Assembly: GCA_023091665.1 (NCBI GenBank)
Contig: JALJCQ010000003.1
Coordinates: 620,001 to 684,000, forward strand
Direction: 5' to 3'
DNA from: Pythium myriotylum
Lineage: Eukaryota > Oomycota > Peronosporomycetes > Pythiales > Pythiaceae
Length of the DNA stretch: 64,000 nt
Shown here: positions 1 through 64,000 of the stretch, one piece after another
Layout of the letters: each line of letters starts with the position of its first letter
Position numbering within the stretch: position 1 is the stretch's first letter
Position numbers and translations under genes: made by a program
Notes under the pieces: model-generated
Seen by the model: only the letters and a program-made list of their open reading frames with translations
The model's database searches: none
What the model was told of the DNA's origin: nothing

Positions 1-3000
1 ACCTACTGCTGCCGAGGCTGATGTCTCCACTTGTAGGACCAGCTCCAGAACCACTCGTGACAACCACGGAACCGCCTCGCACTCGATCACCCACGCCCCC
101 ACTCAACGACACGTCACCACCAGTGTCAGTGCCGCTACCACCAGTCACAGACACCAACCCACCAGTGCCACCAGTCACATCGTCGCGACTACTGCCACCA
201 CCAGCCAACGTCAGATCGCCGCCCACAGCCGCGTCACCACTGCCCACAGCGATCGAGATCGCACCACTCTTCCCGCCAGTCGCACTAGATGTCCATATCG
301 ACACACCGCCTGAATCACCAGCAGTCGACACTCCAGAAGACACCGTCACCGAGCCTGACATACTCGATGGCAAACCAGTGCCTGCCGCGCTACTGATCAC
401 GACGTCGCCACTTGTCACACTGTCACCGCCGCCGCTCGTCACTCGAACTTGACCGCCCTTCGAACTCGCATCCGACCCAGACCCACCTGACAACTCCACA
501 TCGCCGCCTGACGAACGCCCGACGCCACCGCTCACTGAGACCGTGCCACCGACACCGAGCCCGCCATCATCGTTGGCCTCGCCGGCCATCACCAGTACAG
601 ATCCGCCCACACTCGCATCGCCAGAACCGACTCGCACAGAGATCGAGCCGCCCATACCGCCAGTAGCTTCCGAAGATCGCAGTGTCATGTTACCAGAATC
701 ACCAGCACGAGACACGCCAGACGACACATCCACGCCACCACTGACCTTCGAATCACCAGAGTCGGCGCTACCAACCCACACGTCACCGCTCGCGGCTGAC
801 GCTCCCGTGCCATTTCCGCTCCTGATCACAATCGCACCGCCGATCTCGTCGCGACCCACTCCGCCGTTCACCTCCACGTCGCCGCCTCGTCGGCTGCCGC
901 TGCCACCGCTCACAAGCGTTCGGCCCCCGATGCCTTCGTCTGTCGCATCGGTGCTTTCGCCCGCACTCACCATCACGTCCCCGCCGGACCCCACGTTACC
1001 AGAACCCACCGACAGACTGATCCCACCAGCTTTCCCACCAGTCGAACCTGAAGTCGACACAGCGACGTGACCAGAGTCTCCACCAGACGACACACCGCTC
1101 GACAACACCAGTGATCCACTACGACGATCAGAACCCGAGTCTGCACTCGAGATCCACACGTCGCCGCTCGTCACACTAGCACCGCTCCCACTGCGAATCT
1201 GCACACGACCGCCAACAGCTTCCGTGCCGACGCCACCAACAACCTCGACGTCGCCGCCGGTCACACCACTGCCACCAGTCACCACCACGCGCCCACCCAC
1301 ACCGCCGCTGTGTCGGCTCTCACCCGCGTCCAGCCTCAGATCGCTTCCAGTAGACTCGTCTCCACTACCAACCGTCAACGAGACCGACCCGGCAGAGCCA
1401 CTCGTAGCCTTGGCCGTCGTCACGCTGACAGATCCAGACTCACCAGCACTTGCTTCACCCGTCGACATTGTGATTGACCCGCTCGAACGAGACCCGACGG
1501 TGTTGGCTTTAATACTACCACTCATTGCGGATCCGCTGACGCCACTCTTCATCGTAACATCACCGCCTTGTGCACTATGACCGGATCCAGCTTCAAGCGT
1601 GACGCTTCCACCATACCCCGTGCCTTCCCCGCCAACGACGTGAACGTGGCCGCCGCTGCCGCCATTCTTCAAACTTTGACCTCCGACAACCTCAATATCA
1701 CCGCTGCTCGCTGCATCAGCTGAGCCGGTCTTGATTGAAATCGCTCCGGAGCGACCTCCCGTGCTATTCGAACTGATTAGAGTCAATGAACCAGAGTTAC
1801 CACCGCTAGAGATTCCACTCGAAAGGATCAATGTTCCTGAAGCTTGCCCAGTTCCGGACGGCGCGCTTCCGATGGTTACATCACCACTCGCCGCTGACAC
1901 CCCACTCCCGCTCTGGAGGATTAAAGCCCCACCTTCATCCATATCGGTCTCACCACCAGTGACATGAACGGAACCACCAGAGGATTTCCCAAGACCACCG
2001 CTAATGAACACAGGGCCGCCAACACCATCACTTGAGCCAGCTGTAACATTGACACTTCCTGCCCGCAAGCTGTCACCACTTCCGACTTGGACGCTGATGG
2101 AACCGGCTTTGCCGCTGACTGCGTCAGATGTCGTCAGTCCGATTGAGCCAGAATCACCAAAATTGGATTTCCCGGTGAGCATGTGAATGGAACCACTCGA
2201 CTGCGATGTCCCTCCATCTGAGGTCTGCACGTCGACATTACCACTTTTCGCTGTTGTGCCAGTGCCACTGGTCACTTCAACATCACCTCCCTGCTTGGCT
2301 TCTCCCGAGCCACCAGATATACGAACCTGACCCCCGAAGCCATTTCCATTCCCACCGTTCACACGGACGAGACCTCCTGTCCCTGTCGACGCAGCACTAG
2401 TCCCGCCAGTAATTTGGATATCCCCGCCAACAGCATCGTCGCCCACTCCGACACTCATTGTTATTGTTCCTGCCTTTCCGTTGTCTGCATGTGACGTGGA
2501 GATAACAACTTCACCAGAATTACCGTTCATCGATACACCAGTAGAGAGGGACAATGTGCCGCTTGCTTGTGTTAAGCCAGATGAGGCGGTTGCAACGACG
2601 ACGTCTCCACTCCCAGACGCCTCCCCACTTCCACTCAAGAGCCTGACGTCACCACCAACGGATTTGTTGCCGCTGCCACCAGCAATTTGGACACCACCTC
2701 CTTTATTGGCATTACCGCCAGTGATTGATACGACTCCTCCGACACCAGTAAGACTCGATGCATCGCCGCTTGACAAGCTAATTGAACCACCTGTATCTGC
2801 ATCTCCAGACCCAACACTAACGATAACGGACCCACTTTTGCCGGGACTTGCCCCACCTGTTGTAACGAAGATCGAACCAGAGTCACCGTGGGAGGCTGGT
2901 CCACTTGACACTCGGATCGATCCCGTGGAAGAACTTGAACCTTCCGTGCCTGTCGACAAGAGAACTGAACCAGTTGTACCCGCACTTCCACCACTAGATA

Positions 3001-6000
3001 TGGAGACGGAACCGCTTTCTGAAGCCTCGCTCGATCCACCTGTGATCTCGACTGACCCGCCATCACCACTTGTGCCGTCACCTCCAGAGATGATTACGGC
3101 ACCGCCGCCATTAGCTGCGGTGTTTGTTCCTCCGATAAGGGAAATGACGCCACTGCGCGGCATACTACCAGAACCCGCCTCAACATGAACCGAGCCGCTC
3201 GATCCACTTGACGATGTCCCAGTAGATAGACGAATATCTCCAGAACTTCCGGATGCTGTGGGACCTGATGCCAGGCTCAAGTTCCCTGAACCTGCTTGGG
3301 AAGAAGGCTGTGCACTTGCAAGTGATAGTACGCCAGTTGACCCACCTCCTGCATCCCCGCTGGACAGTTGAATCCCTCCCCCTTGAGCTGTAAGACCGCG
3401 ACCCCCGAGTAAGGATATGTTGCCCCCAAATGCAGCATCTCCGCCTGATAACGTTATGCTACCTCCAACGCCTTTCGAGTTAGTATTCCCACCGGCAGAC
3501 GCCAAGATACTGCCGCTTGCTGGATCCTCGCTTGTACCAACCGCTACCGAAATAGATCCACTAGTTGAAGACGCGTTGGAGGAGATTAACAGGATGTCGC
3601 CCGATGGTCCTGCGTTGGCACTGCCGGTTACGATTTGGACGAAACCAGTATTTTCCGCCGAAGGAGTACGGATTCTCACGTGACCTGAACCTCCAGATGC
3701 GCTTTCTCCACTGCTAACTTCAACGAGTCCTCCAATCCCAGAAAGCCCATCACCACCAGCCAAAGTCACGCCACCACCGAACTCGCCATCTCCACCACGA
3801 ATATCGACAATGCCACCTGAACTCCTCCCTTTACTCGAGATGCCCGCACTCAGAGCAACGGAGCCGCCAACAGTCGTGTCACCTTTTCCCACACTCAGAG
3901 AGATCGAACCCGCAGCACCACTCGTCGCATTCGAAGACGACACGGTTATCGAACCCGACGGACCACCGAGCGACACTCCCGTCGACACCGACACCGACCC
4001 ACTAGTCTGACTCCCACCAGATCCACCACTACCCACCAACACGTCACCGCTTATCGCACTCGCACCTGATCCACTCGTGACAACCACGGAACCGCCTCGC
4101 ACTCGATCACCCACGCCCCCACTCAACGACACGTCACCACCAGTGTCAGTGCCGCTACCACCAGTCACAGACACCAACCCACCAGTGCCACCAGTCACAT
4201 CGTCGCGACTACTGCCACCACCAGCCAACGTCAGATCGCCGCCCACAGCTGCGTCACCACTGCCCACAGCGATCGAGATCGCACCACTCTTCCCGCCAGT
4301 CGCACTAGATGTCCATATCGACACACCGCCTGAATCACCAGCAGTCGACACTCCAGAAGACACCGTCACCGAGCCTGACATACTCGATGGCAAACCAGTG
4401 CCTGCCGCGCTACTGATCACGACGTCGCCACTTGTCACACTGTCACCGCCGCCGCTCGTCACTCGAACTTGACCGCCCTTCGAACTCGCATCCGACCCAG
4501 ACCCACCTGACAACTCCACATCGCCGCCTGACGAACGCCCGACGCCACCGCTCACTGAGACCGTGCCACCGACACCGAGCCCGCCATCATCGTTGGCCTC
4601 GCCGGCCATCACCAGTACAGATCCGCCCACACTCGCATCGCCAGAACCGACTCGCACAGAGATCGAGCCGCCCATACCGCCAGTAGCTTCCGAAGATCGC
4701 AGTGTCATGTTACCAGAATCACCAGCACGAGACACGCCAGACGACACATCCACGCCACCACTGACCTTCGAATCACCAGAGTCGGCGCTACCAACCCACA
4801 CGTCACCGCTCGCGGCTGACGCTCCCGTGCCATTTCCGCTCCTGATCACAATCGCACCGCCGATCTCGTCGCGACCCACTCCGCCGTTCACCTCCACGTC
4901 GCCGCCTCGTCGGCTGCCGCTGCCACCGCTCACAAGCGTTCGGCCCCCGATGCCTTCGTCTGTCGCATCGGTGCTTTCGCCCGCACTCACCATCACGTCC
5001 CCGCCGGACCCCACGTTACCAGAACCCACCGACAGACTGATCCCACCAGCTTTCCCACCAGTCGAACCTGAAGTCGACACAGCGACGTGACCAGAGTCTC
5101 CACCAGACGACACACCGCTCGACAACACCAGTGATCCACTACGACGATCAGAACCCGAGTCTGCACTCGAGATCCACACGTCGCCGCTCGTCACACTAGC
5201 ACCGCTCCCACTGCGAATCTGCACACGACCGCCAACAGCTTCCGTGCCGACGCCACCAACAACCTCGACGTCGCCGCCGGTCACACCACTGCCACCAGTC
5301 ACCACCACGCGCCCACCCACACCGCCGCTGTGTCGGCTCTCACCCGCGTCCAGCCTCAGATCGCTTCCAGTAGACTCGTCTCCACTACCAACCGTCAACG
5401 AGACCGACCCGGCAGAGCCACTCGTAGCCTTGGCCGTCGTCACGCTGACAGATCCAGACTCACCAGCACTTGCTTCACCCGTCGACATTGTGATTGACCC
5501 GCTCGAACGAGACCCGACGGTGTTGGCTTTAATACTACCACTCATTGCGGATCCGCTGACGCCACTCTTCATCGTAACATCACCGCCTTGTGCACTATGA
5601 CCGGATCCAGCTTCAAGCGTGACGCTTCCACCATACCCCGTGCCTTCCCCGCCAACGACGTGAACGTGGCCGCCGCTGCCGCCATTCTTCAAACTTTGAC
5701 CTCCGACAACCTCAATATCACCGCTGCTCGCTGCATCAGCTGAGCCGGTCTTGATTGAAATCGCTCCGGAGCGACCTCCCGTGCTATTCGAACTGATTAG
5801 AGTCAATGAACCAGAGTTACCACCGCTAGAGATTCCACTCGAAAGGATCAATGTTCCTGAAGCTTGCCCAGTTCCGGACGGCGCGCTTCCGATGGTTACA
5901 TCACCACTCGCCGCTGACACCCCACTCCCGCTCTGGAGGATTAAAGCCCCACCTTCATCCATATCGGTCTCACCACCAGTGACATGAACGGAACCACCAG

Positions 6001-9000
6001 AGGATTTCCCAAGACCACCGCTAATGAACACAGGGCCGCCAACACCATCACTTGAGCCAGCTGTAACATTGACACTTCCTGCCCGCAAGCTGTCACCACT
6101 TCCGACTTGGACGCTGATGGAACCGGCTTTGCCGCTGACTGCGTCAGATGTCGTCAGTCCGATTGAGCCAGAATCACCAAAATTGGATTTCCCGGTGAGC
6201 ATGTGAATGGAACCACTCGACTGCGATGTCCCTCCATCTGAGGTCTGCACGTCGACATTACCACTTTTCGCTGTTGTGCCAGTGCCACTGGTCACTTCAA
6301 CATCACCTCCCTGCTTGGCTTCTCCCGAGCCACCAGATATACGAACCTGACCCCCGAAGCCATTTCCATTCCCACCGTTCACACGGACGAGACCTCCTGT
6401 CCCTGTCGACGCAGCACTAGTCCCGCCAGTAATTTGGATATCCCCGCCAACAGCATCGTCGCCCACTCCGACACTCATTGTTATTGTTCCTGCCTTTCCG
6501 TTGTCTGCATGTGACGTGGAGATAACAACTTCACCAGAATTACCGTTCATCGATACACCAGTAGAGAGGGACAATGTGCCGCTTGCTTGTGTTAAGCCAG
6601 ATGAGGCGGTTGCAACGACGACGTCTCCACTCCCAGACGCCTCCCCACTTCCACTCAAGAGCCTGACGTCACCACCAACGGATTTGTTGCCGCTGCCACC
6701 AGCAATTTGGACACCACCTCCTTTATTGGCATTACCGCCAGTGATTGATACGACTCCTCCGACACCAGTAAGACTCGATGCATCGCCGCTTGACAAGCTA
6801 ATTGAACCACCTGTATCTGCATCTCCAGACCCAACACTAACGATAACGGACCCACTTTTGCCGGGACTTGCCCCACCTGTTGTAACGAAGATCGAACCAG
6901 AGTCACCGTGGGAGGCTGGTCCACTTGACACTCGGATCGATCCCGTGGAAGAACTTGAACCTTCCGTGCCTGTCGACAAGAGAACTGAACCAGTTGTACC
7001 CGCACTTCCACCACTAGATATGGAGACGGAACCGCTTTCTGAAGCCTCGCTCGATCCACCTGTGATCTCGACTGACCCGCCATCACCACTTGTGCCGTCA
7101 CCTCCAGAGATGATTACGGCACCGCCGCCATTAGCTGCGGTGTTTGTTCCTCCGATAAGGGAAATGACGCCACTGCGCGGCATACTACCAGAACCCGCCT
7201 CAACATGAACCGAGCCGCTCGATCCACTTGACGATGTCCCAGTAGACAGACGAAGAAAACCGCTGTCACCGTGAGTCGATTGTCCTGTCGAAACATTTAG
7301 ATTCCCTGATCCAATAGATGAATCGGATTTCGCAGACTCAACCGACACGTGCCCGCTAGCCATCCGCTTACTAGTCCCACTGACAGCGAAAATCGAACCT
7401 CCACGAACACGATCACCCACGCCCCCACTCAACGACACGTCACCACCAGTGTCAGTGCCGCTACCACCAGTCACAGACACCAACCCACCAGTGCCACCAG
7501 TCACATCGTCGCGACTACTGCCACCACCAGCCAACGTCAGATCGCCGCCCACAGCTGCGTCACCACTGCCCACAGCGATCGAGATCGCACCACTCTTCCC
7601 GCCAGTCGCACTAGATGTCCATATCGACACACCGCCTGAATCACCAGCAGTCGACACTCCAGAAGACACCGTCACCGAGCCTGACATACTCGATGGCAAA
7701 CCAGTGCCTGCCGCGCTACTGATCACGACGTCGCCACTTGTCACACTGTCACCGCCGCCGCTCGTCACTCGAACTTGACCGCCCTTCGAACTCGCATCCG
7801 ACCCAGACCCACCTGACAACTCCACATCGCCGCCTGACGAACGCCCGACGCCACCGCTCACTGAGACCGTGCCACCGACACCGAGCCCGCCATCATCGTT
7901 GGCCTCGCCGGCCATCACCAGTACAGATCCACCCACACTCGCATCGCCAGAACCGACTCGCACAGAGATCGAGCCGCCCATACCGCCAGTAGCTTCCGAA
8001 GATCGCAGTGTCATGTTACCAGAATCACCAGCACGAGACACGCCAGACGACACATCCACGCCACCACTGACCTTCGAATCACCAGAGTCGGCGCTACCAA
8101 CCCACACGTCACCGCTCGCGGCTGACGCTCCCGTGCCATTTCCGCTCCTGATCACAATCGCACCGCCGATCTCGTCGCGACCCACTCCGCCGTTCACCTC
8201 CACGTCGCCGCCTCGTCGGCTGCCGCTGCCACCGCTCACAAGCGTTCGGCCCCCGATGCCTTCGTCTGTCGCATCGGTGCTTTCGCCCGCACTCACCATC
8301 ACGTCCCCGCCGGACCCCACGTTACCAGAACCCACCGACAGACTGATCCCACCAGCTTTCCCACCAGTCGAACCTGAAGTCGACACAGCGACGTGACCAG
8401 AGTCTCCACCAGACGACACACCGCTCGACAACACCAGTGATCCACTACGACGATCAGAACCCGAGTCTGCACTCGAGATCCACACGTCGCCGCTCGTCAC
8501 ACTAGCACCGCTCCCACTGCGAATCTGCACACGACCGCCAACAGCTTCCGTGCCGACGCCACCAACAACCTCGACGTCGCCGCCGGTCACACCACTGCCA
8601 CCAGTCACCACCACGCGCCCACCCACACCGCCGCTGTGTCGGCTCTCACCCGCGTCCAGCCTCAGATCGCTTCCAGTAGACTCGTCTCCACTACCAACCG
8701 TCAACGAGACCGACCCGGCAGAGCCACTCGTAGCCTTGGCCGTCGTCACGCTGACAGATCCAGACTCACCAGCACTTGCTTCACCCGTCGACATTGTGAT
8801 TGACCCGCTCGAACGAGACCCGACGGTGTTGGCTTTAATACTACCACTCATTGCGGATCCGCTGACGCCACTCTTCATCGTAACATCACCGCCTTGTGCA
8901 CTATGACCGGATCCAGCTTCAAGCGTGACGCTTCCACCATACCCCGTGCCTTCCCCGCCAACGACGTGAACGTGGCCGCCGCTGCCGCCATTCTTCAAAC

Positions 9001-12000
9001 TTTGACCTCCGACAACCTCAATATCACCGCTGCTCGCTGCATCAGCTGAGCCGGTCTTGATTGAAATCGCTCCGGAGCGACCTCCCGTGCTATTCGAACT
9101 GATTAGAGTCAATGAACCAGAGTTACCACCGCTAGAGATTCCACTCGAAAGGATCAATGTTCCTGAAGCTTGCCCAGTTCCGGACGGCGCGCTTCCGATG
9201 GTTACATCACCACTCGCCGCTGATACCCCACTCCCGCTCTGGAGGATTAAAGCCCCACCTTCATCCATATCGGTCTCACCACCAGTGACATGAACGGAAC
9301 CACCAGAGGATTTCCCAAGACCACCGCTAATGAACACAGGGCCGCCAACACCATCACTTGAGCCAGCTGTAACATTGACACTTCCTGCCCGCAAGCTGTC
9401 ACCACTTCCGACTTGGACGCTGATGGAACCGGCTTTGCCGCTGACTGCGTCAGATGTCGTCAGTCCGATTGAGCCAGAATCACCAAAATTGGATTCTCCA
9501 GTGGATACATTTATGGATCCTGATTGTGTCGATCGGGCTGTAGCGATGATGATATCGCCACTCAGATCACTCCCGTTACCGCTATAAATCTCAATGCTTC
9601 CTCCCGTTGCAGCGCTTTCACCGCCATCGATGAGAATGGACCCGCCTTGTTCATACCCTTGCCCTCCACGAATTCCGACTGAACCACCGACTCCTGCCTT
9701 GTGGGTGCTGATCCCGCCGGCGATGCTGACAAGAGTCGCGTGGTTGGAGCCGCTGGCTCCACCACCAACGCTCAATAACCCTGAGCTACCAGTGCTGGAA
9801 TTGCCAGTGTGAATGAAAATGTCGCCAGATTGTCCGTTAACCGTCGATCCACTTGAAATGACAATTAATCCACTCTGGTGATCAGCAGATACTGATTTCG
9901 TTCTGACATCAACATCACCACTTGAAACACCAACTCCTCCGCTCTCGACAACAACTCGCCCCCCAAGCTGTTCATCAGCCTCACCACCAGAAATCCTAAC
10001 TTCACCTCCCCTCATTACGCCATGCCCTCCGTGAACAGAAACAGCGCCCCCGGCACCCTTGCTATCACCCGCAGAAATGTCGACGTTCCCCCCTCCCGAA
10101 GTGGAATCATCTGATCCGATTGCGATTGCAACCGAGCCTGCCATTCCCGAAGTCGAGCTTGAGGTCTCAAGTGTAATATTTCCAGATGAACCGCCGTTTG
10201 CAAGTCCAGATGACATCGATATTGAACCACTCTTCGCAGCGGACTCTGCTGTCTTGACAATCACACTGCCGCTCTGAACGGAATCGCCAATCCCGCTGAC
10301 GAGTAGGATACTTCCACCATTGGAGGACTCACCCTGACCGCCGACAAGAGAAACGCCCCCACCACTGCCTCTGCCATCTCCTCCCGCAACTATGCTCCAA
10401 CCACCAACACCAAGTGGGCTACTGGATCTGCCTGCTGTTAAGTTGATGTCCCCGCCGTCCATAGTATCACCTTCACCAACGAAAACTGTTATAGAACCAC
10501 CTTTACCAGATTGAGCACTCGCAGTGTGAATTGAAATATTGCCTGAGTTGCCGTGCGACGCTGAACCTGAGAAGACACGAACTGCCCCACTAACAGCGGA
10601 AGCACCCGAATCCCCGGCACCAACTGTCATATCACCGCTATCGGCATGACTTCCAGTTCCGCTGATGATATTGACCTCACCACCACGGGTACCAGTGGTC
10701 GTACCACCCGATAAAGCCACACGCCCACCCATCAGAGTTCCATGACCTCCTTTGATCGAGATTCGTCCTCCGACGCCGTACTCATTGGTGCTATTTCCAC
10801 TTGAGAGATCCAAATGACCACCTTCACGCGAAGCACCAGTGCCAACATATACATCGAGGTCCCCCGCTTGGTGAGCCGAAGATGACTCAGTGTGAATCGT
10901 GATTGAGCCCGAAATCCCACCTGAACTGAAGCCTGATGACACAAGAATGGAGCCGCTTGACTGCTCTTTACCTGCTCCAGTAGAAATCGAGATGTCACCA
11001 CTCGGAGCAGTGTCACCGGATCCTGAAGTCAGCCGCACAGATCCGCCGACCCCAGCCTTTGCTGGCCCCGCTGCGATCCGTACATCCCCACCAGACGAGC
11101 CTTCACCACCTTCGAACTCAACCATCCCACCGGACCCATTAGCCGAGGAAGACCCACCACTTTGCGCGCGAATGTCACCACCCACATTTGCATCTCCTTC
11201 CCCCACACTAAGAACCAACGATCCACCTTTGCCACCAATAGCTCGCGAAGTTGCGACGATGACCGATCCAGAATCTCCTCCTAGAGCAGCGCCCGTCAGG
11301 ATGTGAATGTCCCCTGTGGGTTTGTTGATACCGGAATTAGCAGAAGCAACAAGTACTCCGCCGCTGCATGCGGCATCACCAGACCCACTTGTCAGCGAAA
11401 GTGTACCCCCGACCGAGGTATTCCCTATACCAGCAGTGACCGACACATTGCCGCCGAACTTTGCTCCAGCACCAGCCTTCAACAGCACATTCCCACCAGT
11501 CCCATCAGGATGAGTGCTCTCTCCTGCAAATGCGACGAAAGATCCACCTGAATCCCCATCGCCGGCGCCAATGGTGAATTCAATCCCCCCGGCGTTTCCA
11601 TCTGAGCTCGAACCGGTCGACACGGTTAAAGATCCTGAGTCGCCGTTACTGGAAACACCGGTAGATAGGATGATAGAACCGCTCGTTTTTGCTTTGCCGG
11701 AATCCCCTGAACCCAGTCGGACGCTACCGCTTGCAGCGCTTGAGCCGTTCCCACTGATGATAGAGATACTCCCACCAATTGTCTTCGATCCTGCTCCACC
11801 GTGAATTGAGATACCACCACCCGCGGATTCTCCGACACCACCAGCTACTTGAACCTCGCCTCCTACACCCAAAGTGTGGACACTTTCTCCAGCGTTCAAA
11901 GCGATTGATCCACTTTCAGCGACATGACTAACGCCGGCAGCAACGAACAAAGAGCCTGATTTTGCTTGAGACGAATTCGACGAAGAAAAACGAAGATCAC

Positions 12001-14279
12001 CAGAATCCGCATCAGAGGTTCCTGTTCTTAGAGTGATCGACCCACTGCCAGCACCGACGCCGGATGGAGCAGTGGCCAGGATAAGATCACCGCTCGTAGC
12101 GGTCTCACTGGTACCCGATGTCACTAGAACGGTACCGCCTTGTGCGGTCGACCCAGATCCACCAGCAATCGAAATTCTTCCACCGAAGGCTGTACTGTGG
12201 CCTGCATGCACGTCGACGACGCCCCCTAAGCCCTTCGAATGACTGCTGTTACCACCCCCTATCATGATAGAGCCCCCCTCATCCAACGTACTGGCACCCA
12301 CATTAAGACTGACTGATCCACTTGTACCACCCGTCGCACTAGATGTTGAGATAGACACACTGCCAGAGTTGTTTGTCGTCGAAGACCCAGTGAGGAGTTT
12401 GAGCGAACCGCTGACGCCTGAAGATCCCGCCGGAGAGGTGGTAATCGACACCCCGCCACTATCCCCGAACGAGCTACTGCCGCTTCGAACATGTACACTT
12501 CCGCCAGCATTTACTTCTCCCACCCCAGCGAAGAGATTGAGGTCGCCACCCACCGCACTGCCACTGCCACTCTGAACAAAAACGATTCCCGCAGCCTTCT
12601 TCGGATCCGTGGTGTTTCCTGCAGCCACAGTGAGGTGACCTCCTTCACCGAAATCACCGTTACCGACGGCAACATTGATTGCCCCACCAGCACCACCCGA
12701 AGCACTTGATGTCGTGATATCGATCGAACCGCTTGTTGATCCGTTGGAAACACCAGTTGACAAGCGCATCCCTCCTGAAGAGCTCCCAGTGGATTCGCCA
12801 GTAGAAATCTCAATCGAGCCGGATGAGCCATCACCCGCAGCTCCAGATTGGATGAAGTAGCCCCCTGAGTCGGTTAAACTTGCGACAGCAGGCGCAGTAC
12901 TAATCCTGTACGAGCCTGATGTTGATGAATTGGAGCCGCCGGTGGAGATATCAACATCACCACCTTTCTGATACTTGGAGCCACCGCTTCTGAGGACTAT
13001 GGGGGAGCCTTCTTTGTTGTCGTGGCTACCGCTCGACAAGGATAACGACTTCGCCGCCTGGAGGGCAATTTCGTCCACCTCCGAGGTGATTAACGTTGAG
13101 CCGCCAAGTAAATGGAGCCCGGAGCGATCTATTCGAATTCGACTTGTTAGATCACCGTCAGAGGTGGTAGCAATAAGAATCTCCGTCGAGTTGGTGCCGT
13201 CTTTATCTGCGGCGATGGCGCTAAGGCTTGCTGATGCCGAGACCCCGCTTGCACCTTTCACCTCCAATAAAACACCAGTACCGATTCCGTCGATATGTAT
13301 GGGCAGGTCATCGTAAGTTGGGCCAGCGAAGGGTCTATCCAGATAAAACGACGAAGCCGTGATGGAGCGGGTGGGGTCTACTATGTACGATCCACCTGAC
13401 AATCGAACAAACTGGCTCGGTGAGAGGTACGAAGTAAGTTCCTGGGATGTAGTCACCATGTCGCTGCCGAATTCAACTGATACGTTTCCTGGTAGCCGTC
13501 TCGATCTGATGTTGCTGTAGTCAGCGAAGTGTCGAATCTGGAAAGTCGGGTGAGGCGCTGCTGCATCAACTGTGTCGTCTCGAGAGTGCAGCTTGAATCC
13601 TCTAGAGTTGATGGATCCCTGAAACGATGTGTCCTCACTCATCATCATCAAGCTCTTGCGAACCTCAATGCTGTGGCCCTGCATAAGTGGGTGTTGCAGC
13701 CCCTTGTCAATCCAGAGTTCCGTAGAAGTGACTCTGATGATCGTGCGGGCATCTAGCTTGTTGAAGAACGCTACATCCCCAACGTTCACAAATTTTCTGC
13801 CACGGATATACGTCAGGAGTTTCGATATTGATGCACGAGCGCTTACACTAACCTGGCATCGGTTGAAGTCGGCACAACAGTTGCGCCGACGGAGGCACCA
13901 TCTCCACCAACAGAACTGACAGTTCGATAAGACTTGCCCGAGCGAATCGACAATGACGCGGAACCATAGACTGGGTGGTTCTCGATCACGACCTCACCGA
14001 CCATGCGATTATCTGCCCAAAACATAACACTGAGCCAAAGCTCGTCCAATCGAATGGTTCCGCATGCAAATCCCCACCGAACATGAAGGGGTCGTGTGGC
14101 GACGGCATGGAAGGTGTCTTCTGGAGGAGCCGGCGAGTGGCCACTCGCTCTGCGCGCTGCTGCACTTGCTCCTGCGGATGCTGCCCACCAGGTACCGCTG
14201 CTTCACTACCAGAGACATCACCATTCGTAGCCCCACATCGCTGCGCCACGAGCGCCACGACTGCCACCCACAAAGTCAC
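1..14279 (-). CDS. Giant secreted-looking Gly/Ser/Val-rich repeat (beta-solenoid-like) protein, 3' end off the window
   Basis: One minus-strand frame is open from about 13796 to the left edge (over 4,590 codons). It starts with a non-repetitive head of roughly 270 residues (about 13840-13000). After that it is built of 14-19-residue rungs of form [SG]G-x-[IV]-x-[IVL]-x-[ST]-G; eight rungs make a super-repeat of about 125 residues. Such regular Gly/Ser rungs with alternating hydrophobics suggest a beta-solenoid, which is inference. A clear 56-bp intron lies at 13797-13852 (donor AG|GTTAGT, acceptor GGCAG). Upstream, a hydrophobic stretch (TLWVAVVALVAQRCGA, about 14230-14279) resembles a signal peptide, but that frame has no ATG. 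It also lies in a different frame from the following coding piece (about 14150-13853), so at least one more intron is likely; a 50-53 nt GTAGTG...CAG option near 14160-14215 would restore the frame. Likely a surface or wall-associated adhesin-like protein. The exact 5' end and the family are unknown. Confidence 0.8.
51..3234 (-). repeat. In-frame tandem segment, copy A (about 3.18 kb)
   Basis: Matches copy B (4071-7254) with an offset of exactly 4020 bp, a multiple of three, so the coding frame is kept. I noticed only two differences, at 230/4250 and 3227/7247, both synonymous in the minus-strand protein. Flanking DNA diverges abruptly on both sides. Confidence 0.95.
4071..7254 (-). repeat. 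In-frame tandem segment, copy B
   Basis: Nearly identical to copy A, and over 4104-6189 to copy C. Encodes about 1,061 residues of the giant repeat protein. Between copies A and B lie about 840 bp of diverged repeat units of the same protein. Confidence 0.95.
7410..9495 (-). repeat. In-frame tandem segment, copy C (shorter, about 2.09 kb)
   Basis: Matches 4104-6189 of copy B with an offset of 3306 bp, again a multiple of three. The differences I noticed are at 7931 (A versus G) and 9224 (T versus C), both silent. It stops short of the distal third of the larger copies, so the three copies did not arise from one equal duplication event. Confidence 0.95.
13797..13852 (-). other. Intron of the giant repeat gene
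   Basis: Donor AG|GTTAGTGTAAG and acceptor GTGGCAG|A. Removing 56 nt joins a frame that ends in TAA to the 13.8-kb open frame, giving codon AG|A. Confidence 0.8.
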
Positions 14280-15057
14280 ATCAATCTCTCGTCGCGTCGA
14301 GACCGCTGGGAAGGTCCGTACCGAGCAGCACGCGCCAGAACCTCATGGGATCGTTGCGCGTTTCCTCCAGCTCTCAATCTCTCGTGTTCGTCGTGTGGGC
14401 GGAGCGTCCACCTCTCGCTCGCTTCAATGGGACTCGGATTGCCGCCGCGCCTCGCTCTCGTTGCCGCTGGCCGGACGCCGATGGTCTTTTGACGGGGCGG
14501 TCGCGAGCGGCTGCGCGTCAACGAGCCCCAGAGGGTCGCGGATCTTTTGCGGATCCACGCCGCGGCGGTTCGATTATGGAAAGTTTCTTTTTCGAACGAC
14601 GCGCATCATGACAGTCAGCGCGAAGTTCGGCTCGGCCATTTGGCCCCCTCAAGAGGAAACCACGGAAACCTCGGAGCATGGCAATCTTCGCGGGAAAACC
14701 GGTAATTTACCGAGAGTAACCCAGCGTGTAACCGGGTCTGTTGGAAATGGGCCAAACGGGTTTGGTGTCTGAGCCCGGCAACCTGCCACGACCCATTCCG
14801 CTCCTCCTCATCGCGAGAAGACGAAGAAATATGCGACTTGCCTGGATTCTTCTTCATCTCCAGGAGCGTCATCCTCGCGAAGTTTCGCGTAGTAATGGCA
14901 CCGGGCAGGAGGACCCTAATCAGACTAGATCGATGAGTATTGCAGATGTTCCCCATGTGGTGATCATGTTACACGATGCGATTAACTTCTTAAATATCGG
15001 GACTCGGCGCCTCCGAGAGGTTCTATGTACTAAGATGGAGACGAGAGAGGAGCGTGA
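14280..15057. other. Gap between the giant gene and the acidic-protein gene
   Basis: Must hold the promoter, and possibly a first exon, of the giant minus-strand gene. The nearest ATG (14279-14281) is followed directly by TGA. I see no convincing gene, RNA or repeat here. Confidence 0.4.
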
Positions 15058-15666
15058 TCACACTTCCATAGCGAAGATCAGACTGCTCTCTCGACGCAAA
15101 GGGCCGCTGGCATTAGTCGTGATGTCGAACTGACTGTAGGCGGGTACATTGCTCTCCGAGGTCGCGAATTGCGCGAAGGATCCTGCAGGCGCGCAACCGC
15201 CTGGGTAAGACGTGTCACTGGCGTACGGGTAGTACATGGATGAGTAGAAGTCTTGGTCATCGTCATCATCATCTTCGTCGCTGTCGTCGCCGATGAACCA
15301 CCCGTTGTCCCAGCTCGAAGATTGGTCGTGGAGTCCACGTCGGATCGCTGCCAAAAAGGACGCGCTCGCTCCCGTGTCGCGCACCGGGAGAGGGTCCATC
15401 GTCGTGCTTGCGGTGCGCGAGCGAACGCCATTGTCTGACTGCGTGAAGGCGTCGAAAGACGCGGGCGCGAGGCGCTGCGGCGGCGGGATCGTCATGGGCG
15501 GGCTGTGCGCGTGGTGCTGCTGTCGCTCCTGTCGCTGGGCCAGGAAGGCGCCCGCGGGCTGGAGCCCGAGAAACGCGATCGGCTCGTTGGGGGTGACCTG
15601 GGCTGGACCGGAGTTCATGTAGGGAGTCGGCGCTTGGTCACAAGGAAGGAAATTCGGGAATCGCAT
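15058..15666 (-). CDS. Hypothetical acidic low-complexity protein, 202 aa
   Basis: Complete ATG-to-TGA frame. I do not recognise a family. The N-terminal half is rich in Pro, Gln and Ala (a QRQERQQHHAH stretch near residue 45). A strongly acidic run (DDSDEDDDDDDQD, about residues 127-139) follows, then a Tyr/Ser/Pro-rich C-terminus. There is no signal peptide or membrane segment. The composition recalls a transcription activator or other disordered nuclear protein, which is only a guess. A 27-residue upstream ORF (ATG at 15721, stop at 15638) overlaps the start in another frame and may dampen translation. The codon usage looks coding, but without a homologue the gene remains tentative. Confidence 0.6.
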   Translation of the reverse strand: MRFPNFLPCDQAPTPYMNSGPAQVTPNEPIAFLGLQPAGAFLAQRQERQQHHAHSPPMTIPPPQRLAPASFDAFTQSDNGVRSRTASTTMDPLPVRDTGASASFLAAIRRGLHDQSSSWDNGWFIGDDSDEDDDDDDQDFYSSMYYPYASDTSYPGGCAPAGSFAQFATSESNVPAYSQFDITTNASGPLRRESSLIFAMEV

Positions 15667-15721
15667 AGAGATTCGGCTGCGCAGCGGCGCGTGTCCTGTC
15701 GTCCTCTGACCCTCTCTCCAT

Positions 15722-18324
15722 CAAGCTGACTGTGACGGAATCTGGAAAAAGCGAGCAACCGCACCATCTGCTTGTGACGTGCGTCGACCACGAAACTTCA
15801 ACCCATCGAATTTAATAAACGCACAAAGTCGGAGATGGTAAAATGTAAACATACCATAGAAAACAAGTCCCCAAATACCTGTATGAATGGATATTCTAGC
15901 AAACTAGGGCTCCGACGCGTCTCGGTCACGAGCATTGCTTGTCGCTGCCCCACGCTGTCCACCGCGACACCACGGATCAGTTGCGACACAACCGTACGCG
16001 TGCCCTCAACTGCAGCGGCATTGTGGTCGCATGGAGAGCCTTGTTGTACTGCGAGAGTCCAGAGATTTTGGCCTTCGAGTTGACACTTGAGGTTTCGAAA
16101 CGCAACGAAGAGGCACTGGCTGTTTTACAGCAACTTGAAGACTGGTGAGGGAGCGGGAACTTCAAGTTCAATCGACTCTTCCCGGATGCCATTCCGGTGC
16201 AATCTGTCACAGGAAATCATCTCAGGCCATGTTAGGAACGCGCATCAGTTACGCCGGAAGGCCCGGGAAGATCGCTACAGGCCGAATCTTCAAGCAGCTA
16301 CGATCTGGAGGAGCGTGGTCGACGAGGCACGGCGACCCGTGGCGACCAAGCGCCAAGCAGCTCGTGTGAGAGCGACCACCTGGCCGAGTTCTCGTCTGTT
16401 CGATACTAGACCGCGACGTTCTTTCTTACCGTATGAACCGCGAGACCGCCCAACTCCGCATTCGTTCCTGCCATCTACTGAACACAGTCCCGCCCCTCGT
16501 GCTGTACCGATTATTCCAGCGGACTTACCAAAGGCTCGAGTTTGCGAGTGTAGAGCACGACCAGAGGAGGCGTATGGCGATTTGCTACGCGTGATCACCG
16601 CAGACGATAGCCATAGAGAGGACGGTCACGCGCCATCAAAATCGCACATCCTCTTCAGCAAAAGCTGCGTTGGAGACGGGAGATCACAGGTGAGCAGCGC
16701 TTTGTCTCCGACGTGTGTGTGCCTGAGCACACGCGGTATCCATGGGTTTGGATCTGCTTGTTACCTGCTGTCTCGACTTGTCGGTGTGTCGTTCAAGTCT
16801 AGTTTTCGGTTGGTCGCCAGGTGACAGATGAACTCTGTTTGGGCCAGGAAGCTGCTCCACGTGTCTGTGCCATTCGTGCCACTTTCGTAGACATGAGGCT
16901 GTGAGTAAAGTCAATCCATAAGGGCGCCAGTCACTGCCCCGCGATTACCTTAACAGACCGTGAAGTAACGCATAAGATCGCCTCTCCACACTCTCGCGCA
17001 CCTCTGCAACACAGACCCGTACGAATAACCGCAGCATTATGCAGAAAGCCCGCCCCCCACTCATCTGAACGCCATCGACATCAGGACTGCGCGTCTCTCC
17101 CTGAGATGTGGGCCAGCGCATAGCGCCCAGAACTTGGAGAGAGGCGCGACGGCCCAGGCTGCCCTGTAAGACGGACCAGAGCCACAGAAATTTGGCGTTC
17201 CCAGGTGGCCGGTCCTTCAAGGAGAACGCCGCGCACGACTGGGGAGCGGCGTTCTCCTTGAAGCCGCCTCTCGCCTCTCGCCCCTCGCATCCATCGCAGG
17301 TCCCTGTCGTGGCGGCATCTGCGTGGGTGCGTGGGGTTCGCCTCCACTCCCGGAGCCGACAGTTTCTCTGGGACAAAAGCACTGCTGGATACGCCGGTCG
17401 GCCACCTGTGGCTCTCGAGAACCGACACATTTTCCCCGCGCTGAGTCTCGCCGAGTTCCTTGACGACCGCGCTTGCGGGCGTTGAGCTTCGACTGTCTGG
17501 ACAGCCGCGCACATCCCGATCATGGAACGTATCGCAGAGGTCACATCCATCCAGCCGACGGCTCGCTCTCCACTGGCCCTTATCAGGGTCGTCTTCAAGC
17601 AACGCGCGACTCGACTCGAACGAAACTGGCTCACTCAGATGTTCCAATGATTCTGATCAACGGTATCCGTAAAGGGTCTCCCACGCGGAGGGCCGTTCGC
17701 TGGAAGAGCTACATTTTCAACTCGTAGGGGCGTTCCTGGGAGAGAGTCAGAGTGGCTGCAGCCAACTGCACCGCCGGCTGGGGGCGCCTGGATGGGTACG
17801 GTCGTCTGAATTTCCGTCACGACGGTGAGCTCCTCGAGTGACTTTACAAGGGTGCACGAAAGCCACATGGCGCCGATCTGGACATACAAAACCCAAGTCC
17901 ATCCATCCAGCTGGGATCTCCGCACTAAATATCCCTTGCCCGGCTTCTCACAAAGACCCGCAAAACCCAACCTTAAGTATCAAGCTAATTTGATACAATA
18001 CCTTAAAATGATACAAGCATTCATATGTACAAGCTGTTTTTGAACTTCATAATGAAATATACTCCGTAATTTGCCTGTACTGTATGATGGACTGCAGAAG
18101 GGTCTTTCAGACTTTGGCTGCGGATCATGAGCCAGCTGTTGCCGTCGACCGCAACAACTCTTGGACACGACTCGGCCACCTCGCGACCTGGCGGGCAAGT
18201 CCTCGCTGGCTCAATGCCCAGCCGTGGCAAAGGACGTCCGGGGCAGATGCTCGAGCCCACTGGACCTCTGTATAATCGGTCAGTCGCGGAGAGGAGCCTC
18301 GACGATCGGCCGACTCACGAGGCC
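15722..18324. other. Gene-poor 2.6-kb stretch
   Basis: Many short frames exist on both strands, but the longer ones (for example about 16087-16824 plus and 16945-17647 minus) have random-looking composition, and the minus-strand ones lack ATG starts. The only notable structure is the 18-bp perfect hairpin at 17215-17263. Confidence 0.5.
17215..17263. repeat. Perfect 18-bp inverted repeat (hairpin), 13-nt loop
   Basis: Arms 17215-17232 and 17246-17263 are exact reverse complements (the core arm contains AAGGAGAACGCCGC). No T-run follows, so it is not a classic terminator. It could be a small fold-back element or a structured RNA. Confidence 0.85.
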
Positions 18325-18339
18325 CCATTTCGGAATCTT
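18325..18339 (+). promoter_or_regulatory. Initiator/flanking-type core promoter of the first RWP-RK gene
   Basis: CCATTTCGGAATCTT resembles the oomycete initiator (TCATTYY) joined to the flanking promoter region (CAWTTT-like). It sits 21 nt before the ATG at 18360, the usual short-leader spacing in oomycetes. Confidence 0.45.
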
Positions 18340-18359
18340 CGTCGTCTCTCGCACTACCA

Positions 18360-19271
18360 ATGTACCATCAGCAGCAGCAGCCGCAGTGGAGTGTGTCCTC
18401 TCGCGAGCGCATGGCGCTCCCGCCCATCACGCTCGTCGGCGCCTCCTCGACGCCGCGTAACGCCGAGTACGCGACGCCCATGCACCCGCAGTACGCGCAC
18501 TCGACGCCCGTGATGATGATGCTGCCGCCCGGCCACCGCCCGATGATGGTCTCGCCCTCGGGCGTCGCCATGTCGCCGGCCTTCGCACGATCGCCACTCG
18601 CGTCCTGCAGCCCGTCCATCTCGAAGAAGCGCATCCGCATGATCCCGAACGCGACCAAGTCGATCACGCTCGACTTGCTCCGCCCACACTTTGACCGCCC
18701 TCTCGCCGAGGTCGCGGCCATGTTCGGCATCTGCATGACGCTCATGAAGAAGATCTGCCGCAAGAACGGCGTGCCTCGCTGGCCTCACCGCCAGATCCGC
18801 GGACTCCGCAAGAGCATCTGGTCGATCGAGAAGGCCCTCCGCTCGTGTGAATCGGAGGCTCAGCGCCGATCGTACGTCGAGCACCTTGACAAGCAGCAGG
18901 AGAAGCTCGAGGCCATCCTCCGTGGCCCTGAGGGACCGGGCAAGAGCATGTTCCACGAACTCGTCATGTCTGTGCCGTGCTCGCCAATGAGCGAGCTCGT
19001 CACGCCCAAGGCCTCCTCGAGCTCCATGGACTCGGACAGCCCAATGTGCACGCCTTCGGCTCGCCCCGCTCTCGAGATCCCGACGCCGCAGGCCGCCTCG
19101 AGCCCCAAGACGAGCCCGGCCTTCAAGCCGTCTCCTCGTGTGCATGAGTCAAGCGTGTGCCAGACGCCGACGATCACCCGCCTGCCGTCGATCGCATCCC
19201 TGCTGGCTGTCCACGCCGCCAAGGACCCGCACCAGCGCGTGGCCACGCCAGTGATCACCTTCCAGTGCTAA
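18360..19271 (+). CDS. RWP-RK domain transcription factor, paralogue 1 (303 aa)
   Basis: Single-exon gene, ATG to TAA. The RWP-RK DNA-binding domain spans about residues 100-153: a helical ITLDLLRPHF start, an FGICMTLMKKICRKNG core, and the signature RWPHRQ at 140-145, where the family canon is RWPxRK. A charged, coiled-coil-like helix follows (about 155-195). The N-terminus is Met/Pro/Gln-rich and the C-terminus Ser/Pro-rich, ending near a short LPSIASLL motif found in all three RWP-RK genes here. RWP-RK proteins act in the nucleus; in plants and algae they control nitrogen response and gametogenesis. The role in oomycetes cannot be read from sequence. It is transcribed in the same direction as the other two paralogues. 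Confidence 0.93.
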   Translation: MYHQQQQPQWSVSSRERMALPPITLVGASSTPRNAEYATPMHPQYAHSTPVMMMLPPGHRPMMVSPSGVAMSPAFARSPLASCSPSISKKRIRMIPNATKSITLDLLRPHFDRPLAEVAAMFGICMTLMKKICRKNGVPRWPHRQIRGLRKSIWSIEKALRSCESEAQRRSYVEHLDKQQEKLEAILRGPEGPGKSMFHELVMSVPCSPMSELVTPKASSSSMDSDSPMCTPSARPALEIPTPQAASSPKTSPAFKPSPRVHESSVCQTPTITRLPSIASLLAVHAAKDPHQRVATPVITFQC

Positions 19272-19480
19272 GCCTCCGCGACCCCAGGTTGTATGGGATG
19301 TCGTAGGGGCACTTGTCCATCGGTGTATCAGCTATATGTCTATAGTCTATGTCTAGTGTGCGTGTAGAGCCGTTGTAGAGTGTCGTACCTGCGTGGGTAT
19401 AATGCAATAGTTTTCATGCTCCCCAGGAGGGCGAACTTGCTTATCAATCATGTCATAGGCGTTTCCTCCAAATTCGAAGT

Positions 19481-19496
19481 TCCATTGCGATATTTG
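19481..19496 (+). promoter_or_regulatory. Initiator-like element of the MON1 gene
   Basis: TCCATTGCGATATTTG lies 61 nt before the MON1 ATG and combines a YCATT initiator with an ATATTTG flanking element. Confidence 0.4.
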
Positions 19497-19556
19497 TAGA
19501 AACGTGGTCCACACCACAGAAAAGGAATCTTCTCGCACCGATTTGAGATCGCGACC

Positions 19557-21144
19557 ATGGAGATCGAAGTCGTGGTCTGTAGTACGTCGGGCAAGCCGAT
19601 CTACCACTTCATCAAGCCTGCAGCGTCGACCGCGTTCCAGTCTGCAGATGCAGCGGACTCGGACAAGACGACCGAGTCCCCAGCGGCGTCCGAGAGCGCC
19701 GGCGGCTCGCACTCGTTTGTGAGCTCTCTCCAAGGTCTCATCTCGTTCGTGACGTGCATGCAGAACGACGATCTTCAAGAGATCGAGACGGACGGCTGCC
19801 GCTGCGTTTTCTTGACAGTGGAGAATATTCTCTCGTACGCCGTGATCGTGCGCAGCGACCCGGCGCTGGTGGCTGACTGCGGCGTCGGAAGTTTACCAGC
19901 TCTCAGTCGCGACTGCCTCAAGCGATTGCTGACGCTGCTTCACACACAGATTGTCTTCATGCTCAGCAACAGAGGACTGGATGTACTTCGTAAACAACCT
20001 GGCTACGATCTCCGCGAGCTACTCATCGGCACGGAGCGAGTCGTGTACGGATTGGCGGCCAAATGGCTTCGAGATCCAGTTTATCGGTTCAAAGATTTCG
20101 GCGTCCCGTTCCTTCGCCTTGAGCCCGAGGACCGGATTGAAATCACGCAAACGATCGAGTATGAACCGACTCAATCGACCGAGGCGAAAGGGATGATCTG
20201 TGGTCTCTTACTCACGGTCGGCAAGGTCGTGGCGATCGCGCAGCCCATGCGCAAACAGTTCCGTATCCTCGTCGATGGTACGTTCGGCCTCTACCAACTC
20301 GTTGTTCCTCATTTGATGCGACAACGAATGACCGCAGACCTTCTACTTCTGACTAACTTCATCTATGAGACCCCGTCGTTCGCACGCTCGGAAACATGGA
20401 CGCCTGTTTGCTTCCCGTCGTTCAACGCCAAGTGAGTTGTCCGCAGTCAGACGGGCGATATGTGACCGCTTTCTTACCGCGGTGCTTCTCTGTAGCGGCT
20501 TTCTTCAAGCGTACATCAAGTTTCTCACACCGGAGATTGCACTAGTACTTCTGAGCACGCAGCAGTCCCCCGAACAGTTCCACCATTTCCAGGCAAAGCG
20601 CGTGTTCATCGCTCAACGGCTTGAGGAGTCAAGAGCATTGGATCGCATCAAAGAATCGGTTGCTCGACTGGCCTCATGGAGACCTCATCGGGATCTTCCT
20701 CTCTTGCATCATTTCGTGTTCAAGAACGAGCTTACTGGGGAATGTGCCGCACCGCTGCTTGACTTTCCATTCGATGACGACGACTCGACACTTGCGCAGC
20801 TGGTGGATCACTACGCACAACTTCAGCACCGCATCTATCCACCGGAATCGATAACGACAACAGTAACCGCACAAGTCCTCGGCAAGCGGATACCGTCCCT
20901 CCACGAGAGAATCGGTGCTCGCGTTGTCATGCACCGCACTAAAAGCGCGTTGTACATGGGTCTCTTGACCGAGGACCATCGCCTTTACGTGTGGTTTGAT
21001 GGACTTGCATCGGCTTCACCATCAACACTAGATGCCCCCGTCCAGGACCAGTGCCAGCTCCTTCTCGACCGGCTCAAGCGAGACGATGAGCTCATGTCCG
21101 TCTCTCTCTTTGGCAATGGCGGCGGTGCATCTCTCTGGCCTTAG
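19557..21144 (+). CDS. MON1: MON1-like subunit of the Mon1-Ccz1 Rab7 exchange factor (507 aa)
   Basis: Two exons, 19557-20431 and 20496-21144, with a 64-bp intron (AA|GTGAGT...CTGTAG|C). Splicing gives the family block WTPVCFPSFNANGFLQAYI, which matches the animal and fungal MON1 pattern WTPICLPKFNxxGFLxA. The N-terminal longin-like segment (about residues 1-130: IEVVVCSTSGKPIYHF, then ISFVTCMQNDDLQEI), a second longin region (LRELLIGTERVVYGL) and a C-terminal longin-like region are visible. In other eukaryotes MON1 pairs with CCZ1 on late endosomes, activates Rab7 and drives vacuole fusion. The length is close to the family norm. The product looks intact, with a good Kozak-like start (GACCATGG). 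Confidence 0.85.
20432..20495 (+). other. MON1: MON1 intron
   Basis: 64 bp, GTGAGT donor and TCTCTGTAG acceptor. Removal restores the conserved FNANGFL motif across the junction. Confidence 0.85.
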
Positions 21145-23654
21145 AACCTTGTAAGCTAATGCGCCCAGTGCTGCTCAGCATGCTGCTACATGGCATGCCA
21201 CGCCGCATGGCGTCGCAACACAGTCGATTTGCTCCGGATCGCGGTGCACTGTAGTACCCACCACTGCTCTGTACCTCTTGGGAGGTCTCTTCCGATGAGT
21301 ATGCAATCAAGTACGTTTTCGAAGCACAACGTTGAAGGTCGCACTGAATACCAGACTCGGTCAGCTCTTCAGCAAGCATGCACAAGCGAATACGCTCATA
21401 TGTGTGCCAGCCGCAATCGTCGAGTACTACTCGACGAGTACAGTACAAGCTTCGATTGTCTCACAAGCAAAAGACTTCGCGGCCATGTGATCGTGCGGAA
21501 AAATCGGTCGATCACAGTCAGTGCAACTTCCTGTCAATATCAGTGGCATTGGGATGGAGAGTCGTCCGACGCCGCAACCTCACTACACCCAGACCACTGT
21601 GGGCGATACCGTGGCGTTGTCATGCACAGATCTCATGATGGGGAGCCTCCAGGCAACTTGGCGGCGACCCGTGTCCCTCGTCTCTGTGCATCTAGTGGTC
21701 AGTATGCACATCAGCGTGACCGAGTTACTCACCCGCATACGGAACAGGCACAGGCCGCACAGATGCTCACGAAGAAGGTCAACAGTTGTCCGTACATCTT
21801 GGAACTGCTCGGCGTCGACGAAAATGCAGTTCTCAGAACACGAGCAGGGGCATTGCAGTAGCCCGTAGATGAGTTGACAACAGCAGGTGTGACAGCTAGG
21901 AACTGTTGAGAAGAGGGTATCACCAGCCTGGTGATACTATTATCCGGCCGACTCGGGCGGATAATGGTCTTCTGACGTTTGTTCCAGATGGAGATTCTGG
22001 AGCATTTCGAAATGGAGTAATGGAGGAATGCCGACAAGAACGTTCGGATGGTCCAAGAGGAGTGCAGCCGGCTGCACTGACCACAAGACTGTCCATTGGA
22101 GTCTTCCTGGCTTGCAAAGACACCAGCATGGCTTCATCGCCTTGCCGTTCCAAAAACGAGCAAAACCGTCATATCACGGTGGATTTGCAGCGGGTTCATC
22201 CCGAACTGACCAGAAGCGCATCTTCCGCCTCAGCATGGCAAACCCTGGCACAAGGGAGATGCGGGGCACATTTGTTATGGACCTTTCGGGGAAGAAACGA
22301 AGCCGCGACACACGCTGGACGCGTCACCGTAGCGACAACGTACGGACCGTGCGATGACCGCGTTTAGTCTTCGAACAAGACCGAAATTTTTCTCCTCGTG
22401 GTCTTGTTTTCGCAGCGTCCATGGTGCTCCCACACGCATCAACTGCTCACCAACGGATGAACATTTCGCAGCCGTTTGGGCCGTTGGAGGCGAGCAGTAG
22501 GCGCCCGTTCTTCCTGAACAGTAATCACAATCACCAGCAGTCGTGTACATGTTGCAGTGACACAGGAAGAGCTTCTGACCGCAAAACCACATGGACTTTA
22601 AGATGGCCGAACGACTCAACAATCGTCACCCATGGATCTGCTTGACGCTTAGTACAATGGGTAGGTCCTGGCGCATCAGCTGAAGATATTTCTGTCGAGT
22701 CGACACTGTGTCTCGGACTCGACAGTGTGTCTTGGACTCGACAATGGAGCGAGTGCTACTTCCTGCTCTGACTACCTGTCGAGTGTCTCCAAAGCCTCGC
22801 TTTGCACGCGGACTCCTGGGCTTGAGGCGGTTGCCCCAGAACCAGGTGTCCGAGCATTCGTTGAGCACTAGTCACAACGTTTCGACAAACTGAGATACCC
22901 ACACCGGCCATCGGCAAGCTCTTCAGCGCCAGCATCCAGTACCCACCCTCTCCCTTCAACGACGCCCCCTGCAGGGCGAGTCCTCTACAGCATTGCTTTC
23001 CTACTCTCTCAAACAGATTCTCTAGCTAGCCACCAAGACTCGGACCCAGCAGTAAAAACCAGATCGGCAGACGCCGAGTATTGCTGCGCTTGCTTGTGCT
23101 CTACCACCTGAGATGTAAGCGCTTTGGGTGTGAGCGAGCCGGCGCTGACAGAGAGCGTCGCGTGGTCGTTTCTCCAGTCAAAGGAGTCGGAGCTTTTCGA
23201 CGACGTTGAACATGGCGGCTGGATTCTCAGAAGTCCCACTCTGGGCCGAGCCAAGACGACCATGGGGCCCCGTTTCTTTCGCCGCCGCTCGCTCTTCGAC
23301 ATCTCGCTCTCTGTGGAAGAACTCACAACGACGTCCCCTAACAATGTCGCAGTCAGTCGGTCCGTCCGTCGTGGCGCCGCCTTCGTAATACAGAACCGGT
23401 TCGACGCGGCCGTTCCAGTGCCCCCTCTTCCCCCTCACCCGCATCCAGCACTGTCTGTGCAGTAGCAAAAGCTTCGAGCTCACCCGCCACCCGCAAAGAC
23501 GACAGAGACGAGTCGCTTGATCAGTCAGTCAGTCGCTCGGGCCCCGTCAGGTGGTTCTTTCCCCGCTCCTTCACATTCTTACTGTACCTGTTTCCCAAGC
23601 AACGGGTACGGAGACGTCAAGTGACCATCAACGTTTGGTGGTCCCACCTGCACA
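21145..23654. other. Gene-poor 2.5-kb stretch with decayed-looking frames
   Basis: Frames such as 21190-21861 (223 codons, ATG start) look partly protein-like, but overlapping frames compete and none carries a recognisable domain. This may be degenerate mobile-element DNA. It also holds a tandem 19-bp repeat (22697-22751) and a palindrome (ATCACCAGCCTGGTGAT, near 21920). Confidence 0.4.
22697..22751. repeat. Tandem 19-bp repeat, nearly three units
   Basis: Units begin at 22697, 22716 and 22735 and read GA(G/C)TCGACA(C/G)TGTGTCT(C/T)G. Each unit starts with a GACTCGAC-type half-palindrome; the third is truncated and diverged. A related TGTCGAGTGTCT follows near 22778. Confidence 0.8.
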
Positions 23655-23668
23655 GTCTCGCATTTGCC
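23655..23668 (+). promoter_or_regulatory. Core-promoter-like element of the second RWP-RK gene
   Basis: GTCTCGCATTTGCC carries the CATTTGCC flanking element also seen before the third RWP-RK gene. It lies about 40 nt before the ATG at 23708. Confidence 0.4.
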
Positions 23669-23707
23669 GTCTCGTGCACAAGCCGTCCTCTCCTCCCCCG
23701 ACAGTCA

Positions 23708-24988
23708 ATGGCCGTGCAGCACCTCCGCGCGTTCCACATGAGCTCGGCATACCACAGCGACACCAGAAAAGACACGGATCGCCGCGAAGAATTCGGCGCC
23801 GACACCAAACTCCCCGACCAATCGTCCTGGACGCGCTCGCCGTCGTTCACGGGCAAGCGTCCTGCGTTTCCTCAGGGCATCCACGCAGACGAAATGTCCC
23901 CCGCTGCCGACTACCCGAAGCACGACGAGCAACAGCGGCTGTCATACCATGGGCTCGATGCCGTGCTGTCGCCGACGCAGCGCAAGCGCCACCGCGGCGA
24001 CAGCGATATGAGCATGTCGGGCAACGGAGTCGCCTCTCCTCTACCCTACGGCAGCGTGCGGATCACGTCGACTTCGATCCGCGCGCTTGTTCATGACGAC
24101 AGCGCCGATTTCGATGGACGCCAACGTCAGTCAATGACATTCGACGACATGGAATATTCCGGGCGCGACTCGTGGGCGGCATCGTCGTCGCGCGGCTCGG
24201 GCCGCGACAGCGATCTATGGGACCGCAACTCGTCCCCGCACGCCGACGAAGAGCAGGACGACGACTCGTCGCGCGCCTCGATCGGCAACGCGTCGCGCAA
24301 CATTACGTTCTCGATGTTGCAAACGCACTTCAGCAAGCCGCTCAAAGACGCAGCAAACCACTTTGGCGTCTGCACGACGCTGCTGAAGAAGATTTGTCGC
24401 AAGAACGGCATCCTCTCGTGGCCCTACCGCCAGATCATCGGGCTCGAGAAGAGCATCGCGTCCATGGAGCAGCAAGTCCACTACTTCGACGGTGAGCAGC
24501 GGCGACAGTACGCCGACCAGCTCCGTAAGCTACAGATCAAGCTCGACGCGTACATCCGTACGGGCCAGGCCCCCGGAGAGGAGGAGCTCACAGCTGCCCT
24601 CCAAGCTCAGAACGCCGCGGCCCAGCCCGGCTTTTCCTCGGCTCCAGCAAGCCAGAACCCCCAACTCCGCGAGGAGTACTATCAGCCATCCCAACAGGGA
24701 TATTACTACCCTCCACAAGGCAGCGTCATGGCGTCAGCCGTTACACTCGACGCCGAGGAGCCAAAGGCGCACTTTCCCCCCCACGCTAGCTCGTCAATGT
24801 ATCCAGAGCAGGCTTACGACCAGCGATATGGCGCGTACCCAGCCGCGCCTGCGTTCTCGCAGCGGCCGCTTCCATCGCTCGCGTCCCTTCTCAACCCAGC
24901 GTCCCAGCCACAGCCGCCTCATACCGGCTACTCCGGAGGCGAGCTTCGGCGGGACGACTACCCTTACGACCATCAATGGCGTAGCTAG
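23708..24988 (+). CDS. RWP-RK domain transcription factor, paralogue 2 (426 aa)
   Basis: Single exon. The open frame continues upstream, but the first ATG is at 23708, just after a core-promoter-like element, so I start there. The RWP-RK domain spans about residues 198-250: an ITFSMLQTHF helix, an FGVCTTLLKKICRKNG core, then SWPYRQ at 237-242 (Arg to Ser and Lys to Gln relative to RWPxRK). A charged helix follows (EKSIASMEQQVHYF and beyond, about 247-290). The long C-terminus is Gln/Tyr/Pro-rich and ends close to an LPSLASLLNP motif. The N-terminal third is Ser/Asp-rich with basic patches (RKRHRG) that could serve nuclear import. Its core is close to those of the other two paralogues, but the flanks differ. 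Confidence 0.92.
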   Translation: MAVQHLRAFHMSSAYHSDTRKDTDRREEFGADTKLPDQSSWTRSPSFTGKRPAFPQGIHADEMSPAADYPKHDEQQRLSYHGLDAVLSPTQRKRHRGDSDMSMSGNGVASPLPYGSVRITSTSIRALVHDDSADFDGRQRQSMTFDDMEYSGRDSWAASSSRGSGRDSDLWDRNSSPHADEEQDDDSSRASIGNASRNITFSMLQTHFSKPLKDAANHFGVCTTLLKKICRKNGILSWPYRQIIGLEKSIASMEQQVHYFDGEQRRQYADQLRKLQIKLDAYIRTGQAPGEEELTAALQAQNAAAQPGFSSAPASQNPQLREEYYQPSQQGYYYPPQGSVMASAVTLDAEEPKAHFPPHASSSMYPEQAYDQRYGAYPAAPAFSQRPLPSLASLLNPASQPQPPHTGYSGGELRRDDYPYDHQWRS

Positions 24989-27900
24989 AAGTAGGTGAAT
25001 ATTTAAGGAAAAAAAAATAACTAGCATCGAGTTTCCTCCATGTATGTCCCTCGCGTTGCCGGTGCCCACTCCCTCGGCGGACCCGCCGGAACAGACATCT
25101 TTGTCAGCAATACGTCGGACAGATACGGTTCCCCAGACCTCATTAGCTTCGGCCTGGGAGAGGAAGTTAGCCACCCTTCATCCGGGCAGAGCCGGACTCT
25201 CGTTGCACCGAAGTAACTCCACGACCTGACGACTGACTGACCACAAAATGTGCACCATCACTCTCGGGAAGGAGTGATGGTTGCATTCTGTCCACCAGGA
25301 CAGGATGGGGAGCTCCGGCAGGCGGCTGGCGATTTGACACACAACCACACTAGGGTTGCTCGGATGATTGATGACGCCGCCAGTCGCTCGATCGCCCGCT
25401 CTCGCCATTGGCGACGACGGCGACAACACCACGTCAAGATTGGATGGCAGCGACGATTGATCGGAAGGAATGGAGGCGGAACGCATAGGGCGTGCCATGG
25501 TTCAAAACTGAGTTGCTTGGTGCTGTACGGTCATCGGGCAATGACCCTTCATGACGCGAACGTACCTGCTGGTTCAATCACATCGTGTGAGCTCAAGGAA
25601 GGAAACATCTCCGCAGTTTCGTGATTGCAATCTGGGCAGATGCTACACCTCCAATGCTGCTGACCGGGAGCCTATGGGCGCGAGCAGATGCCAGAAGGAA
25701 AATTCAGCCATTACCCTGGCGCTCTTGCGTCAGTGGCAACGAAAGCGAAGTGCCTCTCCGATCTCGTCCCAATCTACGATAAAAGAGACCTTCTGACGAA
25801 GACTCCCCCCTTCCATGCATGCAATTCTGGTACCTATACCGGTACTCAGTCGACACAACGGAGTCCTCACGGCGCAGCGATGGCGAACCCTCAACGAGTT
25901 TTTCAGAGTTGCTGAACAAGAGGTTATTCGCCTGCCCTTCCCACACGATCTTTGAGGCCAGCAGTGGCTGAGAACGGATCAGTTTGGAACTTCGAGGAAG
26001 ACCCAAGGGCTTTTCTGACATGTCGTCACATCATCTGCCCTGATGCCAGAGCCGACCAATCGATTGCCCCACCTTGACCACTTCTCTCGCCATGAGTCCT
26101 GCTGCGACTCTCCGTCATATCTCTACTTGCCCCACTGAGCAAGGGGCAGCATGAAGGGGCATGAAAATTCTGGGTCACTTCGTCAGTCCAAACATATTGT
26201 AACGACTTCGAAGTGACTGGCGGACCACAGGAGATCTCCCAGGTGTAAGGACATTTGTTTGGCTCAGATTTGCCCACTTCGCGAAATGTGTGGATCTTGA
26301 CGCATGCGTCCTATCCAGCTCGCGAAAGGCGAACGCGCTCAGAGACCGACACCACGTCTTGAGCGAACGCCAGCAGCGATCGCCTCCAGAGCCTGAGATG
26401 AGCAGAACGCGCCCTCTCCTTTGCGGAGCAACGCAGTTATACCTGGTCCAGATGGTGCGCAGTCCTTGCACTTCTTCAGCCCCCTCTTTCACGCCAGAAT
26501 AGAAGCGGGGAGGAGATCGTGGATGCTACGTACGTGCCCATGGGAATGCCTCGAGAATCGAAAGCACAAGTCGATTGGAGGTCGCGCGCAGACTGTTGGA
26601 CGAATGCCGCAGCTCACCGGGATGTGCATGGCCTCAGCTCAGCAACGCTTTGATTGGCAGCATCCCTACCCCCGTGCGTTGTCAGAAAGGGCGATTTCGA
26701 CATGTCGTATGTCCCGATTGCAAATCGAAGCTTCTTAGCCATGTGGCTCTTCTATGGCGCATGCAACGTTGGTCTCAGTAAACCACTGCAGCTGACTGGC
26801 CAGCCAACATGTCTCCACCGTGCGCGCGAGAGAACCGCCTCTCTCCATGATCTGCCCAAAAGGCCGTTTGGCGAAGGGGGAAATTTTCATCGAGCGACCC
26901 ACGCAGAGGCGCCCAGCGGCGCGAGTCAAGACAGTGGGACCCGAGCAGCCCACTGGCCCGGTCTCTGGGCAGCTTCCCATGGCCTTTCTCGTAACTCATA
27001 GACAGCTTTTGTCAAGGTTCCAGTGTCTGAGATGGGTTGTTCGGTTGCGAATCGGCTCGGGCGAGCGCGGCTTCAAGGTTAAGGCGGCGCCTTTCCTTTC
27101 TATGCGCCACGGTTGCCAAGAGGGGACGTCGGTCGTCGTGTGGCGGTTCTGGACGGAAAGGTTCGCCGGACGCTGGATTCTTCTGCCCTTGAGATCCGTC
27201 AGAGAGGTCGGAGAATCCAGCGGAGGCTCGCCCGATGAGTTCTCTTCGGTGCGAGAAGTGGGTGAGTGAATCCAGAATTTTGGAGGGCTGACAGCAAGGG
27301 CAGGTGCGGCGGAACTGCGGTGGCGATTGGATTCAATTTTCCTTCGTAACTTTGTTGGCAAGGGGCAACGACGCCTCGTGGACTTCAAGAGGGCGAACAA
27401 GATGCGTCGAGGGGGGGGGGGGGGCTGGCTGCCTCGTTTACCGTCGTCGTCTCTCTACGTACGTTCGGTCGATGAGTTCACTTTCCATAAGCTCCAGAGG
27501 GTCTTCCATAGAGCGCTGGGCGCTCGCGAGGATGGCCAGGCGATGCGACATCTTGTCAAGTCGAGTGATCCTGCTGGACGCACCAGGCGGTCGGGCTGAC
27601 CGTCAGCTGAGGGCGCGAGCACCTGCCAAGCTCTCAGGTTCCTTCCTTCTCCATGCCAAAGGACAGAAGGCCCCTCCTTTGCTTTTTCGTTTCAGTCCAG
27701 TGAAGCCACACGTCGCACCTTCAACATCTTGTGTCAGATTTTCCCTCGTGCGCTGGACAAGAAGCCCCCCGACTGGACGAACCCCGCGCCGGACGTGTAC
27801 GCAAGGGGCACGCGATTGCTCGTTGCTCGTGGCGTCGTGGTCGCCCTGGAGGGCCACGTGGCGGCGACTCGACCCCCTTTCTGCTGTGAGCCTCGTGGTC

Positions 27901-28231
27901 ATGCCCGTGGCATGAACCCCCCAACGTCGAGGCAGGCTCGACAACCTCCCAAAGCAAAAGGCCGACGCGAGAGAAGAGGCTTCCCTCCCTCCCCAGTCGT
28001 TTGCGTCGACACCCAGAACGCGCCCCGTTTCTGCGCGCCAGAGACAAGGAAAACAAGCACCAAGGCAAGAGTGGGACACCTCGCCCCGGCTCTAGCCGCT
28101 TGCCATGGTGTACCCCGAGCCCTGGGCCCTAATCCCCGTCCGCTGGCCCGACCGAGGCGGCGGGTGGCAACTCATGTCGGGGGCGACGGGACAACAGGGC
28201 TCACCTCGCCCAAAGGCGAATGGCTCCCGTC
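24989..28231. other. Gene-poor 3.2-kb stretch
   Basis: No frame here has a recognisable domain, and the longer ones are random in composition. An A-rich run follows the RWP-RK stop (near 25008) and a 14-base G tract lies at 27411-27424. I see no tRNA-like fold or terminal repeats. Confidence 0.45.
27411..27424 (+). repeat. G14 homopolymer tract
   Basis: Fourteen consecutive G residues in otherwise mixed sequence. Length is likely variable or uncertain in assembly. Confidence 0.9.
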
Positions 28232-28247
28232 TTCACTTCGGCATTTG
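28232..28247 (+). promoter_or_regulatory. Oomycete initiator plus flanking element of the third RWP-RK gene
   Basis: TTCACTTCGGCATTTG contains TCACTTC (initiator-like) and GCATTTG (flanking promoter region-like). It ends 29 nt before the ATG at 28276 and is the reason I prefer that start over the in-frame ATG at 28105. Confidence 0.5.
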
Positions 28248-28275
28248 CCTTCTTCCGCCTCGCCTCCGATCCGCC

Positions 28276-29241
28276 ATGGGAGTCCAGCCGCGTGCGTTCT
28301 CTGTGCCCTCCGACCAGCAGGGCTCGCCGTCGTCCTCGCCGGCCTCGCGCAAGCGCCGCTTCATGGACGTCGTGCTCCTCAAGGACGACGAGCAGCAGCA
28401 GCTCACGCAGCGCGTCACGTTCAAGCGCTCCAAGTCGGGCGAGGCCGAGCTCCACGTCCAGGTGCGCGCGGCCTCGCCGTCCAGAGACTCGGAGTCGCTC
28501 GAGCCCGTGACGCCCACGGGCCGCATGTCGGACGTCGACGACAAGACCAGCCCGAGCGCCAAGAACACGGCGCGCCCCAACATGTCGGCCTCGCAGACCA
28601 TCACGCTCGACATGCTTCGCCCGCACTTTGAAAAGCCGCTCGCGCAGGTCGCACAGGTCTTTGGCATCTGCGTCACGCTGCTCAAGAAGATCTGCCGCAA
28701 GAACGGCCTCGCGCGGTGGCCGCACCGCCAGATCATTGGGCTCCGCAAGAGCATCGCCTCCATGGAGCAGGCCATCGGCCACTTCGAAGGAGCTCGCCGG
28801 GAATCCTACGCCCAGCAGCTCGAGAAGCAACGCAACAAGCTCACGGCTCTGCTGGAAGACCCGACCAAGTGCAACCTCCTCGCCGTGGACGACGAGTACC
28901 TCCCTCCCCACCCAGCTCAGGTGGAGGCCGTGCGTGCCCCGGCGGCGTCGCACATGCCGAGCCATGCTCCGTACTACGCCGGCTACGCTCCCGTGGCCGC
29001 CCCAGTGTACGACCGCTCGTACGCGTCCTACCCGGAGTATTACCAGGCGGCTCCTGCGATGCCGCCACACCACCCAGTGTCCTACGCGCCTCAGCACTAT
29101 TACCCACCGACGCAGCCCGCCTACACGCACCACGCCGCGCACGTGGCGCAGCCGCCCACGTCAGTGATGCTGCCGCCGCTTCGCATGGACACTCGCCCGG
29201 CGCTGCCGTCTCTCTCCTCGGTCGTGGGGCGTCGATGGTAG
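28276..29241 (+). CDS. RWP-RK domain transcription factor, paralogue 3 (321 aa)
   Basis: Single exon. An in-frame ATG at 28105 would add 57 residues, but the ATG at 28276 (CCGCCATGG context) follows a core promoter element by 29 nt. The RWP-RK domain spans about residues 107-160: ITLDMLRPHF, then FGICVTLLKKICRKNG, then RWPHRQ at 147-152. It is clearly closer to paralogue 1 (same RWPHRQ, LRPHF, GLRKSI) than to paralogue 2. A charged helix follows (about 160-195). The C-terminus is rich in His, Pro, Tyr and Ala and ends LPSLSSVVGRRW, a variant of the shared C-terminal motif. Probably a nuclear DNA-binding regulator; targets unknown. Confidence 0.92.
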   Translation: MGVQPRAFSVPSDQQGSPSSSPASRKRRFMDVVLLKDDEQQQLTQRVTFKRSKSGEAELHVQVRAASPSRDSESLEPVTPTGRMSDVDDKTSPSAKNTARPNMSASQTITLDMLRPHFEKPLAQVAQVFGICVTLLKKICRKNGLARWPHRQIIGLRKSIASMEQAIGHFEGARRESYAQQLEKQRNKLTALLEDPTKCNLLAVDDEYLPPHPAQVEAVRAPAASHMPSHAPYYAGYAPVAAPVYDRSYASYPEYYQAAPAMPPHHPVSYAPQHYYPPTQPAYTHHAAHVAQPPTSVMLPPLRMDTRPALPSLSSVVGRRW

Positions 29242-30536
29242 GACCGGAGATTGAGACATCGCTCGCGATCAGTGTAGACTACAGTATCTAATTTATCACC
29301 CGCCAAATAAATCGATGCGTCAAACCGCGACATGAGAAGGCAACTCGTCTCGTTCCGTGCAGACACGGCGGGCCTGAGATGGATGCTGACCGCGTAGAGG
29401 CGCGAGCCGCGAGGCAGCCACTAAAGAAGCAACAGGTTGAAGTTGATTCCCAAGCAGCGCCCCGAGTGGCGTGGGTGATGACACATCCATCCACAGCACA
29501 GCGCCCTTGTCGACGCGCCAAGCACAGCGCGGAGGCTCGTCTAGCGCCGTAGAAGCTCCTTCGAGGAACTCATCCTTGTTGAAGCCGGATGCCGCAACGC
29601 ACGGTGACTGATGCCAGCTTGAGACCGAGCAAGCGTGTCACACGGCGCGGCGCTGGACAACGCGTCACCGTGCTTCCTGACGAGCGATCAAGCGCCGATC
29701 TTTCGCGCACGGCCGCGGGACTCGGCGCCTGCCATCATCAAGTCGGCCGCGGTTGATGGCTGGCAGCGCAGCGCAGCGCACGGCCGGACCGGACGGTCTG
29801 TCTCCGCCACTTTCTTTGTCGGAAGTCCTGTCATCATGACGGACAAAGATTGCCCCGCTTGTCGCCGGCTGCTCGCGTGATGGCTGCCGCTCTCTACAGT
29901 ACATGGTGGTACAGTACTGTACACACCCTCGAGCGGCTTCACCCACTCTCGCGAAGGGGATCTCGCGAAGGGATCTCGCGAAGAGCTCTTCCTTCACGAC
30001 GAATGGCTCATTTCGCGAACTGACGCCAACGGCGCCGATTCCACCTGGCTCAACCATCCGATGGGATCAGAAGCAGCGTCCTTGTCTCTTTGCCGATTCT
30101 CTCTCTCTCTCGCTCTCTCCACTTCGTGGTTTCCTACCGTAGCGAGGCGAAGAAGTTCTAGAAACGGAGGCCGCATCCACCCGCTGGGCACCTAACATGG
30201 TGCCGCCCCAAATATTTCGACGTCGACCATACACCCACACAGAAGTCGCCATGGTCCGCCCTTAGCGAGACGACTACTAGTATTCAGCACGGGTTTCGTA
30301 CACTTGTTTCCAACACCAAACTGTATCATACAGCCCAACCTCTTTACATTTTCCAAATGAACCCAGTTTGTCTTTATGTTTCAAACACCATGGTTTTAAA
30401 CACCTCAAATGCTGTCGCATGGCAAGATTTTTCCGGGCTGACGTGCGGGCGTTGGCGAGGTGAGGAAACATTGGCCACGACTGGGGACGAGTAGAGATCT
30501 CTCCGCCATCCGACGACTCGAAAGATCGCGCGCGCC
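29242..30536. other. 1.3-kb intergenic stretch
   Basis: Holds AATAAA at 29306-29311 (possible polyadenylation signal of the RWP-RK gene), a 14-bp perfect palindrome (GTACAGTACTGTAC, 29909-29922), direct repeats of TCTCGCGAAGG (about 29950-29985) and a CT-rich microsatellite (about 30098-30120). I see no gene. Confidence 0.5.
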
Positions 30537-33500
30537 ATGAGCGACTTCGTGGGCTTCACGTCGCCGCGCCCGCCGCCGCCGGCCTCGTCCGCGACGCTCA
30601 CGGCGTTTGCGCCGCCGTCCGACGAGCAGACCGTGATCCAGATCCCCGAAAGCGCCCCTCGGGGCAGCGGCATCGGCCACGGCGTCGACGTGTCGCCGCC
30701 CGCGATGATCGAGGAGGCCGCCACGCCGACGCCCATTCTGCGCGACGAGAGCGGCTCCATGGGGAACAACCAGGGCGGCGTCACGACTGTCCACGGCAAA
30801 CTCGGCCACAAAGTCCCGTCCTACCGCAACTTGAGCCTCGGACCGAACAACGTGAGCCTCTCGTCGCCGCTGCTGGGCCGCGAGCCGCCCGTGCCGCGCG
30901 TCTTCCTCAGCTACGCGTATGCGAACAACTCGTTCTTCGCGCGGCGGTTGCTGCGCGTCTCGGCCGTGCTCGCCAGCGTCATGGCCGCCGGCGTCACGAT
31001 CTACTACTCGTACAGACCCGCGAGCATCGTGCTCAACCCGGAATTCCCGGAGAACCACGGCTTCTTCCTGCACGACCCGGGCGCGGTCTACACGCTGCAG
31101 GCGACACCGTGCGAAAACATGGTCGGCTTCTCGGCCCTCGTGTACCACGCGGTGGTCGTTGTCGTTTTGCTCGGCATGCCCGGCACAGGACTCCGCGCGT
31201 TTGAGCCTTTCAAGCGCCAGCCACAGCGAGATGAAGAAGGCAACTTGAACAAGATCAAGCGCACGCTCGTCTTCCAGTTCTGCGAACTGCTGGCCGTGGG
31301 CGTGCTGGCGTTTGCGATGATTGTGTTCGTGTTCTTCTGGTACATGTTCTTCAACGGCGCAGCCTTCTCCTGCGATAAGTATCGCGTCCACGTTTTCTCA
31401 CTATTTGCGCTCATTTGTTATGGCGGCATATTCGTGCAGCTCGTCTACTTTGCGCGATATCGGGAGCACATTAAAATGCAATTAGGAGCTTTTTCTGAAA
31501 GTGACCAGACAGGCAATGTGAGAAAACATCTCTTCGACCCAGTTGCTGCCGAGTTGATGACCAAGGATAATCAAGTCATCGCATTGATCCAGAAGCGGCT
31601 GTACAAAGCGACGTCTTTGGGCGACTTAAGAGAGATGCGCACAGTTTTGGAGGTTGCTAGGACCAAGAAATTGGATGAAAAAGGATTCCCGATGAAGTAC
31701 TATGGTAACGCCAAGATCTACTTCAAGTGTTTCGGCCATTCAAAGAAGAACCCAGTCCATGTCGCCGCGTTCAACGGTAACATTGAAGCTCTCGAACTGC
31801 TACGTTCTTACGGATTTGAGGTGAATACCCTTGACAAGTTCCATCGCGTGAGATTCAGCACAGGCGACCTGTTTTTGTATTTTGCCCATTACTTGGTGTC
31901 GAAGCCTGTGCCTTCCGGTGATGATGATGCGGTTTCAATTTTCAAGACGACGCTTGTGACCCCGTTGCATTGTGCTGTTCTTACTGGTCAACTGGAGGCT
32001 GTACGGTGGTTGATTGCTCACGGAGCTGAAGTAGGCACGATGGCACAGTCGTCATATCGCTCCGAACGTATCCCACCCATCTTCTATGCTGAAACTCCCG
32101 CAGTTGTTCGCGAACTTCTCGAGAATGGCGCCAACCATTTGGTGATCCCAGACCCTGGCTACATGAACACCCTTACTGCACTCCAACTAGCGTATTTACG
32201 GGGCAACTATTCTGTGGCGTCTGAATTGGAGGAATGGGGCTGTGACGTGGCACTGACACCGTTCCATTCGGCGGCTGCTACGAACAACACCTCAGCTGTT
32301 CGCAACTTTATTCGACGTGGAACAAACGTCGACTGCTTGGGTGAGCATGGCTACGTTGGAATGAACAGGCGCACTCCTTTGCATTGGGCAGCTATTAGCG
32401 GGGCAGTAGAAACCGTGGAGTTGCTGTTGGAGGCGGGTGCTGAGCCTAACTTCCAGGATGCACGCGGACGTACACCATTGCACTGGGCTGCAAGACTCAA
32501 TAAGCTTGCCATCGTGAAGAGTTTGGTGGCGAAGGGTGGTTTACCTAACGTCACTGACATCGACCAGATGACGCCACTCATGTGCGCGGCGAATGCGAAG
32601 AGGGCGACTCGAGAGCTGTTCTCTGTCCTTGTTGAGGCCGGCGCCGACATTAACTACCAGTTGCCTACGACAGGAGATACAGCTCTCCACATGGCCGTGC
32701 GCGAAGAGAACGAAGAGTCTGCACTCGCTCTTCTCGCATGTGGCGGGAACATCATGAAGGTTAATGCGGATGGTTTGCGCCCCTTGGACTGCTCAACAGA
32801 CACGAAGCTTTTGTTTGCCATTAAGCGAGCTGCTGGTCATCGCGACGTCATGATCAGCTACACTCACTCACACGCCGAATTTGCGAAGAAACTGCGGAAG
32901 TCTTTGGAAGACTCCAATGTAACGACGTGGTTGGATCTCATGGACCCAAGTGGAATTGGCGGCGGCTCGGTGTGGCGCGAAGAAATTGCTCGGGGCATCA
33001 CGAACGCTGCTCTTGTGGTGTGTATCTTGACTGAGGATTATGCTCAGTCGGAGTGGTGTCTGAAGGAACTTGCGCTTGCAAAGCAAGTTGGAACCCCTAT
33101 CATCGCTGTATCTACGGAAGGTGTCCGCATTGGAGAAGAACTTCAAGTGTACTTGTATACGCGTCAAATCATTCCGTTTGAGCCGGCGATCACAGAAACC
33201 AAACGCAACGCGCAGAACTCGCGCCAGATTGAGTATGAGTACATCGAATCCAAGTACAAGTCCCAGTTCAACCTACTGCTCGACGGAGTTCGCGACGAAA
33301 TTGAGAAGCGTCGAAACGAAATTGTGAGCAAGAGTCGGGCCAAAGCAAATGCTTCGATGCTCAATGCCTCCATGATCTCAACAGGATTCTCAAAGATGTT
33401 TCAGCCATGGGATGCTCCCGGGGCTCAATACGTATTCATCTCACACGGTGATCGCCATTCTCACTTCGTTCATCGCATGTGCCAAGAACTGAAGACTCGC

Positions 33501-34256
33501 GACATCCAGTTCTACGGAGATCGTAATGTCGAAGGACAGACCTTCGATGAGCGCATCCATTTAGCAAAGGAGGCCATCCTTAAGTGCACGTGCTTCATTG
33601 TGATATTGTCGAAAGACACGATGAGCAGCGAGATTGTTCGCGACCAACTCGCCTTCGCCGAAGATAAGGGGCGCCCCATTTTCCCAGTTGTCTTGAATGA
33701 GGTCGCGATTGGGTTTGACAAGCGGTACTCGCTCGCACGCACCGAATTCTACCACTTCTTGTCAGACGGTTTCGCATTTACGTCGAGCTTCAATTCACTG
33801 ATCACTGGTCTCAAGCGCCACTACGATGTTGACAGGAAGCAACCAAGCAGCTCAACTCGCCCACCGAGCTCAAACAGTACGAACTTCACCAACACATCGT
33901 TCGCGAATGCCTCATTCATCAGTGACAGTTCGTTTTCCTCTTTCCTTCATGTGGATCCACCAGTAGCGTCAGGAACGATGATGTCATCAGCTCATAGCTC
34001 ATTCATTAGCGATGATTCAGACGGCGACCCGGTCATAGGCAAGCGAACTCCATACCTACCCGATCGACAGAATTCGCATAACACTTTGATTGGCGAACGC
34101 TCGGCGTCGGTCATTCTTGAAGGCGAGGAGCCCGACCGGGAGTCGTCGCGCGAGGGCGGGCACACGATGGAGCGGGTCGACTCTATTCGAAACCTGGATT
34201 CGTTGTCGTCGCTCGGAGCTGAGGATCGCGAACACATCGATCTCGTTCGAATGTAA
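30537..34256 (+). CDS. Membrane-anchored ankyrin repeat protein with two TIR domains (1,239 aa)
   Basis: Single exon, ATG to TAA. Order: Pro-rich N-terminus (1-115); four hydrophobic helices (about 139-158, 194-215, 243-270, 283-305); ankyrin repeats (about 404-765, with several TPLHWAA/TPLHCAV blocks, clearest at 615-760); first TIR domain (about 767-905, DVMISYTHS start); second TIR (about 962-1095, QYVFISHGD start); Ser/Asn-rich tail. The first TIR keeps the WCxxE motif (W840, C841, E844), whose Glu is the catalytic residue of NAD-cleaving TIRs such as SARM1. The second lacks Trp-Cys and has Gln at the matching site (Q1037). This suggests one active and one regulatory TIR, facing the cytosol. 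A role in NAD-based signalling or cell death is inference. The gene is convergent with the LRR/EF-hand gene, with 90 bp between the stops. Confidence 0.9.
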   Translation: MSDFVGFTSPRPPPPASSATLTAFAPPSDEQTVIQIPESAPRGSGIGHGVDVSPPAMIEEAATPTPILRDESGSMGNNQGGVTTVHGKLGHKVPSYRNLSLGPNNVSLSSPLLGREPPVPRVFLSYAYANNSFFARRLLRVSAVLASVMAAGVTIYYSYRPASIVLNPEFPENHGFFLHDPGAVYTLQATPCENMVGFSALVYHAVVVVVLLGMPGTGLRAFEPFKRQPQRDEEGNLNKIKRTLVFQFCELLAVGVLAFAMIVFVFFWYMFFNGAAFSCDKYRVHVFSLFALICYGGIFVQLVYFARYREHIKMQLGAFSESDQTGNVRKHLFDPVAAELMTKDNQVIALIQKRLYKATSLGDLREMRTVLEVARTKKLDEKGFPMKYYGNAKIYFKCFGHSKKNPVHVAAFNGNIEALELLRSYGFEVNTLDKFHRVRFSTGDLFLYFAHYLVSKPVPSGDDDAVSIFKTTLVTPLHCAVLTGQLEAVRWLIAHGAEVGTMAQSSYRSERIPPIFYAETPAVVRELLENGANHLVIPDPGYMNTLTALQLAYLRGNYSVASELEEWGCDVALTPFHSAAATNNTSAVRNFIRRGTNVDCLGEHGYVGMNRRTPLHWAAISGAVETVELLLEAGAEPNFQDARGRTPLHWAARLNKLAIVKSLVAKGGLPNVTDIDQMTPLMCAANAKRATRELFSVLVEAGADINYQLPTTGDTALHMAVREENEESALALLACGGNIMKVNADGLRPLDCSTDTKLLFAIKRAAGHRDVMISYTHSHAEFAKKLRKSLEDSNVTTWLDLMDPSGIGGGSVWREEIARGITNAALVVCILTEDYAQSEWCLKELALAKQVGTPIIAVSTEGVRIGEELQVYLYTRQIIPFEPAITETKRNAQNSRQIEYEYIESKYKSQFNLLLDGVRDEIEKRRNEIVSKSRAKANASMLNASMISTGFSKMFQPWDAPGAQYVFISHGDRHSHFVHRMCQELKTRDIQFYGDRNVEGQTFDERIHLAKEAILKCTCFIVILSKDTMSSEIVRDQLAFAEDKGRPIFPVVLNEVAIGFDKRYSLARTEFYHFLSDGFAFTSSFNSLITGLKRHYDVDRKQPSSSTRPPSSNSTNFTNTSFANASFISDSSFSSFLHVDPPVASGTMMSSAHSSFISDDSDGDPVIGKRTPYLPDRQNSHNTLIGERSASVILEGEEPDRESSREGGHTMERVDSIRNLDSLSSLGAEDREHIDLVRM

Positions 34257-34346
34257 TTTTTTAGAGAAACAAGCAAATGTTACAGTAAGTAAGCCAAAAC
34301 TCGGCAATAGAGAAGGATATGTATTGACAAAGTTCGCTGCGTAACA

Positions 34347-37300
34347 CTACGTTACCTCGCCCGGTGTCGCTTTCCGTTTCATCATAGAAAGCGAGTCAAC
34401 GTGGAGCTCGATCTGGCGGAGTTCGTCGTCAGGTGGAAGGCCACAAAGTGTGGTGCTCGCAAGTTCGCGCCGTGACGGCCACACTGGGCCACACCCTTTG
34501 TCGGCACCAGAGTAGTATTCTAGGCACAGGTACCCTTTCTCTGGGAAGCCGCCATCCTTGAGCCATGATAGATTCAGCTCCCACCCTGGGATGAGCTCGT
34601 CGCGGGACCAGCCGAAGGTCTCTCGCTGCCAGTTCTCTCCTGGCTCGTCAATAGCAAGTCGCACAAGTGCCTTCGCGACTTCACGCTCTTCGTACAACGA
34701 AAGGTGCAGCTCGTAGTAGTTGTCCACATTCAGTGGGCACCAGACGTTGAGCCACCCAAGACGATAAAAGCATTGCGCAGCCTCGAACTCGCTCAGCAGG
34801 GATATCACGCCATCGAAGTTGTACAAGTCGAGGAGGCGATCGAAAATGACACAGACAGCTTCCATCCGAGTCGCTTCGAATGCTCTTGGCCACAACGTCA
34901 GCAGCCGCACCGCCTGATGGGCCGTTAACCAGCGAGTTGCCAGATACCACTGCAAGTTGAAGAGTAGCCGCCTCGCTGTTGTTGTCTCCTTGCCGTTGCG
35001 CGTGATAACGAGTGGCTCATCCGAGTCTGTCTGCTCCTGTCGCGTCCGCCGCCTCGAATTTGAATCATCGCCGGCAGCTTCTTCGTCCACCTCATCTTCC
35101 TCCGCATGAGTATCCTCACGCTCACTGGCTTTGGCTGGCTTTATCTCGGCGACAGTGTTCAGGCCTTCACCGAACTTGACATAATTTTTGATGTTCTTCA
35201 TATTATCAAACTCGAAGAAAAGCGAGGGCGTGTTGGGGATTCGAAGGGGAAATTGCGAGATTTTCTTTTGCGGCGGAGCTACGCTCGGCTTTCGGTCACG
35301 CGAACCTTGGAGCTGCGGGGTTGCACGTTTTTCAGGGCTAACAGACGACGTGCGACGCCCGGGAGAGGAGGGCACGTCACGTACACCGATACTTGGAGTC
35401 ATTTGCTCCAACTGCAAATTTCTCAAAAGCTGCTCGAACCTCTTGCTCGACATGGCCTGTGCAGGTGGAGACCGACCGATCTGCGTGTAGTCAAACTCAA
35501 GCATCCCGAACTTTGGCATCGTGTCAAGAAACCGAGGCTCTAAGACGAGGGGCTTGCCGTTAAATGTTTCGTTGCGGAAGCCGTGATAGTTAGCGTGCTG
35601 GCTCGTATCCTTCAGCCCCGACTTTTTTCGTAGAAATGCCGTGCGGTTGCTGTTCTCAACGAGCTTCTTTAGTGTGAGGCGGTCAAGATCGTTGCCCAAG
35701 TCAATCTTGTAATGACCGGTGCCTAGCCCCAGCATGGGCTGCAACGCCGGGCCCATCAAGTGCTGGAGGCGCACGCGCTGGGCAGTCGTGAGGTTGTGGT
35801 CGATCAGCATAAACGCGCTCTTCGGGTCCACCATGTTGGGCAGCAAGATGCTGACAGCTTGGGTAATCTCGAACACGTCGCTTACTGTATCCAGCAAAAG
35901 CTGGGCTTCAGCTGCGCGAAAGTATAGCCCCGACTTGGCCATCTCAAGCATCTGTGATTTGTTTTTGCTGTTGGAGATGTTCTCAATGAGTCGCTCGACG
36001 CCCGCCTGCGAGTGCGCGTTGTCGTTATCGGCTGAAACGTGAAAATCGATGAACTCTAAGTTGAGGATGCCTTCAGTGGGGATCTCGAACGGTTGGTTTG
36101 TCTCAATGTCGTACACCTGGCGAGAAAAATGGTCACCCGACTCGAGATTGAAGCCACTCATCAGCTCAATGAACTCATCCAGCTCGATCGTACCGGTTCC
36201 ATCGAGGTCGTACTGTGCGATGCAACGAGATATATCTTCGTCGCGGAGTCCGCGATTTGTCAGCAACCCGAGCTTCTGCATACCACGCTTGAGTTCTTTC
36301 TCGTCAATGAAGCCCGAGTTATCCTGATCTAGCTCCTGGAACAACGCTGCAAGTGAATCGCGATCGAGTTGGTACATTTTCAGCTCCTCCTCGTCAGCGT
36401 GTGGGTCTGTAAGGATGCCTGCGGTCTTAAGTAGCCTGCGCCGCGCGTCAGCCGTGTCACTCTCACGCAGCTCTACTTTAATGTTTCGCTTCTGCTTTGT
36501 CGTTGGGGATGAGTGGACGATCGAGAGGAATTTGCAGCCTTGTCGCGTGTTGGCCACGCGCAACAACTCCAGTGCAATTGCGCGTTCGTAAGGGATTGCC
36601 ATGTTGAGCTCGTAAGTTCCCGTGCTCTCGCTTGGGTCGAACGCGTCAGCTTCGGACAAATCAAAATTGCAGCTCTCCATTGAGACTTGCAGTTGGCGAT
36701 CCGTGCACGCAGCGACAGCATGCAGCAATGAACGCCCACCAGTCGACCCCAAGGGATTGCCATCCAGGTTCAGGAGCAACATCGCGCTGTTGGTTTTGAG
36801 CGCACATGCGATGGCCTGAGCTCCGTGGGCCGGGATGTTGTTGTTGCTCAAGTTGAGTTTGGCGAGTGTTGTGTTGGACATGAGAGACTCGCCGATGGCC
36901 TGCGCGCCGCTGTCACCGAATGCGTTGAACGCCAAGTTGAGCTCGCGGATGCCGTTGTTATAGGCGAGTGCGCGACCGATCTCGACGGCGCCGCCGAGCC
37001 GCAGATAATTCCACGACAGATCAAGGAAGGTGAGTGTGTAGTTGATGCTGATCATGGTTGCGAGCGCCTCGCCGCCCGTGACGATCGAAGGCTGCACGAC
37101 ATTGAGGTTCTCGGTGTTGCCGATGAGGTTTCGCGACATGTCGAGCGTCTGCAGAGACTTGTTGGAGTGCAGCGCCTTGGCGAACGGCGCCAGCTCACCG
37201 TCATCAACATCTGCGTTACTCAAACGCAATGTCTGTAGCATGCACTTTGGCGCCGCCAAGTACGCAGCAAGCGAAGCAGACGCGTCGCCGTCGACTTTGT

Positions 37301-38222
37301 TCTCGGAAAGATCGAGATGGAAGAGGTCTTTCTTGGCGATGACGACGTCGATGATCGCTTGCAGCCCGCGATCTCCGAGACGGTTGTTCCGCACGTTGAG
37401 TCCTGTCACCATGGGGAGGTCCAAGAGACACTCAGCAAAAACGGTCGCGAGATCGTCGCCGATCGACATCTGCGAGACGTTGATCTCGGGAGAGAAGTAG
37501 TTGCGCATTATCAAGCGGATACACGGGGGCAAGTCTTTCTCGAGACAGAGCGACGAGAACTTGTGGCGCGCCGTAAACTGGCGCGTGAACAGGCCCTTCC
37601 GGTCCTGCTCCAATCGCGTGTGATGGAACTCGCTGCCCACACTCACCAGTTGGGGTACCTCTGGCGATGCAGCTGCCTCGCCTTGCGCAGGCGTTGCCGA
37701 CCGGCTGCCAAGCGCGGCGCGCTGCTCCTCGTCTCGCTGCTGCTGATCGTGGAGAAACTGGTTGAGTGGCATCGAGACGAGGTACTTTTGCATGGCGAGC
37801 TTGCGGAAGATGGCGTGGCACTCGGAGCGTGCGCCGAGGCCAAAGTACTTTGCCTTGACCTCGGGCGTCATCATCGACCGCTGCGACTGCTGCCTCGTGG
37901 GATGCGGCGTGCCGACTTCAAAGAGCATGGCCTCGGACTCGGCCGCCACGGGCAGCGGGAGTTTGGTGAGGCGCAAAAACTTGTCGGCGGGCGACTCTTT
38001 CTCGCTGCGGCGGATGCGCGCCAGGTAGGGCAGGTTGCGCTTGAGCTCCTTGTCGATCTCCCAGTGCTTGTTGAGCCGCGAGATGTCCCACACGTCGTGC
38101 TCGTCGTCATTGTTTGGTGGACTACTGACGTGCGTGTGCGGTTGCCAGGGCGAAGCAGCGACGCTTTTCAGACGCGTCGAGGGCTCGCGATCGCTGGCTT
38201 GGCGACGCGAGCGCGCCTGCAT
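34347..38222 (-). CDS. Leucine-rich repeat and EF-hand protein (1,291 aa)
   Basis: Uninterrupted frame. It stays open 20 codons further upstream, but the first ATG is at 38222. A charged N-terminal region comes first (1-255). Ribonuclease-inhibitor-type leucine-rich repeats follow (about 255-500; units such as LFHLDLSENKVD, LTFLDLSWNYL, IRELNLAFNAFGDSGAQAI). Two canonical EF-hand loops are at about 630-641 (DQDNSGFIDEKE) and 672-683 (DLDGTGTIELDE), and an unrecognised C-terminal part of about 600 residues follows. The latter has an acidic stretch (about 1060) and a conserved-looking helical block (about 1110-1200, LLTLWPRAFEATRMEAV onward). No signal peptide or membrane segment. It is probably a calcium-responsive scaffold; a flagellar or cytoskeletal role would be a guess. 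The promoter region is shared with the divergent PDZ gene. Confidence 0.87.
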   Translation of the reverse strand: MQARSRRQASDREPSTRLKSVAASPWQPHTHVSSPPNNDDEHDVWDISRLNKHWEIDKELKRNLPYLARIRRSEKESPADKFLRLTKLPLPVAAESEAMLFEVGTPHPTRQQSQRSMMTPEVKAKYFGLGARSECHAIFRKLAMQKYLVSMPLNQFLHDQQQRDEEQRAALGSRSATPAQGEAAASPEVPQLVSVGSEFHHTRLEQDRKGLFTRQFTARHKFSSLCLEKDLPPCIRLIMRNYFSPEINVSQMSIGDDLATVFAECLLDLPMVTGLNVRNNRLGDRGLQAIIDVVIAKKDLFHLDLSENKVDGDASASLAAYLAAPKCMLQTLRLSNADVDDGELAPFAKALHSNKSLQTLDMSRNLIGNTENLNVVQPSIVTGGEALATMISINYTLTFLDLSWNYLRLGGAVEIGRALAYNNGIRELNLAFNAFGDSGAQAIGESLMSNTTLAKLNLSNNNIPAHGAQAIACALKTNSAMLLLNLDGNPLGSTGGRSLLHAVAACTDRQLQVSMESCNFDLSEADAFDPSESTGTYELNMAIPYERAIALELLRVANTRQGCKFLSIVHSSPTTKQKRNIKVELRESDTADARRRLLKTAGILTDPHADEEELKMYQLDRDSLAALFQELDQDNSGFIDEKELKRGMQKLGLLTNRGLRDEDISRCIAQYDLDGTGTIELDEFIELMSGFNLESGDHFSRQVYDIETNQPFEIPTEGILNLEFIDFHVSADNDNAHSQAGVERLIENISNSKNKSQMLEMAKSGLYFRAAEAQLLLDTVSDVFEITQAVSILLPNMVDPKSAFMLIDHNLTTAQRVRLQHLMGPALQPMLGLGTGHYKIDLGNDLDRLTLKKLVENSNRTAFLRKKSGLKDTSQHANYHGFRNETFNGKPLVLEPRFLDTMPKFGMLEFDYTQIGRSPPAQAMSSKRFEQLLRNLQLEQMTPSIGVRDVPSSPGRRTSSVSPEKRATPQLQGSRDRKPSVAPPQKKISQFPLRIPNTPSLFFEFDNMKNIKNYVKFGEGLNTVAEIKPAKASEREDTHAEEDEVDEEAAGDDSNSRRRTRQEQTDSDEPLVITRNGKETTTARRLLFNLQWYLATRWLTAHQAVRLLTLWPRAFEATRMEAVCVIFDRLLDLYNFDGVISLLSEFEAAQCFYRLGWLNVWCPLNVDNYYELHLSLYEEREVAKALVRLAIDEPGENWQRETFGWSRDELIPGWELNLSWLKDGGFPEKGYLCLEYYSGADKGCGPVWPSRRELASTTLCGLPPDDELRQIELHVDSLSMMKRKATPGEVT

Positions 38223-38721
38223 AGTGGCGTGGGGGGCACCGGAGGCGAACGGAGCTCGCGAGGAGCTATATTTTGCCCCCACTTCAAGTGACCATCACTC
38301 TCGGCGAGAAAGTCCATCCAAGCGCAAGAGGTGGTTTTGCTTCGTCGTGTTGGTCAGCTGATTCGTAATTTATCCGTAACTTTCCGTCTTTTCGTGACAG
38401 CTGGCGTGACCGCCTGTCGAGCGACTTAGAGTTAGACCGAGAACCAGTTCGGTCTAAAGGCGCGTCTAAACACCGCCTGCTGCCCGTCCACAACTCGCCC
38501 CCTGCGGAGAACGGGTTTTCCTCTTCCAAGGACGAGCGCGTTCTCCGCTGCCGACTTACGGTATCTCGCCTTCTTGCCGTGGCGAGTCGCGTGAGTGGAC
38601 CTTCCTGGTTCGCGGTTCAACCAAATCGCGCGCCCCGGTTTTGTGCCGCGGGCGTAACGATTCTACCCGGTTTTGTTTGGGGATGCGGGTCGTGGGTCCC
38701 TCGCTTTTGGAACCGCGTGAT

Positions 38722-38734
38722 GGGGGGGGGGGGG
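38722..38734 (+). repeat. G13 homopolymer tract upstream of the PDZ gene
   Basis: Thirteen consecutive G residues directly after an in-frame ATG (38720). A change in length would alter any frame read through it. Confidence 0.9.
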
Positions 38735-39256
38735 AGGCGAGGCGAAGTGGGAGAGTCAGCTGCGAGGCTCGTCCACCGCCGTCTTGGCTGCGCGAGTCGT
38801 TCATTCCCGAGCTTTCGACGGCGCGATCGAAAAGGCCGCGCGCGCGTCTTGTTCGCGAGAACCGATCTCTCTTGTCATCCGGGTGGTCCGGTCGGGAGTC
38901 GGGATCTCGCGCACCGCCTTTTGCAGGACGCGATTCGAACAACGGCGGTCGATTCTCGTGGGTGGAACCGGCGGCCGAACGATTTGTCGATCGGTCGATC
39001 GGCGCCAAAAAATAGACAGCGCGGGTGTTCCAGCTGCCACCTGGAGACCTGGGCAGAAGAAGCGGCGAGAGAGAGAGCAAGTCCACTCGCACCTCGGGGC
39101 AGCCACGGCCCTCGCCCGGTCGCCAAGCTGTCGGACAATCACTTCGACGCCGCCAAGCCCGGCCGCTCGCTCTCGACGAGCTCCTCGACCTCCTCCTCGG
39201 GCGACTCGACGCGCACGCGGCGGCGCTCCTCCACCATCCAGTACTTCGGGCTCCAG

Positions 39257-40567
39257 ATGAACGTGCGACTCTCGGCCAAGCAGATCGAGATGCACGACTA
39301 CCAGGCCCACGACCCGAGCCAGGACGAGACCGAGATCGAGACCGAGACCGACGACGAGCACGAGCACGGCGTGGTGCCCCACGGAGAGGTCGGCGCCTCG
39401 GCCGCCGAGCTCGCGCGCAACCTGCCCGAGCTCGTCGAGAACCTGCGCCGCCTGCGGCTCGAGATGGAGAAATGCAACAAGTTCTACGAGTCCATCAACC
39501 TCTGCCAGCGCGCGAGCGGCAAGATCCACTCGAACGGAGGCGACCTGAGCCCGCCTGGAAGCGGCGACGAGCGCCCGAGCCTCGCCGACATGTACGGCTA
39601 TGACGACTCGAAGCTGCTCGGCAGCGCGCTCGACGGCGTCTCGGAGGACGGCAGCGTCGGCCCGCCGCCCATGACGCGCGGCTCGTCCGTGCCGTCCATG
39701 ACCACGCGGCGCTCGCTCTACCAGGCACAGCCGCCGGCGCTGCGCTCGAGCCTGCGCATCTCCACGCTCATGCAGCAGAGCGTGAGCTACTCGGTCATGT
39801 GGGTCAGCGGCGAGTGCGGCATCTCGCTGCGCAACTTCTCGACCAACAAGATCGGCGCGCAGATCGCCGTGCTCCAGCAAGCCGACGGCGTGACCACGGG
39901 CATCTCCAACTGCCGTCTCGGCGACCAGCTCATCTTCGTGAACGACGACCGCGTCGAGGACATGCGATTCAAGGACATTGTCCAAAAGCTCAAGAGCACA
40001 CGAAGACCCATCACGCTCGGCTTCCGAATGAACCAGAACGTGCAGACGTCGCCCACGTCGGCGTCGTCTTCGGCCGCGACGCGATCGACCAACAGCTCCA
40101 TGAGCCGCACGAGCAGCTCGCGCGGATTCTTCTCGGGCGGACACAATTCCGAGTACGACGAGTACGTCACGTCGTCCGCGAACGCCGCGATGACCGATCT
40201 CGGGCTCGACCGACAAACGTACGGATCGATGCGGTCGTCGACCTCGACGCTTTCGGACGACGTCGAGCTCTTCTGCAAGGAACAGGAAGAGATGCACAGC
40301 GACATCATCGTGCTGCTCACGGAGACCGTGCTGCGGTGCGAAAAGCTGCAGCAGCAGAACTTGGACCAGCTCCAGAGCCTCATGCAACTCGCGCCCAACG
40401 TCCAGCCGCAGTCCTCGAGTAGCCAGGACGCGGACCTGGCGTTGTCATCTCTCGCGCCCGTCGAGTCGCCGGCCGCCGCCGTCAAGATCCGCGCGAGCAT
40501 GACCGAGGCCGCGTCGCTGAACGGCAGCTTCCACGCGCGGACAGCGACGACGGCGACGAGTGCGTAA
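39257..40567 (+). CDS. PDZ domain protein (at least 436 aa; 5' end uncertain)
   Basis: The first well-supported ATG is at 39257. The frame stays open upstream, and the preceding 45 residues (Ser-rich, from about 39121) look coding, so the true start is probably in an upstream exon; the only in-frame upstream ATG (38720) runs through a G13 tract and implausible sequence. An acidic stretch and a helix (about 55-80) lead to a PDZ domain at about 177-260 (ECGISLRNF carboxylate-loop-like segment, CRLGDQLIFVNDDRV strand-helix pattern, FKDIVQKLK helix). A Ser-rich linker and a C-terminal coiled coil (about 333-380, CEKLQQQNLDQLQSLMQ) follow. PDZ domains bind C-terminal peptides of membrane proteins; the partner is unknown. 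The gene is divergent from the LRR/EF-hand gene. Confidence 0.75.
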   Translation: MNVRLSAKQIEMHDYQAHDPSQDETEIETETDDEHEHGVVPHGEVGASAAELARNLPELVENLRRLRLEMEKCNKFYESINLCQRASGKIHSNGGDLSPPGSGDERPSLADMYGYDDSKLLGSALDGVSEDGSVGPPPMTRGSSVPSMTTRRSLYQAQPPALRSSLRISTLMQQSVSYSVMWVSGECGISLRNFSTNKIGAQIAVLQQADGVTTGISNCRLGDQLIFVNDDRVEDMRFKDIVQKLKSTRRPITLGFRMNQNVQTSPTSASSSAATRSTNSSMSRTSSSRGFFSGGHNSEYDEYVTSSANAAMTDLGLDRQTYGSMRSSTSTLSDDVELFCKEQEEMHSDIIVLLTETVLRCEKLQQQNLDQLQSLMQLAPNVQPQSSSSQDADLALSSLAPVESPAAAVKIRASMTEAASLNGSFHARTATTATSA

Positions 40568-41739
40568 CTTATACAGTAGCTGTGCCATTGTTTTTGGGGA
40601 GGAGGAAGCGACGAGAGCACCACGCCACGTGAGCTTGAGCAGGACGCCCAGCCTTTTTTTATTTTCTAGTAATAGCTGCTGGCCGGCGTCGTAGATATCG
40701 TAATGCGGGTGAATAGATAAAGACGAAGTGACTGAGACAGGCTCGCCGCTCGCCAAGGGGCACGCCACGCGCGCCGTTCTCCACCGCGTTGAGGCCTGGA
40801 GCGCGCAGAGGGGAGGCGCGGCGCTCGCGAGTTGAACGCCAGGCCCATCGTTTGCAGGCAGATCCTTGAACTGACGCGCCGAGGACGTTCGTGGCAGGCT
40901 CAACCGCAAGCTCTCGCCTCGCTGCACACACACATCCACGTGGTTCGGCGCGAGTGCAACTCCGTGGCGCGGGTCCTCTTCTGCTCGAATACCATCATAG
41001 ACATGATCAGTTGATGGACTTTGACAGAGGGCACGTCCATTCGTGGCTGCGACGAGTCGGACGCGTCTGTGTGGGTGAGCGCGTGGGCGCTGGGCGCTCG
41101 CGCAAAGCGCCGCTGGGGCGAGCCGATCGCAGACAGCGGCGCGCGTCGAATGGTTCCTTCCACGGCAAAAGGCTCGCGCGCGTTCATCCGCACGGGAGCC
41201 AGCGGCGGCGCTCATCTTCAGTCGCATCGAGATTCGTCGAACGTCATCCCTCCGTCTCTTCCGAAGTGTATGTGAGTTACGGTAGTGCCTCTGCCAAGTG
41301 GATTCGACCAGCATAACGCGATTTCGATTGGTTGAAAAGAGGAATAGAGCGATCGGATTGGCTGAAACCCATCGATTGAACTGGTCACGAGGACTGACCT
41401 GACCAGCTGCCAGCTGGGCTGCGGATCAATCCGGTGTGGAAATCCACTGTGCCGACCGGGAACAGAAGGGGGACGTCGGCTCCATCTGGGCCATCTCCTC
41501 TACCGCCGTCCACTGCTCCCGCCCATGGAACGGTTCTCCTGGAACCGCTCTTTGCTCTGCCGCCCAGCAGTCGACAATTTCTCCGCGGCGCCCAGCGCTG
41601 CAGAACAGCCGCGGAACCCTTCTTCTCCGCTGCTCTCCGCTCCGCTCCGGTCCCCTCCCCTCCCCTCCTCTCCTGGTGATCCTCCCAGCGGACGGAATCT
41701 CTGCTCCCTCCAGCAGCTCACTCACAGATCTCAGACACC
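40568..41739. other. 1.2-kb intergenic stretch
   Basis: The minus-strand open frames here lack coding character. CT-rich DNA (about 41570-41690) immediately precedes the mucin-like gene and is probably its promoter and leader. Confidence 0.45.
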
Positions 41740-43074
41740 ATGCCGTCGGCCAAGACGCTGGCTCGATGGGGTGCCGCGCTCGCGCTGCTCGTGGGCGCCG
41801 TCGCGGCCGCCGACGACGTCTGCCAGAGCACCACGTGCCTCGCCAACGGCGACACGATCTGTGACCGCGCCACGGCCTCGTGCCCGCCGTGCATGTACAC
41901 CATCTCGGGCGGCTACTCGTGCTACGGCAAAGTCGGCGCCGAGTGCCCGTACCCGGACACGCTCACGATCTGCCCCGACGCCCCAGCACCCACCGCCGCG
42001 CCCGTCGTGACTACAGCTGCACCCGTGGCGACGACTGCCGCGCCGACGACGCGAGCGCCCGCGACGACTCCGGCTCCGGCGTCGGCGCCAGCTGCCGCGA
42101 CGACTACCGCGACGCCTGCCTCTACAGCGTCGTCGACGGCTTCCTCCTCCTCGGCCTCCTCCTCCTCCTCGGCGTCCTCGACGACGAAGACGTCCAAGGC
42201 CCCGACGACTTCCACCAAGCCTGTGTCGACTCCTATCGCCGCAGGTACGGTCACTCCGTCCAACGGCACCCAGCCTGGTTCTCCACAGACGACTGAGTCT
42301 CAGAATGCCCTCACAGCCGAGACCAAGCAGTCCGACAAGGAATCGCCCCAGTTTGTCAATATCGCCATCATCGTCGGCGCGGCTGTGGGTGTGCTTTTGG
42401 TCATGGTGTTCATTGTCCGACGCGTTCGCCAGCGACGAGATAGGCCGCCGGTGGACATGGGCTTCGACGATCTCGGTTTCAAGACGCCCGACCAGTCGAG
42501 CAGCAAGGAGTTCACGACGGCCACGTCCACGCGTCGCAACGCCAACCAGAGCATGTACACGTTAACACAGCCGATGACGGACCGCATCGACTTCTCCACT
42601 TTGGAGCCCGAGAACCCTTTGACGGTTCGAACGAAGAGCCGACACCAGAGCCGGCGGTCTTCGGCCGCTCCGTCCAGCTACCACCAAAGCGAGTCCATGG
42701 ACTCGCTCGAGTTCAGCGTCGGCGTGACACGATCCACGGGCGTGTCTGATGATCACCCCACGCAGCTCCCACCACTCAACCGACCACGCACCAAGTCGCG
42801 CGTACGAGGCGTCGAGACGTCTCTTATCCAGAAGCAGTTCCCAGAGCTGGTCGGCAGCTACAGCAGCGATGTGAGCAGCATCGTCGGCAGCGAGCAGTCC
42901 GACGAGTTCGACATCGTCGACCCAGGTGCCATCCGCCCAGGCGAGCGCCGCAACACCGAGACGCTAGTCGCGGACGGTCGCTTCGGCCAGTTCTCCATGG
43001 CCAGCCTCACCGAGAGTATGGTCTCGGACGCCACCACCGTGAGCTCCAACTTCGGCTCAAGCGTGTACATCTAG
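41740..43074 (+). CDS. Mucin-like single-pass membrane protein with a Cys-rich head (444 aa)
   Basis: Single exon. A signal peptide (1-23, hydrophobic core ALALLVGAVAAA) precedes a small head with eight cysteines (about 27-80). A long Thr/Ser/Ala/Pro stalk (about 81-200) is suited to dense O-glycosylation. One membrane helix (about 206-226, IAIIVGAAVGVLLVMVFIV) is followed by a basic stop-transfer RRVRQRR and a 210-residue Ser/Thr-rich cytosolic tail. The architecture is that of a type I cell-surface sensor or wall-contact protein, similar in plan, not in sequence, to fungal wall-stress sensors. I do not recognise the head domain. The function is inferred from architecture only. Confidence 0.88.
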   Translation: MPSAKTLARWGAALALLVGAVAAADDVCQSTTCLANGDTICDRATASCPPCMYTISGGYSCYGKVGAECPYPDTLTICPDAPAPTAAPVVTTAAPVATTAAPTTRAPATTPAPASAPAAATTTATPASTASSTASSSSASSSSSASSTTKTSKAPTTSTKPVSTPIAAGTVTPSNGTQPGSPQTTESQNALTAETKQSDKESPQFVNIAIIVGAAVGVLLVMVFIVRRVRQRRDRPPVDMGFDDLGFKTPDQSSSKEFTTATSTRRNANQSMYTLTQPMTDRIDFSTLEPENPLTVRTKSRHQSRRSSAAPSSYHQSESMDSLEFSVGVTRSTGVSDDHPTQLPPLNRPRTKSRVRGVETSLIQKQFPELVGSYSSDVSSIVGSEQSDEFDIVDPGAIRPGERRNTETLVADGRFGQFSMASLTESMVSDATTVSSNFGSSVYI

Positions 43075-43198
43075 ATAGTCTCCCCTGCTCCCCCTCCGTG
43101 TCTCTGTGTCCCTAAGCCTAGAGTAGCGTTCGCTGTCGTGCCGTTTAAAGTGAACCGTCAATGATATCCTATCGCGTTGCGAAGAGAGAGCACGCGCA

Positions 43199-43212
43199 TC
43201 CCATTCTCCACC
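43199..43212 (+). promoter_or_regulatory. Initiator-like element before cullin-3
   Basis: TCCCATTCTCCACC resembles the oomycete initiator GCTCATTYYNCA. It lies about 250 nt upstream of the chosen CUL3 start, which leaves room for a longer leader. Confidence 0.35.
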
Positions 43213-43464
43213 TCCCCCCCATCGCCAACTCAGTTCGCTCACACGTCGCAGATTCCGTACCCTTGGTCTGACTCGAACTGGTGTGGTGTATCCCTCGGGT
43301 ACCTACGTACCTTGAAGGTTACTGTCTACCTTCGTGCAACCTCGCCGACCATGAAGGAGAAGAAACGCTCGAAAGAATCAAAGGAAATCCGGGTGGGAAG
43401 AAGCCGAAGAAGCCTCTCGCCTCTGCGCCCCCCACGCGCGCAACGCCTCGCCTGTCTCTCCGCC

Positions 43465-45903
43465 ATGAAGAAGCTGGTGATCAAGCCGTACCGACAGATG
43501 GGCATGGACGTGGCGCGCGCCAACGAGATCTGGGAGTCGCTGCGGCGCGCGATCGACGAGATCTTCTCGCACAACGCGAGCCTGCTCTCGTTCGAAGAGC
43601 TCTACCGGTGAGCGCGACGAGGCGAGGCCGAGGCGAGGTCGAGCGAGCTCTCACGGCGCCGTTTCTGTAGGAACTCGTACAACCTCGTGCTCCACAAGCA
43701 CGGTGACCTGCTCTACAAGGGCGTCATCGGCGTCATCACGGACCGGCTCGGCCGCATCGCCGCCGACATCGCGGCCGTCGGCGACGATGCGCTGCTCAGC
43801 GAGCTCAACCAAAAGTGGACGGACCACCAGGTCATCATGACCATGGTGCGCGACATCCTCATGTACATGGACCGCACGTACGTGCAGCAGAAGCGCAAGC
43901 ACCGCATCTACGACAGCGGGCTCTACATCTTCCGCGACGTCGTGGCGCGCAACCCGAATATCCGAGAGCGCTTGCGCGTGCTGCTGCTGCGCTGCATCGA
44001 GCAGGAGCGCCACGGCGAACTCATCGACCGCGGACTCGTCCGCAGCATCCTGCGCATGCTCGTGGACCTCGGCGTCCAGTCGAACGCGGTCTACGAGGAC
44101 GACTTTGAGTGCTATTTCCTCGAGCAAACGCTCGACTTTTACCGCGCGGAGGCACAGAGCCTGCTCGACCAAAACACATGCCCAGAGTACCTCATCAAGG
44201 CTGAGAAGCGGCTCCAAGAAGAGGCCAACCGCGTGACCCACTACCTGAACCCATCGACCGACCACAAACTCAAGACGATCATCGAGACACAACTCATCAA
44301 GAACCACGCGAAAACGCTTGTCTCCATGGAGAGCTCTGGGTGCGTAGCCATGTTCCGCGACAACAAGATCGACGCACTTCGACGGATGTACTCGCTGTTT
44401 CGACGAGTGCCGAGTATCATGAACGAGATCAGCGAGTGCGTGTTCGATTACATTAAAACAACAGGTGAAGAGCTTGTCAAAGTGCAAGCAAACCCGGAAA
44501 CCGCCGTGGACGCTAGCCATTTCGTCGAGAAGCTGCTCGCGCTTCGACAAAAATTCGTCACGTTCCTATCCGAGTGCTTCTTCGAAGATCCACAGTTTTA
44601 CAAGAGTATCAAGCAAGGTTTCGAAGCTTTCATGAATGTGAACACATTATGTGCTGGATACTTGGCACAGTATTTGGATGAGCTGCTGCGATCAAAGACC
44701 CGGTATGAGGAAGAGCTAGATGTCAAAGTCGCGCAGATTATCGCGCTTTTCCGATACTTGCAGGATAAGGATGTTTTCGAAGAGTTTTACAAGGTATTGC
44801 TTGCGAAGCGATTGCTGAACGCCAAGGGGACATCAGATGAAGCAGAGAAGCTCGTCATCGCCAAGCTCAAGGCCGAGTGCGGGTACCAGTTTACGTCCAA
44901 GCTCGAAGGAATGTTTAAGGACATCGGCATTTCCAAAGATTTGATGGATCTGTATCGCAAGTTCATGACCAGCGCCAATGCGATCGCGATCAAGGCAGAG
45001 TTTGGCAGCAACGTTCCGGATTCAGCCCTTGATGGCAGTCTGATAGCATCACCGCTGAGTGTACAAGTACTCACGAGTGGCTTTTGGCCCACGGACGGCA
45101 TGGGGATGTGTTTACTGCCATCAGAGATGCTCCACATGACCAAGTCGTTTGAGATGTTCTATGTGTCGCGGCACAACGGCCGTAAGCTCACGTGGATGCC
45201 GAACATGGGCAACGTCGACATTCGCGCCACGTTCTTTGGCAACGGACAGGAAGGCAAAGCCCGCCACGAGCTCAACGTGTCATCGTTCCAAGCTGTGATC
45301 TTAATGCTCTTCAACCAGCGCTCGTCGTGGCGATACAAAGAGATCGAACAGCACACTGGGATCGAAAGCTCTGACCTGAAGCGGCACTTGATTTCGTTGT
45401 GCACCCCCAAGTACAAGATCCTCAACAAATCCTCCAAGGGCAAGCGGATTGACGAAGAAGAGGACGTGTTCACAATTCACGAGGGCTACAAGTCGAAGCT
45501 CTACCGGGTCCGTATCCCGCTTGTGTCTCAAAAAGAGTCGTCGCTCTTGCCCTCGATGACAGCCGGCGGCATGAGCAACTCGGCCGATTCGTTGCCTCCC
45601 ACCGTCGCTGAAGACCGAAAGCATTTGGGTGCGTTGGTTTCTCATGGATCTGTGGTAGTGGCTTGTGTGTGGTTCTGACCATTTGTCTGCCCATGTGTTA
45701 CAGTCGAGGCCGCGATTGTGCGGATCATGAAGACACGCAAGCAGATGCAGCACAACAACCTGATCAGCGAAGTGACCAAGCAGATGACCGGCCGCTTCGC
45801 GCCCACGCCGCAGCTCATCAAGCTCCGCATCGAGAGCCTCATCGAGCGCGAGTACCTGCAACGCAGTCCGCTCGATCGCCGCGTCTACAACTACCTCGCC
45901 TGA
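43465..45903 (+). CDS. CUL3: Cullin-3, E3 ubiquitin ligase scaffold (766 aa)
   Basis: Three exons: 43465-43607, 43671-45628, 45704-45903; introns of 63 and 75 bp with GTGAGC/GTGCGT donors and TAG/CAG acceptors. The start at 43465 gives an N-terminus and total length matching animal CUL3 (about 768); an in-frame ATG at 43351 would add 38 residues. The N-terminal cullin repeats begin [13 protein letters not shown] and [19 protein letters not shown], as in CUL3. The cullin homology domain is present ([16 protein letters not shown] near the middle). The C-terminal winged helix holds the neddylation site in IVRIMK (K710) and ends VYNYLA. CUL3 binds BTB adaptors at its N-terminus and RBX1 at its C-terminus. 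The gene looks fully intact. Confidence 0.95.
43608..43670 (+). other. CUL3: CUL3 intron 1
   Basis: 63 bp, CG|GTGAGC donor and TTTCTGTAG acceptor. Splicing restores the conserved ELYRNSYN block. Confidence 0.9.
45629..45703 (+). other. CUL3: CUL3 intron 2
   Basis: 75 bp, GTGCGT donor and GTTACAG acceptor. Splicing joins DRKHL to [10 protein letters not shown], the neddylation segment. Confidence 0.9.
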
Positions 45904-46110
45904 GTCAGCACGATCTCTCTTTCTCTCTCTTTCCGTCTCTTCTTTTCCTAACTTTTTTCCATTTCCAAATTTCCACAACCACTACGTACGCCCGTGCGTA
46001 CTTAGCGATCTATCTCCCTCGCTCGAGTGCCCTCGGCTCGCTGGGCGTTGTTGGCGTTTTGGGTTTTGTGCCCGCCCGCCCACGTACCAACGAAGGGGCC
46101 ACGGCGGACG

Positions 46111-48346
46111 ATGTGGCTCGCGTGGCTCGCGCTGCTGGCGGCCGCGTGGCTCGCGACGGCGGCGCGCGCGCACCGAGAGAGCCGCTCGGCGCCCGCCGCG
46201 CACCGCGTCACGGTCAGCGAGATCCGCGTGCGCCCCGCCGCGCGCGTGCCGGCCGTGCGCTCCGTGGATATCCAGCCGGCGGCCGAGCTCGTGCCGCGGA
46301 ACCGTTCCGCGCGGCGACCGGTTTTAGCGCGAGACGAATCCGCCGCGAATCCGATCACGAATGCGAATGCGACTACGAATATGAATATGAATCCGACGAC
46401 GACGACCGAGCGCCCGCGCGCGTGGCGGCGCTGGAAGGCCAGCGGCTCGACGCTGCTGCTGCTGCTGCTCACGACCGCGCTGGCCGTGAGCGGCAACGTG
46501 AGCGCCACCGAGGCCGCCGCCGGGTACATTGTTCTCGTGGGCGTCCCGGCTCTGGACCGCGTGGAACCGCTCAAGAACCTCGCGCAAGAACTGCTCCAGC
46601 GCGGGTTCCACGTGGGCTTTGCGCTGCCCGAGGTATGTTCCTCGAAGATCAAGATTTGTTTTTTGGTTCTGCACTGGAACAACGTCGCTCATTATAATCG
46701 GGCAATTATTATTGGTATTATTGTAGCATTGCCGCTATTGGATCTCGGACGTCGAGCAGCTTGAGTTCATCTCGCTGGGCGAGCTCGCCACGCGACCGAT
46801 GCCTGAGTTTGACGCGGCGGCCGTCTACGAGAGCTACGCGGCGACGCTGCGACGATACGCGGCGCTACAGAGACCCATGTTCCACGCACTGATCGATGAC
46901 TTCGAGGAAGACCGACCTGACCTCGTGGTGCTCGACCGCTACGCCTTCGCAGCCGTCGACGCATGCCAGAAAATGAACGTGCCGTTCGTCGTGCATAGCC
47001 CGACGCTCCTGCTTGATATGGACGCACCGCCGGCCTACGTCCCGGCTCCCTTCTCCACATATACCACACATGTCAGTGACGCAACCCAATCAAAAGTGTT
47101 TCGAGATCTCATTCCGTCTTCGTTTGTAGAACCCCAGCGTGCTGGCGCGATGCAAGAACAGCTTCGAGCGCCTGCGCTTCCGACTCGCGACCGTGCAGGT
47201 CTTCCGAGAGATCAACCTTGTCCGACAGGAAAACGGACTGCCCCCAATCGAAAGCAAGGACGATGCGTTCGGCCACCAGCTCGTGCTGGTGAGCTCTGCG
47301 TTCGGGCTCGATGAGCCGCGTCCAATCTCACCGCAGTTTCAGCTAGTCGGCATGCTCGAGCGAACAAAGCCGTCGCAAAAGACGCTCTCAAACGATCTGG
47401 CCTCGTGGCTCGCAATCGACTCGGTCAAGCCCGTGGTCTTCATCAGTTTCCTCAGTGACTCACCGCTCTCACCCGAGTTCGTCACCGAGCTTCTCCACGG
47501 ACTCGAGGGAGTCGGCGCGCGACTCGTGTGGAAGATTACGCTACAGGAACAAGCGGCATTCGACCTGCGGTCTCGCGCCCGCGATTCAGTCTTCTTCGCA
47601 AAGGACGACGAGGATGAATCCCACGTGCTGCAACTCGCGCCAGTCTCGCTGCTTATCACGGCGGGCAGCCACTTTTCCGTGCTTCAGGCCGTCACCCTAG
47701 GGGTGCCAGTGCTCGGCATTCCTCTTTCTGCAGAACAGGCAAGTATCTGCCTTGTGTTGTTTGCATTATCATTGAGACGGTCGCTCACTGTACCCTCCAT
47801 CCACAGTGGGAAACGATGAACATGATTGAGCGAACGGGCTCAGGGATCCTGCTGCCGAAGTCGGACCTCTCAGAGGCACACGTGTATGACGCAGCGATGG
47901 CGTTGCTGCACGATTCACACTACGCCCGCTCGGCATTTCGCCTGGGCGAGATCGTCAGGACGGGAGGTGGAACGAAGCGAGCGGCTGACCAGGTACAGTC
48001 CGTGTTCGAGTTTGGCGTGGGTCATATCTTGCCGGCACGCAACCTGCAGCCGCTCTACAAGACGTACCTCGTGGATGTGTACCTCGTGTACGGTCTCATC
48101 CTATTCTGTTCAGCCATTCTTCTACGCTCGTTCTTCTCGGCGTTATACCACGTCCTTCAGCTCGCACCGGATGTGCATCTAGGCGTCACGCTGGACGAGG
48201 AAGGGGAGGATCCGCAAAACGGAACTGACGGCGGACACCACGACGTCCAAAAGCCTTCTCAGGGACATCACCACCACCACCACCACCATGGCAACCATCA
48301 CCACGGCCACGGCCACACCCACCACAGCAAGGAAAAGGAGTTGTGA
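46111..48346 (+). CDS. UDP-glycosyltransferase (GT1/UGT-like), ER type I membrane protein (671 aa)
   Basis: Four exons: 46111-46632, 46727-47071, 47130-47738, 47808 minus one (47807)-48346; introns of 94, 58 and 68 bp. The third uses a GC donor (CAG|GCAAGT). The N-terminal fold begins at GYIVLVGVPALDRVEPLKN (about 137). The sugar-nucleotide segment reads LLITAGSHFSVLQAVTLG then VPVLGIPLSAEQ; the family HGG position is AG here, so catalysis is uncertain. One membrane helix lies near the C-terminus (about 595-618), then an acidic, very His-rich tail (a run of eight His) ending KEKEL, a KxKxx ER-retrieval motif. Two hydrophobic stretches precede the enzyme (1-20 and about 112-130), so an internal ATG near 46380 could be an alternative start with its own signal peptide. 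Likely transfers sugar from a UDP-sugar to a lipid or sterol; the substrate is unknown. Confidence 0.85.
47739..47806 (+). other. GC-AG intron in the glycosyltransferase gene
   Basis: Donor CAG|GCAAGT, acceptor ATCCACAG|TGG. Reading through ends in a stop 27 codons later. Splicing joins GIPLSAEQ to WETMNMIERTG, the expected UGT continuation. Confidence 0.8.
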
Positions 48347-48469
48347 GTCATTGTGCGGTGTGTGCATCTGCCAACTGTTGATTCCCAAAAAATGAGAATG
48401 AAACGCTGGATTCCAATGGCTGCGATCTTGTAACTGCGACTCAGCAGCCGTTTGTGTCTCTTCAGATTG

Positions 48470-50320
48470 ATGGCATCGATGAGCCGAGTCCAAAATGAAA
48501 GATCCTTCCACAGCGTCAGGAAATCGCTGCTTGCTCGGCAGCACGCTCAATACAAGGGTCTATCCTTCGTACAAGAGCAGCAACGATTGCGGATTCGCTT
48601 GCGGCACCTCTTGCTGCAAAAAGGGGCAGCCCCGTCGCCTCTCAAGCCGACCCGTGGTCATAGTGCCAACGCTGTGTGCACTTCTAACGAGTTGTGGGAT
48701 TGGAAGCGAGCCGCAGTCGAAAGAGACTACGCGAGAAGGCAACGCCACGCAAGTGCAATAGCCATCCAACGACTCGTGCGACGATGGCTAGCTGCACTCA
48801 GCGACGTCGAACTGCCCTCTACTTCCGAATTTATTGGTATTCCCATTGATGAGATGAAGGATACGTTTGCTGCCGAGGATCAGAGGAACCCCATGAATTC
48901 CCGCCACCCTTCACTAGCCACAAATCTAGACCAGACAGTTCTACCATGTTGTCTTCCCATCACCAATGGCTCGTTCCAAGTAATCATCGAGCTTCTTGGT
49001 GCCCGAGACCTCATCACGACTCATCATTCGTACAGGTCTAGTGTCTCGGCCGTCGTTTGTGTAGTCTGTCAGCCATCAGGCGAAGTCCTTGGGTGCCTAG
49101 AAGCACCGGAGACGGAGCTCAGCTCGTCGAACAATGAAGGTTTCCAGTGGGATGGCCAGGTTCTCCAAGTAGAGCTCGACCAAGAACGCATATCGGCTGA
49201 GGCCTTTCTAGAACAGTGCTGTGTGACAGTGGAACTCTCTGCATCCGACAGCAAGAGTGCGACTGTAGTGGGGTGTCTGTCCGTTGCGATGGATCTGCTC
49301 GAGACGCCACTAGCTGAAGGTTTTGCTATGACCCGGTGGTTTCCGCTGGAAGTAAGTCGCGGTGGCGGCTTTCGGCCTGTGAGGGGGGAGGTGAGGCTTG
49401 GCATAAGGTTTTTGATGCGGAATCCCAAGCGAAGTCGAGACGATGACGACGTATGGGTTCCCTTTGCCAGCTGCAAGCCAGCAGAACCTCCTGCGAAATC
49501 GGCAAAAAAGAGTAGCGTGAAGCGACCTCCCTCTGGGAAGCCTCCGCTGTCACCGAGAAAATCCACACTACTGGAAAAGTCGAGTGTGCGAATGAGTAGA
49601 GCGTCACCTCCCCGACTCGCGCGAGTCGAAGTCATGTCGCCTCCGTCGTCGCCCTCATCCTATTCATCTGATAGCAATACGCGGGAATCTGAGTTCTCGC
49701 CACCAAGGACGAGCACGCCTCCATCGCCCAAGCGCTCTCAGTCACCGTTGAGGCGCCAAACTTCTGCTGGAATTGTGAGCACATCTAAAGCGAGACAAGC
49801 ACGCACCGGAACCGTCGGTGTCGAGACCACAGCCGTACAGAGCGGACAGACGGATGAAGACTCACCAAAAAAGCTCTTCCTCAAGCGAAAGCCATACAAA
49901 GTGGTGTTCCAGAAGCTTGATTGGTCTCGAGTCGCATCCAAGACCGATAGCAACTGGGGAAACGGGTCCAAGCAGGGAAAATCCACGGCGGCGTCACCAC
50001 GGCGAGGCAGTAGCCAAACCACTACGGCAGGCATTCATTCTTTGTCCCCTGGTAAACCCAAGCCGGCGATCGACGACAAGATCGCGCGCGTCGCAGATCT
50101 GCTCTACGCTTCGTGCAAAGTGACAGCTCAGACGGCTGGCCTGGCTCAGATGCGATTCAAGGCCGAGCGGAAACGATGGCTTCCACGATCTCTCTCCCAA
50201 GACGAATCCGCAGCAATCAACGACATGCGCGAGCAGCATCTCCACGCGCTGTGGAAGGAACTTCAAGATGATGTGGATGGATCGCGCTACGTGGAGCTCC
50301 TCGGCTCGGGTCCTCGTTGA
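48470..50320 (+). CDS. Protein with IQ-like motif and C2-like domain (616 aa)
   Basis: Single exon; the first ATG of the frame is at 48470. An IQ-type calmodulin-binding helix (IAIQRLVRRWLAAL) is at about residues 94-110. A beta-rich C2-like region (about 166-315) starts FQVIIELLGARDLI and ends GEVRLGIRFL; the calcium-binding Asp set is not obvious, so it may bind proteins rather than lipid. A long Ser/Pro/Lys-rich disordered stretch (about 325-510) and a basic helical C-terminus follow. There is no signal peptide. Proteins of this plan are often ciliary or basal-body components in protists, but nothing in the sequence settles that. Its ATG lies only 123 bp after the glycosyltransferase stop, on the same strand. 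Confidence 0.78.
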   Translation: MASMSRVQNERSFHSVRKSLLARQHAQYKGLSFVQEQQRLRIRLRHLLLQKGAAPSPLKPTRGHSANAVCTSNELWDWKRAAVERDYARRQRHASAIAIQRLVRRWLAALSDVELPSTSEFIGIPIDEMKDTFAAEDQRNPMNSRHPSLATNLDQTVLPCCLPITNGSFQVIIELLGARDLITTHHSYRSSVSAVVCVVCQPSGEVLGCLEAPETELSSSNNEGFQWDGQVLQVELDQERISAEAFLEQCCVTVELSASDSKSATVVGCLSVAMDLLETPLAEGFAMTRWFPLEVSRGGGFRPVRGEVRLGIRFLMRNPKRSRDDDDVWVPFASCKPAEPPAKSAKKSSVKRPPSGKPPLSPRKSTLLEKSSVRMSRASPPRLARVEVMSPPSSPSSYSSDSNTRESEFSPPRTSTPPSPKRSQSPLRRQTSAGIVSTSKARQARTGTVGVETTAVQSGQTDEDSPKKLFLKRKPYKVVFQKLDWSRVASKTDSNWGNGSKQGKSTAASPRRGSSQTTTAGIHSLSPGKPKPAIDDKIARVADLLYASCKVTAQTAGLAQMRFKAERKRWLPRSLSQDESAAINDMREQHLHALWKELQDDVDGSRYVELLGSGPR

Positions 50321-50516
50321 TAGCGGGGAGAGTCTGGTTTCACACTGCCCGCCGAGTTGTCCGGATGGGTAGGGAAATCGTATCGTTGTACAGGCTACAC
50401 AACTACACTAGTACTGCGTAACCAAGAATCTTTACAGAACCCATTTTTCCAACACCAACAAGCTGGTCACGTCAAGTACCAAGGGATGGTGAGCACGTTC
50501 ATCCATAACACAAATC

Positions 50517-53500
50517 TCATATGACCGATGAGCTGATCGATTGCTGGTTTCCACTTGTAGACATGCGGCGTTCACACGCACGATTCGTGCTCAGCGGTCC
50601 ACACCTCCGCTTCTTTTGCTGGCAACTAGCACATGCCTTCGTCGTGGGTGGAAGAGAGGCTGCATTACGTCGTGGTTCTGCTGTGCCGCGGTCGTCGTGC
50701 TTCCTCTTTTTGAGACGCTTGACTCTGTGACGGAGCTGGGTTGCTGTGAGTTGTGAATTTGGCTTCAACGTTGCGTACCAGTCTGCAATACTCTCCCACT
50801 TTCCCCGCACACCCTTGCCGATCGCGTCGCTCTGTTGTGCCACGAGTTGCAAGTCGTTAGCGGTGATTATTTCGCATCCAGCGGTGGCAGTGGTGCCGCT
50901 CCTGCAGATGAGCTGGTGATTGGTCACGTCTTCGTGGTCAGAAGGCTCATGCGAAGATGAACACTGGATGAGGGTTGGCTGGCTTGCTTCGCCACCATGA
51001 ACAGCGGTGCTGGCCGCAGCCTCACCAGTGTCGGCATCGTCGTCTATGTCACATATCACATGAGGAAGTGTAGAAATATACGCCGTTCGCCAGAGTACAT
51101 TACCATGTTCACCTGTGCCAACCGCACTGTCTTCTGGATCACTTGAACTTGGGCTTCCATTTTGCTGTTGAAGTGCCCTTTTTGCCGATTGACTGGGAAA
51201 TCGGAGTGTGGTCGAGGACCGTTTTTCGACCTTGCGTAATGCTTCCCAACGCCTGCGAACTACGGCTTCGGACTTGGGTTGGATGGCGTCGATGACTGAG
51301 GAGGCAAAATCATACACGCGAACAAACTGGTCAATGATGTGGCGCTTGGTGGCGCCAGCACGTAGATTTTTGAAGAGTTCACTGAGAAGCATTGTCTCGT
51401 GGAAGGTCTCAGTCTCATCACAAGTTGGCTTTTGTCGAAACTCAAACAGCGGCTTCCTTTGACTCTGCGAGCTTTTGGTGAGACGAGCGTCGACAGCTGC
51501 GATGTGCTTCGCGAGTGTTTGGATGCTTCGTTGGCGCAAGTTGAAACGTGCGGACTCTCCACTTGCCGCCGCAATATTGAACAGCAGCGTAGTCACAAAT
51601 GGACACGTAGCCCACGACTTGTTGCCACGGAGTGTCTGGTCCAATCTGATCTGCCGTAACAATTCATATTCATGGTGAGAAAGTGGTGATGCAACATCCA
51701 CGTTCGCAGCAAGAGCTCGCAAAGAATCAAAAAACCTGGACATGCAAATCTGACCACCCTCGGTGCTTGGACGCTGGAGTAAACGCCGAATGTCTTGTGC
51801 GTAATCTTGCTTGTTGTGGAGTCTCTCCTCCATGACCTGGTTGCTTGGTCGAACCGATTGAAAGAGAGCGTTGGACTGGGCGAACGGAAAGTCGTGCACA
51901 CTCATGTAGTGGTGTAGTGGCGCCGCCATCTCCGTCGACAAGCACGATAACGCAAACTGTAGCTGAGGTGACTCAGCGATTGTGCCGTGACAATAAACGG
52001 CAGCGCGCCACAGTGACAGGAGATCTAGTGACCCCATCGCAGGATTACGCCCGAACTTTGCGCCGGCTCGGATATTGTGCTGCGCAAACAATAACGCAAC
52101 AATTCGTGAGACTGCAAAGGCGTTAGGAGTCTTGTTTACTCACCTCAAGAAGGAAAATATCCAGCACTTGCAAACCAACTTCATAGGAAACCGAACGATT
52201 CACGAGGTGCTTAAGTTGTGCGTGCACACTCTCGAGCTGGCTCGTGGGCACGACCGTTGTGGCACCGCTGCCCTCACAGTATCTGTTGTTGTTGACATAT
52301 AGATCCCCACGAAGAATTTGCCTCACGTTGCTCTCGACGCAACCCTCCCATTCGGCATCAGTTGATCGAACAATGCTGGATGAATTTCCAGCAGGTACAA
52401 ACTTCGTACAAACGTCACGAACAGCCGCGGCGGCTTCGATTGGGCTACGTAACGCATCACCAACGTACAGAGCATCATGGAGCGCTTTGCAGAACACCTT
52501 GCGTAGACCACGGTCTTTGATCTTCTCGGAGAGACGCTGTATTACATGGAACGGATCCTGTTTCACACAAACTCCAGGACCGAAGACATCATTCACCATA
52601 CCGCACTGCGTTGGCGTTGTCAGATACGAGCACCACATCGTCGTCACCAAATGACACCAAACCCTCGTTACAACTCACCGCGACACCAACATCGTCTGGC
52701 ACCACAGACACCGGTATGCGGTTCTTGATCTCGCGCTCGAGTAGCAGCTTAGTCTCTTCGCTGTTTTCTGACCGAGTCAGTGACCGCGCAACAATCTGAC
52801 CCGCTTCGTTTTGGACCAGTAGCAGCCAATGCATTTCTTGCTGTCCTTGGCGTGGGTCTTTCATGTGGCACCGCATCTTGCACAGCTTCCGCGAGTGGTC
52901 GATTCGTAGCACTCGCTTTATACTCAAATTCCGCATCAACTGACCACCAAGGGTTCGTAAGATTGCGGTTTCTTGCAGCCATGCCTTAGTGAGCGCTTGG
53001 TGGGATGGAGTTAGGTGGTTCTTGCTGTATTCCTCAATAGTCGGCGCCGTTGGCGCCAACAGAAGCTTTCCAGCGGCTTGCTGTTGCTTGAGTCGTGCAG
53101 CAAATAGGGAGCGGAGGTGGTAGTAGCGCGATTGCCGTCGACCGTCGACATTGGAGCGAGTGCGTTGCAGGCCATCAGCAGACATGATGCCGTCGTGGAC
53201 GAGTTCAAAGAGCGCCGTGGACAGCCCTCCTTTCTCCTTGAGTATGTATGGGAAGAGAAGACGTGTTTCATCATCGACAGACGATAGGAACTTGTTGCTT
53301 TTGGTCGAAAATACGATATTGCTACCTCCTGCGCATCGATATTTCACATAGAGCAAGCACGTGGAGTGGTTCACATCGTCGACAACTCTGCGCGCGTACT
53401 CCTTGATGCCAGGTGTGCACATACAACCTTTTGCAATGCATTTTGGCCGACGGTTGGGCCGCACTGATTCCGGCACCCAGACGACATACGGCCGTTCGAA

Positions 53501-53608
53501 CAATGCAGAGATGCTGTTGAGATCGTTCTCTGGAAGCTCCAGCCGGGGAGGGTAGGCACGCTGGTCGAGCCCGGTTTGGAGCAACCGCCGGCACGTCTCC
53601 TTGTCCAT
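50517..53608 (-). pseudogene. DDE transposase-derived gene with a single frameshift
   Basis: Read from 53608 (ATG) downwards: about 335 codons in one frame to DNANAVRYGE then stop. The next frame starts within a few bases (about 52600) and continues MVNDVFGPGVCVKQDPFHVIQRL. Removing one base of the GCGG at about 52601-52604 would join them, so a +1 insertion (or assembly error) breaks the gene. A clean 64-bp intron (52080-52143; GAG|GTGAGT, GCGCAG|CAC) then leads to the last exon (50517-52079). Candidate catalytic residues are in LRIDHSRKL, VLVSDNANA, KQDPFHV and QLESVHAQL, the pattern of an RNase H-fold DDE/D transposase; the superfamily is not certain. The C-terminal exon adds a Myb/SANT-like helix set (KWESIADWYATL, QLRHRVKRLKKR) and CxxCx6C (CASCQQKKRRC). 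The intron, and the lack of obvious terminal repeats, suggest a domesticated or old copy. Confidence 0.75.
52080..52143 (-). other. Intron in the transposase-derived gene
   Basis: 64 bp, GAG|GTGAGTAAAC donor and TTTGCGCAG|CAC acceptor. Its removal brings the two downstream coding pieces into one frame. Confidence 0.7.
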
Positions 53609-53720
53609 TGTCGTGCTTGTTGTGTGAGTTTGATCAATATGGGTCAGGACGGCCGCCAGTTGGGTAAGACCCGTGGGTTTTCTGAACCCGGGTCGTGAGA
53701 TCGAAGCCAAGCAGCGGTGC

Positions 53721-54398
53721 ATGTCGCTCAAGCTCGAGCTGAACTGTGCCCAGCAACGAGTTAGTGGGCTCAAACCACTCCAGACTCTTCTGGAAGAAGC
53801 GTATCAAGAGCCTGAAGCCGCAAAAGCGCGAGTCGCTGAACTAAACAAGCAGATCCAACAGGCCCATAATGCACGAGCCGAGGAGCCAGAGGTCATCCCG
53901 AGCCTTCGACAGACTGTCCAGGCGTACGAGGAGCTCACCGACCCTCGCCGTCGAGGGCCATCGTTAGACTACGACCGACGGCTAGGCCAACCGCTTCAGG
54001 ACGGCGAAAAAGTCTCGACTGCCGAAGGACTGATAGCGAATGAGCCAAGTCTTAAGCACAACCAACAGGTCGAGCGAGTGGACCGCGCGGCTGAGATGAT
54101 CGACGGTCACTTCAACCTGCGCGAAGAGAACGAACGGCTGCCGCAGCAACTCAACAACCTCACCGAGCGAGTGCTGACTCTGAAGACTTCGATTGTGGAG
54201 AAGAAAGAATCCACGGACGCAGCGACCACGAAGCAACAGTCGTCGTTGACACGACAGAGATGCCTGGAGCAACAAGTGAGCGTGCCGCAGGATCTACTGC
54301 GCCGATTCCACCCTCGAGTGGCACGGGGCGGGCGGGCGGCGGGTTGTGGAGCCTGTGGCCCCGCAATCTCCCAGGACCCCTTGGCTCCTCTGTCCTGA
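53721..54398 (+). CDS. Possible coiled-coil protein or gene fragment (225 aa)
   Basis: ATG-to-TGA frame, divergent from the transposase-derived gene. Residues 1-190 are rich in Glu, Gln, Leu, Arg and Ala with heptad-like spacing (LQTLLEEAYQEPEAAKARV, AELNKQIQQAH, LREENERLPQQLNNLTERV), as in long coiled coils. The last 30 residues look non-coding (Gly/Ala/Arg-rich). I do not recognise a family. It may be the remnant of a larger gene cut by insertion of the neighbouring element. Upstream of the ATG the frame stays open without another ATG. Confidence 0.4.
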   Translation: MSLKLELNCAQQRVSGLKPLQTLLEEAYQEPEAAKARVAELNKQIQQAHNARAEEPEVIPSLRQTVQAYEELTDPRRRGPSLDYDRRLGQPLQDGEKVSTAEGLIANEPSLKHNQQVERVDRAAEMIDGHFNLREENERLPQQLNNLTERVLTLKTSIVEKKESTDAATTKQQSSLTRQRCLEQQVSVPQDLLRRFHPRVARGGRAAGCGACGPAISQDPLAPLS

Positions 54399-54444
54399 CG
54401 ACGTCCACTTGCACATAAAACATCCACAATGATAGATTTGTAAC

Positions 54445-54497
54445 TTTCAGGAATCGATCGAAACACAAGTTTTGTTTTTTTGGATCGATTCCTGAAA
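54445..54497. repeat. Inverted repeat, 19-bp arms with one mismatch
   Basis: Arms 54445-54463 (TTTCAGGAATCGATCGAAA) and 54479-54497 pair at 18 of 19 positions around a 15-nt T-rich loop. Lies between the coiled-coil ORF and the next gene. Could be a fold-back element or a transcript 3'-end hairpin. Confidence 0.8.
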
Positions 54498-54591
54498 TTT
54501 TGCAATCACCGCGAATACCGGTACTGTACCGGTTCTACCAACCTTTCCATCGGCCCGGCCGACCTTGCTTCAAGGAAAGATTCCCACGAAA

Positions 54592-56005
54592 ATGACCGAG
54601 CCAGCACCGGCGCGCCCGCCTCTCGCGCCGCCGCCGGCACGCGACGACGACACAGCGCTGCACCACCACTCGCTCTCGGACGACGCGCCGTCGCCCTCGG
54701 CCTCCTCCGCGCCGCCGCCGCCCGTGTTCACGTCCGCCAAGGCCTCGGCCTCGGCCTTCGCGTCCAAACTCGCGTTCGGCGGTCGCAAGCTGCTCTCTCC
54801 GCTCGCCGGCGTCGCGAGCGTCGGCGCGGCCAAGGACTCAGCGGCGCCTTCAAGTGGAGGAGCAAGCGGCGCGCTGGCCACGTCGCTGGCCGGCGCCAAC
54901 GCCGCCGTGAGCGACGCCGCGTCCGCCGTCTCGAGCTCGCTCAACTACCTCTTCGCTGGCGGCGCATCTCCTGCGCCGTCGTCGACTGCGCCCACTTCAT
55001 CGTCGGCATCATCAACAGGTGGCGGTGCGACGATGGATCCGGCCGAGTTGGAGCAGCTCGAGGAGGAGTACCGACAGGTGACGGCCCAGCAGCGCATGCA
55101 GATCCTCGAGGACCTGGTTCAGTTCCGCCGCGCCGACTGGAACTACCTCAAGGCCATGCACCAGGGCACCAACTACTGGCTCAATGTGGCGTTGTTGCGT
55201 GAGACGCAGGTGCTTGCGCACCTCGGCGAGCGTGCAGCGATCCGGCGCAGCGTGCAGTTCTTCTACCTCGGTCTTGGACTCGGCAAACTCATGAGCGAAG
55301 TGCGTCACGCGCAATTCCTCGCCATCGAAGGCTGTCAGCTGCTTGAGGAACTTGAGTACTACTTCGCGTCGGCTGCAGTGCAGAGCATGAAGCTCATGGT
55401 CGCGACTTCAACTCCGACGCTCCATGAACCGCTGCATAAGATGGAAGACGACGCCCTACTCGAGCCCGTGACAGAGCCTTTTCGTCCGACAATATACAAG
55501 TGGAACCAGCGACCAGTCTTCCGGCGGCTCGTCACACCGTCCATTGTAAGTGTGGCACCTCTGTCTCCTTCGTAGTATCATCCGGGGCTTGGTTTGCTGA
55601 ACGTTAATGTCGCTCAGCCTTTCCCCTTGGACTACCGGGAGGTCATGCTCTCTCTCTGTGATATCCTCGCGCTCGTCTACAGCAAATTTGTTGAAGACAA
55701 TACGTGTTCCGAGAATGTCTTTCTCTTCCAGGCCATCGTGCGCTTTGATGAGAAGATCAAGGTGCGTTACTTTCGTTGCCTGGACGTATTGAACACTGCG
55801 CTGATTGATTGCTTCAAAGAAACTTGTCATTGACCCTGTGAAGAAAGAATTCTCGGCCGTTGCTGTGACAGTGCTCACAGAGGAGTTAGCGGGCGTGCGA
55901 AAAGCTTTCTCGTCCGGTGGAAACAGCCATCGGCAACCCCCACCCCAGTCTACAGTGCCGCCACCGTTAGATTCTGTGCCATCCCCTACCAAGTCATTGG
56001 GTTAG
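54592..56005 (+). CDS. Conserved protein of unknown function (427 aa)
   Basis: Three exons: 54592-55545, 55618-55761, 55820-56005; introns of 72 and 58 bp with GTAAGT and GTGCGT donors, all junctions phase 0. The first 145 residues are low-complexity Ala/Ser/Pro. A helical, well-ordered region follows (about 148-320: LEQLEEEYRQVTAQQRMQIL, WLNVALLRETQVLAHLGERA), then a strongly conserved-looking block at the exon 2 start (PFPLDYREVMLSLCDILALVYSKF). The C-terminus is a Pro-rich tail. I cannot name the family. No signal peptide or clear membrane segment. The stop is 76 bp from the convergent SMC1 stop. Confidence 0.8.
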
Positions 56006-56080
56006 ACATTGTGTAGTATCGAGGATATGTAGACGGGTAAGCCTATTCAAGACGAGCATTACAGTACTAAACGTGGATTC

Positions 56081-59000
56081 CTAGTCGTACTTGGTCAGGT
56101 CCAGCGTGAGGGACTGAGATCGCTGAAGGTTGATGTCTTTGCAAATGCCAACAAGAGCATCTGCCTTCTCGTAGAATGCATCTTTGAGCGAAATTACGAC
56201 ACATTGGAAGTCGCAATTGGCGATGTAATTTGATACCTTGTTGACGTTGACGTTGTCCAATGCGGCATCGACTTCATCCAGCACGAAGAACGGAGATGGC
56301 TGGTAGTTATGAATTGCAAACAATAACGCCAACGCTGCGACCGTCTTTTCGCCACCAGACAATTGCTCCATTTCTCGGAAACGCTTCATCGGAGGCATTG
56401 CGTTGTACTTCATGCCATTTAAAAACGGCTCTTCAGTATTCTCCAGGTTGAGATAAGCTGTACCGCCTAACGGATGCTTCGAACTCTTTGTCAGCTGCTT
56501 GTACGTTGAGTCGATAACCCCCGATATGTGGTCGAATGCTTCCATGAACTTCTCGTACCGCTGGTTCTTGATCTTTTCAAATGCCGACGCAGCTTCGAAA
56601 GACTGTTGTTTAATGTGTTCAAGCTCTTCTTCCTCCTTTGCCATCCGTTCTTGGATTTCGTCAAACTTCTCCAACGCTCGCATATTTGGCTGCATGCGCT
56701 CTAGATCAGACACCATGTCGCTGATTCGAGACTCGTACTTGGTGTTGACTTCCTCGTATTCGTTTTCATCTACGACTATGTCTTGATCTGGCAACGACGA
56801 ATAATCAATCTCTCTGTCGACGTAACGCTCAAGGGCTTGGTTTTCGAGTGCGCTTTCCGAGTTCGCTTGACTTTCAGAACCCTCCCCAGAAATCCCAACG
56901 CTGAGATCTTCCATTTCGACGTCGTTGTCCCGATTTCCAGCATCTTCCATTGTTACGTCCTCCCCAACGATGGGGAGCTTGACTTGATCAAGCAACGCAC
57001 GTTTCAGAATTTCCACCCTCTTGTCTTTGAGCCGATCCAGCGACGTTTCTTCAGCGGTGACCCTGTTGAGGATATCCCCTTTCTTCTTTTCACTCTTGGA
57101 CTTCTTTTTACCGATGGCTTTCAATTCTGACTCGAAGTCGTCTAGCTTGCTGGAGAGCTCCGCGTGACCTGACTCCTCTTGCTTCTTCTCGGCCTGAAGA
57201 GCCGTCAACTTTTTGTCCAAGGCAGCTTGTTCTTTCGCCAATGATTTGAGATTAGCCTTCTCTCGCTCGGCTTTCTCCTGTGCAGTCGCCATCGGACTCT
57301 CGAAGTCCTGAGCTTGTAAGTACGCAATCTATCACAAGATGCATGATATCAGTTCAAAGTTCCTCTGAAAATTACCTCCATCACTTCACATACCTGGGCT
57401 TCAATCTTTGCCATGTGATCCGCGAGTTTACGCTTTGTTTCCATCTGCTGTTGCTGGCGTTTGACAACTTTTTCTTCATAAACTCGGATACTTGCCACGC
57501 CCATTTGTCTACTGAATTCAGCAAAGAGTTCATCTTGAACTCCATGAATTTGGTGTTCCAAAGCAAGGATGCTACTTTCGCGAGATCGAAGAGCTTCTTC
57601 GTACTTCCGCAATTCTGGAAGTATTGTTCGCTGGATACGGTTTTCGGCGTCTCCGATTCGCGCAACAATTTTCGGCTTCTCATTCTCGGTTGTCTTAACA
57701 TCAGCTTTTGCGTAGCTCAGACGGTTCTGCATTCCCTCCAAGTTGGTTCGTAAGGCCTGCAACCGAGAATAAGATGCACCATGGCGTTCCAAAGAATGAA
57801 GTTCCTCTTGGATTCCGTCCTTTTTCGCTTGTAACGATTCGATTTCCTTCTCGTCCCATCTTCCGGCTCGTTGGAGATCATTTTGGGTTCGTCCACCAGT
57901 CATACTGCCGTTCTTGCTGACCACCATGCCACCAAGGGTGACCGCTTTGACCTTTTCATTCTGTCGAAAACAAAGATCTCGAGCAATGTCAATGGAGTCA
58001 CAAACAACAGTGTCCCCAACCGCATAAGATACCGCCGGCATTATGTCGGTATCACACTCAATTACATCGATGACGAGCTTGATGTTGTTGCCGAGGGTGC
58101 GAAAGCGTTCATTTATCGGCTTGATACGGATTTTGTCAAGTGGAATGAACTGGGCACTTCCTGATCTGGTCTCTCGCAAATACTGGATACAATCCTGACC
58201 AGTTTTGTAGTCTTGTACGACGATGGCATCCATGTGTTTGCCAGTTGCCACGGTGACAGCCATATTATACTTTCGTTGGACCGGCTTACACAGGTCGACG
58301 AGACGCCCTCGGACTCCAGGAAACAAGCGTTTCAACGATTCCAAAGTCTCGGCTTTCTTGTTCTCAGCCTGAGAGTGGCGCCGATCGTCGCGCAAGTCCC
58401 GCAGCTTGTGGTTAACTTTGTCCAGCTCGTGGTTCAACTGATCCTTGCGATTTGCCTGGTTCTGAATCTAAAATGGATGGCGAAAAAATCAGATGGTGAG
58501 CTTCGAACTACAGCGACCGTCAAACTTCCACTCACCTCCGCTTCTGCATTCACCAAATCTTGCTCTGCATCATGAATATTTCGCTCTGTCTTGGTCACAA
58601 CATCGCGCATCTAGACACAGTCCAGCCAGCATTGAGCAACGATCGGCGCGAAGCACTATGGTGCTCAAAGCACTTACGTTTCGGATGCGATCGTCAGCTT
58701 CTTCGAGTGTACGTTTGAGCAGTTCTATCGACTTTTCATGTTCTGATTTCTCTTGCGAAAGTGTTTGCACCTTGTTCTCGTCTGCATGCTGTTGTCGCTT
58801 AATTGAGTCAAGCTGACTTCGCAACAGGTTAGTCTTTATCTGAACGCTTTCTTTGATGCGGTGATACTCTTCCAGTCGAGCAGCGTCCATGACGAGCTCC
58901 TGCTCATCGCCTTGACTTCCATTTTGCTTTGCTTCAAGGTCGGCTCTTGCTGCATTCAGCTCCTCTAGATCCTTTTGCAGCCCTTCGAGCTCGCTGCTTT

Positions 59001-60125
59001 TGCTAGAAACCTTCTTGGCCAGTTTATTCTCCGTAGCCTGGGCTTCCTCAAGCTTCTTCTGTGAGTGCTTCACTTGCTCACGAATCTTGATCCCCTGCGG
59101 TTCAATTCCGTCAATCTGATGCTGCACCTGAAGGACACGCTCCCGACTCTTCTTGAGTTCACGTAGGCAGTTGGCATGCTCTTTTTTCTTTTCTTTATAC
59201 GCAGCTGACAGCAGACCTTCTTTGGCCTCAAAGGCAGCAAGTTCCTCTTGAAGAGCTTTCAACGCCTCCTCACGGCTGCGAAAGCCCTCTTCAACTTGGA
59301 ACAATTGCCACAAAAAATGCTCCACACGCAAACGATCCTGCGTCGAGATCATGGGTCAGCACTTTCATGAGGAACATCACAACAGCCATGCCATCCGCAC
59401 CAAGCCATCACGCTTCTTCTTGAATCGCTCAGCTTCCTCCTTCTGTTCTTTGACTGCTTTCTTTTCAGCAACGAGGGCCTTCTTCTTTTGATAAGCAAAG
59501 ATGGCATTCTCTTCTGCGCGGTTCTTCTCGTCTAACAATCGTTCATATTCCTCACTTCGAGAAATATAAGCTCACGCTCAAACAATATCATCAATAGCGG
59601 AGTTACCTACCGCAACTCATATGAACCGGAAATCTGCTCGAAAAGCTTTGTGAGCTCGTCCGGGCTCTTTGATGCGATCGATTCGACGTCACCCTGGAAA
59701 ACCAAAAAGTTTCGCGCCTTGACCAGGATTCCGATATCCTTTAGCTGGTTCTGGTAAGCCTCTGCGCTCACAACCTCGTTGTTGATTCGGTACGTGCCCA
59801 CGCCTTTCTCGGAAATCAAACGCGTGAAGAGCAGCTCCTGGCCTTGCGTTGCTCCTTCGATCTCGTCAGCGTCCAGCTCGTACACGAGCGTGACGTACGC
59901 CTTTAGATCGCCTCCGCCGATGCCCTTGTGGATGAGATCCTTCAGTTGGTTCGACCGCAGCTGCCGATTGCTCACACCAAGCACAAAGCTGATCGCATCC
60001 ATGAGGTTGGATTTCCCCGAGCCATTGGGTCCGATCACGGCCGTGAACCGCTTGAACGGCCCGACGGTGTGCGGGCCGCCGTACGACTTGAAGTTCTCGA
60101 GCTCCAGGCGCGAGATTCGACCCAT
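56081..60125 (-). CDS. SMC1: Cohesin subunit SMC1 (1,241 aa)
   Basis: Six exons, complement of 59611-60125, 59401-59554, 59337-58678, 58610-58536, 58467-57394 and 57328-56081; introns are 56-68 bp with GT-AG ends. The sum is 1,242 codons, against 1,233 residues for human SMC1A. Walker A GPNGSGKSN is at 32-40, followed by the SMC1-type start of the coiled coil (GSYELREEYERL across the first junction). The hinge sits in exon 5 (VRGRLVDLCKPVQRKYN, MDAIVVQDYKTGQDCIQYL, RRWDEKEIESL-like), then a second coiled coil. The ABC signature LSGGE is at 1149-1153 and Walker B FFVLDE ends at E1178, ending LTLDLTKYD as in SMC1. It forms the cohesin ring with SMC3 and holds sister chromatids together. The gene looks intact and is divergent from AIP1. 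Confidence 0.95.
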
Positions 60126-60493
60126 GGACACCTCGTTCGACGCGCCGCGCGCTGCTCTATCTGTTGGTGATGACCGCTTCGCGTGAAGACGACTGGTTCT
60201 CGCTCACGACGCGCAAATGCAGCAGCGCGTTTCCCTTTGATCGTCGCTTTTTCGTCGCGAGTGTTTTCCCGCGCAAGTCGAGGGAAGTGACTCGCGGGTT
60301 GGAGATCCTAGTTAGTGTGAACCACATAGAAATAGGATGGGTTAACTTGTCAAATGACCGGTGGTGAAACCGGTATCCAGCTGGTGAATTGAAGATCATC
60401 TGCGACGCCCCCTCTTGAACAGGAAGCTTCAGCTGACCACTTCGCGAGATCCTCCCGGCCCCCACTGAGCCTCCCCCCACCAGCGAAGAGAAC
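60126..60493. promoter_or_regulatory. Shared divergent promoter region, SMC1 / AIP1
   Basis: 368 bp between the two divergent start codons. On the minus strand GCATTTGCGC (about 60211-60220) recalls the oomycete flanking element ahead of SMC1. I see no clear initiator for AIP1. Confidence 0.4.
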
Positions 60494-62477
60494 ATGGCGA
60501 CACCATCGAACCCCACGGAGCGCATCCCGAATGCTGCGCGCACGGTACGCTTTGCCCTTTCGCGCGCTCGCGATCCATCCGTCGCACGCCGGCTGACGAT
60601 CAGTGAATCTGTTGTTTCCCGCAGGCGATCCAAGCGCCCAACCCGACCACAACGCGCGGCGCCCCGAGCGTGCTGAGCGTCCACCCGAAGGAGAACAAGA
60701 TCATCTACTGCTCGGGCAAGCTCGTGGTCGTGCGTAACCTGGACGACCCGACCGATACCTTCGTGTACAAGGGACACAATGAGCCGACGACGGTCGCCAA
60801 GTTCTCGCCGAGTGGCTACTGGGTTGCCTCGGGTGACACCTCGGGCAAGGTCCGCATCTGGTAAGCAAGCATTACTCTCGTTCTGAAGAGAGAATCTGTA
60901 TTCTTACGATTTTGTGATTGCTTAGGTCGTACGATAACCCGGAGCACACGCTGAAGATTGAGGTCCCTGTATTCGCGGGTGAGGTTAAGGACTTGTCGTG
61001 GGACCCAGAGAGCAAGCGCATCGTCGCCGTCGGCGATGGCCGTTCGCTCATGGCGCGTGTGTTCATGTGGGATACGGGCAACAGTCTCGGCGAGATTGTG
61101 GGCCACCAGAAGCGCATCCTCTCGGTCGACTACAAGCCTACCCGTCCTTTCCGCATCATGACTGCGAGCGAGGACTTCAACGTGTGCGTGTTCGAAGGAC
61201 CACCGTTCAAGTTCAAGCAGAACAACAACAACATCCACTCCAACTTCGTCAACAGTGTGCGCTACTCTCCGAATGGCGAGTACGCAGTCAGTGTTGGGTC
61301 CGACAAGCTCATGTGCCTGTACGACGGCAAGACCGGCGACCTGATCGATAAGTTCCCAGCTGCCCATACGGCGTCTATCTACTCGGTTGCGTGGAGCCCG
61401 GACAACACGCAGTTGCTTACCTCCTCTGCCGACAAGACGGTCATCTTGTGGGACGTTGCCAGCAAGAGCGTCGTGAAGACCTTCACGTTCTCAGACAAGC
61501 CCCAGGTTAAGGACATGCAGGTCGCTGTCGTTTGGAAGGGTGACTACCTCGTCTCGCTTAGCCTTTCGGGAGACCTTAACTACTTGGACATCGACAACCC
61601 GTCTAAGCCGAAGAAGGTTGTCCAGGCCCACCAGGTGAGCACTCTCGCGCTCGCAGCCGAACCGAAGCGCGGCCTTCTTGTCACCGGCAGCTACGACGGT
61701 GTCATCAACTCATGGAACTCGAACCTCGCAACTGCCATCTCGGGCAGTGGTCACACGGGCAAGATCACGGGTATCGACGCGAACGAAACGACCATCGCGA
61801 GTGTTGGCTGGGATGACCAGATTCGCTTCTCGAACGGAAGCGAGTACACGGCGAGCGTGCCGCTCGAAGCACAGCCTAGCGGTGTGGCCCTTGCTCCTGG
61901 CCAGTCGACTCTCGCTGCTGTGAGCACAAACAAGGGTATCAAGCTCATCAAAGACCAGCGCCTGGTCTTCTCGACGCCGGAGTTCGCGTGGACGCCGACG
62001 TGCGTGGCTGTTTCGCCCAGCGGTGATCTCGTCGCAGTCGGCTCACAGGAGGACAAGAAGATCCATCTCTTCGACGTTGTCGGAGACTCGCTCAAGGAAA
62101 GTGGCGAGATTGTGGGCCACTTGGGCGCACTCACATCACTGGCGTTTTCGCCGGATGGCAAGCACCTCGCCGCTGGTGATGCGTACCGTGAAGTGCGTGT
62201 CTGGGATGTGGCCTCCCGATCGGCAGTCGTTCAGGGAGCGTGGGTCTACCACTCAACGCGTGTGACGAGTGTGGCGTGGTCGCCGAGCGGTAAATATGTT
62301 GTAAGTGGCGCACTCGATGAGCAGATCTACGTGTGGAACGTGGAGAACCCGTCGTCGAAGACACTGTTCGAATACTCGCACAAGGACGGTGTCACTGGAG
62401 TTCGTTTCCTCGCCGAAGACAAGATCGTGTCGATTGGTAACGACGCGTGCGTCAACTTCTGGAACTTCAAGCCGTAA
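60494..62477 (+). CDS. AIP1: Actin-interacting protein 1 / WDR1-like WD40 protein (612 aa)
   Basis: Three exons: 60494-60544, 60625-60860, 60926-62477; introns of 80 and 65 bp (donors GTACGC and GTAAGC). The product has the family length (about 605-615) and is filled by WD40 blades from about residue 25 to the end, with typical endings such as GKVRIWSYD, KTVILWDV, REVRVWDV and EQIYVWNV; it closes CVNFWNF. Family landmarks include APNPTTTRGAPSVLSVHPKE at the N-terminus and a first propeller block VFAGEVKDLSWDPES. AIP1 acts in the cytosol with cofilin to disassemble and cap actin filaments. The gene looks intact. It is divergent from SMC1 across a 368-bp intergenic region. Confidence 0.94.
60545..60624 (+). 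other. AIP1: AIP1 intron 1
   Basis: 80 bp, ACG|GTACGC donor and TTTCCCGCAG|GCG acceptor. It has no in-frame stop when read through, so a naive reading of 60494-60676 gives a false small protein. Confidence 0.85.
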
Positions 62478-62586
62478 AAAGTTGGCAGCGGTGAATGCAA
62501 GTTTCCAACCCCCTTTTCATCTACAATGAACCTTATAGGGAATGCAGATAAAAAAGCAAGAATGAGTAGAGAATGCTGCGTTACTC

Positions 62587-63202
62587 CTATTGCTTTGGTG
62601 CGATCACGCCTTCCTCCGTGAGCTTCTGCAAAATCTGTTTCTCTACGAACGCGAAGAGTTCGGGCACGAGATCAGGCAGCTGACATGACACGAAGCACTG
62701 CTTGCCCGTCCTGCGAGCGAGTCGCTGCGCGATCTGCTGTTCCTCCATCTCTGGCGCACCAACGATCGACGTGATCAACGGCATGGGACTGTATCTCGTC
62801 ATCACAGCAGTCGACATGGAGCTAACCAATCCACGCATACAGTGAGCCCAGGTAGACACTAGATCCAAGGAGCGTCAGTGACTTACCCGAGACTCGGTTT
62901 ATCGGCGGTCGAGCCCATCCACACGAAGATTGCGCTGCTCATGAGCCAGATCTGCGCGACATACGGCTGGTCGAGCAAGCTACCCGAGATGTCGAGGATC
63001 TTGAATCCCTCGCCTTCCACACCCACACAACGTGAGCCGGAGGATCCGTCCACACACTGCGCGCCTGCACTTCCTTACCTCCATCGAGCTGGAGCTTCTC
63101 CAGCGAGGCCTCAACGCCGTTATCTATGAGACACGCACACCAATGAGGCGCAACGGACGAAGCCTGATGCTCATCGACCTCACCTGTCGTGGTGTCTGCC
63201 AT
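62587..63202 (-). CDS. PSMG4: Proteasome assembly chaperone 4-like protein (161 aa)
   Basis: Three exons, complement of 63079-63202, 62887-63013 and 62587-62821; the introns are 65 bp each with GTAAGG/GTAAGT donors. The spliced product has the PAC4 landmarks: IWLMSSAIFVWMGST (compare LTDSLFLWVGAT in human), MSTAVMTRYSPMPLITSIVG (compare MCSRYDSIPVSTSLLG), and AQRLARRTGKQCFVSCQLPD (compare AQRLARKTNKQVFVSYNL). The N-terminal 30 residues are poorly conserved, as in other PAC4 proteins, and the family is always short (human 123). PAC4 with PAC3 helps build the 20S proteasome alpha ring. The only uncertainty is the exact N-terminus. It is divergent from the next gene by 150 bp. Confidence 0.85.
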
Positions 63203-63352
63203 GTTCTGTTGTGGTCAATCCTCCACGGCACAATAACAACATTATTGGCTGAAAATAACAATAATCTTCTCATTTCTACCAATAGACAGTCACATTGAAC
63301 CGTATCAAGCGAACCCCACAGATTCCGAGAGTGAAAAAGAGATCGGACAACC
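63203..63352. promoter_or_regulatory. 150-bp bidirectional promoter
   Basis: Separates the PAC4-like ATG (minus) from the next ATG (plus) and is AT-rich compared with its surroundings. Contains a near-consensus oomycete initiator for the plus gene at 63268-63283. Confidence 0.55.
63268..63283 (+). promoter_or_regulatory. Near-consensus oomycete initiator
   Basis: TCTCATTTCTACCAAT fits TCATTYYNCAW well and lies 70 nt before the ATG at 63353. Confidence 0.5.
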
Positions 63353-64000
63353 ATGGCCGACAGCGTCGCGTTGAACGAGGTCGTGCGCGTGCTGGGCACG
63401 GAGCTGAGCAAGAACGACGAGCGCATTCTCATTGGATCGTACGTACGCGAGTTTCCAGTCTGGCTGCGGTGTTGGCACTGAGCGCCATCCTCGAAAAAGG
63501 ACGGAGGAAGAGAAGGAGGTTCTGCAGAGGCACGCGACGTCGGGCAAGCGCCGCGCTGTTGCGGGCTTCATCACTGGCTCTGCAATTTGTGCCGGAGGTG
63601 AGTGAGCTGGATGGGCTCTTGTAGAGGGAGCTCTGGACTGACATCGAGGTCTTTGGCATTGGGCAGTGTGGAAGGCACTCGGAGGACAACGCCGGATTCT
63701 CGGGGGACTCACCATGGCTAGTGCGTTTGCTCGATGGTTCTCTGGGATATAGACTGGGGGCTAAGCTTGTGTGTTAGGTGGTGGTATGGCGGGTTTCATG
63801 TATGGGATTCTAAGCATTCGCCGCGGCCTCTTTGAGGATATCCTCACGCTGCCGAGCGATAAGTCTCCATTCGCGGTACGCGCACGCGAAATGTAAGTTT
63901 AATGCGTGCAGCTCATTAAGCAGCAAAGAGGCAGCTCACTGGAGCTTGTTCGATAGTCTGGATGAGCAGCTACCCAACAATCCGTTCTATCTGGAGGTCA
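63353..64000 (+). CDS. Small Gly-rich membrane protein, 5' part (partial, runs off the right edge)
   Basis: Five exons so far: 63353-63438, 63500-63597, 63667-63720, 63778-63892 and 63957 to the edge; introns of 61, 69, 57 and 64 bp (donors GTACGT, GTGAGT, GTGCGT, GTAAGT). The spliced start reads [21 protein letters not shown] charged helix follows, then two Gly/Ala-rich hydrophobic segments (about 50-65, [13 protein letters not shown]; and about 75-92, [20 protein letters not shown]) with GxxxG-like spacing, then a soluble segment ([43 protein letters not shown], about 93-131). Such paired glycine-zipper helices are found in small mitochondrial or endomembrane proteins. I do not recognise the family. 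Splice choices are consistent in frame throughout. Confidence 0.7.

Follow-up and report, generated by a model that had tools for sequence, protein, structure and literature searches.

A predicted membrane-anchored oomycete ankyrin protein pairing a catalytic-looking TIR domain with a second TIR domain whose catalytic Glu position is occupied by Gln

Across bacteria, plants and animals alike, TIR NADases act as drivers of immunity and cell death, and several of the systems so far described share one or more features with the oomycete protein considered here (papers are cited below by PMC number, in most cases for the portion of their text available). Closest in architecture are the oomycete ankyrin repeat-TIR proteins, to which one sentence is devoted in the available part of PMC9153377, and through which this architecture class is already known in oomycetes. 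They combine ankyrin repeats with TIR, as does the present protein, and probably belong to the same family, but in that part of the review no membrane helices, second TIR, particular residues or function are stated for them. Oomycete ankyrin-TIR proteins are not mentioned in the available portions of PMC2939053, PMC13142454, PMC12223298, PMC6647872, PMC5322657, PMC12162218, PMC10732462, PMC9815663 or PMC7282519, and in the literature searched, as far as its available text extends, no characterised oomycete TIR NADase was found. The word “ankyrin” is absent from the main text of the preprint PMC13142454, the atlas of eukaryotic TIRs in which may nonetheless include the present family. Two further entries may or may not concern it, namely a nitrated “TRP-CC” protein, PITG_05737, listed in PMC6647872, and the “ankyrin repeat-containing transporters” of zoospore membranes in PMC12223298.

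Of solved sequences, the nearest to both TIR domains (E 1.6e-6 for the first, TIR1, and 0.012 for the second, TIR2) is that of Cat1 (PDB 9mud), a CRISPR-associated TIR NADase of the bacterial CARF-TIR type that works as filaments (PMC12162218). Cat1 and TIR1 have in common the WCxxE motif, the pocket Asp and both pocket Ser residues (PMC12162218), but the CARF domain fused to TIR in Cat1 has no match in the present protein, a Pfam scan of which (E up to 1) yielded no ARM, SAM, NB-ARC, LRR, CARF or Ion_trans match. It thereby differs from SARM1, which has the order ARM-SAM-TIR with just one TIR (PMC7282519, PMC9153377 and general knowledge), from plant TNLs, where NB-ARC and LRR follow the TIR, and from Toll-like receptors, which have extracellular LRRs and one membrane helix where this protein has four hydrophobic segments. 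In the plant pair RPS4/RRS1, a TIR having the catalytic Glu is likewise paired with one lacking it (PMC7282519); these are however two separate NLR proteins, whereas the present protein joins both TIRs in one predicted membrane-anchored polypeptide and has Gln where the Glu is lost. Dictyostelium offers two partial likenesses (PMC13142454, preprint): TirC, whose N terminus bears a transmembrane helix and which is a eukaryotic NADase, and TirE, which has two diverged tandem TIRs but also RCC1 repeats.

The window, i.e. the whole stretch of 64,000 nucleotides of Pythium myriotylum DNA that was analysed, contains at 30537..34256 a single uninterrupted ORF of 1239 residues with an ATG start; this and all features below lie on the forward (+) strand. 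ORF analysis, Pfam and homolog searching identify its product as a 4TM-ankyrin-TIR1-TIR2 protein. The start codon is supported by P0002 of Pythium oligandrum, the best-scoring named homolog among the matches listed (67% identity over 91%), since its N terminus (MSDFVGF..) resembles that of the window's protein (MADFVGL..). An earlier note on this DNA had described one 1,239-residue protein with four membrane helices, ankyrins and two TIRs, a description upheld by the ORF, hydropathy, an AF2 model and Pfam; the combination was there called unusual, but it is not a one-off, being found among many oomycetes and in six paralogs in this genome. Both termini are variable among 102 near-complete proteins, which are what is left of 121 aligned rows after removal of 19 incomplete ones and comprise 101 homologs besides the protein of the window, the mean majority fraction being 0.22 for the N-terminal tail (residues 1-115; 30537..30881) and 0.19 for the Ser-rich C-terminal tail (residues 1093-1239; 33813..34253).

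Hydropathy gives four hydrophobic segments, at residues 138-156, 192-219, 242-279 and 284-307, and the corresponding membrane helices of the AF2 model span residues 133-158 (30933..31010), 191-216 (31107..31184), 244-272 (31266..31352) and 282-315 (31380..31481), with pLDDT by 10-residue block lying for the most part at 94-98 but at 79-89 where some of the helices end. Three positions here are nearly or wholly constant among the near-complete proteins: Cys192, at the predicted outer end of helix 2 (Cys in 100 of 102), Glu250 in helix 3 (102/102) and Cys279, directly N-terminal to helix 4 (102/102). The four helices are predicted to anchor the chain in the membrane with both protein ends cytosolic, the ankyrin array and both TIRs hanging into the cytosol. 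As sole query, the membrane domain found eight matches, all oomycete-named; among solved folds it has no convincing match, the four-helix folds of tetraspanin and TARP having been considered.

The ankyrin array (residues 404-739; 31746..32753) is firmly recognised by Pfam (Ank, E 1.3e-42, seven stretches), and eight repeats, some of them weak, are detectable; to call the array long, as had been done, is fair, though its length is moderate. Its likeness to TRPA1 chains, together with the source names of homologs P0006, P0007, P0024 and P0043, might be taken to indicate a calcium channel of the TRP type, a name that several database records bear (among the matches listed, some are called ion channel and one an effector candidate). 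This reading can be given almost no credence, and we rejected the label: there is no Ion_trans match in Pfam at E up to 1, the TRPA1 matches have their best stretches within query residues 393-739, and the four helices precede the ankyrins where TRPA1 has six membrane helices following them. Foldseek with the membrane domain model matched nothing within an E limit of 0.001, which would not by itself exclude a channel.

TIR1 (residues 769-905; 32841..33251) is predicted to be catalytic on the strength of Pfam, the AF2 model, fold searching and conservation. Pfam TIR_2 matches the full protein in two stretches (E 9.3e-31, 107.3 bits), the TIR domains show the TIR fold, and the fold of TIR1 matches NADase TIRs among others. 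The predicted catalytic residue, Glu844 (33066..33068), is the Glu of the motif W840-C-L-K-E844; its column holds Glu in all 117 of the 121 aligned rows that have the column and in 102/102 near-complete proteins, which bears out the earlier observation that the first TIR keeps the WCxxE Glu. Seven columns of TIR1 correspond to the NADase pocket of Cat1, and none of them varies among the 102 proteins; four carry the residue of Cat1 (S, D, S, E) and the other three differ from it. The BB loop (residues 800-814; 32934..32978) is poorly predicted by AF2 (block pLDDT 54) and is of constant length in 102/102 proteins, which is consistent with activity needing TIR-TIR clustering. In the model the end of TIR1 is continued into the linker by a long helix (residues 904-942; 33246..33362). 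A membrane-tethered protein with a catalytic-looking TIR1 is therefore well supported at the level of sequence and predicted structure, and to this extent the membrane-tethered NADase proposed in the earlier note finds backing, in the invariant Glu, Cys and pocket columns and the NADase-like fold. The sensing or inhibitory part that the note gave to the ankyrin array, and a role of the protein in stress or cell death, are conjectures that may apply.

It might be supposed that both TIRs serve assembly only, as in MyD88 or Mal, and that the conserved pocket is simply an assembly surface: MyD88 does occur among the profile matches of TIR1 (E about 0.015) and among the fold matches, and TIR2 already lacks the Glu. 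Such a non-enzymatic scaffold is decidedly unlikely, however, as the invariance in 102/102 proteins of Asp800, Ser838 and the AA loop, besides the Glu and Cys841, seems to go beyond the needs of an adaptor, and the mammalian TIR adaptors examined showed no NADase activity (review PMC9153377). Cys841, adjacent to W840, bears also on the substrate, since a Cys near the catalytic Glu is important for the formation of 2',3'-cNMPs reported for plant TIRs (PMC9153377), and TIR1 could conceivably act likewise on nucleic acid, instead of or besides acting on NAD+. The plant activity needs in addition an extended alphaD region, where the AF2 model has just a short helix (residues 867-870), and the same WCxxE motif occurs in Cat1, a reported NADase (PMC12162218), making the cNMP proposal highly unlikely.

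TIR2 (residues 963-1092; 33423..33812), delimited by the AF2 model, fold searching, hhalign and Pfam, exceeds the TIR_2 cut-off by itself (42.8 bits against 28). A single-sequence search with it found no PDB sequence match at E up to 10. In the hhalign alignment Gln1037 (33645..33647) stands opposite E844, and since Gln thus takes the place of the catalytic Glu, TIR2 is predicted to be non-catalytic and should not cleave. TIR2 is less conserved than TIR1, yet Gln1037 belongs to the six of its 130 columns that do not vary, and the pairing of Glu in TIR1 with Gln in TIR2 occurs in 102/102 near-complete proteins. Such a pair within one chain suggests a putative built-in enzyme and regulator. No mention of the pairing in oomycete ankyrin-TIR proteins was found in the available text of the literature searched. 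The earlier note took the two TIRs as a pair and did not record the missing Glu of TIR2.

On balance probable, though barely so, is a membrane-tethered TIR enzyme (TIR1) with a non-catalytic partner (TIR2) in the same chain, resembling a fused RPS4/RRS1. In clustered copies the BB loop of one TIR1 would close the pocket of another TIR1, whereupon E844 would cleave NAD+ or NADP+, or a related nucleotide, as the conservation of the pocket and the established chemistry of TIRs suggest; TIR2, by comparison with RPS4/RRS1, would have been retained for binding or assembly, serving to restrain or align TIR1; and some signal received by the membrane domain or by the ankyrins might, at a guess, release TIR1. 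The prediction is a sharp one, that a catalytic TIR is permanently joined in one chain to another with Gln for Glu, and if it is true a single polypeptide would show the effect of a non-catalytic TIR on a catalytic one, an open question in plant paired receptors (PMC7282519).

The BB loop of TIR2 bears on whether TIR2 might instead complete the TIR1 pocket, supplying the second-TIR side of a composite active site within one chain. TIR NADase sites do form between two TIRs (PMC9153377, PMC12162218), and TIR1 and TIR2 are tethered in cis (their relative placement is uncertain in the AF2 model, pTM 0.50). Against this, across all 102 proteins the TIR2 loop ranges from 8 to 56 residues with a mean majority fraction of 0.45, whereas that of TIR1 is fixed in length, the long loops being confined to the long paralogs and found in 25 of the 26. 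The argument that this loop is too variable for the TIR1 pocket is nevertheless weak for the window's own group, because 29 of its 31 proteins have a loop of 10 residues (mean majority fraction 0.77, close to the 0.81 of TIR2 as a whole); this near-constancy slightly raises the composite site, which we still regard as unlikely, and slightly lowers the favoured reading of an enzyme with a non-catalytic partner in the same chain. A further possibility, unlikely though with a real chance of being right, is that TIR2, though dead as an enzyme, can still bind NAD+ or a related metabolite through its Gln-bearing pocket and so gates the neighbouring TIR1 according to that metabolite, the whole being an ancient membrane-tethered alarm enzyme of oomycetes predating the split of Saprolegniales and Peronosporales; one fold would then have furnished, within a single chain, both the enzyme and its substrate sensor.

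Oomycetes include major crop and fish pathogens. The homolog search gave 307 matches, and among the best 120, which were listed, all those with an organism name are oomycete; among these the family is present in both main oomycete branches, which we take to be Saprolegniales and Peronosporales. Searches of viral_contigs and genome_contigs by tblastn, each via two peptide patterns, found no relatives, and none were found in phages; a plasmid search gave one weak match, in Bernardetia (33%, with 29% of the query covered), and PADLOC and NCBIfam gave weak TIR matches only, those of NCBIfam being below cut-offs. SLOG is a possible ADPR sensor; a search of the genome with LSDAT_euk (SLOG) gave no match and is uninformative, as the controls also matched nowhere. 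With the TIR pair as query there were 44 short matches, which might be taken for standalone soluble tandem-TIR proteins; this was rejected, many being regarded as cut gene models, since seven start inside the TIR1 BB loop and 13 end within 80 residues past the Glu. Their E844 column holds Glu in 34, a gap in nine and Ser in P0164 (a short, misaligned match), while their Q1037 column is Gln in 26 and gapped in 17, with Thr in P0136 (a misaligned model end). The tree, rooted on a single Achlya sequence and used, with support values left aside, for paralog groups only, does not as so rooted give monophyletic Saprolegniales. Two divergent paralogs in the Pythium myriotylum genome bend the pattern of Glu in TIR1 and Gln in TIR2: C30 has lost the Trp, BB loop and AA loop of TIR1 while retaining the Glu, and in C9 TIR2 is too diverged for the Gln to be placed firmly.

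The gene at 30537..34256 (+ strand) is a single open frame of 1,239 residues, in which Pfam finds ankyrin repeats (eight are detectable, over residues 404-739) and two TIR_2 stretches, the second of which exceeds the curated TIR_2 cut-off by itself. The earlier note had described a 1,239-residue protein with membrane helices, ankyrins, two TIR domains and a glutamate, E844, in the first of these (TIR1, residues 769-905), and the open frame, Pfam, hydropathy and an AF2 model all confirm this; its reading of the protein as an NADase sensor is partly supported, in that sequence and fold, the sole basis here for a TIR enzyme, predict a catalytic TIR1. The existence of homologues, among them P0001 (66% identity over 100%), P0002 (67% over 91%) and P0006 (71% over 80%), excludes a random open frame. 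A whole-protein search with an E-value limit of 1e-10 matched 307 proteins; among the 120 of these that were listed, all of which were used and every one of which was retrieved through similarity to the window protein, those records that name an organism are all oomycete (Pythium, Globisporangium, Phytophthora, Nothophytophthora, downy mildews, Albugo, Saprolegnia, Achlya, Thraustotheca and Aphanomyces), the remainder giving no organism. Some homologue records (P0006, P0007, P0020, P0024 and P0101) are misleadingly named: TRP Ca2 channel, RxLR effector candidate, mitochondrial chaperone BCS1-B.

The feature most worth following is the fixed pairing of a predicted catalytic TIR with a Gln-substituted one. 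When the window protein is aligned with the 120 homologues (121 rows), all 117 rows that fill the E844 column have Glu there, the other 4 being gapped; in the column of Q1037, in the second TIR (TIR2, residues 963-1092), 116 rows carry Gln, 4 are gapped and a single one, P0112, carries Glu, in a row where the column lands on the final residues of a short gene model. Keeping only rows that cover >90% of TIR1, >70% of TIR2 and >70% of the membrane part leaves 102 proteins, namely the window protein and 101 homologues (19 being dropped, and six Saprolegniales and three Albugo being included), and in these E844, C841 and Q1037 are each present in 102/102; after thinning to <80% identity, where the two most divergent sequences share 44%, Glu and Gln are each found in 34/34. 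Invariant columns number 41/137 in TIR1 and 6/130 in TIR2, Q1037 being one of the six. E844 and Q1037 were paired by aligning the TIR1 and TIR2 profiles with each other (probability 94.7), and the AF2 model agrees, each residue occupying position six of the corresponding helix. Since only 120 of the 307 matches were inspected, all similar to the window protein, more distant members of the family may depart from this pattern.

Among solved sequences, both TIRs are closest to the CRISPR-associated NADase Cat1, whose site is reported to be lined by S7, H8, N9, N10, D33, S68 and E74 of one TIR, together with K121 and Y122 from another (PMC12162218). Equivalents were counted along the printed Cat1 alignments, which end before K121 and Y122, and the TIR1-TIR2 alignment. 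For TIR1 the seven are S774, Y775, T776, H777, D800, S838 and E844, each found in 102/102, and four of the seven are identical to those of Cat1. In TIR2 the corresponding counts (out of 102) are S969 77, H970 100, G971 98, D972 94, D995 99, S1031 73 and Q1037 102, implying that much of the pocket is retained without the catalytic acid. Adaptor TIRs such as MyD88 are also among the matches, so that the fold alone is no proof of activity. In plants, according to PMC7282519, some 90% of TIRs keep the catalytic Glu, those without it appear to derive from sensor-type receptors, and RRS1 lacks it; in Dictyostelium, according to PMC13142454, TirC is an NADase that carries a transmembrane helix, and TirE has tandem TIRs. 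In the open-access literature, mostly surveyed short of full text, nothing was found on the membrane helices, second TIR or Gln of the oomycete family.

TIR NADase sites are reported to form between two TIRs, one of which extends its BB loop to the other (PMC9153377). The TIR1 BB loop is nearly invariant, with constant length in 102/102 and a mean majority fraction of 0.96; that of TIR2 is poorly conserved across the 102 proteins (8 to 56 residues; 0.45). Most of this spread in length comes from long paralogues, 25/26 proteins of >=1,400 residues having loops of 33-56, and the TIR2 loop is 10 residues in 67/76 proteins of <1,400 residues. Within the window protein's own group of 31 it is 10 residues in 29/31, with a mean majority fraction of 0.77 (TIR1 loop, 0.97). 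The relative placement of the two TIRs is poorly fixed in the AF2 model (pTM 0.50). Assembly of TIR1 with TIR1 across chains, in which TIR2 would act as a scaffold or hold TIR1 back, is preferred to an active site shared by TIR1 and TIR2, but the preference is only a mild one.

Four membrane helices, near residues 133-158, 191-216, 244-272 and 282-315, are predicted both by hydropathy and by a confident AF2 model. The N-terminal flank, the helix 2-3 loop and the C-terminal flank are richer in positive charge than the two remaining loops, a distribution that predicts a cytosolic location for both ends and the ankyrin-TIR part, and this would put C192 (present in 100/102) and C279 (102/102) on the outer side, where they could form a disulfide. 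E250 (102/102) lies in helix 3, close to where its inner end is predicted. A structure search with the membrane-domain model gave no convincing match to a solved fold.

In the P. myriotylum genome (58.7 Mb, 55 contigs; the window is C3:620001-684000) the family has at least six members: the window gene (C3:650.5 kb), two longer paralogues <55 kb from it (L009 and L010, at about 695 and 701 kb on C3, with open frames of 1,652 and 1,602 aa), and one each on contigs C12, C9 and C30. In other oomycetes, too, contig sizes and gene numbers suggest that similar pairs of a short and a long member sit on one contig. The Glu is present in 6/6 of the P. myriotylum paralogues and the Gln is clear in 5/6; the C9 and C30 copies, both outside the 102, count against the reading of a catalytic TIR paired with a Gln-substituted one. 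In the C9 copy TIR1 looks normal and TIR2 is so diverged that its Gln aligns weakly (probability 33); the C30 copy (L013) keeps the TIR1-position Glu and the TIR2 Gln but has lost the Trp and the BB-loop and AA-loop motifs, and is possibly a non-catalytic partner. TIR_2 matches occur at 13 places, counted as eight genes, of which six are the family; the others, unlike it, are a 727-aa open frame at C15:820493 (L018) and a weak TIR at C31:900239-900520 (L023) with an NPHP3_N/AAA-type ATPase after it, an arrangement that resembles an NLR within an oomycete genome.

Upstream of the ankyrin-TIR gene lie three ORFs with RWP-RK domains (18360-19271, 23621-24988 and 28105-29241, all +). A P. insidiosum gene model, P0011, joins an RWP-RK domain (PF02042) to an ankyrin-TIR protein, which suggests that this neighbourhood is conserved. 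Tail to tail with the ankyrin-TIR gene is a 1,311-aa ORF with LRR and EF-hand domains (34347-38282, -). A Gly/Ser-rich open frame of 4,596 aa at 2-13789 (-) has zero Pfam matches at E up to 5; it contains a 300-nt stretch three times, at 98-100% identity and with spacings of 4,020 and 3,306 bases.
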